This document shows positions 1 through 42,712 of a DNA stretch of 42,712 nt, piece after piece; position 1 is the first letter of the stretch; each line of letters begins with the position of its first letter. The notes beneath the pieces are model-generated. The model was not told the DNA's origin. It saw nothing but the letters and a program-made list of their open reading frames with translations, and did not search any database. The DNA lies in the NCBI GenBank assembly GCA_944381535.1, contig CALWLN010000160.1, positions 1 to 42,712 of the forward strand, read 5' to 3'. The stretch comes from an uncultured Lachnospiraceae bacterium (GTDB lineage Bacteria > Bacillota > Clostridia > Lachnospirales > Lachnospiraceae). The translations under genes and the position numbers were made by a program.

Positions 1-102
1 CTCTTCGATCTACCCAAAACCCAGAAGGAAATCAAGGCGGATAAAGCCCTGAAGCAACTTCAGGAAAAATTCGGCTCCGATGTGATCAAAAAGGGATGGT
101 AA
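1..102 (+). CDS. C-terminal end of a DinB/UmuC-like Y-family DNA polymerase (5' partial)
   Basis: An open frame runs from the window edge to TAA at 100-102 and encodes 33 residues ending KKGW. The start (LFDLPKTQKEIKADKALKQL) and the following stretch (QEKFGSDVIKKG) match the tail of Lachnospiraceae DNA polymerase IV/UmuC-type proteins, where a 'LFD' element is followed by a helix and a 'KYG...I.RG' ending. The polymerase domain lies outside the window, so this rests on the tail alone. A translesion polymerase is the best guess; nothing catalytic can be checked. Confidence 0.55.
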   Translation, partial: LFDLPKTQKEIKADKALKQLQEKFGSDVIKKGW

Positions 103-245
103 GCGGGCGCCCCGGCACTGTGCGCCAAAAAGGACCCGACAACCTTACCGCTATCCATCAGTATACCCATATTCGCGCCAAAAAATTCCTTTTTCTAGCG
201 CGCATCCGGCTCTCGCGTCATATAATAAAAGAAAAAGGATTTTTT

Positions 246-1385
246 ATGGAAATATATATCGTACAACCAGGCGATACCGTGGATTCCATCGCCGACGCCC
301 AGGGCGTTCCTTTGGACACCATCCTCTACAACAACCAGATTCCCTATCCCTACCGCCTGGCCGTGGGCCAGGCTCTGCTCCTTACCAAGGGAGAACCTGC
401 CACGGACCGAAGACTGGTTTCCGTCAATGGCTATGCGTACCCCTTCATCAATTCCTATGTGCTGGAGCAGACCCTTCCCTACTTAAGCGAATTGTCCGTC
501 TTTTCCTACGGCTTTGACTTGCAGGGAAATCTGATTCCTCCCGCCGTGGACGACAGCCGGATGATTTCCGCGGCCTGGAACTTTCAGACCGCCCCCATAC
601 TTACCCTGACCCCTCTGGGACCTGACGGAACCTTTAACGAATACTTGATTACGCAAATCACCGGCGATATGACCGCCCAAAATCAGCTCATAGATCAGCT
701 GCTTGACACTCTGCCGGAAAAAGGCTTCCTGGGCGTCAACATTGATTTTGAATTCATTGCGGCCAAGGATAAGGTTCCCTTTGCGGACTTTGTCGCCAAT
801 GCGCGCGCGACTCTGAATGCCCGGGGCTACCCCGTTTCCGTGGCCCTGGCCCCGAAAACCTCCGACGAACAGCTCGGAAGCGTCTACGTAGGCATGGATT
901 ACCGGCTGCTGGGGGAGGCGGCGGATTACGCCCTGCTTATGACCTACGAGTGGGGCTATACCTACGGTCCGCCCATGGCTGTGGCTCCCTTGAACAAAGT
1001 CCGGGAAGTTGTCTCCTACGCCGTCACCCGGATCGCGCCGGAGCAGCTCAGCCTGGGAATTCCCAACTACGGCTACGACTGGACGCTTCCTTACGTCCGG
1101 GGCGTCACCAAAGCAAAAACCATCGGAAACGTGGAGGCAATTCAGATTGCCATCGAAAATGACGTCCCCATTCAGTTTGACCCGGAGGCCATGTCCCCTT
1201 TCTTCCGCTATGTCAAAGACGGCGCGGAGCACGAGGTCTGGTTTGAGGATGTGAGAAGCCTGAAAGCCAAATTCGCGCTGGTACCGGAATTCGGCCTGCG
1301 GGGCATCGGTTACTGGCAGATCATGCAGTTATTCCGGGCCAACTGGCTGCTGCTGGCGGATACCTTCTGGATAGAAAAGCGGTAG
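246..1385 (+). CDS. LysM-GH18 glycoside hydrolase, spore-cortex/germination type (SleL/YaaH-like)
   Basis: The 379-residue protein has an N-terminal LysM repeat (about residues 2-46, starting EIYIVQPGDTVDSIA) that binds peptidoglycan, followed by a GH18 TIM barrel. The GH18 catalytic motif is seen as GVNIDFEF, with D167 and the proton-donor E169; the late barrel residues MTYEWGY and GIPNYGYDW also fit the family. There is no signal peptide, as in spore-associated N-acetylglucosaminidases such as SleL/YaaH, which are made in the mother cell. I chose ATG 246 because AAAAAGGA precedes it and LysM starts at residue 2; the longer frame from 96 would overlap the preceding stop codon. The expected role is cortex peptidoglycan cleavage in germination. 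The family is clear; the exact spore role is inferred. Confidence 0.85.
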   Translation: MEIYIVQPGDTVDSIADAQGVPLDTILYNNQIPYPYRLAVGQALLLTKGEPATDRRLVSVNGYAYPFINSYVLEQTLPYLSELSVFSYGFDLQGNLIPPAVDDSRMISAAWNFQTAPILTLTPLGPDGTFNEYLITQITGDMTAQNQLIDQLLDTLPEKGFLGVNIDFEFIAAKDKVPFADFVANARATLNARGYPVSVALAPKTSDEQLGSVYVGMDYRLLGEAADYALLMTYEWGYTYGPPMAVAPLNKVREVVSYAVTRIAPEQLSLGIPNYGYDWTLPYVRGVTKAKTIGNVEAIQIAIENDVPIQFDPEAMSPFFRYVKDGAEHEVWFEDVRSLKAKFALVPEFGLRGIGYWQIMQLFRANWLLLADTFWIEKR

Positions 1386-1428
1386 CTGCGTTCTATGATA
1401 CCAACCTGCTCGATAGTAACAAGAATCC

Positions 1429-3648
1429 TTACATCATGGTATCATCCCGCAAAACCTCAGCCAGAGTGATTTTCCGCATATTCCGCCACCCGAGATAATA
1501 AGCCAATGCCACGGAGCCCAGAATCGCCAACATAAAAACAACGATCGGAATCAGCGGAGCCTCGGCGAAAAATTCTCCCGTAGCAATATAACTCATCCGC
1601 AGCATAAACCATACTACGAGGACTGCCAGCGGCAGCGTGAGCAAAACCGGGCGCCCTGCAATAACCAGCGCCTCGACGCAAAACATCTTTCGGATTCCCT
1701 TCGGCGTCAGTCCAACGGACATATATCTGGCAAATTCCCGTTTTCTCTGACGCACAAAGCCCAGCGTATTGGAAAACACATTGCCAATCCCAATGATCGC
1801 AAGCAGAACACAGAAGCCCCCCAAGATAACCTTCATTCCCTGTATCTGGTTGTTATTCGCTTCCAGTTCCTGAATACGGTTCTCACTTTCTATGGTATAT
1901 TTCTGTCCAATAAGCCGACTTATCTCACTCTGTAACTCATTTAACTCCTCCAATGTGACGTTCTCTCCGCCAAGGACGCGAATATAGGTATCCTCCTCCA
2001 CGCCCCCTATCTGTCCTTTGATTTCTTTCCACAGAGACACCGGAATAAAATGCGCCAGTTCATAATAATCAAGGGTCGCGTATTCCTCTCTTAAAACCGG
2101 AACCTCCTCCGTATAGGACAAGACCGGGATTTCCGCCGTCATTTCTTCCTCGCCTGACTGCCGCAGAAGGCTTGTGGCATTTCCCCCTTTTACATAGGGC
2201 ATATACTGGGGGTGCCGGAAGTCCGGGTTTGTCACATCACGAATCTGGTTCCATATGACTGCTCCGTCGAGCCGCAGCGTAATGCCGATCTGCTCACAGT
2301 AAGCCAGAAAGCTGGTATCATCCAAGATGAGAATCGGAACATTTATCAGCCACCCGCCCTCTGTCTGTGTGACAAAATCATCGGAAGCATGGGAAAATCC
2401 GCCCATAGACTTCATGGCTTCACTCAACTCCTCTTCCGTGACGATTCTTTTTGCCGTTGCCTTTTGATACACGACCGCGCTTTCCACACCCGGAAGTCCT
2501 TGTATTTCAGCGGTCTCTTCAAAAGAATCCACCTCCGTATCCTTCAGGGTAACCATAATATCCCAGACATCCTGATACCTCTCGAAATAGGTTTCTCTTG
2601 TGCTGATTCCCGAAAGCGTGAAGAAACACTGCATGAGTGTGAATGCCATGAAAGAAAATATCAGGGACAGTGATGCTGTCCGCAGGGCTTTTCGCTGTGC
2701 TTTCAACGCATTCCCCGCCAATTCTCCCTCCATGCCAAATAAAAGCGCAAGTAACGGAGATTTCTTCCTTCGTTTCAGCTGCAGTTCACCGGTATTTTTT
2801 ATTGCCTCCAGGGGCGTCCGTTTACTTAATTTTCTGGCCGGCAGCCATGCGGAAATCCATATGGTCACTACCGTTACCAGCAACGTCAGCACGAACACCA
2901 GGGGATGATAACCAAACACCGCCTCGTGCCTACCCGGCACACTGCTTCCCAACAGAAGATTTACCATTTGTAAAAGTCCCATGCTGCCTGCAATGCCCAG
3001 CAGGTTCCCCACAAGAACCGGCACTGCGCACAATGCCGCCGCCTCCTGCAGAAGGCATGAGCGGATCTGCTTCGGCGTGGCTCCGATACTGGAAAAAATG
3101 CCAAACTGATAAATTCTCGCGTTCATGGATAACGCAAAGGCATTGTGTATGATCACGATCAGCGAAAACGACGCCATTGCCGTTATAAGCAGAAACATGG
3201 GAAACAGCAATCTTGGCGCCGTATCCTGGGGAGCTCGTATCAGGTACATTGCCAGAAGTTCATAGTTATAAATAACGGTTTCGGGCGAAATTCCCACCAG
3301 CTCCGCGATGCGGGGCGTATCTTCCAGAACAGCCCCCATAGGGTCAAAATAAAGATCCACTGCTGTTTCCTGCCCCCGGGCTTCCTTTTCATTGACCACC
3401 GCGTCTTTTACGCTGGCAAAATTCCGAATGGATTCCAAATCTTCTTTATCCAGTTCCCCCACCAGCCTGCTGTGCCAGCTGCCCTCCTCCAGTTCAATCC
3501 TTTCCACCTCATACTTCCACGCATTATAGAATAGTCCACACAGCAAGGATAAAAGCAAGGCTGAAATAAACGCTGCTATCATAATAGATATGCCGGAGGA
3601 ACGGTTGTTTTTAATATAACCTGCCGAATAGTCCTTCCACATACCCAT
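1429..3648 (-). CDS. ABC transporter permease, FtsX/MacB-type, two FtsX domains
   Basis: The 739-residue membrane protein has TM1 at about residues 20-44, an extracellular segment of about 100 residues, three TM helices (about 148-290), TM5 near 328-350, a large extracellular region (about 355-600) and three final TM helices. Both FtsX halves carry the usual cytoplasmic couplers: 'IFSSIGATPKQIR' in the first and 'YMSVGLTPKGIRKMF' in the second. The start codon shares one base with the ATPase stop (TAATG), so the two are translationally coupled. Together they should form an exporter or peptide-sensing/resistance complex in the cytoplasmic membrane, as known for FtsX-type transporters beside two-component systems in Firmicutes. 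The substrate is not identifiable; antimicrobial peptide efflux is a reasonable inference. Confidence 0.85.
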   Translation of the reverse strand: MGMWKDYSAGYIKNNRSSGISIMIAAFISALLLSLLCGLFYNAWKYEVERIELEEGSWHSRLVGELDKEDLESIRNFASVKDAVVNEKEARGQETAVDLYFDPMGAVLEDTPRIAELVGISPETVIYNYELLAMYLIRAPQDTAPRLLFPMFLLITAMASFSLIVIIHNAFALSMNARIYQFGIFSSIGATPKQIRSCLLQEAAALCAVPVLVGNLLGIAGSMGLLQMVNLLLGSSVPGRHEAVFGYHPLVFVLTLLVTVVTIWISAWLPARKLSKRTPLEAIKNTGELQLKRRKKSPLLALLFGMEGELAGNALKAQRKALRTASLSLIFSFMAFTLMQCFFTLSGISTRETYFERYQDVWDIMVTLKDTEVDSFEETAEIQGLPGVESAVVYQKATAKRIVTEEELSEAMKSMGGFSHASDDFVTQTEGGWLINVPILILDDTSFLAYCEQIGITLRLDGAVIWNQIRDVTNPDFRHPQYMPYVKGGNATSLLRQSGEEEMTAEIPVLSYTEEVPVLREEYATLDYYELAHFIPVSLWKEIKGQIGGVEEDTYIRVLGGENVTLEELNELQSEISRLIGQKYTIESENRIQELEANNNQIQGMKVILGGFCVLLAIIGIGNVFSNTLGFVRQRKREFARYMSVGLTPKGIRKMFCVEALVIAGRPVLLTLPLAVLVVWFMLRMSYIATGEFFAEAPLIPIVVFMLAILGSVALAYYLGWRNMRKITLAEVLRDDTMM

Positions 3649-4328
3649 TACCTCCGCCGCTCATCACGGATGATATGTCCGTCCTCTATGGTTATGATAC
3701 GTTCTGCTTCCAAAGCCACCTTTTCATCATGGGTGATCAGCAAAATGGTCTGCTCCAGATTTCGGTTGGAAAGTTTCAGCATATCAATAATCTCCCTGGA
3801 ATTTTTCTGGTCCAGATTGCCGGTGGGCTCGTCAGCCAAAAGCAGCGCCGGACGGTAGATCAAAGACCGCGCAATGGCAACCCGCTGCTGTTGTCCCCCG
3901 GACAACTGACTGGGCATTGCGTCAAGTCTGTCAGAAAGCCCCAGCGAGCAAATGACCTTCTCAAAATACTCTTGATTTGGTTTCTTCTTGTCAAGGGAAA
4001 GGGGCATGAGTATATTTTTCCTCACGGTCAGCGTAGGAATCAGATTATAAAACTGGTACACCAATCCTACTTTTCTGCGGCGGAAAATGGCCGCCTGCGT
4101 CTGATTCAGTTGCGAAAGGTCCGTCCCATCAATCGTAACCCTTCCTTCCGTAGGCTTGTCCACACTGCCAAGAATATGCAGTAATGTGGATTTTCCCGAG
4201 CCGGAAGCGCCCACGATGGCCACAAATTCCCCTTTGCTGACCGTAAGATTGATTCCATTAAGCGCCGCTACCTGGTTATTCCCGGAGCCATACACCTTCC
4301 TGACTCCTTCGCATTTTAAAATATCCAT
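3648..4328 (-). CDS. ABC transporter ATP-binding protein, LolD/MacB type
   Basis: A 226-residue ATPase with every nucleotide-binding motif in order: Walker A GASGSGKST (about residues 40-48), Q-loop in 'VGLVYQFYNLIP', signature LSGGQQQR, Walker B LLLADEPTGNLD and the switch histidine in LLITHDEK. The 'GNLD' D-loop and short length are typical of the LolD/MacB/FtsE branch that pairs with FtsX-type permeases. A ribosome site (AAAGGAG) precedes ATG. The gene has its own predicted promoter at 4419-4424, in the gap after the histidine kinase gene, and that promoter shares its upstream box with the response-regulator promoter, so it is probably switched on by the adjacent two-component system. Confidence 0.93.
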   Translation of the reverse strand: MDILKCEGVRKVYGSGNNQVAALNGINLTVSKGEFVAIVGASGSGKSTLLHILGSVDKPTEGRVTIDGTDLSQLNQTQAAIFRRRKVGLVYQFYNLIPTLTVRKNILMPLSLDKKKPNQEYFEKVICSLGLSDRLDAMPSQLSGGQQQRVAIARSLIYRPALLLADEPTGNLDQKNSREIIDMLKLSNRNLEQTILLITHDEKVALEAERIITIEDGHIIRDERRR

Positions 4329-4418
4329 CCTGTTGTCTCCTTTCCTGGCACATTGTAAATACTCACCATCCTAAAAACACACGGGATATTTCCCCGCTGC
4401 GATATGCGCCTCATCCTT

Positions 4419-4452
4419 AGTATACCAAACGAAAGTTACAACTCAGTGACTG
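4419..4452 (-). promoter_or_regulatory. Predicted response-regulator-controlled promoter of the ABC exporter operon
   Basis: Read on the minus strand, this holds an extended -10 (TGGTATACT) preceded by direct half sites GTCAC and GTAAC spaced 11 bp apart. Over 34 positions it matches the promoter of the RR/HK operon (6439-6472) at about 25 bases. No good -35 is present, as expected for an activator-dependent promoter. The half sites overlap the histidine kinase stop codon. Predicted transcription start is near 4412, giving a leader of about 84 bases. Confidence 0.6.
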
Positions 4453-5630
4453 TAAAAACGAATCTCAAAACAAGCGCCGCCCTCCTGCATGTTTTTTGCC
4501 CGTATCGTGCCATTTTGGCCTTCAATTATTTCTTTGGATAACGCAAGCCCGATTCCGATGCCTCCTTCCCCTGCGTCTTTTCCCCGGTAAAACCGTTCAA
4601 ACAGATGGGGGATATCTTCCTTGCAAAAGCCTGCGCCCTCATCCCAGATAAGAATTTCCGTGTACAGAGGATTCTGTGCGTAAGAGCAATGGATTGTCCC
4701 GTTTTCTCCTCCATGCTCCATACAATTTTTCATCAGGTTCATAACCGCCTCCATCGTCCAGTCCAGATCAACGCGAATTGCCATCTCACCCAGCTCCGGA
4801 ATATCCACAGAAGCGCCGGACCGGACAAAGAGTTCCTGTAAATTGTCGGCCGCAAGCACAAGTAAAGTAAAAACATCAACCTCCTTTTTTTGAAAGACAA
4901 ATGCGCCTGCGTCAAGCCGGGATAATACCAGCAGCGCTTCCTCCAGATGTGTCAGACGCAGGAGCTGTTTTTGTATCTGCTCCAGATGATTCCCGTCGAA
5001 GTCCCGCTTCATCATTTGAACAGATAAAGAAATCGCAGTAATCGGAGTCTTTATCTGATGGGCGATATTCGATAAATTTTCCGCAAAATCATTCTTTGCC
5101 TGTACCGCCGTATCTTTCGTCTGATAAAGAAATGTCACTGTCTTGTAGATTTCATCCTCCAACTTGGAAAAATCATCCTCCCCGGAGGGCGAAAGAATAA
5201 CCGCTTTTCCTGTATTGACCTGCTCCAGGTACTCCGCCAAAGCCCGGATACGCCGGGTTTCCTTTTTGTTCTTATAGAAAAACGTAAGGATAAAAAGCAA
5301 TACTCCCGTCAAGCCCCCCGCTGCCGCAAATAACGAGCTTTGCCGGAGAGACAGACTGGTAAAATCAGATACATGATATCCCAATGCTGACAGAACATCC
5401 TTCCTGGACCCAACGTTTGTATTTTCGCCCTCATAGGCTTTCAGTGCGGCAGAAATCATCTGCCCTGCCTCCGGGCCCTGTTCCAGGATTTCCCCACAGA
5501 CGAAATTCAGGCTGTCAAACTGGAGCCGGCTATAAATATGTGAAACCAACAGGGCTGTAAGGGCAGAAGCAATCATACTGACCGATAAAACAAGGCCCAA
5601 CGTAACTAACCTATTTTTCCGTCCGCTCAT
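4443..5630 (-). CDS. Sensor histidine kinase
   Basis: A 395-residue membrane kinase. TM1 lies at about residues 9-31, an extracellular segment of about 65 residues follows, and TM2 is at about 99-118; then come a linker, the HisKA dimerisation domain (H-box NIAHQIKTPITAIS, phospho-acceptor H191) and a HATPase domain with N-box NLMKNCMEHG and G-boxes DEGAGF and GGIGIGLAL. Its start overlaps the response regulator stop by four bases (ATGA), so the pair is co-translated. The real extracellular loop separates it from BceS-like kinases, which have almost none, and suggests direct sensing outside the cell. The ligand is unknown. Confidence 0.92.
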   Translation of the reverse strand: MSGRKNRLVTLGLVLSVSMIASALTALLVSHIYSRLQFDSLNFVCGEILEQGPEAGQMISAALKAYEGENTNVGSRKDVLSALGYHVSDFTSLSLRQSSLFAAAGGLTGVLLFILTFFYKNKKETRRIRALAEYLEQVNTGKAVILSPSGEDDFSKLEDEIYKTVTFLYQTKDTAVQAKNDFAENLSNIAHQIKTPITAISLSVQMMKRDFDGNHLEQIQKQLLRLTHLEEALLVLSRLDAGAFVFQKKEVDVFTLLVLAADNLQELFVRSGASVDIPELGEMAIRVDLDWTMEAVMNLMKNCMEHGGENGTIHCSYAQNPLYTEILIWDEGAGFCKEDIPHLFERFYRGKDAGEGGIGIGLALSKEIIEGQNGTIRAKNMQEGGACFEIRFYSH

Positions 5631-6295
5631 AGGGTATCCTCCATGCGATATCCCACGCTTCTGACCGTTTTCAAGCAGGCTGGCTGCCGCAGTTTATCCC
5701 TGAGACGTTTCATCGTGACCGTCAGCGTATTGTCATTTACATAACTGCCCTTTACATCCCATACCTGCTCCAGGATTTTCTCTCTGGTTACCGTTTTTCC
5801 TTTATTCCGCATTAAATACAAAAGCAGCTGATACTCCGCCGCGCTTAACCCTATTTCTTCCAAATGACAGGAAACAGTCCTACGATTTTGATCTATCAAA
5901 ATCCCATCGCAGGAAAGATACCGCTCCGCCCGGTTTCCGGTTCTGCGCAGCAGTGCCTGAATCCTGGAATATAGCACTTCTAATTCAAAGGGCTTTACCA
6001 CATAATCGTCAGCACCGTTCTGAAAGCCGGAAACGATATCCCGGGAGTCTCCGCGAACCGTAAGAAAAATAACCGGCAGTTCTTTAAAGGTGCCGCGTAT
6101 CCATTGACACAGGCTGTCTCCATGCCCGTCCGGCATATTCCAATCCAGTAAAACAAGAGTCGGCACATGCATTTTCAACGCTTCCCTGGCCTGTGCAAGC
6201 GTATTGTATATCGTCACCCGAAAGTTTTTCTGCTCCAGATATTCCTTCACTGTGTGGGCAATATCCCAATCATCTTCAATATAATATACTTCCAT
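5627..6295 (-). CDS. OmpR/PhoB-family response regulator
   Basis: 222 residues: a receiver domain with acidic pocket E7/D8/D9, phospho-acceptor D51 (LVLLDWNMPDG) and the conserved lysine in DDYVVKPFE, then a winged-helix DNA-binding domain (from about residue 130, including 'VWDVKGSYVNDNTLTVTMKRLRDKL'). It is first in an operon with the histidine kinase. Its leader (about 137 bases from the predicted start site) contains three tandem copies of a 36-bp palindromic repeat, and its promoter has direct repeats resembling those at the ABC exporter promoter, so autoregulation is likely. Confidence 0.93.
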   Translation of the reverse strand: MEVYYIEDDWDIAHTVKEYLEQKNFRVTIYNTLAQAREALKMHVPTLVLLDWNMPDGHGDSLCQWIRGTFKELPVIFLTVRGDSRDIVSGFQNGADDYVVKPFELEVLYSRIQALLRRTGNRAERYLSCDGILIDQNRRTVSCHLEEIGLSAAEYQLLLYLMRNKGKTVTREKILEQVWDVKGSYVNDNTLTVTMKRLRDKLRQPACLKTVRSVGYRMEDTL

Positions 6296-6327
6296 CCTCT
6301 TAGGTCCCGCCTTCTTCTTTTCTTCCT

Positions 6328-6437
6328 TATTATGTAGGAACCGCTTCGCAAACCCTATAATCTTGTATTATAGGAACCGCTTCGCAAACCCTATAATCGT
6401 GTATTATAGGAACCGCTTCGCGAACCCTATAATCTTG
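6328..6437 (-). repeat. Three tandem copies of a 36-bp palindromic leader repeat
   Basis: Units at 6328-6365, 6366-6401 and 6402-6437 follow each other without spacers. Each has arms ATTATAGG and CCTATAAT around a centre rich in CGCTTCGC; the first unit carries a 2-base insertion. They differ at only a few positions. They lie between the predicted -10 of the RR/HK operon (6439-6444) and its start codon, so they should be transcribed in the 5' leader. Diverged copies occur at 22041-22080 and 41080-41143. Confidence 0.85.
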
Positions 6438-6438
6438 T

Positions 6439-6472
6439 ATTATACCAGAGGAAAGTGACAGTTTCGTGACAG
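6439..6472 (-). promoter_or_regulatory. Predicted autoregulated promoter of the RR/HK operon
   Basis: On the minus strand an extended -10 (TGGTATAAT) is preceded by direct repeats CTGTCAC spaced 11 bp apart. OmpR-family regulators bind direct repeats with this spacing. The arrangement is shared with the promoter of the ABC exporter at 4419-4452. Predicted start of transcription is near 6432, immediately before the tandem repeats. Confidence 0.6.
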
Positions 6473-6508
6473 ACAGAGCCCCTGCCGCCTCTCCGCCACA
6501 TCATTCCA

Positions 6509-7576
6509 TTATTCCTGCTCCTCACCGGCTTCCCGCTCCTTTGCCGCTTCCTGCTCCGCCTTATACTGCTCCGCCGCCGGGTCCTTCATGCCCAGCACCC
6601 GCTTCCACTCCTTAGTGTCCGCCACCTTGACGGCCTCGGACTGGTGGCTTTTCAGAAAACGCGCCAGATTGTAGGGATTGATCCAGATTTCCCCATTTCC
6701 CTCCTTCTGGGAGTCATCGAAAATAAGCTGTATGCCGAAATGCAGATGCACCTCCCGGATGTTGTTGACGTTCTCCGTGGCGCTGTAGCCGGTATGCCCC
6801 ATATACCCCACCACGTCCCCGGCGGTCACCACGCTGCCCTCAGAAAGCCCCTCCGCATAAGGGTAGTTCTGCCGCAGGTGGGCGTAATAATAATACCGCT
6901 GCCCGTCAAAGCTGCGGATCCCCAGACGCCAGCCGCCATACTGGTTCCAGCCGATGGCTTCCACATAGCCGGACTCCACCGCCATCACCGGCGTGCCAAT
7001 CTGTCCCATCATATCGTGGCCCAAATGCCGCCGTTTATATCCGTAGCTTCTGGAAACTCCGAAGTCATCGTAATCGCTGTAGGGAAAGCCCTTAGCCAGA
7101 GGGAAACAGGCCTTCAGGCCGTAGGAAGCCTCATAGATACCGCTGCCCGGTTCCGTTTCCGTCTCAAATTCTCCCAGATAGCCGTTCAGCACGGCTCCGT
7201 ATGCCTCCAGGTAATAGGCGTAATGGGTAAGGTCTTTTGTCAGCTCTTCCATGGACACTTCCCCCGTGGACAGCTTCACCGCCGTATCCGCCAGTTCTTT
7301 TACGGTTTTCTTCGAAAAGCTGCCTCCGTTTTTTGCCCCCAGGTAAGCCAACAGTTCCACCCAGTCGATATGATACTTGGTTCCATAGGTGTCCACATCC
7401 CACTGGCAGGCAGCCGACAATGCCTCGTAGGACACATCGAAGTCCACCCATGTTATAAAATCCTGATTGGATTCCTCTGCCGAAGCGGCGCGACTTGCAT
7501 TTTCCCGGAATAAAATTCCACAGACAACGCAAAGACAGATGATTTCTATGATAATCGCAAGCCTTAAATTTTTCAT
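6509..7576 (-). CDS. M23-family metallopeptidase (membrane-anchored peptidoglycan endopeptidase)
   Basis: A 355-residue protein with an N-terminal signal anchor (about residues 4-22), a helical region, and a C-terminal M23/LytM domain. The zinc site is intact: H184 and D188 in HLGHD, H279 in VHLHFG, with H233 (YAHL) and H277 as the catalytic histidines. It should cleave peptide cross-links in peptidoglycan outside the membrane. The acidic C-terminal tail (EQYKAEQEAAKEREAGEEQE) is unusual and of unknown role. An unusual leader hairpin ends directly at the ATG (7577-7617) and encloses the ribosome site. It lies downstream of the CtpA protease gene in the same direction, with a gap of 120 bases, so the two may form an envelope-remodelling unit. 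Confidence 0.88.
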   Translation of the reverse strand: MKNLRLAIIIEIICLCVVCGILFRENASRAASAEESNQDFITWVDFDVSYEALSAACQWDVDTYGTKYHIDWVELLAYLGAKNGGSFSKKTVKELADTAVKLSTGEVSMEELTKDLTHYAYYLEAYGAVLNGYLGEFETETEPGSGIYEASYGLKACFPLAKGFPYSDYDDFGVSRSYGYKRRHLGHDMMGQIGTPVMAVESGYVEAIGWNQYGGWRLGIRSFDGQRYYYYAHLRQNYPYAEGLSEGSVVTAGDVVGYMGHTGYSATENVNNIREVHLHFGIQLIFDDSQKEGNGEIWINPYNLARFLKSHQSEAVKVADTKEWKRVLGMKDPAAEQYKAEQEAAKEREAGEEQE

Positions 7577-7617
7577 GGGGCATATCCCTTTTGATTCCTC
7601 TCAAAAGTATATGCCCC
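7577..7617 (-). promoter_or_regulatory. Leader hairpin abutting the M23 start codon, ribosome site inside the stem
   Basis: On the minus strand, arm GGGGCATAT plus CTTTTGA pairs with TCAAAAG plus ATATGCCCC, 16 base pairs with a small internal loop and a six-base loop (GAGGAA). The last base of the stem is followed directly by ATG. The likely ribosome site AAAAGGG, 9 bases before the ATG, is inside the stem. No U-run follows, so this is not an ordinary terminator. Confidence 0.7.
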
Positions 7618-7696
7618 ACCTTGTTCCTTTTATACGCCGGATCGGCTTTTTTCCGGGCCGGTCAATTGTCTCCTATACCGGATTAAATTTCCGGCA

Positions 7697-9142
7697 CTAT
7701 TGATTTTTCACTGCCTCGATGGCCGCCTGCAGCTGATTGTCCTGCTCCAGCGGAATATCCAGAAGGCTGGCCGCCTCCTCGCTCAGCTCCACTTCCACAT
7801 CCGGCGTGATTCCCACGTCATTGACGTTTTTATCCCCGTGGATGTAGTAATCGGCCACCGTAAGCTTGATACCAGCAGTCCGCTCCTCGTTGGTATAAAA
7901 AAGCTGCTGCATGACACCCTTGCCGTAGGTGGTGGTTCCGACCACCTGCCCCAGTCCGAAGGCCTGGATATTTCCGGCAAAAATTTCCGAAGCGCTGGCC
8001 GTATACTCATTTACCAGCACCACCATGGGAATATCCAAAGCCGCCTCCGCATCGGAGCTGTACTCCATGTCCTTGGTTCCGTCCTTGTATTTTACATAGA
8101 AAATTTCGCCCTCCGGCAGCAGATAATCCAACATGCCCTCCACGGTCTCCACCAGACCGCCGCCGTTGTTCCGCAGGTCCACGATCACCCGCTCCATGCC
8201 CTGGCTTTTAAGCTCCTCGTAGGCGCCTATAAACTGCTGGGTGGTCACCTGCTCAAAGCCAGTAACCTCAATATATCCGATATTATCCTCAAGCATTTCG
8301 CTGGACACCGTGGGAATCTCCACTGTCCGCCGTTCCACCTCAATGTCCAGATACTGCTCCTCACTCTCCCGGTAAATGTGCAGGGTCACGGTGGTTCCCT
8401 CTTCGCCCTTGATCAAGGTGACCACCTGGTCCAGCTCCATCCCGGTGACCTCAGTGCCGTCCACAGAGATCAGCATATCTCCCGGCAAAAGTCCGGCCTC
8501 CGCAGAGGGCGTTCCCTCATAGGGCTGAGAAATCCGCACAATTCCTGTGCTCAACTCCTGGGTCACCGCCGCTCCGATTCCCACGTATTCTCCCTGGGTG
8601 GAATCCTGAAAGCTGCTCAAGGCCTCCTCGTCATAGTATTCCGCATAGGGGTCTCCCAGAGCTGCCGTCAGTCCCTGAAGCATGCCGGTCCGCAGTTCCT
8701 CCACATCCACGTCATAGAGAAAATACTGATCCAGATAGGCGCTTATGACAGAAACCTGTGAAAGCAGATCCGCGTTTAACAGATTCCCGCTGGTGATCGT
8801 TTCCCCATCCGTTCCGCTCTGTGCCTGGGTATTCCGGTCCGTACCGTTTCCCGTAAAAATGCCAAATGCCGAGGTCACCACGACGGTAACCAGAACCAGC
8901 AGCACCAATGTTCCAACGGCTCCCACCAGAATCCCCTTGGCAAAACCACCCTTCTTCTCCGGCTCCGGATTCCACCGGGGGGCTCCACCTGCTCCCCCCT
9001 CCGGCCCCGGATTCCACCGGGAAGGTCCGCCTGTTCCCTGTTCCGGTCCTTGAATCCACTCCAGGCCCTGGGCAGCCTCCTGTTCCTCTAATTGACTTCT
9101 GTCTCCTTCAAATCCCTGTTTTGATTCATATTTATTATCCAC
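7697..9142 (-). CDS. S41 C-terminal processing protease (CtpA/CtpB-like)
   Basis: 481 residues. The cytoplasmic N-terminus (1-66) is Gly/Pro/Trp rich with imperfect repeats (SRWNPGPEGGAGG, PRWNPEPEKKGG); a TM helix follows (about 67-95), then an extracellular PDZ domain (about 181-265, carboxylate loop near 'PSAEAGLLPGD') and the S41 protease core. The catalytic dyad is S383 (TASASEIFAG) and K408 (TTYGKGVMQ) with Q412; their spacing of 25 and 4 matches CtpB. It cleaves C-termini of envelope or spore proteins, as known for the family. Its ATG lies 14 bases from the Crp/Fnr gene stop, so the two are likely co-transcribed. The long repetitive N-terminus is unusual for the family. Confidence 0.93.
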   Translation of the reverse strand: MDNKYESKQGFEGDRSQLEEQEAAQGLEWIQGPEQGTGGPSRWNPGPEGGAGGAPRWNPEPEKKGGFAKGILVGAVGTLVLLVLVTVVVTSAFGIFTGNGTDRNTQAQSGTDGETITSGNLLNADLLSQVSVISAYLDQYFLYDVDVEELRTGMLQGLTAALGDPYAEYYDEEALSSFQDSTQGEYVGIGAAVTQELSTGIVRISQPYEGTPSAEAGLLPGDMLISVDGTEVTGMELDQVVTLIKGEEGTTVTLHIYRESEEQYLDIEVERRTVEIPTVSSEMLEDNIGYIEVTGFEQVTTQQFIGAYEELKSQGMERVIVDLRNNGGGLVETVEGMLDYLLPEGEIFYVKYKDGTKDMEYSSDAEAALDIPMVVLVNEYTASASEIFAGNIQAFGLGQVVGTTTYGKGVMQQLFYTNEERTAGIKLTVADYYIHGDKNVNDVGITPDVEVELSEEAASLLDIPLEQDNQLQAAIEAVKNQ

Positions 9143-9156
9143 TTCTATCTTCCTCT

Positions 9157-9816
9157 CTATATAAACTGGTACAGCTCTTTCCGGTTTAATAACGCAATCC
9201 TGCCCCGGCCCATGGCGATAAGCTGCCGCTCCTTCAACTGTTTTAACACCCGGGTTACGGCCTCTCTGGCGCTGCCGATATTTTCCGCCAGCTGCTCCTG
9301 GGTAATATACAAAACATCCGCGCCCACCGCTGCCGATTCATCCAATAAAAAAGTGATGACCCGCTGCTCCAAGCTCATGAACATCATCTGCTGCAGGGCC
9401 TCCACAATGGCGGAAAAACGCTCCGTAACAATTTTGTAGGAGAAATTCTCCACATACAGATTTTCCCCGGACACTCTGGAAAATGCAGTTGCCGGAATCA
9501 CAAAGAGCTCACAGTCCTTATCTGCCTCCACCTCCACGTCGAAGGTGATGGCCGACAGCACACAGGACATGGACAGCACGCACACATCCTCCTCCCGGAG
9601 CCGGAAAATGGTTGCTTTCTTCCCCTCCTGGGAGGTCAGGTACGTCCGAATCACGCCCTTTATCACATATATCATGCCCAGGCACTCCCGAGCCGGTGTA
9701 TAAATCAGTTCTCCCGCCGAAAATCTTTGAATCCGGCTGGCTGCTAGAAGCTCCTCCTTCTGCTGCCGGGTCAAATGGGGATAAAAGGAAAGGCGCGCCA
9801 ACAATTCCTCTTTCAT
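9157..9816 (-). CDS. Crp/Fnr-family transcriptional regulator
   Basis: 219 residues: a cyclic-nucleotide-type beta-roll sensor (about 20-120) and a C-terminal winged HTH (recognition region QLAENIGSAREAVTRVLKQL). There is no N-terminal Cys cluster like that of Fnr, so a direct [4Fe-4S] oxygen sensor is unlikely; the ligand is unknown. AAGGAGAG precedes ATG. It lies just downstream of the Fe-S protein gene, whose promoter carries a Crp/Fnr-style palindrome at -41.5, so that gene is the likeliest target. In anaerobic Firmicutes such regulators often serve redox or nitrosative stress. Confidence 0.9.
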   Translation of the reverse strand: MKEELLARLSFYPHLTRQQKEELLAASRIQRFSAGELIYTPARECLGMIYVIKGVIRTYLTSQEGKKATIFRLREEDVCVLSMSCVLSAITFDVEVEADKDCELFVIPATAFSRVSGENLYVENFSYKIVTERFSAIVEALQQMMFMSLEQRVITFLLDESAAVGADVLYITQEQLAENIGSAREAVTRVLKQLKERQLIAMGRGRIALLNRKELYQFI

Positions 9817-9918
9817 GTTCTCTCCTTCTTTCTTTGTCTTATATAGAATACCACATCTTTCCCCCCGCCGTAAAGAGCAGAAAGTTTGAAAATACTGTGT
9901 CCAGTGTCATGAATAAAA

Positions 9919-9951
9919 TTCACCAGCTCAGACAAACACTAAGCTGGTGAA
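9919..9951 (-). terminator. Rho-independent terminator of the Fe-S protein gene
   Basis: On the minus strand, stem TTCACCAGCT / AGCTGGTGAA (10 bp) with a 13-base loop, followed by TTTTATTC. It lies 35 bases beyond the Fe-S protein stop codon and before the Crp/Fnr gene, so the two genes are probably separate transcripts. Confidence 0.75.
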
Positions 9952-9985
9952 AATGGATCTCCCGCTATAACGAGACGCCAGATTT

Positions 9986-10816
9986 TTAATTTTCCAGAAT
10001 ATTGCCATCGGTGGAGATGGTCACCACCTGCCAGGGGATGAACTTCCCACTGGCCTTCAGAGCGTTCTGGGCGGCCATCTGAAGCCCGCCGCAGCAGGGA
10101 ACCTCCATGCGGACGATTGTCACACTCTTGATATCGTTGTTTTTGATGATCTCCGTCAGCTTTTCGGTGTAGTCCCCGGCATCCAGCTTGGGACATCCCA
10201 CCAGGGTAATGTGATTTTTGATAAAGCGGTTGTGGAAATCCCCGTAAGCGTATGCCGTGCAGTCCGCAGCGATCAACAGGTTCGCGCCGTCAAAATAGGG
10301 TGCGTTTACCGGAACCAGCTTGATCTGCACTGGCCATTGACGCAGCTGGGAGCTCACTGGCGTTGCCTGGCTCTGGTAAAAGCGGCCCGCCTGACCGGAC
10401 TGCTCCGGCTGACGGAACTGCCCCTCCCTCTGAGCGGCATGTATCCCGGCTCCCTGGCTGGTCTGGTTCTCCCGGTGTATGGCTCTCGCCTGGGAACCCG
10501 GACAGCCGCAGGGAAGAGGCTCCTTCCGGGACGCTGCAGCCGTTTCCTTGTCCTCACCGGCAGCCGCTCCGTTCCTCCGCTTTGCCATATTGGCTTTCAC
10601 CGCCGCCTCATCATAAGCCAGCGCCTCCCGCTCCACAAAAGTGATGGCCTCAGTGGGACAGGTGGGCAGGCAGTCACCCAGCCCGTCGCAGTAATCGTCT
10701 CTCATCAGCTTCGCTTTGCCGTCCACCATGGCGATGGCCCCCTCATGGCAGGCCTCCGCGCAGGCGCCGCAGCCGATACATTTTTCCTCGTCAATATGAA
10801 TAATTTTCCGTACCAT
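9986..10816 (-). CDS. 4Fe-4S ferredoxin-type protein with C-terminal 'CxxxGC' domain
   Basis: 276 residues. The N-terminus carries a normal CIGCGACAEAC cluster motif (about residues 16-26) and a second, altered motif CDGLGDCLPTCP in which the usual second Cys is Leu. A low-complexity, Arg/Gln/Gly-rich linker (about 80-150) leads to a C-terminal domain with candidate Fe-S or redox cysteines (AADCTAY, VGCPKLD, EVPCCGGL). Proteins of this kind are common in anaerobes next to Crp/Fnr regulators and are thought to carry electrons; the partner is unknown. AAGGAGG precedes ATG. The promoter has a likely Crp/Fnr site. Confidence 0.8.
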   Translation of the reverse strand: MVRKIIHIDEEKCIGCGACAEACHEGAIAMVDGKAKLMRDDYCDGLGDCLPTCPTEAITFVEREALAYDEAAVKANMAKRRNGAAAGEDKETAAASRKEPLPCGCPGSQARAIHRENQTSQGAGIHAAQREGQFRQPEQSGQAGRFYQSQATPVSSQLRQWPVQIKLVPVNAPYFDGANLLIAADCTAYAYGDFHNRFIKNHITLVGCPKLDAGDYTEKLTEIIKNNDIKSVTIVRMEVPCCGGLQMAAQNALKASGKFIPWQVVTISTDGNILEN

Positions 10817-10862
10817 AAGAACCTCCTTCTATCTCACACAAACTTTGATATGTTATGATTGG

Positions 10863-10905
10863 ATTATACGAGGTTTTCCGGATCGTTTCTGTTGTTTTAA
10901 CAACA
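10863..10905 (-). promoter_or_regulatory. Promoter of the Fe-S protein gene with Crp/Fnr-type palindrome at -41.5
   Basis: On the minus strand the -10 is TATAAT (10868-10863), giving a predicted start at 10856. The inverted repeat TGTTGTT-TT-AACAACA (plus strand, 10890-10905) is centred between 10897 and 10898, which is -41.5, the class II Crp/Fnr activation position. No consensus -35 is present, as expected for activator dependence. Confidence 0.65.
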
Positions 10906-10934
10906 AATGAAAAATTTATATCACTCCCGTTAAA

Positions 10935-11498
10935 TCAAAAAAACGAATACAGTAAAACACCTGCCGCACCGGCTCCCGCCATGACCCAGATGGGACCCAC
11001 CTTCCATTTGCGCAGGACAAACAGCCCGATGCCAAAAATAAACACGGAAATATAATTAATCTCACTGAAATCCGTCGGTAAGGTCTGCTGTCCATAGAAG
11101 GATAAAATAATCAGAGAAATACCTGCCGACGCAATCATGGCAACTACGGCTGGCCGCAGTCCCGCAAGCACTCCCTGTACCATTTTCAGATCCCGGAAAC
11201 GTTTATAGACATAGGCAAGGGTCGTAACGATAACACAGGAGGGCAGCACACAGCCGATGGTAGCTACAATCGCTCCCGGTATTCCCGCAACCTGGATTCC
11301 CACAAAGGTGGCTGAATTGATGGCAATGGGACCGGGGGTCATCTCGGCAATGGTTATGATGTCCGCAAACTGCGTCATAGTCAGCCAGGGATGAATCTCC
11401 ACCACCTGGTGTTGAATCAACGGCATGGCCGCATAGCCGCCGCCGATACTGAAAAGTCCGATTTGAAAAAAGCTCCACAACAGTTCCAGATAAATCAT
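10935..11498 (-). CDS. Chromate transporter family (CHR) protein, short form, second of pair
   Basis: 187 residues with a single CHR domain and about six TM helices. The family hallmarks are seen: 'FFQIGLFSIGGGYAAMPLI' at the N-terminus and 'ITIAEMTPGPIAINSATFVG' in the middle. Short CHR proteins come as pairs of opposite-topology halves that together match one full-length ChrA. This one starts four bases inside its partner (ATGA). Known members export chromate, but in anaerobic gut bacteria the physiological anion is uncertain. Confidence 0.85.
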   Translation of the reverse strand: MIYLELLWSFFQIGLFSIGGGYAAMPLIQHQVVEIHPWLTMTQFADIITIAEMTPGPIAINSATFVGIQVAGIPGAIVATIGCVLPSCVIVTTLAYVYKRFRDLKMVQGVLAGLRPAVVAMIASAGISLIILSFYGQQTLPTDFSEINYISVFIFGIGLFVLRKWKVGPIWVMAGAGAAGVLLYSFF

Positions 11499-12070
11499 TT
11501 CTCTGCCCCTCCCTTCTTCCGATCTCGATAAAGAGTGTCCACCGCGCCTATCACGCCGCAGATCAAAATGATCAGAATGATATTTACGTCAAAAAAGCAG
11601 ACTGCCACAAAGGACATGAGCAGCACCAGCACCGGAAGGATCCGTCTCTGCTTTACAATCTCCTTTCCCATGGTGATCACAACGTCGCAGATTACCGCAG
11701 CCACCCCCGCCGTCATGCCGGTCATAACCATATTGACGATCACATTGTCCCGAAATGCAGCATAAAAAAAGGAAATGACAGAAATGATGATCAGCGGCGG
11801 CAGAACCGCCCCCAGCACGGTTATCAATGCCCCAAGGACGCCTCCCACATGATACCCCACAAGAATGGAGGCGTTCACCGCAATGGCTCCGGGAGACGAC
11901 TGGGCGATAGCCGTGAAATCCATCATTTCCTGTTCCTCGATCCAGTGCAGCTCCTCCACGAACTTTTTCCGCATCAGCGGTATGATCACAAAGCCGCCCC
12001 CAAAGGTGCAAGCGCTAAGCTGAAAGGTGGATAAAAAAAGTTTCCCGTATTTTTGTTTTCGTTGCTTCAA
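11495..12070 (-). CDS. Chromate transporter family (CHR) protein, short form, first of pair
   Basis: 191 residues, one CHR domain: 'FLSTFQLSACTFGGGFVIIPLM' and 'DFTAIAQSSPGAIAVNASILVG' match the conserved N-terminal and central family motifs. I chose the TTG start at 12070 because GGAGGAG lies 5 bases upstream on the minus strand; the longer frame from 12139 adds residues that do not look like the family. It is divergent from the LysR regulator, with a palindrome between them that could be the shared operator. Confidence 0.8.
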   Translation of the reverse strand: MKQRKQKYGKLFLSTFQLSACTFGGGFVIIPLMRKKFVEELHWIEEQEMMDFTAIAQSSPGAIAVNASILVGYHVGGVLGALITVLGAVLPPLIIISVISFFYAAFRDNVIVNMVMTGMTAGVAAVICDVVITMGKEIVKQRRILPVLVLLMSFVAVCFFDVNIILIILICGVIGAVDTLYRDRKKGGAEK

Positions 12071-12173
12071 AAAATCTCCTCCTGCCCGTGAAATACAGCG
12101 CATTACCGTCCGCCCCGGAACCGTCCGCGCACTTCCCATAACCGGCCCCAGAGCAGGAACTGTCGCGCTTCTC

Positions 12174-12190
12174 TTATATTTTCAATATAA
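12174..12190. promoter_or_regulatory. 17-bp palindrome between the CHR pair and lysR, likely LysR operator
   Basis: TTATATT-TTC-AATATAA is a perfect inverted repeat with a 3-base centre. It fits the T-N11-A pattern of LysR operators and sits between the divergent CHR transporter and LysR genes. Confidence 0.55.
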
Positions 12191-12263
12191 CACTTGCAAA
12201 TCAATAATAGAAATAATATAATTTTATTGTTTTCATAAGTATTTTTGTATAAGGAGAGAAAAC

Positions 12264-13178
12264 ATGACCGTTCGTCACCTGAAAATATTTCTGTCTGTCT
12301 GTGACAAAAACTGCAACACAACAAAAGCCGCAGAGACTATGCATATGACACAGCCCGCCGTCAGCCTTGCTATCAAGGAATTAGAACAGTATTACGGGGT
12401 CGTTTTATTTGACCGGATCGGAAGAAGATTACAGATTACGGAGGCCGGCCGGCGGTTCCGGGAGTATTCCTCCCACATCATTTCTTTATTTGACGATATG
12501 GAAAAAGGGATGAAAAACTGGGATTCCTTTGGTGTGCTGCGGGTCGGCTCCAGCATCACCATCGGCTCCCGGTTTCTGCCCTATTATGTGAAGGCCTTTT
12601 ATCACCGATTCCCAGGCACAGAGGTGCAGGTCCTCGTAGGCCCCTCGGAGCAGTTGGAACAAAAGCTTGTGAATAACGAGCTGGATTTTGCCCTCATCGA
12701 AGGAGTTTCTCATATCCCTTCCCTGGTCTCAGAGGCGTACATGGAGGATTCGCTAGTCGTAATCGCTCCAGCCGCCGGCAGCTTCCGGCCCGGTCAACAG
12801 ATCTCCATTGAGGAATTTCGTCAACAAAAATTCCTCTTGCGGGAACGGGGAAGCGGCACGCGGGAAACCTTTGAGCGCGTCATGGAGGAAGCCGGATTCT
12901 CTGTTTCGCCCATCTGGGAAGCCATGAGCACCACAGCGCTGGTAAACGCAGTCATCAACGGCCTTGGGATCGCCGTACTGCCCTACCGCCTGGTGACCGG
13001 AGCGCTGAAACAGGGACTGGTGGTGGCTGTCCAGGTAAAAGGACTGAATTTCCGCCGGAAATTCCACATCCTTTACCACAAAGAGAAATTCCTTACGCCC
13101 TCCGCCAGAGCCTTCCTTACTATCTGCCGCAATTACGAAAAGGACTATCCGCCGCCTCCGTATAACGGGCTTTATTAA
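12264..13178 (+). CDS. LysR-family transcriptional regulator
   Basis: 304 residues: N-terminal winged HTH (about 1-60, 'NTTKAAETMHMTQPAVSLAIKELE') and a two-lobed effector domain (about 88-290). AAGGAGAG precedes ATG. It is divergent from the split CHR transporter, the usual arrangement for a LysR regulator and its target; the intergenic palindrome supports this. The effector is not known; an anion carried by the CHR pair is a reasonable guess. Confidence 0.92.
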   Translation: MTVRHLKIFLSVCDKNCNTTKAAETMHMTQPAVSLAIKELEQYYGVVLFDRIGRRLQITEAGRRFREYSSHIISLFDDMEKGMKNWDSFGVLRVGSSITIGSRFLPYYVKAFYHRFPGTEVQVLVGPSEQLEQKLVNNELDFALIEGVSHIPSLVSEAYMEDSLVVIAPAAGSFRPGQQISIEEFRQQKFLLRERGSGTRETFERVMEEAGFSVSPIWEAMSTTALVNAVINGLGIAVLPYRLVTGALKQGLVVAVQVKGLNFRRKFHILYHKEKFLTPSARAFLTICRNYEKDYPPPPYNGLY

Positions 13179-13239
13179 CGCAGCCCGCAAGCCGTCTGCG
13201 GCAGTCCGTTTGCTTGATCCGCAAAACGCGTCGCTTATT

Positions 13240-14097
13240 TCACTGAAATTTCTCCCGGTGGTCCATGAAAAATTCAAAATAGGCCCGGACATTGGGAAGT
13301 TCTGTCCAGGTTTTTAAGTCCACCGGGTCCTCGTCCAGGTCGTATATCTTGGCATGGTCGATGGCCAGCACAAAGGGCGAGTGGGTGGAGATCACAAACT
13401 GACAGCCAAAAAACCGAGCGGAATCCTCAATAAATCTCGCCAGTTCCTGCTGTCTTACGGGGGACAGGCTGTTTTCCGGCTCATCCAGGAGATACAGCCC
13501 GTTTTCCCCAATTTTCTCCGCAAAATAATGAAAGGCACTCTCACCGTTGGAATATTCCCGGATATTGTCCATAAGCTCCTTTCGCACAAACCGGGACTGG
13601 GTACTCCTTCTGGCCAGATTTACCCGCTTCAACTGCTCGTAATCCGCCATGGAATTCATGCGAAAATCCGAATACTTCGTCTCCAGATATTCCGTAAAAA
13701 GCTCCTCCCTGCGCCGGTCAATACCCTCGTTGAGGGTGCGGATGTTCAACATATAGTCAAATACATCGTCGCTGGTGATGATCCGGCTGTTTTCCGGTAT
13801 CTCCCCCACCGTCTCCCCATGGCACAGCCTGAGATAGTCCGGCAGGAAATTGGATTTGTTAAACACCGTATCCCGGGCAAGGCCCAGCTTTTCCGCAATG
13901 ACATTTAAGGCCGTGGATTTCCCGCTGCCGTTGCCTCCGTACAGAATCGTCACCGGCTCGAAATCAATCCGCTCAAAGCGGTGCCGGGACAGAATTTTGA
14001 AAGGATAGTAGGTGTCATAGCATTTTCTCTTTATCCCCAGTAAAAAATCAAATTCCTTATCCCCGTCGGGAAAAGTAAAATAATCCAGGTAAAGCAT
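13240..14097 (-). CDS. Stand-alone AAA (RecF/ABC-like) ATPase
   Basis: 285 residues with a single SMC/ABC-like ATPase fold: Walker A GGNGSGKST (residues 54-62), a signature-like 'SNGES' (183-187), Walker B LYLLDEPE (D205, E206) and a switch histidine H239 in VISTHSPF. No nuclease (TOPRIM) domain or coiled-coil arm is present, so it is not RecF, OLD or SbcC. It begins 7 bases after the stop of the hypothetical gene upstream, and its ribosome site lies in that gene's end, so the two form an operon. Such ATPases are widespread in Firmicutes; some work in defence systems, but nothing here proves this. Confidence 0.8.
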   Translation of the reverse strand: MLYLDYFTFPDGDKEFDFLLGIKRKCYDTYYPFKILSRHRFERIDFEPVTILYGGNGSGKSTALNVIAEKLGLARDTVFNKSNFLPDYLRLCHGETVGEIPENSRIITSDDVFDYMLNIRTLNEGIDRRREELFTEYLETKYSDFRMNSMADYEQLKRVNLARRSTQSRFVRKELMDNIREYSNGESAFHYFAEKIGENGLYLLDEPENSLSPVRQQELARFIEDSARFFGCQFVISTHSPFVLAIDHAKIYDLDEDPVDLKTWTELPNVRAYFEFFMDHREKFQ

Positions 14098-14104
14098 GTG
14101 AAAA

Positions 14105-15148
14105 TTACCTCCCGCTCAAATCCAGTTCCAGCGCCATCTCCCTGCCCCGTGAGACGTCGGCCATCACCTGCCACCGGGTCCTTGTAACAGGTTCAAAGCA
14201 AAGTCTGGAAGCGCCGCCAATGATACCGGCCGATTCATCCGTTCTGACAATAATGCCCACGGCAGCCGCCCCTTTCTCCCATGGTTCCACGCCTTCCTGC
14301 TCGCTTTTGCGGACAGGCTTATCCCCCGCTTCCGTATCCCGGACCTGAAACTGTTTTCGATCTTCTTTCTCTTCAAAGTGATATCGCAGCTTCTGAAAAT
14401 GACGCGGGAATAAATAACGCTCCTCCCGGCCCAAAGCCTCCTGTTCAAAGGCATTTTCCGGCAGGCTGTCCTGCTCCACCGCTTCCACCACCAGCTCATG
14501 AACCGTCCCGTCCAGAGGATGGGTAAAGGCAACCCTCCTCTCCCCTTCCCCCGTCACCGTCTCAAAAGCGGGCTCACAGGGCAGGCTGTAGTGGTCCGGC
14601 AAAAGCGCAAGCCGCAGCTTTAAATTCCCGGGAATCCGCCGATACGCCCATTCCAGCGTCATCCGATAGAAACTCCAGCCGCAGGAAGTATCCAGCTGAT
14701 AGGCTTCCATCAATTCCGCCGCCTCCGGATTAAAATCTCCGGCAGCGTCAGCTGTTTCTCTCAGAACACTTTCCACCACCCCCGGCGGACAGTAACCGGT
14801 TCCGCATCCATGCATCCGGCTTACCTCCCGCTCATTCACCCAGGCTCTGCAATGCATGCCCGTCTCCGTAGGATTCTCATATTCCATCCGTTCCTGCACC
14901 AACCCAGAGGGCTCCTCCCCCGCTTCCATCCTCCGGATAACCTCTTTCCATTTTGTAAGAAACCCCTTGATATCCTCCACCGGAACCTCTCTGGCAAAAT
15001 CCAGCACCAGCCCCTTCCCGCAGACATAGACCGCAAGCAGCCGCCACCGATACTCCTTCCACTGAAATTCCTTTTGCGCATCAAGCTTCCGCATCGGCTT
15101 CTGATACTTCTTATGTCCCCAGAATCCTCCGTCAAAATACACTTTCAT
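14105..15148 (-). CDS. Hypothetical protein, operon partner of the AAA ATPase
   Basis: 347 residues, soluble, not recognised. I chose ATG 15148 because AAGGAGGAG is correctly spaced before it; an earlier ATG (15154) lies too close to that site. It starts MKVYFDGGFWGHKKY; the middle contains a Cys/His cluster (MHCRAW ... MHGCGTGYCPPG) that could bind a metal. The last third is rich in charged residues. There are no membrane segments. It should be co-translated with the AAA ATPase, so a shared task is likely, but no function can be assigned. Confidence 0.6.
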   Translation of the reverse strand: MKVYFDGGFWGHKKYQKPMRKLDAQKEFQWKEYRWRLLAVYVCGKGLVLDFAREVPVEDIKGFLTKWKEVIRRMEAGEEPSGLVQERMEYENPTETGMHCRAWVNEREVSRMHGCGTGYCPPGVVESVLRETADAAGDFNPEAAELMEAYQLDTSCGWSFYRMTLEWAYRRIPGNLKLRLALLPDHYSLPCEPAFETVTGEGERRVAFTHPLDGTVHELVVEAVEQDSLPENAFEQEALGREERYLFPRHFQKLRYHFEEKEDRKQFQVRDTEAGDKPVRKSEQEGVEPWEKGAAAVGIIVRTDESAGIIGGASRLCFEPVTRTRWQVMADVSRGREMALELDLSGR

Positions 15149-15330
15149 CCGCATTCTCCTCCTTGCCGCAAATCCAGATATAACCATTATACCAAACCAT
15201 CCATTTTTAACAACAAATTTTCCCACCTTTGCAACCTTCTATTCCTCTCTTTCAAGATGCCATCAAGCGAGGCAGAACGGTCTTAAACCCTACCGCGAAG
15301 CCACCGAGCGAGACGGGAGGGTCTGACCCA

Positions 15331-15397
15331 GGCCCCCGCTCCCCTTAGAAGAGCGGGGGCCGAGGTCACTCGAACATTCAAGGCCCGGCAGGGCCTT
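15331..15397. other. GC-rich hairpins beyond the tRNA terminator
   Basis: Two stems: GGCCCCCGCTC / GAGCGGGGGCC at 15331-15361 (perfect 11 bp, 9-base loop) and AAGGCCC / GGGCCTT at 15380-15397, followed on the plus strand by TTT. The rest of 15149-15448 holds no gene that I can support. The stems may be back-up terminators or a small RNA; their role is unknown. Confidence 0.4.
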
Positions 15398-15444
15398 TTA
15401 AAAAGAAAGGACACCATGCATAGCATGATGTCCTTTCTTTTTAA
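15398..15444 (-). terminator. Hairpin terminator of the tRNA cluster
   Basis: On the minus strand a 21-base arm pairs with its partner over 15398-15418 and 15424-15444 with a single G-U type mismatch and a 5-base loop; the arms end in runs of A and T (AAAAAGAAAGGACA on one side, TGTCCTTTCTTTTT on the other). It lies 5 bases beyond the last tRNA. Confidence 0.75.
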
Positions 15445-15448
15445 CAAG

Positions 15449-15521
15449 AGCGCGAGACGGGACTCGAACCCGCGGCCTCGACCTTGGCAAGGTCGCGCTC
15501 CACCAACTGAGCCACTCGCGC
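15449..15521 (-). tRNA. tRNA-Gly(GCC)
   Basis: Full cloverleaf on the minus strand: acceptor GCGCGAG/CTCGCGC, D-arm GCTCAGTTGGTGGAGC, anticodon stem CGACC/GGTCG with loop TTGCCAA (anticodon GCC), T-arm GGTTCGAGTCC, discriminator T. The CCA end is not encoded. Last gene of the three-tRNA cluster. Confidence 0.96.
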
Positions 15522-15525
15522 AAAA

Positions 15526-15596
15526 AGCGGGTGATGGGAATCGAACCCACGTGTCCAGCTTGGAAGGCTGGTGTTCTACCATTGAACTACACCCGC
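15526..15596 (-). tRNA. tRNA-Gly(UCC)
   Basis: Acceptor GCGGGTG/CACCCGC, D-arm GTTCAATGGTAGAAC, anticodon loop CTTCCAA (anticodon TCC), T-arm GGGTTCGATTCCC, discriminator T. Four bases from tRNA-Gly(GCC). CCA is not encoded. Confidence 0.96.
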
Positions 15597-15618
15597 AGGG
15601 GTCATTTTCAAATGACAA

Positions 15619-15691
<73 letters not shown>

Positions 15692-15714
15692 CCGTTGCTA
15701 TCAGCAACGGTATT

Positions 15715-15743
15715 ATTCTATCTTCTTTTGGAGCAAATGTCAA
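15715..15743 (-). promoter_or_regulatory. Promoter of the tRNA-Phe/Gly/Gly cluster
   Basis: On the minus strand TTGACA (15743-15738), a 17-base spacer and TAGAAT (15720-15715). Predicted start is near 15708, followed by a small hairpin (CCGTTGC/GCAACGG) at 15692-15710 just ahead of tRNA-Phe. Confidence 0.85.
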
Positions 15744-15847
15744 GGAGATTTTCTTATTTTTTCATTTTAAATCAAACGTGCCTGTCGAGCAGGCTAGCCT
15801 ACCCGACCATTTTACCACCCACCCCGGTAAATGGCAAGCGCAGCCCC

Positions 15848-15876
15848 TTGCAAATCAAAAAATTTCTTGCTATCAT
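15848..15876 (+). promoter_or_regulatory. Promoter of the AraC gene, likely giving a leaderless mRNA
   Basis: TTGCAA (15848-15853), 17 bases, TATCAT (15871-15876). The predicted start site is 15883, the A of the AraC start codon, and no ribosome site lies upstream of that ATG. Confidence 0.55.
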
Positions 15877-15882
15877 AATGCT

Positions 15883-16722
15883 ATGAACAAATTAGTAACC
15901 GCTTTGAAAGAGCACAAAGAATTTACGAAAAATAATCCCTGGAGCGTCATCATCTCGACATTCCCCAATAATGAAATTGTCCCGGCCCATTATGCCGAGA
16001 CAATCGAGATTTTATTGTTTTGTGAGGTTGAGGGCGAGATACATATCGGAACCAACAGGCTTGAGCTGCACGGTCATCAGGCTGTTTATATTGCACCCAA
16101 TGTAGTCCATTCCATTCACTATAAGAAAAATAACGGCCGTCTCTCCAACATGAAGCTGGAGTTAAAGGGCCTCAAGGAATATATCGACATTGAGAACATT
16201 GTCCACAGCTCAGGCTGCAGCTTATCGGATTTAAACTACCTCGTTTCGGACTATGAAATCTGCTGTAACTTATCCGCCGCTTTATCGGATGACACCGTCA
16301 GCCTGGCGGACAAGCTGCTGGCGATCCTGTCCTTCTTCAAGGCCCAGCTTGCGGCCTCCGCACCCGGAAGCCGCATTCCTGTAAAGACCTCCGGTGATTT
16401 GCAGCTGCACCGCATTATCGACTGGACAGAAGCGAATTTCAGCAAAAAAATCACGGTGGACGAAGCCGCACAGATTCTGGGCTATAACAAATACTATTTT
16501 TGCAGCAAATTCAAGAAAGCCACCGGCATCACCTATCTGAACTATGTGAACACCGTCCGCATTTCCCATGCCTGCAATCTTCTGAAAAACGGCTGCACCA
16601 TCAACGAGGCCTGCGACGCATGCGGCTTTGAAAATCTGTCCTATTTTATCCAGCTGTTCAAGAAAATAATGGGCACAACTCCGAGAAAATATTGTCTGCA
16701 ATGCAGAGAATCTTCTTTATGA
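15883..16722 (+). CDS. AraC-family regulator with N-terminal cupin domain
   Basis: 279 residues: N-terminal cupin-like sensor (about 20-110, 'LELHGHQAVYIAPNVVHSIHY') and a C-terminal double HTH (about 175-275: 'ITVDEAAQILGYNKYYFCSKFKKATG' and 'TINEACDACGFENLSYFIQLFKK'). The start is ATG 15883; longer versions include non-coding leader. Its 3' end overlaps the FAD oxidoreductase gene by six bases from the opposite strand. It is the nearest regulator to the GRE operon, and AraC proteins with a cupin sense small metabolites, so it may control that operon; this is inference. Confidence 0.88.
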   Translation: MNKLVTALKEHKEFTKNNPWSVIISTFPNNEIVPAHYAETIEILLFCEVEGEIHIGTNRLELHGHQAVYIAPNVVHSIHYKKNNGRLSNMKLELKGLKEYIDIENIVHSSGCSLSDLNYLVSDYEICCNLSAALSDDTVSLADKLLAILSFFKAQLAASAPGSRIPVKTSGDLQLHRIIDWTEANFSKKITVDEAAQILGYNKYYFCSKFKKATGITYLNYVNTVRISHACNLLKNGCTINEACDACGFENLSYFIQLFKKIMGTTPRKYCLQCRESSL

Positions 16723-17853
16723 AAACCGTCCCTCCCGGGCATACCGGGCCGCCGCCTTTCCCGCCGCCTCCCCGGTCTGGGCGCAGACGGGAATGACGCG
16801 GGCCACCTCCCAGCCGTCCCCCTGGGGCGCCGATATGATTCTCCCGGCAGCCAGAAGATTGGGGAAGTTTTCATTGTATAAGGCCCCAAGAGGAATCTGA
16901 TAATGCTTCCCGACGCCATTTGGCCGAAAATCCCCACACTCTCCAATGGAGTCTTCGAAACATTCGCCGTCCACCCCATTGAAATCCGTCTTGCCCACGA
17001 TCCGCCGGATGGTCCGAAGCTGGGGCATGAAGGGAAGGGACATGATATCAAAACCATTTTTATCCATGCCGCTGATTTTCTTTAAAAGGCTTCTCTTTCC
17101 CTCCACCATATATTGGGTAATCTCCTCTGCGGTCCCCCCCGAGACCATCTCCATCCCCTTTGGATGGCCGTTTCCAAACATATCGCTTCCCGTATTGAGC
17201 CATTTCCGGAACACGGAAAAATCACTGTCCTCACAGAGCTTTTTAGCCATGTCCACGTCACAGTAGTGGGCGATATAGGTCATGTAATTCTTCCCCAGCA
17301 CGGTGGGAACCCCGGCCCGGTCCATAACGGAGGCGTCCCCGGTGGCGTCAATAACAGCTTTCGCCCCGAAAAATTCCCGTCCGTTGACGCTCTCCGTCAC
17401 CACACCTTCACAGCGGTTACGGTCCATGACCGGGTAGGTCGTAAGGGTGTCCAGCCTGAGGGTCACTCCATTTTCCAGAACAAATTCATCCAGTGCGGCG
17501 CTGAAAATTCCCGGTGAAAAGAAGGTGGAATACCGCTCGTTCCTGGGCTTGTTGTGGCCGCAGCCGCCCCATTTTTCCGGGAGAGTGTCAAAGCCGTATT
17601 GTACGACCAGACGGATAAGCTCCTCCGCCAGGCCATGTATCATCTGCTTCCCCTGGCCGTCGCAGAGAGGCTCGTACCAGGAAATCAGCCCGTTAGTGGC
17701 AAGTCCCCCTAAATTGACGCTCTTTTCAATGAGCAATGTGTCCGCTCCGCTTCTGGCAGCTGCGACAGCCGCGGCTACTCCTGCGATTCCCCCGCCTACG
17801 ACGATCACATCATAAGTCTCCCGTCTTGCGGGCTCCTGTCCTCTCAAATCCAT
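16717..17853 (-). CDS. FAD-dependent oxidoreductase (FAD_oxidored / fumarate-reductase-like)
   Basis: 378 residues with an N-terminal Rossmann dinucleotide fold (DVIVVGGGIAGVAAAVAAARSG, then LIEKSVNLGGLATNG) and the conserved 'VIDATGDASVMDRAGVP' block of the FAD_oxidored family. The second flavin-contact region (LLAAGRIISAPQGDGWEVARVIP) is present near the C-terminus. I chose ATG 17853; the frame extends upstream to 17934 but has no ribosome site there. It is the last gene of the GRE operon and probably oxidises or reduces the GRE substrate or product; the exact reaction is unknown. It lies 89 bases beyond the GRE stop. Confidence 0.75.
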   Translation of the reverse strand: MDLRGQEPARRETYDVIVVGGGIAGVAAAVAAARSGADTLLIEKSVNLGGLATNGLISWYEPLCDGQGKQMIHGLAEELIRLVVQYGFDTLPEKWGGCGHNKPRNERYSTFFSPGIFSAALDEFVLENGVTLRLDTLTTYPVMDRNRCEGVVTESVNGREFFGAKAVIDATGDASVMDRAGVPTVLGKNYMTYIAHYCDVDMAKKLCEDSDFSVFRKWLNTGSDMFGNGHPKGMEMVSGGTAEEITQYMVEGKRSLLKKISGMDKNGFDIMSLPFMPQLRTIRRIVGKTDFNGVDGECFEDSIGECGDFRPNGVGKHYQIPLGALYNENFPNLLAAGRIISAPQGDGWEVARVIPVCAQTGEAAGKAAARYAREGRFS

Positions 17854-17942
17854 TTTAAATACCAACCTTTCTACATGCATTGCGCCATATCTACCAGGCC
17901 CGAAGCACCGCACCAAGTAGAAACAATGATACACCAGACGTA

Positions 17943-20156
17943 CTACACTCCTTCTAAAAACCGGTCCACCACCAGTTGCCTGAACTGTGGGGAGAGACTT
18001 GCAAAGTATGCGGTAAATCCCGTCACACGCACCACCAGGTCCGGGTATAATTCGGGGTCCTTATTCGCCTCCATCAGCTTCTCCCCATCCAGGATGTTGA
18101 TGTTTATCAGCGTTCCGCCCTGCCTGAAATGTCCCAGAATAAAGTTCTCAATGATTTCCACCCCGTTGTCGTCTGCGGCCACCTTGGGGTCAAACTCTAT
18201 CTGTAAAGGCGCCGTATTCCCGTAGCCGCACTGCACGGAGGCAATGCCGTTGGACTGGGCGGTGGGCGCTCCGTCCCCGCGGAAATGGGGATTGGGGTTG
18301 GCTCCGTGGGAGATGGGCTCTCCCGCCCGCCGTCCGTTGGGCGTTGCCCCTACCTTTGAGCCGTATTCAATGGTTCGAGACCAGCTAAACCATCCTGGGA
18401 GCAACTGCCGGCCCGCCGGCATTTCCTGAGTCCTCACAAGCTTCACCCAGCTCTCCGTCAGTTTTCTGGCCCAGGCGTCGGATACTGTTCCTCCATGGCA
18501 GTATTTGGGGGATGAATTCAGTATGAGCCTTGTCCGCTCGTCCTGGAAATTATTGTCAAGGGCCTCGTAAACCTGTTCCCAGGAAAGGACCTTCTCTGTC
18601 TCCACCCTTGTCTGAAGCGCTCCGAAAGAATCCGCCACCACCGCCAGGCCCGCGCCGTCCACTCCCACGGTGTAGAACTCGGCTGCCTGGGAGGCGTCTT
18701 TCCCCTGTTCAATGGTATTTTTCATCATCAGATTCATCACCAGCTCCGGGGTAACCTCCCAGGCATGGTCCAGGTGAAGATTGATTCCCCTGGCTGTGAC
18801 GTCGATGGCCTTCTTTAAATGTGCTTCGTAAAGTTCGAAAAGCCTGTGGGTGCTTTTCTCCTTTTCCTCTTTCATCTCGGAAAGAGCCACGTCCAGAACC
18901 TTTGCGATGTTGATCTTTACCGTATCATTCATGGGGAATTCCCGGCCGGGGACGCACATCCAGTTGCAGCCCACTGCAATCCTCTCCCGGGCTGTTTTCC
19001 TGTCTACGCCGTTTCGCATATAGCCCTCCGCCAGGGCCTTGTCGTTGCAGAACCTGGGCCAGCCGTTTTTATTCTTTAAGAGGTAATAGACCGCCTTTTT
19101 CAAAAATGCCCTGTCGCAGTTTTCATGGACCCGCACCGTCAGATTACAGGCAATGTTAATGCTGTCCGCCGCTTCCAGAATTAAATAAGACAAGTGGTTG
19201 GTCATATCCTTATCATTTTCGTCCACCCCGGAAATCTGATAGTAGTGGGGATCAATCAGCAGCAGATTCGCAATGAGAAATTTTACGGTTTCATCGTCGA
19301 TGGCGCCGTTCTCCACGTCATTTTCATAATAAGGGTACAGCAGACGGTCCATCTGGAATCCGGCGCCGTCCCGGGTATAAATTCTGGAAGCGCAGTTAAA
19401 GAAAGCGGTCCACTGGCAGGCTTCTTGAAAGGTCCGGGGCGGGTCGTAACGCACCGCTTCACAGGTTTTTAGCATACGTTCCAGGTTTTCCTTAATCTCG
19501 GGCCGCTCCTCCTGCGGTATCATCTCCTTGATTTTCTCGATATGCCTGTCGATAAAACGGATGATGGCAAGGACCGTCCGCTCCTCAGCGTCATAAAAGG
19601 CTTTCCTGTCCCTGTTGATTTCCCGGTACTTCCTTATTTTTTCCAGCATGCCCCCAAAGCCCAGGGCGAAGCCGATGGAATAATCGCAGGCAAAATGAGC
19701 GTCGCCGTCAATGCCCGTTGTGATATTATATTTCTCCTGGAGGGGCTTTAAATCGTCATAGGGGAATCTCTGCTCATCCCAGCGCTTGCTCCACTGGTTG
19801 GTGGCCGTTTTCATGAATTCCCGGGTTTTTGGCTTTTTCTTCAGCCAGTCCGGCATATAGTGAAGGTCGCCTCTGTAATTTACCAACATATCCCGCCACC
19901 GTCCGCAGAGCATTTCCATGGGGTCCACATAGGGCGGGTGGGCGTCCATGATACGGCAGAAGTTCTCGCACATGCCCTCGTAGCCGTAGAAGCTCCCGTT
20001 GGAGCTGTTGTACCAGGGCTCCATCTCATAGTCCTCAGTGATGGGGACTGTGCCGAAGTCATCCAGGTCCGTGTATCCGTTCTGCTTTTTCTTCTCCAGG
20101 GTATGGCGTATTTTGGTTTCGCGCATTGCCTTTAATCTATCCGCGTATGTAAGCAT
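17943..20156 (-). CDS. Glycyl-radical enzyme of unknown reaction (pyruvate formate-lyase superfamily)
   Basis: 737 residues. The C-terminal glycyl-radical motif is intact: VVRVTGFTAYFASLSPQF with radical G713. The thiyl-radical loop reads AVGCNWMCVPGREF, with C397 the likely radical Cys and C401 close by. Known GRE dehydratases and lyases (glycerol/propanediol dehydratase, CutC, IslA, HypD) have Cys-x-Glu in this loop; here the position two after C397 is Trp. Pyruvate formate-lyase has Cys-Cys, also different. It overlaps its activase by 20 bases. Co-transcription with a sugar-type Gfo/Idh/MocA oxidoreductase and an FAD oxidoreductase suggests a sugar- or polyol-derived substrate, but I cannot assign it. 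ATG 20156 was chosen because the longer frame runs through the activase. Confidence 0.92.
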   Translation of the reverse strand: MLTYADRLKAMRETKIRHTLEKKKQNGYTDLDDFGTVPITEDYEMEPWYNSSNGSFYGYEGMCENFCRIMDAHPPYVDPMEMLCGRWRDMLVNYRGDLHYMPDWLKKKPKTREFMKTATNQWSKRWDEQRFPYDDLKPLQEKYNITTGIDGDAHFACDYSIGFALGFGGMLEKIRKYREINRDRKAFYDAEERTVLAIIRFIDRHIEKIKEMIPQEERPEIKENLERMLKTCEAVRYDPPRTFQEACQWTAFFNCASRIYTRDGAGFQMDRLLYPYYENDVENGAIDDETVKFLIANLLLIDPHYYQISGVDENDKDMTNHLSYLILEAADSINIACNLTVRVHENCDRAFLKKAVYYLLKNKNGWPRFCNDKALAEGYMRNGVDRKTARERIAVGCNWMCVPGREFPMNDTVKINIAKVLDVALSEMKEEKEKSTHRLFELYEAHLKKAIDVTARGINLHLDHAWEVTPELVMNLMMKNTIEQGKDASQAAEFYTVGVDGAGLAVVADSFGALQTRVETEKVLSWEQVYEALDNNFQDERTRLILNSSPKYCHGGTVSDAWARKLTESWVKLVRTQEMPAGRQLLPGWFSWSRTIEYGSKVGATPNGRRAGEPISHGANPNPHFRGDGAPTAQSNGIASVQCGYGNTAPLQIEFDPKVAADDNGVEIIENFILGHFRQGGTLININILDGEKLMEANKDPELYPDLVVRVTGFTAYFASLSPQFRQLVVDRFLEGV

Positions 20157-20907
20157 ATTTCTCAAGCTCCTTCTTGTATTCTTGCGTGGGAACAGGAAAT
20201 TCCACCACGGTCTGCCCCAGCGCTTTCTTCTTGGCGTTTCCAAGAGGATGATAGGGGAGCAGCTCATACTGCTTCACATTTCTAAGGTCCTTTAAAAATC
20301 GGGATATCTGGGCAATTCCCTGGTCGATTCCCGGGATTACGGGCGTTCTGGCAATGATGGGGATACCAAGCTTATTCAGCAGGATAAAATGCTCTTTGAT
20401 TTTCTCATTCCCCACCCCGGTATATTTTTTGTGTATCCCACTGTCCCATATTTTCAAATCCGCCATGACGAAATCCAGGCTCCGGAAGATTTCCTCATCA
20501 TAATAAATCAGGGAGGTTTCCACCGCGCAGTTTAACCCCTTCTCCCTGCACAGCCGGATGAACTCCCCAAGAAACGCTCTCTGGGCCAGAGGCTCGCCCC
20601 CGGAAATGGTCACTCCGCCGTCCTCGTTATAATATGCGGTATCCTCCATCACCTCGGAGAGCACCTCCCCCGCCGTCATCCATTTTCCGCAGAGCACCCT
20701 GGCCCCCGCGTAGCAGCCCTCCCGGCACCTGCCGCAGCCAATACATTTTTCCGGGTAAAATAACTCCTGGGGCTCAAAGGAAATGCACTCCGGATTGTGG
20801 CACCACATACAGGAGAGGGGACACCCTTTCAGAAAAACGGTGGTGCGGATTCCGGCCCCGTCATGGAGAGAGGCTCTTTGGATATCCGCAACTAGGCCTC
20901 TAACCAC
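20137..20907 (-). CDS. Glycyl-radical enzyme activating enzyme (radical SAM)
   Basis: 256 residues. The radical-SAM cluster motif is CPLSCMWC (C29, C33, C36), followed by one extra 4Fe-4S motif CIGCGRCREGC (C55-C65), typical of the activases of dehydratase-type GREs, though usually such proteins carry a second extra cluster; only one complete motif is seen here. The SAM-binding 'GGVTISGGEPLAQ' block is present. The start is the GTG at 20907, six bases after AGGAGG, overlapping the stop of the preceding oxidoreductase gene. Its product abstracts the hydrogen from G713 of the GRE encoded next. Confidence 0.92.
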   Translation of the reverse strand: MVRGLVADIQRASLHDGAGIRTTVFLKGCPLSCMWCHNPECISFEPQELFYPEKCIGCGRCREGCYAGARVLCGKWMTAGEVLSEVMEDTAYYNEDGGVTISGGEPLAQRAFLGEFIRLCREKGLNCAVETSLIYYDEEIFRSLDFVMADLKIWDSGIHKKYTGVGNEKIKEHFILLNKLGIPIIARTPVIPGIDQGIAQISRFLKDLRNVKQYELLPYHPLGNAKKKALGQTVVEFPVPTQEYKKELEKYAYIRG

Positions 20908-22006
20908 CGATGACCTCCTCCTTTCCGCTCCGGTTACTCTTGATCGCTCCGTCCAGCATGGCCATGACTTCCATGTTGACATCCAGCGTCAGCATATCAT
21001 AGATTGGCTCCCCGGTCTTTACATGGTTGGCGTACTGGCAAGGCATGTTTTTGAATTTTTCCTCGAAACGGATTCCCCGCGCCTCCACCTCATTGCCATA
21101 GAGATCAAAGGCTTTCACATCCGGGGCATTCTCCGCCCCTCCCGTACATAGGACGACGCCCTTACTGCAGATTACCATGGGGCCGGAGGGAATCACCGCC
21201 CTGGGAGTGGTCCAGGTTCCTTCGATGACCGCCAGTTTCTTATCGTATTTGATGATTGCCGCGAAATTATCCTCCGTGTCCCCATAGGGCGTGTTCAGGT
21301 TTGCTCCCGCAGACAGGACGGTTTTCGCTTCCCCACCCAGGAACCACCGGGAAAAGAAGCAGCCGTAGCAGCAGATATCCAGGTACACGCCGCCGCCGAA
21401 GCGGCTCTGGTGCCACCAGGTCCTGGCCCGCTGCGCATCGGTCATCTCCTCCGCCTGGGCGGTCACTCCCCTGTGCTTAGCTCCCTTGCCCAGGGGGCCT
21501 GTGTGGCCGTTGATATAGCGAAGCTCCAGGGGCGTCCCTACAATTTGGGCGTCCAGGGCCGCCTTCATTCTGTGGATATATTCCCGCCAGGCCACCGGCC
21601 AGTTCACCACCGCCAGGGTGCCGTACTTATCCACACTGGCTTTGATTTTCTCTGCTTCCTCCAGGCTTACCGCAATGGGCTTTTCTATGGAGACATTGAC
21701 TCCGCGCCTGGCGCATTCCTCCACCACCCTGGGCTTCTCGCTGTTTTCTGTCAGGATAAAGGCCAGTTCGGGCCTGACCTCCTCCAGCATTTGGATGTAA
21801 TCCTCGTAGACTACCTGGCAGTATTTTTCCTTTACATTGGCAAGGTTCCACTGGGGAGTGTACCGTAGCGGAGGGATAGGCTCCGCCCCCGATTCCACCC
21901 CGGCGATGGCCGCAAGCTCCATATCCGGCTGTTCACTGATGTATAGCGCCACTTCGTTTACGTGCATGTGGGCGAAGCCTATGATGACTGTTTTGATTGT
22001 TCTCAT
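20900..22006 (-). CDS. Gfo/Idh/MocA-family NAD(P)-dependent oxidoreductase
   Basis: 368 residues: an N-terminal Rossmann fold (MRTIKTVIIGFAHMHV) in which the usual GxGxxG is replaced by GFAHMH, the family 'EKP' motif in VNVSIEKPIAVS, and a C-terminal substrate domain with the likely catalytic 'GGGVYLDICCYGC'. It is first in the GRE operon; its stop overlaps the activase start. GGAGG precedes ATG. Members oxidise or reduce a sugar or cyclitol carbon. The altered nucleotide loop suggests a particular cofactor or substrate. A repeat copy sits in the leader (22041-22080). Confidence 0.85.
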   Translation of the reverse strand: MRTIKTVIIGFAHMHVNEVALYISEQPDMELAAIAGVESGAEPIPPLRYTPQWNLANVKEKYCQVVYEDYIQMLEEVRPELAFILTENSEKPRVVEECARRGVNVSIEKPIAVSLEEAEKIKASVDKYGTLAVVNWPVAWREYIHRMKAALDAQIVGTPLELRYINGHTGPLGKGAKHRGVTAQAEEMTDAQRARTWWHQSRFGGGVYLDICCYGCFFSRWFLGGEAKTVLSAGANLNTPYGDTEDNFAAIIKYDKKLAVIEGTWTTPRAVIPSGPMVICSKGVVLCTGGAENAPDVKAFDLYGNEVEARGIRFEEKFKNMPCQYANHVKTGEPIYDMLTLDVNMEVMAMLDGAIKSNRSGKEEVIGG

Positions 22007-22040
22007 TTAAAACCTCCCATATGAAACTTTTTTGTAAATT

Positions 22041-22080
22041 AATTATAGAAACTACTTCTCAAACTCTATAATCGTATATT
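22041..22080 (-). repeat. Diverged copy of the palindromic leader repeat
   Basis: Arms ATTATAG and CTATAAT around CTACTTCTCAAACT; aligned with the units at 6366-6437 it matches about 34 of 40 positions. It lies in the probable leader of the GRE operon, downstream of a weak candidate promoter (TTGGCT, 17 bases, TTAATA on the minus strand). Confidence 0.7.
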
Positions 22081-22402
22081 AAAGCATTTCCTTTGTTTAA
22101 GCCAAGTAATAATATTGGGATAAAATGTTGATATATTTGGTTATGGAATTTCGAAGGATATGACATTTTTGGTCCTAAGTCACGAAGCAAAGTGCGAAAA
22201 TTGTAACAAAATACGGGAAATTGCAAAAATAACCATCAAAAAATATACATTACTTGAACCAGAGAATTTTTTACGTAATTATCGTTCCTTGAAAAGCAGC
22301 AATTTAATAGTTACCATTTTTGTAAATAATGAAAATGAAGAAGAGGTATATAATATACTTGATGAATATTTCGCCACGAATGACGAAGGAGGAGAAAAGT
22401 AT

Positions 22403-24559
22403 ATGTATAAAGAGAAAAGATTAAAGTTTCGTTTTTTTTTAACGCATTTTGTAATCATCATTCCTCTTCTTGCAACAAGCATAGCAGGTTCACATGTTAT
22501 ATTGTATGAAGCCGAGAAAAGAGAAGATACAATGGCTTCCCAACAATTAGAAGACATAAAAATGGATTTTCTGCAAGAGTACCAATCCTACTATGACAGA
22601 AGTGTTTTACTTTCCAATAAATCAGAACTGGCTTCCGATAAAATGCTTAATAACCCGCAAAAAACATACGACGGCATCGAAATACTAAAACAGCAAATGC
22701 AATATTTCGACAATAACATTTATAGCTTATTTGTTACTTATGGGACAGATTATATATATTCACAATCCGGCCGGGCCAGGAAAAGAACCTATTTTTCCGA
22801 TATTTTAAAGTGTCGGGAGGAAAGCATAAGGCGTGGGTTGAATGCCATAGAGTGTGGGGAGGACACTCTGTTGCTGTTATACACGAATGATACGGAAGGA
22901 TATATGCTGTATAGCTATCAAACAAAGCAGGCAAATGATATTTCTGTTAATTTTGTCGTATCCTTCGAACAAATCAAAGAAATATTTAACTTGAAATATG
23001 ATGGACAGTATTATGAGTTGGAAACGGCAGACGGAAGTACACTGGTGCTGGGGCGTAACGTGGCTGGTGACATGGTGATTATCGATCACGATGAATGGAG
23101 CCAGCAAATCGACAAGAACAGCTATATCACCAAGGAAAGTATTTTAGATATCCCTAAAATAACGATCAGGCTGTATTATGGCAGAATGTCATTTAATATG
23201 AGCCATTGGCTTTATATTATGCAGGCTATCAATATCATACTCATTACGTCGGGAACTGTTTTGTCGGCCTGTATTTCATGGCTCATAAGCAAAAAGCGAA
23301 TCAACGAAATATTGCTTCTGGAAAAAGCAACAAAAGGGAATCTGGAACAGCCATTATCGGCAAAAAATATTTATAGCAATTTACAAAGCGCAATATTAAA
23401 CGGTTTTGCCGCAAACCAGAAGCTTGCAAACAGTGTGATTGAGCATAAGACAAAGCTGCATGACAAAACCGCGCAAATGATCTTTGGCGGATTATTCAAG
23501 GATTATGAAACCCTTGACCGTGCATTCCAGGAACTGGGATTTTCCGGATGTCCCGAAAAATTTTTCGTAGGTGCAGTGGGAACCGCAGTCTCACTGCAAC
23601 TCTCCCAGATACCGCCAATCCTGAAAGATTGCCTGATTGTGAATATGGAGCATAAAGAGCAGACAATTGTACTGTTTTTATTTACATTCCAAAAGAACGA
23701 TGTGAATCGGTTACACCGTAGGAACATTGCTGCGGAAATCAGAGCTCATCTGCTCCGGGAAGGCTTCAGGAAAATCCGCATAGGTATGAGCCAGATTTAT
23801 ACAAACCCCATGCTTATTGACTGTGCATGCAATGAAGCCGTTAAGACGCTGGAAGACATGCTATCCGCAAACCAAACGGAGTTTTACGCCTGTTGGGAAA
23901 CCCCGGCTCAAGCGAAGCCAGGGATACTGCCTGACGAAAAGCTTCTTCAGCAATTTCATCTCGCCTTGCAGGAGCACAATTTTGATGAAGCAATAGAGCA
24001 TTTTTATCAATTACTGCACAGCGGTTCCACAGCAGAATGTACACCCAGGAACCAATTATATCTGCGATATGTTATTTTGCAATGTGTGGTGAACTATTTG
24101 ATTGAAGAACAGGATGATAATAAAAAAGCATTTGTCAAGGACTGTATTAATATCGATGTGAACCATGAATCAGAATTTATAAAATCTGTCACAAATATTT
24201 TACGGCAATGTCTTACGACAAAAGAGGATGACAGTTTTACAAAGATGCTGAAATTTATTGACGACAATTATCAGAACTGTAATTTATCCTACGAAGATGT
24301 TGCTGCTGTAGGAGGAATAAGCAAAACCTATCTTAGCAAAATGTTCCGGGTAAAGCTTGGATTGTCTTACATTGAGTATCTTACATGGGTAAGAATGGAC
24401 AAGGCATGTACTCTGCTTAAGACTACAAACATGAATGTGGGAGAAATCGGGGAACTGGTTGGCTATGCTAACGCTGCAAGCTTTCGCAGAAAATTCAAGG
24501 AAAAATATGGAGTAAGCGCCTCTGAATATCGCAAAAAAGAGCGCGAATATGATGAATAA
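22403..24559 (+). CDS. Membrane-bound AraC-family sensor-regulator (YesN/dCache-type) of the carbohydrate island
   Basis: 718 residues: TM1 at about 10-32, an extracellular dCache-like sensor (about 35-265), TM2 near 270-300, a cytoplasmic linker, and a C-terminal AraC double HTH (last 100 residues, 'LSYEDVAAVGGISKTYLSKMFR' and 'NVGEIGELVGYANAASFRRKF'). Such one-component sensors usually control the sugar transporter next to them, and this gene heads the island. I chose ATG 22403, with GGAGGAG eight bases upstream, but the same frame is open for 93 codons further back, to a possible ATG at 22160 with a weaker site; that extension would put a soluble domain ahead of TM1 (see findings). Confidence 0.85.
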   Translation: MYKEKRLKFRFFLTHFVIIIPLLATSIAGSHVILYEAEKREDTMASQQLEDIKMDFLQEYQSYYDRSVLLSNKSELASDKMLNNPQKTYDGIEILKQQMQYFDNNIYSLFVTYGTDYIYSQSGRARKRTYFSDILKCREESIRRGLNAIECGEDTLLLLYTNDTEGYMLYSYQTKQANDISVNFVVSFEQIKEIFNLKYDGQYYELETADGSTLVLGRNVAGDMVIIDHDEWSQQIDKNSYITKESILDIPKITIRLYYGRMSFNMSHWLYIMQAINIILITSGTVLSACISWLISKKRINEILLLEKATKGNLEQPLSAKNIYSNLQSAILNGFAANQKLANSVIEHKTKLHDKTAQMIFGGLFKDYETLDRAFQELGFSGCPEKFFVGAVGTAVSLQLSQIPPILKDCLIVNMEHKEQTIVLFLFTFQKNDVNRLHRRNIAAEIRAHLLREGFRKIRIGMSQIYTNPMLIDCACNEAVKTLEDMLSANQTEFYACWETPAQAKPGILPDEKLLQQFHLALQEHNFDEAIEHFYQLLHSGSTAECTPRNQLYLRYVILQCVVNYLIEEQDDNKKAFVKDCINIDVNHESEFIKSVTNILRQCLTTKEDDSFTKMLKFIDDNYQNCNLSYEDVAAVGGISKTYLSKMFRVKLGLSYIEYLTWVRMDKACTLLKTTNMNVGEIGELVGYANAASFRRKFKEKYGVSASEYRKKEREYDE

Positions 24560-24587
24560 CCATATTAAATTTAAGGAGGATAAATCA

Positions 24588-25673
24588 ATGGAAAAAATAA
24601 AAATTGGTATTATTGGATGCGGGGGAATTGCAAACGGAAAACATATGCCGGCAATCCGTAAGCTTGATGATGTGGAAATGACGGCATTTTGCGATATTAT
24701 TCCTGAAAGGGCCCAAAAAGCAGCGGAAGAATACGGTACTTCTGATGCAAAGGTGTATACCGACTATAAAGAGCTTTTGAAAGATGAACGCATCAATAAT
24801 GTCCGCATTCTTACGCCCAATAAATGGCACGCCGTTATGTCCATCGAGGCATTGTATGCCGGTAAACATGTAATGTGTGAAAAGCCGATGGCCATAAATT
24901 ATAGAGAAGCGCAAGAAATGCTTAAGGCGCAAAAAGAAACAGGAAAGCTCCTCACTATTGGATATCAGCATAAATTTGATCCGGATGTGGTATATGCAAA
25001 ACAGGAAGCGCTGAAAAACACATTCGGCGATATATATTATGCAAAAGCAAATGTTATACGGAGAAGAGGCGTTCCAACCTGGGGTGTATTTACGCAAAAG
25101 GCAGAACAAGGCGGAGGTTCTCTTATCGATATAGGTACACATGCATTGGATATCGTTCTTTATCTTATGGATAATTATAAACCTAAAATGGTTTTGGGCA
25201 CCACTTATGACAGATTAAAAAACCAAAAGGAATGCGCGAACCCTTTTGGACCATGGAATGCCGAAAATTACGATGTCGAGGAATGCGCTTCCGGATATCT
25301 TGTAATGGAAAATGGCGCGACAATTATTCTGGAAACATCCTGGGCCCTTAATACAACAGATACCGCAAGTATCAGATATATGATTTGTGGAACCGATGCA
25401 GGCGCAGATAATTATAATGGTAAGTTCAAAATTAACGGCGTGTGTAACAATAAACAATACATAACAGAACCTGATTTATCAACGGGCGGTGTTGCCTTCT
25501 ATAAAGGAAACGAAACGTCTCCTGCCATCCAGGAGCAAAGGACATTTATCAATGCAATTCTCGGCAAGGAAGAACTTGTGACAAAAGCGGAAACCGCTGC
25601 AGTTGTAACGCAAATACTTGAGGGAATCTATATTTCAGCTAAAACAGGCGCGGCTTACTATTTTAACAGATAG
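24588..25673 (+). CDS. Gfo/Idh/MocA-family oxidoreductase
   Basis: 361 residues: N-terminal Rossmann fold with GIIGCGGIANGKHMPAI, EKP motif (KHVMCEKPMAIN) and a C-terminal beta-sheet domain with the catalytic 'GGGSLIDIGTHALDIVLYL' (candidate Lys/Asp/His set). Strong site AAGGAGG before ATG 24588. It is the first metabolic gene of the island. Members oxidise sugar hydroxyls, often at C3 or C4 of a glycoside, with NAD(P). Confidence 0.88.
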   Translation: MEKIKIGIIGCGGIANGKHMPAIRKLDDVEMTAFCDIIPERAQKAAEEYGTSDAKVYTDYKELLKDERINNVRILTPNKWHAVMSIEALYAGKHVMCEKPMAINYREAQEMLKAQKETGKLLTIGYQHKFDPDVVYAKQEALKNTFGDIYYAKANVIRRRGVPTWGVFTQKAEQGGGSLIDIGTHALDIVLYLMDNYKPKMVLGTTYDRLKNQKECANPFGPWNAENYDVEECASGYLVMENGATIILETSWALNTTDTASIRYMICGTDAGADNYNGKFKINGVCNNKQYITEPDLSTGGVAFYKGNETSPAIQEQRTFINAILGKEELVTKAETAAVVTQILEGIYISAKTGAAYYFNR

Positions 25674-25699
25674 CAGCACATCCAAAGGAGGGACCAGAG

Positions 25700-26680
25700 A
25701 TGTTTCAGATAGCCATGATAAGTCGCTGGCATCCACATGCCAGAGGAAACAGATATATAAATCAGCTAAAAGATATCCCGGAAACAGAGATATCCTGTGT
25801 TTGGGATTATGACAAAACAAGAGGAAAGGCATGGGCTGACGAATTAAAGGTGGATTTTGATACAAATTTAGATCATCTTCTTGCAAGAGAGGACGTTGAC
25901 GGCATCTGTATTACCGCTCCGACCAACATGCATAAGGATATCATAATAAAGGCGGCAAAGGCAGGGAAACACATATTTACAGAGAAGGCGCTGGCAATGA
26001 ATTATAAGGAGGCACTGGAAGTAAAAAAAGTCGTAGAAGAAACAAAGATCGAACTTGGAATTGCACTTCCAAGACGAGGAAACAGAGAATACTTATTCGC
26101 GAAAAAGCTTTATGCTCAAGGAAAAATGGGAGATATCGCTCTTATGAGGGTCAGAAATGCAGTAACGAATCAAGCAAGCTTTGAAGAACATTGGTTTAAA
26201 GAAGAACCCACGGGAGGTGGTGGCGCCATAAGAGATTTAGGCTGTCACAATATCGACCTGGCGTGTTGGATTCTAGGTGAGCCGGAGAGCATCAGCGTAA
26301 TGACCGGACATTTAAGAAACTTTGCGGTAGATGACACAGGCGTATGCAATATAAAATTTAAAAACGGCGCAATTGCGATGATTGACAGTACGTTTTCTGC
26401 TCCTCTTTGTAACAATTGGTATAATCTTGAAATTTATGGTTCAAAAATGGCATTTATTGCAGATCCGGGAAACGTAACACTGATACATCAGAATGGTACA
26501 AAAACTGTAATGCAAGTTGGAGATATCAAAGAAGGTTATCCCTTGCCGATTCAGCAGTGGGTAAATGCCTGTACCGGAAAAGGTCAAAATATATGTAATG
26601 TAGATGCAGGTGTTCTTGTAAATAAAGTGCTAGATGCCGCCACTGTAGCTATGAAGAAAAATTGCACCGTTACCATTTAA
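25700..26680 (+). CDS. Gfo/Idh/MocA-family oxidoreductase (second in island)
   Basis: 326 residues. The nucleotide loop is unusual (ISRWHPHARGNRY in place of GxGxxG), but the EKP-like 'KHIFTEKALAMN' and 'GGGAIRDLGCHNIDLACWI' of the family are present. AAGGAGG precedes ATG. It follows the first Gfo/Idh/MocA gene with a 26-base gap. A pair of such enzymes, one with an altered cofactor loop, is compatible with a redox-neutral oxidise/reduce cycle on a sugar, as known for some glycoside-cleaving routes; not proven here. Confidence 0.85.
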   Translation: MFQIAMISRWHPHARGNRYINQLKDIPETEISCVWDYDKTRGKAWADELKVDFDTNLDHLLAREDVDGICITAPTNMHKDIIIKAAKAGKHIFTEKALAMNYKEALEVKKVVEETKIELGIALPRRGNREYLFAKKLYAQGKMGDIALMRVRNAVTNQASFEEHWFKEEPTGGGGAIRDLGCHNIDLACWILGEPESISVMTGHLRNFAVDDTGVCNIKFKNGAIAMIDSTFSAPLCNNWYNLEIYGSKMAFIADPGNVTLIHQNGTKTVMQVGDIKEGYPLPIQQWVNACTGKGQNICNVDAGVLVNKVLDAATVAMKKNCTVTI

Positions 26681-26735
26681 TATTCAAGCGGAGAAAGCTT
26701 CTCCACTTAGAAACTTTTTGTGAGGCAAGACTTTT

Positions 26736-27731
26736 ATGAAATATATGGATATCAACGGCTTAAAAAAGCCCCTTTCTGTTTTAGTGTACGGCACAGCAAC
26801 ACCGATCATATTTCGCGCAACAAAAGAAAATGCCAGCGACAATGAAAAAAAAGAAGCATATGAATTGCTGGATAATGTCTTTGCGGCAGGCATAAACGTT
26901 TTTGACTGTGCGGCCCATTACGGTGAGGAAGTACTGGGTGAATGGATGGAAAAAAGGCAAAACAGAGACGACTGCATAGTCATAACAAAGTGTGCTCATC
27001 CAAATAAATGGCGTTCCAGGGTCACATCCTTTGACATTTTAGCTGATGTGCATGACAGCTTAAAAAAGCTGAAAACCGATTATATCGACATCTATATGCT
27101 GCACAGGGATAACACAGAAACTCCTGTGGAAATCATCGTTGATACATTAAATCAATTGTATCACGAAGGAAAAATCAAGGTATTCGGAGGTTCGAATTGG
27201 ACATGCCAGCGAATTGAAGCGGCAAACGAATATGCTCTGAAACATAATCTTATTCCATTTCGTATATCGAGCCCTAACTTTGGTCTTGCGGAACAGATTG
27301 CGGATCCATGGAAAGACGATGCGAAATGGGGAAACGGCTGCGTTACAATATCCGGTCCGGAAAATGAACCGTCCAGAAAATGGTATGTCAGACATGATAT
27401 GCCCGTTATTGCCTACTCCAGCCTTGCGCATGGTTTTTTCTCAGGAGCGTTTCAAAGCCGGGAACCTGAAAAAGCATTACTGGTATTGGATGGGCCAGGT
27501 ATCACAGGATACTTTTGTGACAATAATCTGGAACGTTTAAGACGATGTGAGGAACTTGCCGAAGAAAAAGGCTGTACTGTTGCACAGATAGCACTTGCCT
27601 GGCTTTTCCGTCAACCATTGAAGGTCTTTGCACTAACATCACCGACAACTCAGGAACAACTCATGCAAAGTATAGAGGCGTTGGATATATCGTTAACACC
27701 GGCGGAAAGCAAATGGCTTGATTTAAAATAA
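26736..27731 (+). CDS. Aldo/keto reductase
   Basis: 331 residues. The catalytic tetrad is complete: D57, Y62, K85 and H123 (FDCAAHYG, VITKCAHP, MLHRDN). The NADPH-binding part at the C-terminus (FALTSPTTQEQLMQSIEAL) fits the family. It lies 15 bases before the first ABC permease gene. It likely reduces a keto sugar or aldehyde in the island pathway; the substrate is unknown. Confidence 0.88.
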   Translation: MKYMDINGLKKPLSVLVYGTATPIIFRATKENASDNEKKEAYELLDNVFAAGINVFDCAAHYGEEVLGEWMEKRQNRDDCIVITKCAHPNKWRSRVTSFDILADVHDSLKKLKTDYIDIYMLHRDNTETPVEIIVDTLNQLYHEGKIKVFGGSNWTCQRIEAANEYALKHNLIPFRISSPNFGLAEQIADPWKDDAKWGNGCVTISGPENEPSRKWYVRHDMPVIAYSSLAHGFFSGAFQSREPEKALLVLDGPGITGYFCDNNLERLRRCEELAEEKGCTVAQIALAWLFRQPLKVFALTSPTTQEQLMQSIEALDISLTPAESKWLDLK

Positions 27732-27745
27732 AGAAGGAATCAGAT

Positions 27746-28681
27746 ATGAAATATAAAAAACAAAAAAAGCAAAAATTTAAAAACCAACTAAAAGTAATAT
27801 CAAAAAGATGGCAATTATACGCTTTAATGCTGCCAGCTATACTTTACACGGCACTGTTTGCTTATAAACCAATGTATGGATTATTAATTGCATTCCAGGA
27901 TTTCAGCGTCAGAAAAGGCGTATGGGGAAGCGACTGGGTAGGACTTAAGCACTTTGAAAGATTATTCGGCTCCTATTGGTTTCCGATTGCTTTTAGAAAT
28001 ACGCTTGAAATCAGCTGCCTTGATATACTGATTGGGTTTCCGCTCCCCATCATCCTGGCACTGCTATTAAATGAGTTAAAAAGGGCAAGATTTCGAAAAA
28101 CGGTGCAAACCGTATCCTATGCGCCTCATTTTATCTCTACAGTAGTTATGTGCGGCATGATAACCATGTTTCTGAGCCCAAGCACAGGTATTATCAATAA
28201 GCTTATCACTGCCCTGGGATTCGACGCAGTCTATTTTATGCAGGAGCCCTCCATGTTTAAGTGGATTTATGTACTCAGCGGCGTATGGCAGGGCGTTGGC
28301 TGGAGCTCCATCATTTATTTCGCGGCCTTATCCAGTGTGGATCCTTCTCTTCTGGAAGCAGCCGACATAGACGGTGCCACACGCCTTCAAAAAATATGGC
28401 ATATTAACTTACCTGCAATTTTACCTACCATCGTCGTAATGTTTATCTTACGCTGCGGCCAGATATTAAGCATGGGATACGAAAAAGTATACCTGCTGCA
28501 AACGGATTTGAATTTATTCGGTTCGGAAATTATATCTACCTATGTATATAAGGTGGGTTTAGAGCAATCGGATTTTTCATTTTCCACAGCCGTCGGTTTG
28601 TTTAACACAGTAATTAACTGTACACTCTTGCTTTCGGCCAATGCATTATCGAAAAAGCTGACAAAAACAGGATTATTTTAG
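27746..28681 (+). CDS. Sugar ABC transporter permease, LplB/UgpA type
   Basis: 311 residues, six predicted TM helices and the EAA coupling loop (ALSSVDPSLLEAADIDGATRLQKIWHINLPAI, contacting the ATPase). First of the two permeases. The transporter has no ATPase gene in the window; Lpl/YtcP-type systems normally use a shared MsmX-like ATPase encoded elsewhere. Confidence 0.93.
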   Translation: MKYKKQKKQKFKNQLKVISKRWQLYALMLPAILYTALFAYKPMYGLLIAFQDFSVRKGVWGSDWVGLKHFERLFGSYWFPIAFRNTLEISCLDILIGFPLPIILALLLNELKRARFRKTVQTVSYAPHFISTVVMCGMITMFLSPSTGIINKLITALGFDAVYFMQEPSMFKWIYVLSGVWQGVGWSSIIYFAALSSVDPSLLEAADIDGATRLQKIWHINLPAILPTIVVMFILRCGQILSMGYEKVYLLQTDLNLFGSEIISTYVYKVGLEQSDFSFSTAVGLFNTVINCTLLLSANALSKKLTKTGLF

Positions 28682-28707
28682 CTATAAGGAAAGGGAACTG
28701 AAATACT

Positions 28708-29622
28708 ATGAAAAAATTGAGAACAATCATAAGTGGAAGCAATTTTTTTCAATTGGTGGTGAATATACTGATGTTTGCTTTTCTGCTGGTGGAATTGTAT
28801 CCGATTATATACGTTATTATTTGTTCTTTCAGCGATCCGGATGCAGTGGCAAGAGGCGATATCATATTATGGCCGGTAGGTTTTACGCTGCGCGGCTATG
28901 AAATGGTACTTGAATATAGTGATATCTGGACCGGATATGCCAATACAATCTTTTACACCGTTGCAGGAACCATGATTAACCTGGCTGTCACACTCCCCTG
29001 TGCTTACGCACTTTCCAGAAAGGATTTGCGGGGTCGTAAAATTTTTATGATTTTTTTCATGATTACGATGTATGTGAGTGGCGGATTAATTCCTGGATAT
29101 TTAAATGTGAAATCCTTCGGTCTCTTAAATACGAGAGCGGTGTTGATACTTATAGGAGCAATGTCCGTGTACAATATGATTGTGGCTAGAAGCTTTTTTT
29201 CCACTTCTATCCCCAATGAAATAACGGAAGCCGCAAGAATTGACGGATGTAACGACTTCTCAATTTTTTCAAAAATCATATTGCCCTTATCTAAGCCGAT
29301 TGTGGTTGTTATGATTTTGTACTACGGTATCGGACATTGGAATTCCTATTTTAATGCCATGATTTATCTGGATGACAGAAGCAAGTTTCCACTACAGATG
29401 TTTTTGCGGGAAATATTGTTACAAGGAAAGATTTATCAGGAAGCCATAAACAGCAGCGATATTTCTCCGGAAGAAGCATTACGGCTGGCAGAGCTGGCAA
29501 AATCATCGGAATTGATTAAGTACTGCGTAATCATTGTCAGCACGCTGCCCATGATGATCATTTATCCGAAGCTCCAAAAATATTTTGAGAAAGGTATTAT
29601 GATTGGTTCCATAAAAGGCTAA
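28708..29622 (+). CDS. Sugar ABC transporter permease, LplC/YtcP type
   Basis: 304 residues, six TM helices, EAA loop (IPNEITEAARIDGCNDFSIFSKIILPLSKPI). Second permease, 26 bases after the first. Paired with LplB-type permeases in oligosaccharide import; the C-terminal 'YPKLQKYFEKGIMIGSIKG' is typical for this group. Confidence 0.93.
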   Translation: MKKLRTIISGSNFFQLVVNILMFAFLLVELYPIIYVIICSFSDPDAVARGDIILWPVGFTLRGYEMVLEYSDIWTGYANTIFYTVAGTMINLAVTLPCAYALSRKDLRGRKIFMIFFMITMYVSGGLIPGYLNVKSFGLLNTRAVLILIGAMSVYNMIVARSFFSTSIPNEITEAARIDGCNDFSIFSKIILPLSKPIVVVMILYYGIGHWNSYFNAMIYLDDRSKFPLQMFLREILLQGKIYQEAINSSDISPEEALRLAELAKSSELIKYCVIIVSTLPMMIIYPKLQKYFEKGIMIGSIKG

Positions 29623-29683
29623 TCTATGATTTTAACTGCAAAAGCAGTTGAAATAAATAAAAAAATAAAAGGAGGATTTACGT

Positions 29684-31408
29684 ATGAGGAAACGAATTTT
29701 AAGCGCACTTCTTGCATCTGCAATGCTGAGCGCACTGTTGGCAGGTTGTGGAGGAAACGACCAAGGAGGTGAAAACGAAAATGACGGTAATGACGTCGCT
29801 GAGGAACAGGGCGGCAAAGAGAATGAGGACGGTGAAGAACAAGAGGGGGATTCTGTCCGCATTTCGGACGAAACCATTACATTAACCCTCGCAGGCCCTA
29901 GTGGCGCTACCGCAGCCGACTGGGAGTCTTCCCTGCAGTTTGTGGAATATGAAAAACGTCTGGGAATTAAATTTGATGCTACTACTTATACCAACGAGCA
30001 ATGGGACAGCAGATTGACATTAATGATGGCAAGTGATGAAATGCCGGATATTCTTGGCATGGGTAATTCTCCTATGTCCCGTTCAGAGGTGGAACAATAT
30101 GCGGCCGACGGATATCTCCTTGACTTTAGCGAGTACCTGGATCTTATGCCTAATTTAACAAAATACATGGAAGAATATCCGGAATTTGCAAAATCCATTA
30201 CTCTGGAAGACGGTGGTATCTACGGCTTCACTTTCCTAAACATCCGCTCAGATGCCTGCTTCCAAAATTATATCCTAATGTCCCAGACCTGGCTGGACAA
30301 CGTGGGAATGGAACAGCCGGAATCTCTGGACGATCTGTATAATGTATTGACCGCATTCAAAGAACAGGATGCAAACGGAAATGGAGATCCTACAGATGAG
30401 ATACCTATGGGAATGGCGGGGCAGTCCTATTATGCCGCCGAATTACCGATTTTGTGGGCCTACGGCATCAACAGCACAAATTATGTTCTGCACCTTAGCG
30501 CAGATGAGGAAACCAATGAGGTTGGCTTATGGGATACCACTGAGAACTATAAGGAATTCCTGAAATATATGAACAGACTATATGAAGAAGGCCTGATAAA
30601 CGAAGATGCATATATTGTGGACGCTACCGAATTCCATACGGCAGCCAAGGAAGGTGTGTACGGATATGTCGGAGGCAGCGGTTCCTTGCCGGGCACCTGC
30701 CAGGAAACCATGGAATGGTATCAGGAAACAGGATTTTCTGCAGAAGGATATAATGAAGCAGACACGGTTGTATTAAATCCCCGTGTAAATGAGACATTCC
30801 GGTTTGTAGCCAATGCAGATACCGCTTACCCGGAAGAAATAGCCAAATTTGTAGATTATTTATTCACCAATGAGGGCGTATGGTCCGGTGTCAACGGTTA
30901 TGAAGGAATCACCTTTGATTTTACAGAAATAGCTGGATATGATGTTATCGACCATAACGCATATGCAGAAGCTGCTGATTTAAGTACCGGCGATTATCGA
31001 AACAATATCGCTATAGCACCGGGAGCCTTTAGTTTACTGGCTATTAATGAAGGTACCATCTACGATATGCTGGAGAACATTGCCTACGAAGAACTGACCA
31101 ATTATGAAGGCGATTGCTGGAAGAATTCCACGGCAAATGCATTAACTCAAAAAGCATTCAGAGATAACGAGATCAAAATTATGGACCGCTTCCCGACGCT
31201 GTATTATACCGAAGAGGAATCACAGGAACGTGCTACATTGCATACGGATATTGAAAATTATTTGATCACTATGAAAGCCCAGTTTATAACAGGCGCACTG
31301 GATATCGACGCGTCATGGGACGACTTCTTAAATCAACTGAATGAAATGGGACTGGAAAGATATTTAGAGATAACCCAAGATGCATATGATAGATATGTTG
31401 CTGAATAA
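29684..31408 (+). CDS. Sugar ABC transporter substrate-binding lipoprotein, LplA type
   Basis: 574 residues: signal peptide with lipobox LLAGC (Cys about residue 22), a Glu/Asp/Gly-rich tether (about 23-60) and a long binding domain ('LTLMMASDEMPDILGM...YAADGYLLDFSEYL', 'KEQDANGNGDPTDEIPMG'), as in LplA-type oligosaccharide receptors. AAGGAGG precedes ATG. A small stem (AACTGC/GCAGTT) sits in the gap before it, and a terminator-like hairpin follows, which would give this gene a higher transcript level than the genes downstream. The ligand is unknown. Confidence 0.93.
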   Translation: MRKRILSALLASAMLSALLAGCGGNDQGGENENDGNDVAEEQGGKENEDGEEQEGDSVRISDETITLTLAGPSGATAADWESSLQFVEYEKRLGIKFDATTYTNEQWDSRLTLMMASDEMPDILGMGNSPMSRSEVEQYAADGYLLDFSEYLDLMPNLTKYMEEYPEFAKSITLEDGGIYGFTFLNIRSDACFQNYILMSQTWLDNVGMEQPESLDDLYNVLTAFKEQDANGNGDPTDEIPMGMAGQSYYAAELPILWAYGINSTNYVLHLSADEETNEVGLWDTTENYKEFLKYMNRLYEEGLINEDAYIVDATEFHTAAKEGVYGYVGGSGSLPGTCQETMEWYQETGFSAEGYNEADTVVLNPRVNETFRFVANADTAYPEEIAKFVDYLFTNEGVWSGVNGYEGITFDFTEIAGYDVIDHNAYAEAADLSTGDYRNNIAIAPGAFSLLAINEGTIYDMLENIAYEELTNYEGDCWKNSTANALTQKAFRDNEIKIMDRFPTLYYTEEESQERATLHTDIENYLITMKAQFITGALDIDASWDDFLNQLNEMGLERYLEITQDAYDRYVAE

Positions 31409-31418
31409 ATTTTGATTT

Positions 31419-31459
31419 TAGGGCTGCTATTCTTGAGTGATGGCAGCCCATCCATTTTT
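31419..31459 (+). terminator. Terminator/attenuator after the binding-protein gene
   Basis: Stem GGGCTGCTAT with its partner ATGGCAGCCC (about 11 pairs, one or two G-U), 7-base loop, followed by TCCA and TTTTT. It lies inside the operon, between the transporter and catabolic genes, so partial termination would boost the binding protein. Confidence 0.6.
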
Positions 31460-31501
31460 CGTATACGCAAGACACAAATCAGAGGATACAGGTAGAATAA
31501 A

Positions 31502-32266
31502 ATGAACAAATATATAAGACTTGCAGAGAAATTAAGAAACAGAGAAAAAGTAATTGGCACAACGATGACGCTTTTAAAAAGCCCGATTATTTTGGAATAT
31601 ATGAACCGCGAAGAATTAGATTTTATTCTCTTCGACGCGGAACACGGTGTATTTGATACCCAAAATACTGTTGAATTATTACAGATTTGCCGGCTTATGG
31701 GGCTTCCGTCATTCCTAAGAGCACAGGACTGCGAGTACCATCTGATTGCAAAGGCAATCGATATGGGCGCTGACGGTATTATGATTCCCCGGACAGAAAC
31801 ATTGGAACAGCTTAGGACTGCTTTAGACGCACTGCTCTTCTATCCGGAAGGGAGAAAAGGCAGCGGCGGACACGGTCAATTCAGATACGGGGAACATTAT
31901 GAGGACTTTAAAAAAACACGATTCCTGATGCCACAGATCGAATCTCCCAAAGGAATCAAGATACTGCCTGAAATGTTGGAAGAATATGGGGCTTATATCA
32001 GTGCCGTCATGATTGGACCTTACGATCTTTCCATTATGGCAGGTACGCCCAGGGATATTAACAGTCCTGAAGTGATTGCCGCGATACGGAAAATATTTGA
32101 TATCAGCAACGCTTACGGGAAATCCTGCGGCATCTTTTGTGACGATGCGGTGCTGGCTCAAAAATATCGCAACATGGGGTGTAACGTGCTTTGGACCGGA
32201 AGTGACAAAGACTTTTACATGAAAGGTTATAATGCCGAGATGGATGTCCTGAAAAGGATACAATAA
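31502..32266 (+). CDS. HpcH/HpaI-family class II aldolase
   Basis: 254 residues. Family residues are present: H48 in FDAEHG, R73 in FLRAQD, metal ligands E147 (MPQIESPKG) and D175 (GPYDLS). Members split 2-keto-3-deoxy acids to pyruvate or hydroxypyruvate plus an aldehyde. Here it likely cleaves the sugar acid made by the oxidoreductases. Its stop overlaps a possible start of the next gene (TAATG). Confidence 0.9.
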   Translation: MNKYIRLAEKLRNREKVIGTTMTLLKSPIILEYMNREELDFILFDAEHGVFDTQNTVELLQICRLMGLPSFLRAQDCEYHLIAKAIDMGADGIMIPRTETLEQLRTALDALLFYPEGRKGSGGHGQFRYGEHYEDFKKTRFLMPQIESPKGIKILPEMLEEYGAYISAVMIGPYDLSIMAGTPRDINSPEVIAAIRKIFDISNAYGKSCGIFCDDAVLAQKYRNMGCNVLWTGSDKDFYMKGYNAEMDVLKRIQ

Positions 32267-32283
32267 TGCGAGGTGCAAAAGAA

Positions 32284-33249
32284 ATGAAAATAGTAATTCT
32301 TGATTACCCCAGAGAAAATCCGGGAGAGATAAGCTGGGAAAAATTTCATCAATATGGTGAGGTAATAAGATATCCACACACTCTGCCAGGACAAGTCACA
32401 GAACGTATCAGCGATGCAGATATCGTATTTCTGAATAAAACGGTCGTTACAAAAGAGGACCTGGAAAAATGCCCAAATCTGAAATTTATTTCAGTCATCG
32501 CAACGGGTTATAATACTGTCGATGTGGGTGCAGCAAGGAAACTGGGAATACCGGTTGCAAACATACCATCCTACGGAACCGAGGCGATTGGACAGCATGC
32601 AGTGGCACTGCTGCTTGAAGCTACCAACCACGTCGGATACCATGATGGCGAGGTCAGAAAGGGAAGACGCAATGATGAGAATGACTGGTGTTTCTGGGAT
32701 TATCCCAATATTGAGCTTGAAAATAAAACCATGGGAATCATTGGACTCGGAAGAATCGGACAGATAACTTCAAGAGTGGCACAGGCTTTCGGAATGAAGG
32801 TACTGGCTTATGATTCCTATCAAAACAAGAGCCTGGAAAATGAAAACTGTCGCTATACAGACCTGGATACCCTTCTGAAATCTTCCGATGTGATAGCGCT
32901 CCATTGCCCGTTGCTTCCGGAGACGGAAAATATCATCAATAAAGAGAGGATTGCAAAAATGAAGGATGGTGTAATTATAATAAATAACAGCCGTGGAGCA
33001 TTAATTGTCGAGGAGGATCTGGCAGAAGCATTAAACAGCGGCAAAGTGTATGCAGCAGGTCTGGATGCACTACGAAAGGAGCCTCCCGATATGGAACATC
33101 CACTTCTAAAAGCGAAAAACTGCTTTATCACACCCCATATAAGCTGGGCCGCAATCGAATGCCGCCAGCGTTTAGTAGACCTTTCTTTAGATAATTTAAT
33201 TCACTATATAGAAGGACATCCGGTTAATATTGTGAACGGTGTCCGGTAA
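32284..33249 (+). CDS. D-isomer-specific 2-hydroxyacid dehydrogenase
   Basis: 321 residues: NAD fold with GIIGLGRIGQ and the catalytic set Arg (NNSRGALI), Glu (RKEPPDMEHP) and His (TPHISW). I chose ATG 32284 (GAGGTG eight bases upstream, protein starting MKIVILD). An alternative start at 32266 couples to the aldolase stop through TAATG and has its own AAAAGGA site. It could reduce the hydroxypyruvate or tartronate semialdehyde made by the aldolase to glycerate. Confidence 0.87.
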   Translation: MKIVILDYPRENPGEISWEKFHQYGEVIRYPHTLPGQVTERISDADIVFLNKTVVTKEDLEKCPNLKFISVIATGYNTVDVGAARKLGIPVANIPSYGTEAIGQHAVALLLEATNHVGYHDGEVRKGRRNDENDWCFWDYPNIELENKTMGIIGLGRIGQITSRVAQAFGMKVLAYDSYQNKSLENENCRYTDLDTLLKSSDVIALHCPLLPETENIINKERIAKMKDGVIIINNSRGALIVEEDLAEALNSGKVYAAGLDALRKEPPDMEHPLLKAKNCFITPHISWAAIECRQRLVDLSLDNLIHYIEGHPVNIVNGVR

Positions 33250-33259
33250 GGAGGATAAT

Positions 33260-34279
33260 ATGTGTGAGTACATTGCAGGCATATCCCCTGTAAAAGTGTA
33301 CGGACTGCCCCTGTTTCATTCTACAGGAGAATATCGGAAGCTGACGGACGAATTAATGGAACAGGTGCCATCTATCCGGCAATTCGGGCATTTAGCTTCC
33401 GGCGGAAGAATCTGCTTTAAGACAGATGCGCCTTCCTTTGTATTTAAAAGCCGCGTAAAAATCTGTGCAGACAACGAGACAACCTCCAATCTCTTTTCAT
33501 CAGGGTTTAATGTGTATATCGGTGAAAGGCAGCGCTCACGCTATGCAGGATATGTCTGTGTCGAAAAAAACAGGGATGGCTGGTGCGACATTGAAAAGCG
33601 CTTTGAAAAACAGGCCATAATGGAGGATATCACCATTTTCATGCCATCGGCATCTATGATTGAATCCTGTTGTATCATTCCGGATGAGAATTACAGGGTG
33701 GAAGAAAGTTCACCATATAAATGGGGAACGCCAATTGTATATTATGGTTCCTCCATTACCGCAGGCGGCGCGGCGTCCAGAGTCGGCAATACTTACGTAT
33801 CACTGCTCTCACGCTGGCTGGACACAGACTATCAGCTTTATGGCTTCCCCGGTAATGCCAAAGGGGAAAAGGAAGTTGCGGAATATCTCAGTACACTTGA
33901 TATGAGTGTGTTTGTATATGATTACGACCATAACGCAAAGGACCCTGAAGAATTAGAAAAAACCCACAAACCTTTTTTTGATATTATACGAAAAGCCAAA
34001 CCCAAAGTGCCTGTAATCATGCTTTCAAGGCCCGGATACGACCATGACCCGGTGGACGCTGAAAAGCGCAAGGCCGTGATTCGCAGCACTTATGAGACCG
34101 CGAAGGCTGCCGGAGATGAAAATGTATGGTTTATTGAAGGAAATAAACTGTTCGGTACGGATGAACGGCATGCCTGTACCATAGACGGCATTCACCCCAC
34201 GGACTATGGGTTTATGAAAATGGCCCGGTGTATTGCTCCTATACTGGAGGAAGCATTGGAAAAGCAGGCAAATCAATAA
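33260..34279 (+). CDS. SGNH/GDSL hydrolase, carbohydrate esterase type
   Basis: 339 residues: N-terminal beta domain (about 1-150) and C-terminal SGNH domain. Block I YYGSSITAGG (nucleophile S165), block II FPGNAKG, block III about YDYDHNAKD, block V DGIHPTDYG (D309, H312). Strong AAGGAGG before ATG 33260. No signal peptide is seen, so it should act inside the cell, probably removing acetyl or other ester groups from imported glycans. Confidence 0.85.
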   Translation: MCEYIAGISPVKVYGLPLFHSTGEYRKLTDELMEQVPSIRQFGHLASGGRICFKTDAPSFVFKSRVKICADNETTSNLFSSGFNVYIGERQRSRYAGYVCVEKNRDGWCDIEKRFEKQAIMEDITIFMPSASMIESCCIIPDENYRVEESSPYKWGTPIVYYGSSITAGGAASRVGNTYVSLLSRWLDTDYQLYGFPGNAKGEKEVAEYLSTLDMSVFVYDYDHNAKDPEELEKTHKPFFDIIRKAKPKVPVIMLSRPGYDHDPVDAEKRKAVIRSTYETAKAAGDENVWFIEGNKLFGTDERHACTIDGIHPTDYGFMKMARCIAPILEEALEKQANQ

Positions 34280-34313
34280 CGATACTGTCAATGCAGCGGA
34301 CGGAGAAAATACA

Positions 34314-37307
34314 ATGGAAAACATAAGCTGGTTCAAAAATCCCGGAAATGAATACAGAGGCATCCCCTTCTGGGCATGGAATGGCAGGCTGAATAAGAAA
34401 ATCCTGCTAGAACAGATTGATTATTTTGAAGAAATGGGTTTTGGCGGATTTATCATACATTCACGCTACGGCCTTGCCACAGAGTATCTGGGCAGTGAAT
34501 TTCTGTCCTGTGTGAAAGCCTGTGTGGATTACGCCAAGGAAAAAGGAATGTATGTATGGCTATATGATGAGGACCGCTGGCCATCCGGCTCCGCCGGCGG
34601 AGCCGTATCCAAGACCGAATCTTTTCGTCGTAAAACCTTATTATTTACAAAAAATACCGCCGGAGCTGCCAGGGTGCCAGCCGCCTGCTATGATATCCTT
34701 TTCGATGATGAAGGACGGATGGCAGATTACAAAAGAATAACCCCTGCAATAGAACCCCGATGGGAGAAATGGTACGCGTATATTGTCGTGGACCAGCCAG
34801 GCAACCCCTTATTTAATGGCAGCGCCCAGCCGGACATGCTCAGCGAAGAAGCAACAAAAGAATTTCTGAAGTTAACCCATGAGACATATTACGAACACGT
34901 TGGCGCCGATTTTGGAGCTGCCATTCCCGCCATTTTTACGGACGAGCCACACTATACCCCCTTTTTTACCTTGAAGGAAAACAGTGGCCACGTGACAGCG
35001 CCCTGGTGTAGCGATTTACCGGAACAATTTTTTGCGGAGCATCAAATGGATATCTTTGACAGGCTGCCGGAAATATTTTTGGACAAAAGTGATTTTACAC
35101 ATACAAGGATACGATATTTATTTTGCAATTTTGTGACGGAAAAGCATGTAAATGCATATGCGAGACTGTGTTCCCAATGGTGTCATAGCCATAACATCGC
35201 TTTTTCCGGGCACGTACTTTACGAAGACAATTTAACCTTACAGACCCAGGCAGAAGGCGAGGCAATGCGTTCTTATCCCGAATTCGACATTCCCGGAATC
35301 GACGTGCTGATGGATGATATTCTCTTTACAACGGCAAAACAGGCCCAGTCCGTGAAGCGTCAATACGGGAAAAAGCATATGCTGTCGGAATTATACGGCG
35401 TAACCAATTGGGATTTTGCTTTTAAAGATTTCAAATTCCAGGGAGACTGGCAGGCCGCCCTGGGTGTGGATATCCGCGTCCCTCATCTGGCGTGGATGGC
35501 CATGAACGGCGGAGCCAAACGCGATTATCCGCCATCGATTTTCTATCAGTCGCCATGGTACAAGGAATTTAAATATATAGAAGATTATTTTGCCAGAATA
35601 AATTCCATTCTGTCAAGAGGAACCGAAAAGGTAAAAGTAGGAATCATACACCCAATCGAAGGCTTTTGGATGTACTTCGGTTCAGACAAAACAAACAAGC
35701 TCCTGCGTGAAAATATGGAGAAACATTTCAAGGAGCTTTGCGACTGGTTAATTCGGGCAAACGTCGATTTTGATTATATCAGCGAGTCGCTGCTTGAAAA
35801 AAGCTGGTGTCCGACAGAGACCGGTTTCAAGGTCGGCGCCATGTGCTATGAGATTATCATAGTATCGGACTGCAAAAGTTTAAGAAGAAACACCGTGAAA
35901 GCCTTACAGCAATTTCTGGCAAAAAAGGGGCGAATTATTTTTATCGAAGATTATCCAAGATATATGGATGCCTGTCGAAGCGATGAGGTGCGAAACATTT
36001 TTCAGGAATGTGATGTCATACCACTTGAAAAGGATATCTTAATAAATGCTTTAAAGGATATTCCGGAGGTAAAAATCGTATACCGGGACGGCAGTGCTTC
36101 CTATAAATTTATATCTTCCATGCGACATGAAGAAAAATGCAAATGGCTGTTTGTGTGCAGGGCAGACAAAACCGATAACTGTGACGATATTATCATTCAA
36201 ATAAAAGGAAGCTATCGCGTAACTATCTGGGATGCTGAAACAGGGAATATTTATCCTGCAGATTATCAAACATACCATGGCGCAACACAGGTTTCTTATC
36301 GAATGTACGCAAACGACAGCCTGTTATTACAATTGACCGAGGAACCGGAGGTAACTATAGACGAACTGTCCTGGTTTCTGGAGGAACCTAACGTATGCTT
36401 ACTTGATATTGCGGAATATTCCATCGATGGAATGCCCTTTGAAAAGGAAGAAGAACTATTGCGAATCGACCGTAAGGTCAGGGAAAGTCTGGGTATGACG
36501 AGACGCTCAAACAATGATATACAGCCATGGGCAAAGCCCAAAGTAAAACCTGTTCACAATCTTACGCTGAAATTTCACCTAAAAAGCGAGAGCCCTCTGT
36601 CGGATACCTGCCTGGCTCTGGAAAATGCGGCACACGCAAAGATAACTCTAAACGGACGGGACATAAACAACAATCGCTGCGGATATTATGTGGATCATGC
36701 AATTGACAAGGTCTATTTAGGCAGCCTTAAAACCGGCGTGAACGAGCTTATGATTCATGTCCCCTTCGGCGAAGAATATTTTATAGAAAATATGTATCTC
36801 CTTGGAGCTTTTGATGTGAAGCTTCAAGATAGCCAAAAAATCTTAACCGCCTTTTCAAAAAAGAATTCCTTTGGTTCACTGACCAAAACAGGATGTCCTT
36901 TTTATGGCGGCAACATAACCTATAAAATGAAAATACGGATGAAAGAAACGACAAATCTGGCCATCTGGATCAGACATTTTTCCGGGGCCTGCATTCGTGT
37001 TTCTGTTGACGGAAAGAATGCAGGCCTTATTTATAAAGAACCTTATAAGGTTCTGGTGGATCAGATAACTGCAGGGATTCATGAAGTTACACTGCAGTTA
37101 TATGGAAACCGGTATAACACCTTTGGAGCGTTACATAACACGGGAAAGAATGTATGCCTTGCACTGCCTGGTGCATGGGAGCCTGGGGACGAAAACTTCT
37201 CATATGACTACCTTGTAAAACCAATGGGAATACTGGAACCCCCTATATTTATCCCGGGCAACAAAGCTTTGTATTCCCAGGATGCTACAATACACCTGCA
37301 TATATAA
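34314..37307 (+). CDS. GH106-like glycoside hydrolase
   Basis: 997 residues, the largest gene of the window. The N-terminal TIM-barrel-like part starts EYRGIPFWAWNGRL and includes 'MGFGGFIIHSRYG' and 'LYDEDRWPSGSAGG', seen in the GH106 family (alpha-L-rhamnosidases) and relatives. Further acidic residues that could be catalytic occur in 'AIFTDEPHY' and 'MLSELYGVTNWDF'. The C-terminal third holds beta-sandwich domains (about 800-990). No signal peptide: it should act on imported substrate. The resemblance to GH106 is partial, so the sugar it removes is not certain. Confidence 0.75.
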   Translation: MENISWFKNPGNEYRGIPFWAWNGRLNKKILLEQIDYFEEMGFGGFIIHSRYGLATEYLGSEFLSCVKACVDYAKEKGMYVWLYDEDRWPSGSAGGAVSKTESFRRKTLLFTKNTAGAARVPAACYDILFDDEGRMADYKRITPAIEPRWEKWYAYIVVDQPGNPLFNGSAQPDMLSEEATKEFLKLTHETYYEHVGADFGAAIPAIFTDEPHYTPFFTLKENSGHVTAPWCSDLPEQFFAEHQMDIFDRLPEIFLDKSDFTHTRIRYLFCNFVTEKHVNAYARLCSQWCHSHNIAFSGHVLYEDNLTLQTQAEGEAMRSYPEFDIPGIDVLMDDILFTTAKQAQSVKRQYGKKHMLSELYGVTNWDFAFKDFKFQGDWQAALGVDIRVPHLAWMAMNGGAKRDYPPSIFYQSPWYKEFKYIEDYFARINSILSRGTEKVKVGIIHPIEGFWMYFGSDKTNKLLRENMEKHFKELCDWLIRANVDFDYISESLLEKSWCPTETGFKVGAMCYEIIIVSDCKSLRRNTVKALQQFLAKKGRIIFIEDYPRYMDACRSDEVRNIFQECDVIPLEKDILINALKDIPEVKIVYRDGSASYKFISSMRHEEKCKWLFVCRADKTDNCDDIIIQIKGSYRVTIWDAETGNIYPADYQTYHGATQVSYRMYANDSLLLQLTEEPEVTIDELSWFLEEPNVCLLDIAEYSIDGMPFEKEEELLRIDRKVRESLGMTRRSNNDIQPWAKPKVKPVHNLTLKFHLKSESPLSDTCLALENAAHAKITLNGRDINNNRCGYYVDHAIDKVYLGSLKTGVNELMIHVPFGEEYFIENMYLLGAFDVKLQDSQKILTAFSKKNSFGSLTKTGCPFYGGNITYKMKIRMKETTNLAIWIRHFSGACIRVSVDGKNAGLIYKEPYKVLVDQITAGIHEVTLQLYGNRYNTFGALHNTGKNVCLALPGAWEPGDENFSYDYLVKPMGILEPPIFIPGNKALYSQDATIHLHI

Positions 37308-37318
37308 GGAGGAACGTG

Positions 37319-38680
37319 ATGAAATATTGTGTTTCAATATGTGAATTTGGCGCTGTGGCAGGAGGAGATGTCATAAATACATTTTCCATCCAGAATGCCA
37401 TAGACGAGTGTTTCCGGCGAGGAGGCGGAGAGGTATTTGTACCGGCGGGTGTTTTTCGGACCGGCGGAATACGGATGCGAAGCGGCGTTTATCTGCATCT
37501 GCTGGAAAATGCCGTATTGCTTGGAAGCCGGAATCCGGAGGATTATTTTTTCTATCGCGCCGATGAAGTGGAGCCTGTTGACGGGAAATATATTTCGGAG
37601 GCGATGTGGACAGCTCCGGGAAGCAGCAACCGTGATTATACATTTATGCGAACACCCGGCAGCCGCTGGAATAACGCATTGATTCGCTTTCTATTCGCCA
37701 GAGACGCCGGAATCATAGGTGAGAAAAACTCTTATATTGACGGCGCTGACTGCTATGATGAACATGGAGAGGAGCATTACAGGGGGCCTCACGGAATAAG
37801 TACGTGGTACTGTACGAATCTTGTTTTCCGAGGGTATACTTTTCGAAATAGCGCCAACTGGGCTCATGCCTTCTTTTTCACAGACAATGTGATGATAAGT
37901 AAAATGGCTGTTCATGCAGGGCACGACGGAATACATATGACCGGATGCAGAAATATCCGCATAACCGATTGCAATTTTTTCACAGGAGACGATTGTGTTG
38001 CAGGCATAGACAATCTGAATATATACGTGTCCCAGTGCCAGCTCAATTCCGCATGTAGCGCGTTCCGATTTGGCGGGTCAAACGCATTCTTCGAAAAATG
38101 TAAGATATTTGGGCCATGCAGGTATCATTTTCGAGGCAGCCTTACCATCGAAGAAAAGCGAAATGGCATTGCCTCCCATTCTGAGGGAAAAAGAAATAAT
38201 ATGCTCAGTGCTTATACCTATTATTCCGATTTCTCCTTTCCTATTCGGCAGCAGCCCGGAAATATTGTTATCTCTGACTGTGATATTGATTTTGCAGACA
38301 GATTACTGCACTACAATTTTTCAGGAAATGAGACATGGCAAAAAAATCGCCCCCTGGAGTCACTGATACTTCGCCATATTCGTGCAAAAAACATAGCAAT
38401 GCCTCTCAGTGTCTATGGCGCAAAAGAGCTTCCGATTCATTTAGAAATCGTAAGCTCAGAGATATCTTTTAGAAGCGACGCGGAGAACGTCCCCTTCATA
38501 CAGGCAAATAACTATAAAAGGATATTATTGAAAGACACTGTTGTCAAAAACAATTTCGCCAATCCTTTTATTCTGACCTGGCAGGACGAGGATGCAGTCG
38601 TATTTGACAATTTTAAATGCGAAGGAAATCCATGCGCTATTGAAAAAACCGACAGAAAATTTCAATGTGATACTATATAA
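37319..38680 (+). CDS. GH28-like polygalacturonase-family beta-helix hydrolase
   Basis: 453 residues, a right-handed beta-helix: 'AIDECFRRGGGEVFVPAGVFRTGGIRM' is the family entry region. The catalytic Asp set is D203 (GHDGIHM), D224 and D225 (FTGDDC). The GHG motif that follows in most GH28 enzymes is missing ('SACSAFRFGG' occupies that place). GGAGGA precedes ATG 37319; the longer frame begins at a GTG. No signal peptide. It may cleave a galacturonoside or a related glycoside within the cell. Confidence 0.8.
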   Translation: MKYCVSICEFGAVAGGDVINTFSIQNAIDECFRRGGGEVFVPAGVFRTGGIRMRSGVYLHLLENAVLLGSRNPEDYFFYRADEVEPVDGKYISEAMWTAPGSSNRDYTFMRTPGSRWNNALIRFLFARDAGIIGEKNSYIDGADCYDEHGEEHYRGPHGISTWYCTNLVFRGYTFRNSANWAHAFFFTDNVMISKMAVHAGHDGIHMTGCRNIRITDCNFFTGDDCVAGIDNLNIYVSQCQLNSACSAFRFGGSNAFFEKCKIFGPCRYHFRGSLTIEEKRNGIASHSEGKRNNMLSAYTYYSDFSFPIRQQPGNIVISDCDIDFADRLLHYNFSGNETWQKNRPLESLILRHIRAKNIAMPLSVYGAKELPIHLEIVSSEISFRSDAENVPFIQANNYKRILLKDTVVKNNFANPFILTWQDEDAVVFDNFKCEGNPCAIEKTDRKFQCDTI

Positions 38681-38694
38681 GGGAGGGAAACGCT

Positions 38695-39474
38695 TTGTAT
38701 AAACCATGGCTGGAAAGAATGGACGGCTTTCGTATTTTTGGAAATTTATATTTTGTGGGGTGCCGCGGGGCTTCCTCCCATATTATCGACACCGGCAGCG
38801 GTCTTATCATGCTTGATACAGGCTATCCGCAGACACTATATCTGATAATAGAAAATATATACAAAATTGGCTTTCGTACTCAAGATATTAAATATATCAT
38901 TCATTCACATGGTCATTACGATCATTTGGGAGCAACGAAAGCCCTTGTAGAGCTAACCGGAGCGAAAACATTTTTGGGAGCAGGAGACAGGGAATATGCC
39001 AACGGCAAAGCAGATTTAACCTGGGCCAAAGAGCTGGGACATACCTATTATGAAATGTTTGAACCGGATTGTCTATTGTACGACAAAGATGTCATTGAGC
39101 TTGGAAATACAAAAATAGCATGTGTTGCCAGTCCCGGACATACTCCGGGCACCATGTCCTACTTTTTCGATGTGACGGACGGAAAAAGAATTTACAGAGC
39201 AGGAACACATGGCGGAACAGGAATCAATACTTTGCAGGCGGAATTCCTGGACAGGTATGGTCTGTCGTATGACTGTCGTAAAGATTTTATGGAAACTCTG
39301 GAGCGCCTAAAAAAAGAAAAGGTTGACATTTTCATCGGAAATCATGTATGGAATAACGACACAATTGGAAAATATGAAAGAATGCAAAAAGGGGAGGCTA
39401 ATCCCTTTGTTAATCCTGGAGAATGGCAACGGTTTTTAAAGAAAACTCAAAGAGAAGCCGCTACACTTTTTTAA
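38695..39474 (+). CDS. Metallo-beta-lactamase-fold hydrolase
   Basis: 259 residues with the complete zinc motif HSHGHYDHLG and further His/Asp ligands (SPGHTPGT, and a C-terminal 'GNHVWN'). It starts at TTG 38695, seven bases after GGGAGGG, 14 bases beyond the GH28-like gene. MBL-fold enzymes of this kind hydrolyse lactones, thioesters or phosphodiesters; a sugar lactone made by the oxidoreductases is the simplest guess. Last gene of the island. Confidence 0.85.
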   Translation: MYKPWLERMDGFRIFGNLYFVGCRGASSHIIDTGSGLIMLDTGYPQTLYLIIENIYKIGFRTQDIKYIIHSHGHYDHLGATKALVELTGAKTFLGAGDREYANGKADLTWAKELGHTYYEMFEPDCLLYDKDVIELGNTKIACVASPGHTPGTMSYFFDVTDGKRIYRAGTHGGTGINTLQAEFLDRYGLSYDCRKDFMETLERLKKEKVDIFIGNHVWNNDTIGKYERMQKGEANPFVNPGEWQRFLKKTQREAATLF

Positions 39475-39537
39475 ATCTGTTCCGTAAGAGATTGGAAGCC
39501 ACATAGTCTCACCAATCACATTTTTGCTGATTTTCCA

Positions 39538-39565
39538 TTTACAATTTCTCAAAACCGCCTATAAT
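39538..39565 (+). promoter_or_regulatory. Promoter of the HD-domain gene
   Basis: TTTACA (39538-39543), 16 bases, TATAAT (39560-39565). Predicted start near 39572, about six bases before the strong hairpin at 39578. Confidence 0.6.
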
Positions 39566-39577
39566 AAAACTATAATC

Positions 39578-39613
39578 CTATGAGCCGGCGCAATTTCTTA
39601 CGCCGGCTCATAG
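39578..39613 (+). other. 13-bp leader hairpin of the HD-domain gene
   Basis: Perfect stem CTATGAGCCGGCG / CGCCGGCTCATAG with a 10-base loop at the very 5' end of the predicted transcript. No U-run follows. It may protect the transcript or block an RNA-binding site. Confidence 0.6.
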
Positions 39614-39672
39614 AAAATGCTACTCCTCAGTAAATATGCTTTATTCCGCCAACTAGAAAGGAGTCCCTCCCC

Positions 39673-40113
39673 ATGCTCTACACCCCACTCACCGTGAAAG
39701 CCATGCAGCTGGCCTACAAGGCCCACCATGGTCAGACCGACCACGCCGGACTGCCCTACATCTTCCATCCCTACCACCTGGCCGAACAGATGACTGATGA
39801 ATTCACCATCTGCGCAGCCCTGCTTCACGACGTGGTGGAGGATACTACTGTGACCATAGAGGAATTGGAACGGGAATTTCCCCCGGCAGTCACTGAGGCC
39901 GTCCGGCTTCTGACCCACGACGAGAACACGCCCTACCTGGACTACGTCCGCGCCTTGAAGAACAATCCCATTGCCAGAACCGTAAAGCTGGCAGATTTGG
40001 CACACAATTCCGATGAAACCAGACTTTTTGCCTCCGATATGCCCGAGGAAACACGCGCCCGCTGGCGCGCGAAATACGCCGAGGCCAGACGGATTCTGAC
40101 AGAAGAACTTTGA
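39673..40113 (+). CDS. HD-domain hydrolase, small alarmone hydrolase/RelA-SpoT-like
   Basis: 146 residues. The HD motif is HDVVEDT, with an upstream His in 'YIFHPYHLA' and the later Asp in 'KLADLAHNSD', as in the (p)ppGpp hydrolase domain of RelA/SpoT and in MESH1-like stand-alone hydrolases. No synthetase domain. It should degrade (p)ppGpp or a related nucleotide. AAAGGAG precedes ATG. It has its own promoter and a leader hairpin. Confidence 0.85.
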   Translation: MLYTPLTVKAMQLAYKAHHGQTDHAGLPYIFHPYHLAEQMTDEFTICAALLHDVVEDTTVTIEELEREFPPAVTEAVRLLTHDENTPYLDYVRALKNNPIARTVKLADLAHNSDETRLFASDMPEETRARWRAKYAEARRILTEEL

Positions 40114-40138
40114 TTGCAGGCGTAACCATGCTCAGATT

Positions 40139-41065
40139 TCAGATTCCATATTTTGAAAACAGTTCCTGCTGATAGGCCTTGTCCGATACGGCCCGCTCTA
40201 TCTCCTCCATGCGGCAGTCCTTTATCAGACGCTGGATCAAAAAATTCACCCGCTCTTCTCCAATCTTGATTCCCTGGTCCTTTCCCAGCTTGATACCACG
40301 GTCTTTCCCCAGCTTAAATCCCTGGTCCTTTCCCAGCCTGAAGCTTTCCTCTCTTATCTCCCGAAATGCCGTACACATATTGTATCCACCTCCTTCTTTG
40401 TTTCGGAATTGCTCCTTCTTCTTTGCCAGCTCCAACTCCCTGTCATCGAAAAATGTGGCTAACAGTTCAAAGGTTTCCTCACTCACATTGGAAAATTCCC
40501 CGCTGTTCTGCTCTACATACCGCTCCATCTCTTTCCCTCTCCCGGAATAGGGTAACAGCTCAAATACCTGCTTAAGCCCGGTGTGGAAATGTCCGGGTAC
40601 CACATTCCCGGCATGTACCAGATTCATCCGGTAATCAGATATATAGTCATAAATCCATGCTTCCGTCCCGGGTATATCCAGCAGGTCGAACAGCCGGGTG
40701 CTTCCGTCCCACGTCTTCTCCCCATAGTAAAATACAAAATTTACAATGGGTACAAATCGCTCTCCCTTTCTGATGCCGGACAGAAATTCATCTCCCGGCT
40801 TGAGACTCTTCTCCTGCCTGTTCTTTAACTTTCTGGCTTTCAGCTGCTCTCCATAGCCGCCTGCCTCGTATCCCATTTCCCGGATGACCATGCCATAATC
40901 CACAAAGCTCTGGTTTTCTGTTCCCAGAATGACCCGGAAAATCACAGAAAATGTGGGGCTTCTGCATTTGCCGCTTAACAGGTATGTCCTTTTTCCTTTC
41001 TCTCCTTGCGATAAAAATCCCTCCCTTTCTGGCCGGAATAGGACTTTATCCAAGGACTCTTCCAC
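40139..41065 (-). CDS. Rpn/PDDEXK-family nuclease-like protein, N-terminally truncated copy 1
   Basis: 308 residues in this frame. The middle and C-terminal parts match the Rpn family of recombination-promoting nucleases: 'GTENQSFVDYGMVIREMGYE' holds the E-x-Q that replaces E-x-K, 'VNFVFYYGEKTWDG' and 'HFHTGLKQVFELLPYSG' follow. The usual N-terminal part with the catalytic Asp is not seen, and the first about 45 residues do not fit the family; the frame starts at a GTG with no good ribosome site. I think it is a damaged gene, though it may still be expressed. It has a 'GKDQGFKL'-type repeat (three units) near the C-terminus. A second copy lies at the window end. Confidence 0.65.
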   Translation of the reverse strand: MEESLDKVLFRPEREGFLSQGEKGKRTYLLSGKCRSPTFSVIFRVILGTENQSFVDYGMVIREMGYEAGGYGEQLKARKLKNRQEKSLKPGDEFLSGIRKGERFVPIVNFVFYYGEKTWDGSTRLFDLLDIPGTEAWIYDYISDYRMNLVHAGNVVPGHFHTGLKQVFELLPYSGRGKEMERYVEQNSGEFSNVSEETFELLATFFDDRELELAKKKEQFRNKEGGGYNMCTAFREIREESFRLGKDQGFKLGKDRGIKLGKDQGIKIGEERVNFLIQRLIKDCRMEEIERAVSDKAYQQELFSKYGI

Positions 41066-41079
41066 TATTTATCCATGGC

Positions 41080-41143
41080 AGGGGCGCTTTACGAACCTTC
41101 CATATTATCGGACCCGTTTCGCGAACCTTACAACATGATTATA
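41080..41143 (-). repeat. Two diverged leader-repeat units upstream of the PDDEXK gene
   Basis: Unit 41105-41143 (ATTATCGG... TTTCGCGAACC... ATTATA) aligns with the units at 6402-6437 and includes the same GGTATAAT-like end; unit 41080-41104 (GCGCTTTACGAACC) is further diverged. They lie just downstream of the predicted promoter at 41138-41167. Confidence 0.6.
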
Positions 41144-41167
41144 CCACCGCAAATACTGACTGTTCAA
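41138..41167 (-). promoter_or_regulatory. Promoter of the PDDEXK copy 1 gene
   Basis: On the minus strand TTGAAC (41167-41162), 18 bases, TATAAT with an extended TGG (41143-41138). It leads directly into the diverged leader repeat. Confidence 0.6.
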
Positions 41168-41248
41168 GCATTATTTCACCCTCCGCTGTTTCCTGCCGGC
41201 AGGGTATTTTTCGTGAAAGCAGACGAGATAAAATTGTTTTATTTTAAC

Positions 41249-41285
41249 TTGACACTAAATTATATAATAATTATAATATAATTAT
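41249..41285 (+). promoter_or_regulatory. Consensus promoter and tandem-palindrome operator of the BrnTA pair
   Basis: TTGACA (41249-41254), 17 bases, TATAAT (41272-41277). The palindrome ATAATTAT occurs twice (41267-41274 and 41278-41285), exactly 11 bp apart, across the -10 and start site. Ribbon-helix-helix antitoxins such as BrnA bind repeated sites of this type and repress their own operon. The predicted start is 41284, the A of the BrnT start codon. Confidence 0.7.
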
Positions 41286-41571
41286 GGAAACAATAACTTT
41301 TGAATGGGATGAAAACAAAAACAGAGCAAACCAAAATAAGCATAAAATATCGTTTGATGAAGCAAAAACGGTGTTTTACGATGAAGAAGCATTGGTTATA
41401 GATGACCCAGAACATTCAGAAAAGGAAGAAAGGTTCATCATTTTAGGCCTTAGCAACAAGGCTAATCTTCTGGTAGTCTGCCATTGCTACAGGGCTTCAG
41501 ACACAGTAATACGAATTATATCAGCCAGAAAAGCAACGACAACTGAAAGTAAGCAATATTACGAATTTTAG
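41284..41571 (+). CDS. brnT: BrnT-family toxin (ribonuclease fold)
   Basis: 95 residues of the BrnT family: 'ITFEWDENKNRANQNKHKISFDEA' at the N-terminus and 'IRIISARKAT' near the end. BrnT is an RNase toxin of RelE-like fold that cleaves RNA and halts growth unless bound by BrnA. No ribosome site precedes the ATG, which coincides with the predicted transcription start, so it may be read as a leaderless mRNA, which would hold toxin levels low. Confidence 0.92.
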   Translation: METITFEWDENKNRANQNKHKISFDEAKTVFYDEEALVIDDPEHSEKEERFIILGLSNKANLLVVCHCYRASDTVIRIISARKATTTESKQYYEF

Positions 41572-41583
41572 AAGGAGCACAGT

Positions 41584-41793
41584 ATGAGAGAAGAATATGA
41601 TTTTTCAAATGCGAGAAAAAACCCATATGCAAAAAAGCTGAAAAAGCAAATAACCATTAACATAGACAGCGAGACGATTGATTATTTTAAGGCTAAAGCA
41701 GAACAATCAGGCATTCCATACCAGACTCTTATAAACTTATATCTTTCTGATTGTGTCCGCCAAAAAAGAGAATTACAGGTGACATGGAAGTAA
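41584..41793 (+). CDS. brnA: BrnA-family antitoxin (ribbon-helix-helix)
   Basis: 69 residues. 'KKQITINIDSETIDYFKAKAEQSGIPYQTLINLYLSDCV' is the ribbon-helix-helix fold: a beta strand (ITINID) followed by two helices. It binds BrnT and the operator upstream of the pair. AAGGAG lies seven bases before ATG, so the antitoxin has a real ribosome site although the toxin does not. Confidence 0.9.
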   Translation: MREEYDFSNARKNPYAKKLKKQITINIDSETIDYFKAKAEQSGIPYQTLINLYLSDCVRQKRELQVTWK

Positions 41794-41822
41794 TGACAGA
41801 AATGCCGCCTTTTCCTCATGCA

Positions 41823-41875
41823 GTCAATCTCGTCATTTAAGTCAACAATTTTGACCAGGTAATGACGAGATTGAC
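41823..41875. repeat. 15-bp perfect inverted repeat with a nested hairpin
   Basis: Arms GTCAATCTCGTCATT (41823-41837) and AATGACGAGATTGAC (41861-41875) around a 23-base centre that holds a second stem GTCAA/TTGAC (41841-41855). It lies 29 bases beyond brnA and ahead of the AraC remnant. The rest of 41794-41956 holds no gene I can support. Confidence 0.7.
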
Positions 41876-41956
41876 CCTGTATCTCCCTGCAAGCCTTCAA
41901 TGCCAGAGGCTTCAGAGAGTATGCGCAAATATTTTGCTCCTGCGTACAACCTTTGA

Positions 41957-42061
41957 AGGCTAAGACTGGAAATGGCCCGGAGCCTTCTCCTGGAGACGGA
42001 TTTACCAGTTGCGGCGGTGGCTGAAAAATGCGACTTTGCGGACGCTTTTTTTCAGTCGTTC
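41957..42061 (+). pseudogene. AraC-family HTH remnant
   Basis: A short stretch reads RLEMARSLLLETDLPVAAVA, then EKCDFADAFFQSF, the second HTH of an AraC regulator. It has a stop codon just upstream in frame and ends at the edge of PDDEXK copy 2, so only part of the HTH remains. A non-functional relic. Confidence 0.7.
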
Positions 42062-42077
42062 ATGCCCTGCATTGTTA

Positions 42078-42712
42078 TCAGATTCCATACTTTGAAAATA
42101 ATTCCTGCTGATAATCCTTGTCCGATACGGCCCGTTCAATCTCCTCCATACGGCAGTCCTTTATCAGACGCTGGATCAGAAGGTTCACCCGCTCTTCTCC
42201 AATCTTGATTCCCTGGTCCTTCCCTAGCTTGATACCACGGTCTTTCCCCTGCTTAAATCCCTGGTCCTTCCCCAGCTTAAATCCCTGGTCTTTCCCCTGC
42301 TTAAATCCCTGGTCCTTTCCCAGCCTGAAGCTTTCCTCCCTTATCTCCCGAAATGCCGTACACATATTGTATCCGCCTCCTTCTTTGTTTCGAAATTGCT
42401 CCTTCTTCTTTGCCAGCTCCAATTCCCTGTCGTCAAAAAATGTGGCTAACAGTTCAAAGGTTTCCTCGCTCACATTAGAGAATTCCCCGCTGTTTTGCTC
42501 CACATACCGCTCCATCTCTTTCCCTCTCCCGGAATAGGGTAACAGCTCAAATACCTGCTTAAGCCCGGTGTGGAAATGTCCGGGTACCACATTCCCGGCA
42601 TGCACCAGATTCATCCGGTAATCAGATATATAGTCATAAATCCATGCTTCCGTCCTGGGTATATCCAGCAGGTCGAACAGCCGGGTGCTTCCGTCCCACG
42701 CCTTCTCCCCAT
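42078..42712 (-). CDS. Rpn/PDDEXK-family protein, copy 2 (partial, runs off the window)
   Basis: The 3' end of a second copy of the gene at 40139-41065, in the same direction, nearly identical at the protein level in 'MNLVHAGNVVPGHFHTGLKQ' and the C-terminus. It differs in the 'GKDQGFKL'-type repeat: five units here against three in copy 1 (16 more residues). The start is outside the window. It begins (on the plus strand) directly after the AraC remnant. Confidence 0.7.
   Translation of the reverse strand, partial: GEKAWDGSTRLFDLLDIPRTEAWIYDYISDYRMNLVHAGNVVPGHFHTGLKQVFELLPYSGRGKEMERYVEQNSGEFSNVSEETFELLATFFDDRELELAKKKEQFRNKEGGGYNMCTAFREIREESFRLGKDQGFKQGKDQGFKLGKDQGFKQGKDRGIKLGKDQGIKIGEERVNLLIQRLIKDCRMEEIERAVSDKDYQQELFSKYGI

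Follow-up and report, generated by a model that had tools for sequence, protein, structure and literature searches.

The window analysed here, a 42,712-nucleotide stretch of DNA from an uncultured Lachnospiraceae bacterium, encodes what is, as judged from its sequence, a canonical glycyl-radical enzyme (GRE) of a new branch of this known family, in which a Trp occupies the position of the CXE glutamate. We infer that the enzyme likely acts on a carbohydrate-derived substrate and that it probably carries out a step in sugar breakdown. Our preferred reading, to which we give a probability of roughly 0.4, is that it is a radical C-O lyase working on a sugar or keto-glycoside without that glutamate. 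GREs are oxygen-sensitive radical enzymes, and the host is an anaerobic bacterium.

The GRE gene and its operon

The original prediction described overlapping genes for a Gfo/Idh/MocA oxidoreductase (here c2), an activase, the GRE and an FAD oxidoreductase, forming one transcript. All four are present on the minus strand (Table 1), and the activase gene shares 8 nt with the Gfo gene and 20 nt with the GRE gene, but the FAD gene (FAD_oxidored, 189.1 bits in Pfam) appears less tightly joined, its likely ATG at 17853 lying about 90 nt beyond the GRE stop. Three tRNA genes at 15448-15691 adjoin the operon.

Table 1. Positions in the window of the genes and codons discussed in the text.
Feature	Position	Strand	Basis
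AraC-type regulator, convergent	15778..16722	plus	Pfam
FAD oxidoreductase (PF12831), optional member, likely start 17853 (open frame from 17934)	16717..17853	minus	Pfam
Glycyl-radical enzyme (GRE), Trp-loop type, 737 aa	17943..20156	minus	Pfam PFL-like and Gly_radical; open frame from 20267
G713 codon, glycyl-radical site (RVTGFTAYF)	18018..18020	minus	Alignments
D411 codon	18924..18926	minus	Asp in 49/49 Trp rows
E406 codon, candidate replacement base	18939..18941	minus	Alignment; role inferred
W399 codon, at the CXE glutamate position	18960..18962	minus	Alignment
C397 codon, expected thiyl-radical Cys, loop GCNWMCVPGREFPMND	18966..18968	minus	Alignment; role inferred from family
H154 codon, aligned with HypD His160	19695..19697	minus	Alignment
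Radical-SAM activase, 256 aa, GTG start 20907 (open frame from 20982)	20137..20907	minus	TIGR02494
Gfo/Idh/MocA protein c2, GFAHMH loop, Tyr replacing catalytic His	20900..22006	minus	Pfam GFO_IDH_MocA, alignment
Large regulator of the AraC type, transcribed divergently from the GRE operon	22160..24559	plus	Pfam
DgpA-like Gfo/Idh/MocA glycoside 3-dehydrogenase, possible pathway member, low-GC block	24549..25673	plus	PDB comparison

The GRE starts at the ATG at 20156, which has AAGGAG about 12 nt upstream and is also backed by relatives, and with this start the residue numbers given earlier hold (C397 in GCNWMCVPGRE, G713 in RVTGF). The protein scored 322.5 bits to PFL-like and 49.7 bits to Gly_radical in a Pfam search, and it has the features of the superfamily: the Cys of the Cys loop, a partner radical-SAM activase and the C-terminal glycine motif RVxG[FWY], as given in the part of PMC11528403 consulted. 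The predicted pairing of an intact glycyl-radical site with a matching activase was confirmed, the activase scoring 242.1 against a cut-off of 174.35 for TIGR02494, an NCBIfam activase subfamily. Its Pfam domains are Radical_SAM, Fer4_12 and Fer4, and its translation holds CxxxCxxC and one four-Cys ferredoxin stretch.

No NCBIfam equivalog was reached at its cut-off, the GRE scoring far below every listed model (274.7 versus 678.2 bits for TIGR01774, 207.3 versus 1100 for HypD and 146.6 versus 1050 for CutC) and below cut-off also for the HPAD, IAD and HpsG/HpfG equivalogs. The nearest solved structures are glycerol dehydratase and PflD by sequence profile, and AfPFL2, PflD and glycerol dehydratase by fold. 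An AlphaFold model built with 13 close sequences as input gave a mean pLDDT of 65.3, with residues 394-412 below 50; a reading of the pocket from this model was dropped, as pLDDT was below 50 at the Cys loop, the glycyl region and the C-terminus.

An ordinary dehydratase of a small polyol, of the glycerol or propanediol type, with an altered loop would fit the fact that, by sequence, no solved structure comes closer than glycerol dehydratase, and H154 and D411 align with its H164 and D447. However, identity is only about 25%, the recurrent partners are Gfo/Idh/MocA dehydrogenases and sugar isomerases and transporters rather than the aldehyde and alcohol dehydrogenases of diol use, and no microcompartment genes were noticed among the families scanned, which covered part of the neighbours, making this reading distinctly unlikely.

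A Trp loop shared by a wider group of GREs

The predicted replacement of the CXE glutamate by Trp, with no Cys-Cys pair, was borne out in an alignment of 90 GREs. C397 has an aligned Cys in 90/90 rows and is invariant in the 49 Trp rows and in alignments A1 and A2. At Cys+2 Trp occurs in 49/90 rows and Glu in 36 of the remaining 41, a count that is not a frequency, as the rows were collected by similarity to the window. Before counting, 19 loci (duplicates or fragments) and one second match in L090 were removed; among these 19 loci Trp stands in 12 of the at least 13 in which the loop is visible; every one of the 13 with a GCxW match has it, and 6 others are without it. Every Trp row also holds Glu at the E406 position (Cys+9; 6/41 in the others), Asp at D411 and His at H154 (30/41 in the others), the latter aligned with a His that is essential in HypD (PMC7077986, consulted in part). 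Since all 49 rows hold Trp together with His154, Glu406 and Asp411, the Trp at Cys+2 is not due to chance. The loop is thus real, but as a mark of this operon it was drawn too narrowly, being shared by a wider superclade in which the loop takes several forms (GCNWMC, GCHWMS, GCHWC, GCNWTA and GCQWYC).

In the tree the Trp GREs form a single clade (SH-aLRT 98), outside the included YbiW, PflD, HypD, CutC, HPAD and PflB rows and nested among eliminase-type (CXE) GREs. The tree and the NCBIfam scores under cut-off support the proposal of a distinct group that falls in no characterised cluster, and in the open-access literature we found no paper linking GREs with Gfo/Idh/MocA proteins, deglycosylation or a Trp loop.

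GRE eliminases are described as sharing a conserved CXE motif, the Glu of which is essential in HypD (PMC7077986, PMC8473560, both in the parts consulted). The known eliminases are defined by this glutamate, and its absence here puts elimination itself in question. The Trp loop could instead mark non-elimination chemistry, such as C-C cleavage, isomerisation or migration, with a sugar or a sugar acid as substrate and no ketyl-type elimination. The 49/49 Trp rows without CXE speak for this, as do GREs of other chemistry that also lack the motif (PflB, with CVS, and one HPAD-family row, with CLA), whereas the position of the Trp clade among CXE GREs and the lack of recurring formate, CoA or decarboxylation partner genes at the loci speak against it; on balance we find it doubtful. 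The CXE glutamate beside the radical Cys is taken as a hallmark of GRE eliminases, so a large Trp branch is a natural exception, and one that fixes a different Glu offers a direct system for examining whether, and how, GREs depend on the CXE base.

Conserved neighbours of the GRE

Among the close relatives with enough flanking sequence, c2 lies beside the GRE in 21/21 loci, and in 22/22 with L154. The activase is linked to the GRE in 17/21, being missing from the flanks of L015, L016, L053 and L057, and a DgpA-related neighbour, c3, is present in 18/21 loci, or 19/22 with L154 (L010, L014 and L054 are without it). Loci L009, L029 and L058, which have short flanks, and L049, a copy of L007, were excluded from these counts. 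The FAD gene was found at 4/21 loci (5/22 including L154), a count that can be low as L013, L017 and L056 have less than 400 nt downstream; we therefore rejected the FAD oxidoreductase as a core partner. The predicted conservation of neighbours is thus supported for the GRE, the activase and the Gfo protein.

Over 391 genomes, c2 and the GRE had 13 carriers each, of which 12 were shared (p=7.5e-21). These are lower bounds, since few first-look candidates were scored in each genome (mostly 2 for the GRE, no more than 5 for c2), and the c2 threshold of 48% was fixed after viewing the list, in which the next match stood at 40%.

The operon link could also reflect hitch-hiking on a mobile gene block with no shared pathway. 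Its patchy spread fits this, only 2 others of 150 same-family genomes giving a match and the single same-genus genome giving none, as do the tRNA genes next to the operon. Nevertheless, c2 stays with the GRE in a changed gene order (L053) and where the flanks lack the activase, and together with the co-occurrence this makes hitch-hiking highly improbable. Because the GRE is strictly paired with one Gfo/Idh/MocA subfamily and with DgpA relatives, the search for a substrate becomes concrete.

Proteins of the Gfo/Idh/MocA family carry a catalytic His after Asp. In c2 this position is Tyr in 22/22 rows (one a duplicate), while the EKP motif (E108, K109, P110) is invariant in alignment A3 and the fold is retained, its AlphaFold model (pLDDT 84.4) matching the Gfo/Idh/MocA family in Foldseek. 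The altered nucleotide loop GFAHMH, noted in the original prediction, is real, but G10, H13, M14 and H15 are invariant in 12/12 aligned relatives, so it is a trait of the subfamily. For the same reason we rejected the idea that this NAD loop is a sign of something broken.

The sugar setting

The proposed role in sugar breakdown gained support from more distant Trp GREs, which have genes for sugar transporters, isomerases, kinases and glycosidases next to them. Specifically, L091 joins a ROK regulator and a ribose-type ABC transporter to an activase and a GRE, and L156, with a clade E GRE, has an ABC transporter of the same type. Other neighbours are FGGY and PfkB kinases (L074), a GH130 protein (L092) and an aldose epimerase (L064), and both GREs of one genome (L154 and L155) adjoin a D-lyxose isomerase and PfkB. 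Because neighbours differ between clades, a single reaction across all Trp GREs is unlikely.

Two proteins were compared with the PDB for likeness to DgpA. The one encoded at 24549-25673 scored 388.5 bits to DgpA1 (9m3d) and 333.7 to DgpA (7xr9), the next match being 98.4, and c3 of L007 scored 196.4 bits to DgpA1 versus 93.2 for the next kind. Against the preferred reading, the DgpA homologue of the window lies on the other strand, in a block with a GC content of 38-46%, versus 52-55% for the GRE operon, and this difference suggests that the two may have arrived separately. For the genes tested at 26736-33249 and 34233-38680 of the low-GC block, none of the other GRE loci offered a counterpart in the same order.

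With a profile model, the CGDB (PF19906) lyase subunit was absent from the genome of the window and from 20 further genomes, which falls short of proof, as the gap from the 12/150 same-family genomes above cut-off is small, G204, one of these 21 genomes, is only an inferred carrier, and a carrier of a clade E GRE, G965, does have CGDB.

Flavonoid glycosides are substrates of DgpA relatives (PMC8563793, PMC11239390, in the parts consulted), and the c2 cassette travels with the DgpA-related c3. This would suit a GRE acting on a non-sugar part, for example an aglycone freed from a plant glycoside, with the sugar genes serving the other half. Against this, the two-gene units of GRE and activase in L091 and L156 stand beside sugar-type ABC importers and nothing aromatic, and we hold this reading to be quite unlikely.

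A possible mechanism

For the preferred reading, a radical C-O lyase, the activase with SAM would place a radical on G713, as in the family, from where it would pass to C397. The C397 thiyl radical may then abstract hydrogen from a carbinol carbon in a ring-shaped derivative of a sugar. A C-O bond at the adjacent carbon would break as a result, and the outcome could be dehydration, opening of the ring or release of an aglycone. W399 could form a wall for the sugar ring in place of the usual Glu, and the proton might be handled by E406, H154 or D411. The two Gfo/Idh/MocA partners, c2 and the DgpA-related c3, would either generate the keto-sugar on which the GRE acts or reduce its product.

In a more specific form, which we consider unlikely, the GRE would be a radical deglycosidase that cuts a 3-keto sugar, supplied by the DgpA-related partner, at its glycosidic or ether C-O bond. 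The parts of the literature consulted describe only acid/base lyases and hydrolases for the deglycosidase step. If true, such an enzyme would be a one-electron answer to that step, and the Trp-loop superclade as a whole would form a class of GREs that are specific for sugars and lack a CXE base.

Comparison with known systems

The GRE eliminases (glycerol dehydratase, HypD, CutC and IslA) share with the window GRE the PFL-like barrel, RVxG, the catalytic Cys and an activase, and it also has His at the position of HypD His160. In contrast, it carries Trp for the CXE Glu and a fixed Glu at Cys+9, with about 19-25% identity to the reference rows.

YbiW and PflD are 1,5-anhydrohexitol-6-phosphate enzymes. 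PDB titles list PflD with 1,5-anhydromannitol-6-phosphate (8id0) and YbiW with 1,5-anhydroglucitol-6-phosphate (8id7), so the cleavage of C-O bonds in sugars has precedent in the superfamily. Both are thus GREs with a sugar-derived ligand, and PflD is among the nearest to the window GRE by profile and fold; however, they keep CXE (CIE and CVE) and sit on separate branches of the tree, and no FsaA or PTS partner gene was noticed at the Trp-GRE loci.

PflB shares the superfamily and the radical domain but has a Cys-Cys pair (CCVSP), where the window GRE has C397-N398, at 18.8% identity. The aminoacyl radical enzymes (Ala, Ser and Thr forms; PMC11528403, in the part consulted) are also GRE relatives found in genomes, whereas the window GRE retains its Gly.

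Finally, the Dgp pathway for C- and O-glycosides (DgpA, DgpB and DgpC) resembles the present system in the DgpA-like 3-dehydrogenase of the window and the DgpA-related c3 of 19/22 clusters, and differs from it in that its glycosidic bond is cut by the DgpB-C lyase.

Organisation of the GRE operon

The glycyl-radical enzyme (GRE) lies in a minus-strand operon transcribed in the order Gfo/Idh/MocA protein, radical-SAM activase, GRE and FAD oxidoreductase. Start codons assigned from the sequence give successive overlaps of 8 and 20 nt between the first three genes. The residues named in the original prediction all stand at the stated positions: C397, the expected thiyl-radical cysteine, W399 in place of the CXE glutamate, and G713, the glycyl-radical site. 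The GRE matched no NCBIfam equivalog, missing every cut-off with a wide margin, and shares about 25% identity with the nearest solved structures.

Two tRNA-Gly genes and one tRNA-Phe gene adjoin the operon and possibly mark an island border. Contigs C70, C147 and C117 of the same genome encode at least three more GREs, which belong to other types; two of these carry GC[IV]ENF loops and fall close to the Trp clade in the tree.

Coordinates of the features in the window and at related GRE loci
Feature	Location	Strand	Remark
tRNA genes	15448-15691
GRE operon	16717-22006	-	GC 52-55%
FAD oxidoreductase		-
GRE	17943-20156	-	start ATG 20156
Activase		-	start GTG 20907
Gfo/Idh/MocA protein (c2)	20900-22006	-	GFAHMH loop
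Higher-GC part	1-22000		GC 0.48-0.55
Low-GC part	22001-42000		GC 0.38-0.46
DgpA homologue	24549-25673	+
c4, example	L007:470-1771
Split GRE gene	L055:1662-3796		two open frames
Split GRE gene	L078:2852-5117		two open frames

The Trp loop defines a conserved branch of GREs

One scan of genome contigs gave 12 relative loci at 73-82%. In a class-level search GREs were matched in 31 of 391 genomes (E up to 1e-60), 30 of which have a Trp-loop GRE, while G079 has a CVE GRE instead. Searches at the phylum (398 genomes), order (196) and family (150) levels added two true members (the other five matches lacking Trp), four others, every one of the Trp type, and two others, respectively. With a profile built from 12 of these relatives, Trp-type proteins (counting fragments) reached 590-1251 bits and a distant Trp group with the GCQW loop 372-393 bits, whereas the other GREs did not exceed 338.

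After 19 loci and one second hit were dropped from 110 hits, the alignment comprised 90 rows, 49 with Trp at Cys+2; the Cys, His154, Glu406 and Asp411 were also kept in 49/49 of these. Among the other 41 rows, Cys+2 was Glu in 36 and Trp in none, and Glu occupied the E406 position in six. In a tree of 52 chosen rows, the 25 Trp rows formed one side of one branch (SH-aLRT 98); the tree came from a quick search, left 18 forks open and has several long branches. In it PflB, YbiW and PflD were the E. coli proteins, HypD, CutC and HPAD were represented by proteins scoring over, or retrieved with, those NCBIfam models rather than the studied enzymes themselves, and the rows did not include IslA, benzylsuccinate synthase, indoleacetate decarboxylase or propanediol dehydratase. 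The Trp-loop GRE is a real and conserved variant.

The distant GCQW group (L079, L080, L155 and L156) has its own activase. In genome G978, which carries both GRE types, each lies close to a D-lyxose isomerase gene and a PfkB gene that are almost identical between the two loci. The split GRE genes at L055 and L078 reflect mutation or assembly error and were kept in that form.

Conserved neighbours and sugar setting

Neighbours were counted at 21 close loci with sufficient flank, or 22 including L154, found later, whose cluster has c2, activase, c3, c6, c7 and FAD genes. The c2 protein was present in 21/21 (22/22), the activase in 17/21 (18/22), the DgpA-related c3 in 18/21 (19/22; missing at L010, L014 and L054), the c4-c5 pair in 10/21 (10/22), c6 and c7 in 8/21 (9/22), and the FAD gene in 4/21 (5/22). 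Even where gene order or activase had changed (L053, L015, L016, L057) c2 was retained; no activase gene was present in the fetched flanks of these four. Across the 391 genomes c2 (at least 48%) and a close GRE occurred in 13 each and together in 12 (hypergeometric p=7.5e-21), both exceptions lying at contig ends: in G012 the GRE begins at contig base 283, and in G204 the c2 frame runs off the contig.

Units of Trp-GRE and activase outside the c2 cassette (L091, L092, L032 and similar) would make the simplest test systems. In a by-eye selection covering part of all neighbours, distant Trp-GREs stood beside a ROK regulator and ribose-type ABC transporter (L091), GH130 (L092), FGGY and PfkB kinases (L074), an aldose epimerase (L064), a phosphomannose-isomerase-like protein (L062), and D-lyxose isomerase with PfkB (L154, L155). 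A sugar setting of Trp-GREs is well supported.

Relation to the Dgp pathway

The c3 protein of L007 scored 196.4 bits to DgpA1 and 192.8 to DgpA (next solved protein 93.2), and is 38-73% identical to other cluster c3 proteins and 33% to that of the window, which is divergent; the other 17 of the 18 lie on the GRE strand. The window's DgpA homologue gave 388.5 and 333.7 bits to DgpA1 and DgpA (next 98.4). The GC drop falls where its plus-strand block begins. This block comprises a regulator, the DgpA-like protein, an ABC transporter, a rhamnosidase-like protein and GH28, and has the look of a set of genes acquired separately for using pectin; given the GC difference, this homologue and the GRE operon may have separate histories in this genome.

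The GRE cassettes also encode c4, a Gfo/Idh/MocA group whose members have lost the EKP lysine in 15/15 rows (one a duplicate), with SAVP or TAVP instead, and so may not be dehydrogenases. The c5 protein resembles hydroxypyruvate isomerase at 161.3 bits, below the cut-off of 353.45.

According to excerpts of PMC8563793 and PMC10628242, DgpA oxidises C3 of the glycoside, which is subsequently cleaved by a distinct lyase, DgpB-C. The CGDB lyase subunit (PF19906) was absent from the window's genome and 20 others searched, a weak contrast (0/21 against 12/150 genomes), and is present in G965, which carries a distant Trp-GRE. That the GRE is itself a radical deglycosidase, the boldest reading, is unlikely.

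The altered active site

Our best guess is a C-O lyase mechanism. The predicted GRE fold matches GREs, with AfPFL2, PflD and glycerol dehydratase at the top, and since pLDDT was 65.3 overall and below 50 at residues 394-412, the active-site question lies beyond the reach of the model.

Excerpts of PMC7077986 and PMC8473560 describe the CXE motif as conserved among GRE eliminases, its Glu binding a substrate hydroxyl, and Glu436 and His160 of HypD as essential and 2.5 A apart. We infer that E406 or H154 would replace the CXE glutamate as base. Compared with this HypD pair, Trp-GREs retain the His but lack the Glu, and a Glu is fixed at Cys+9.
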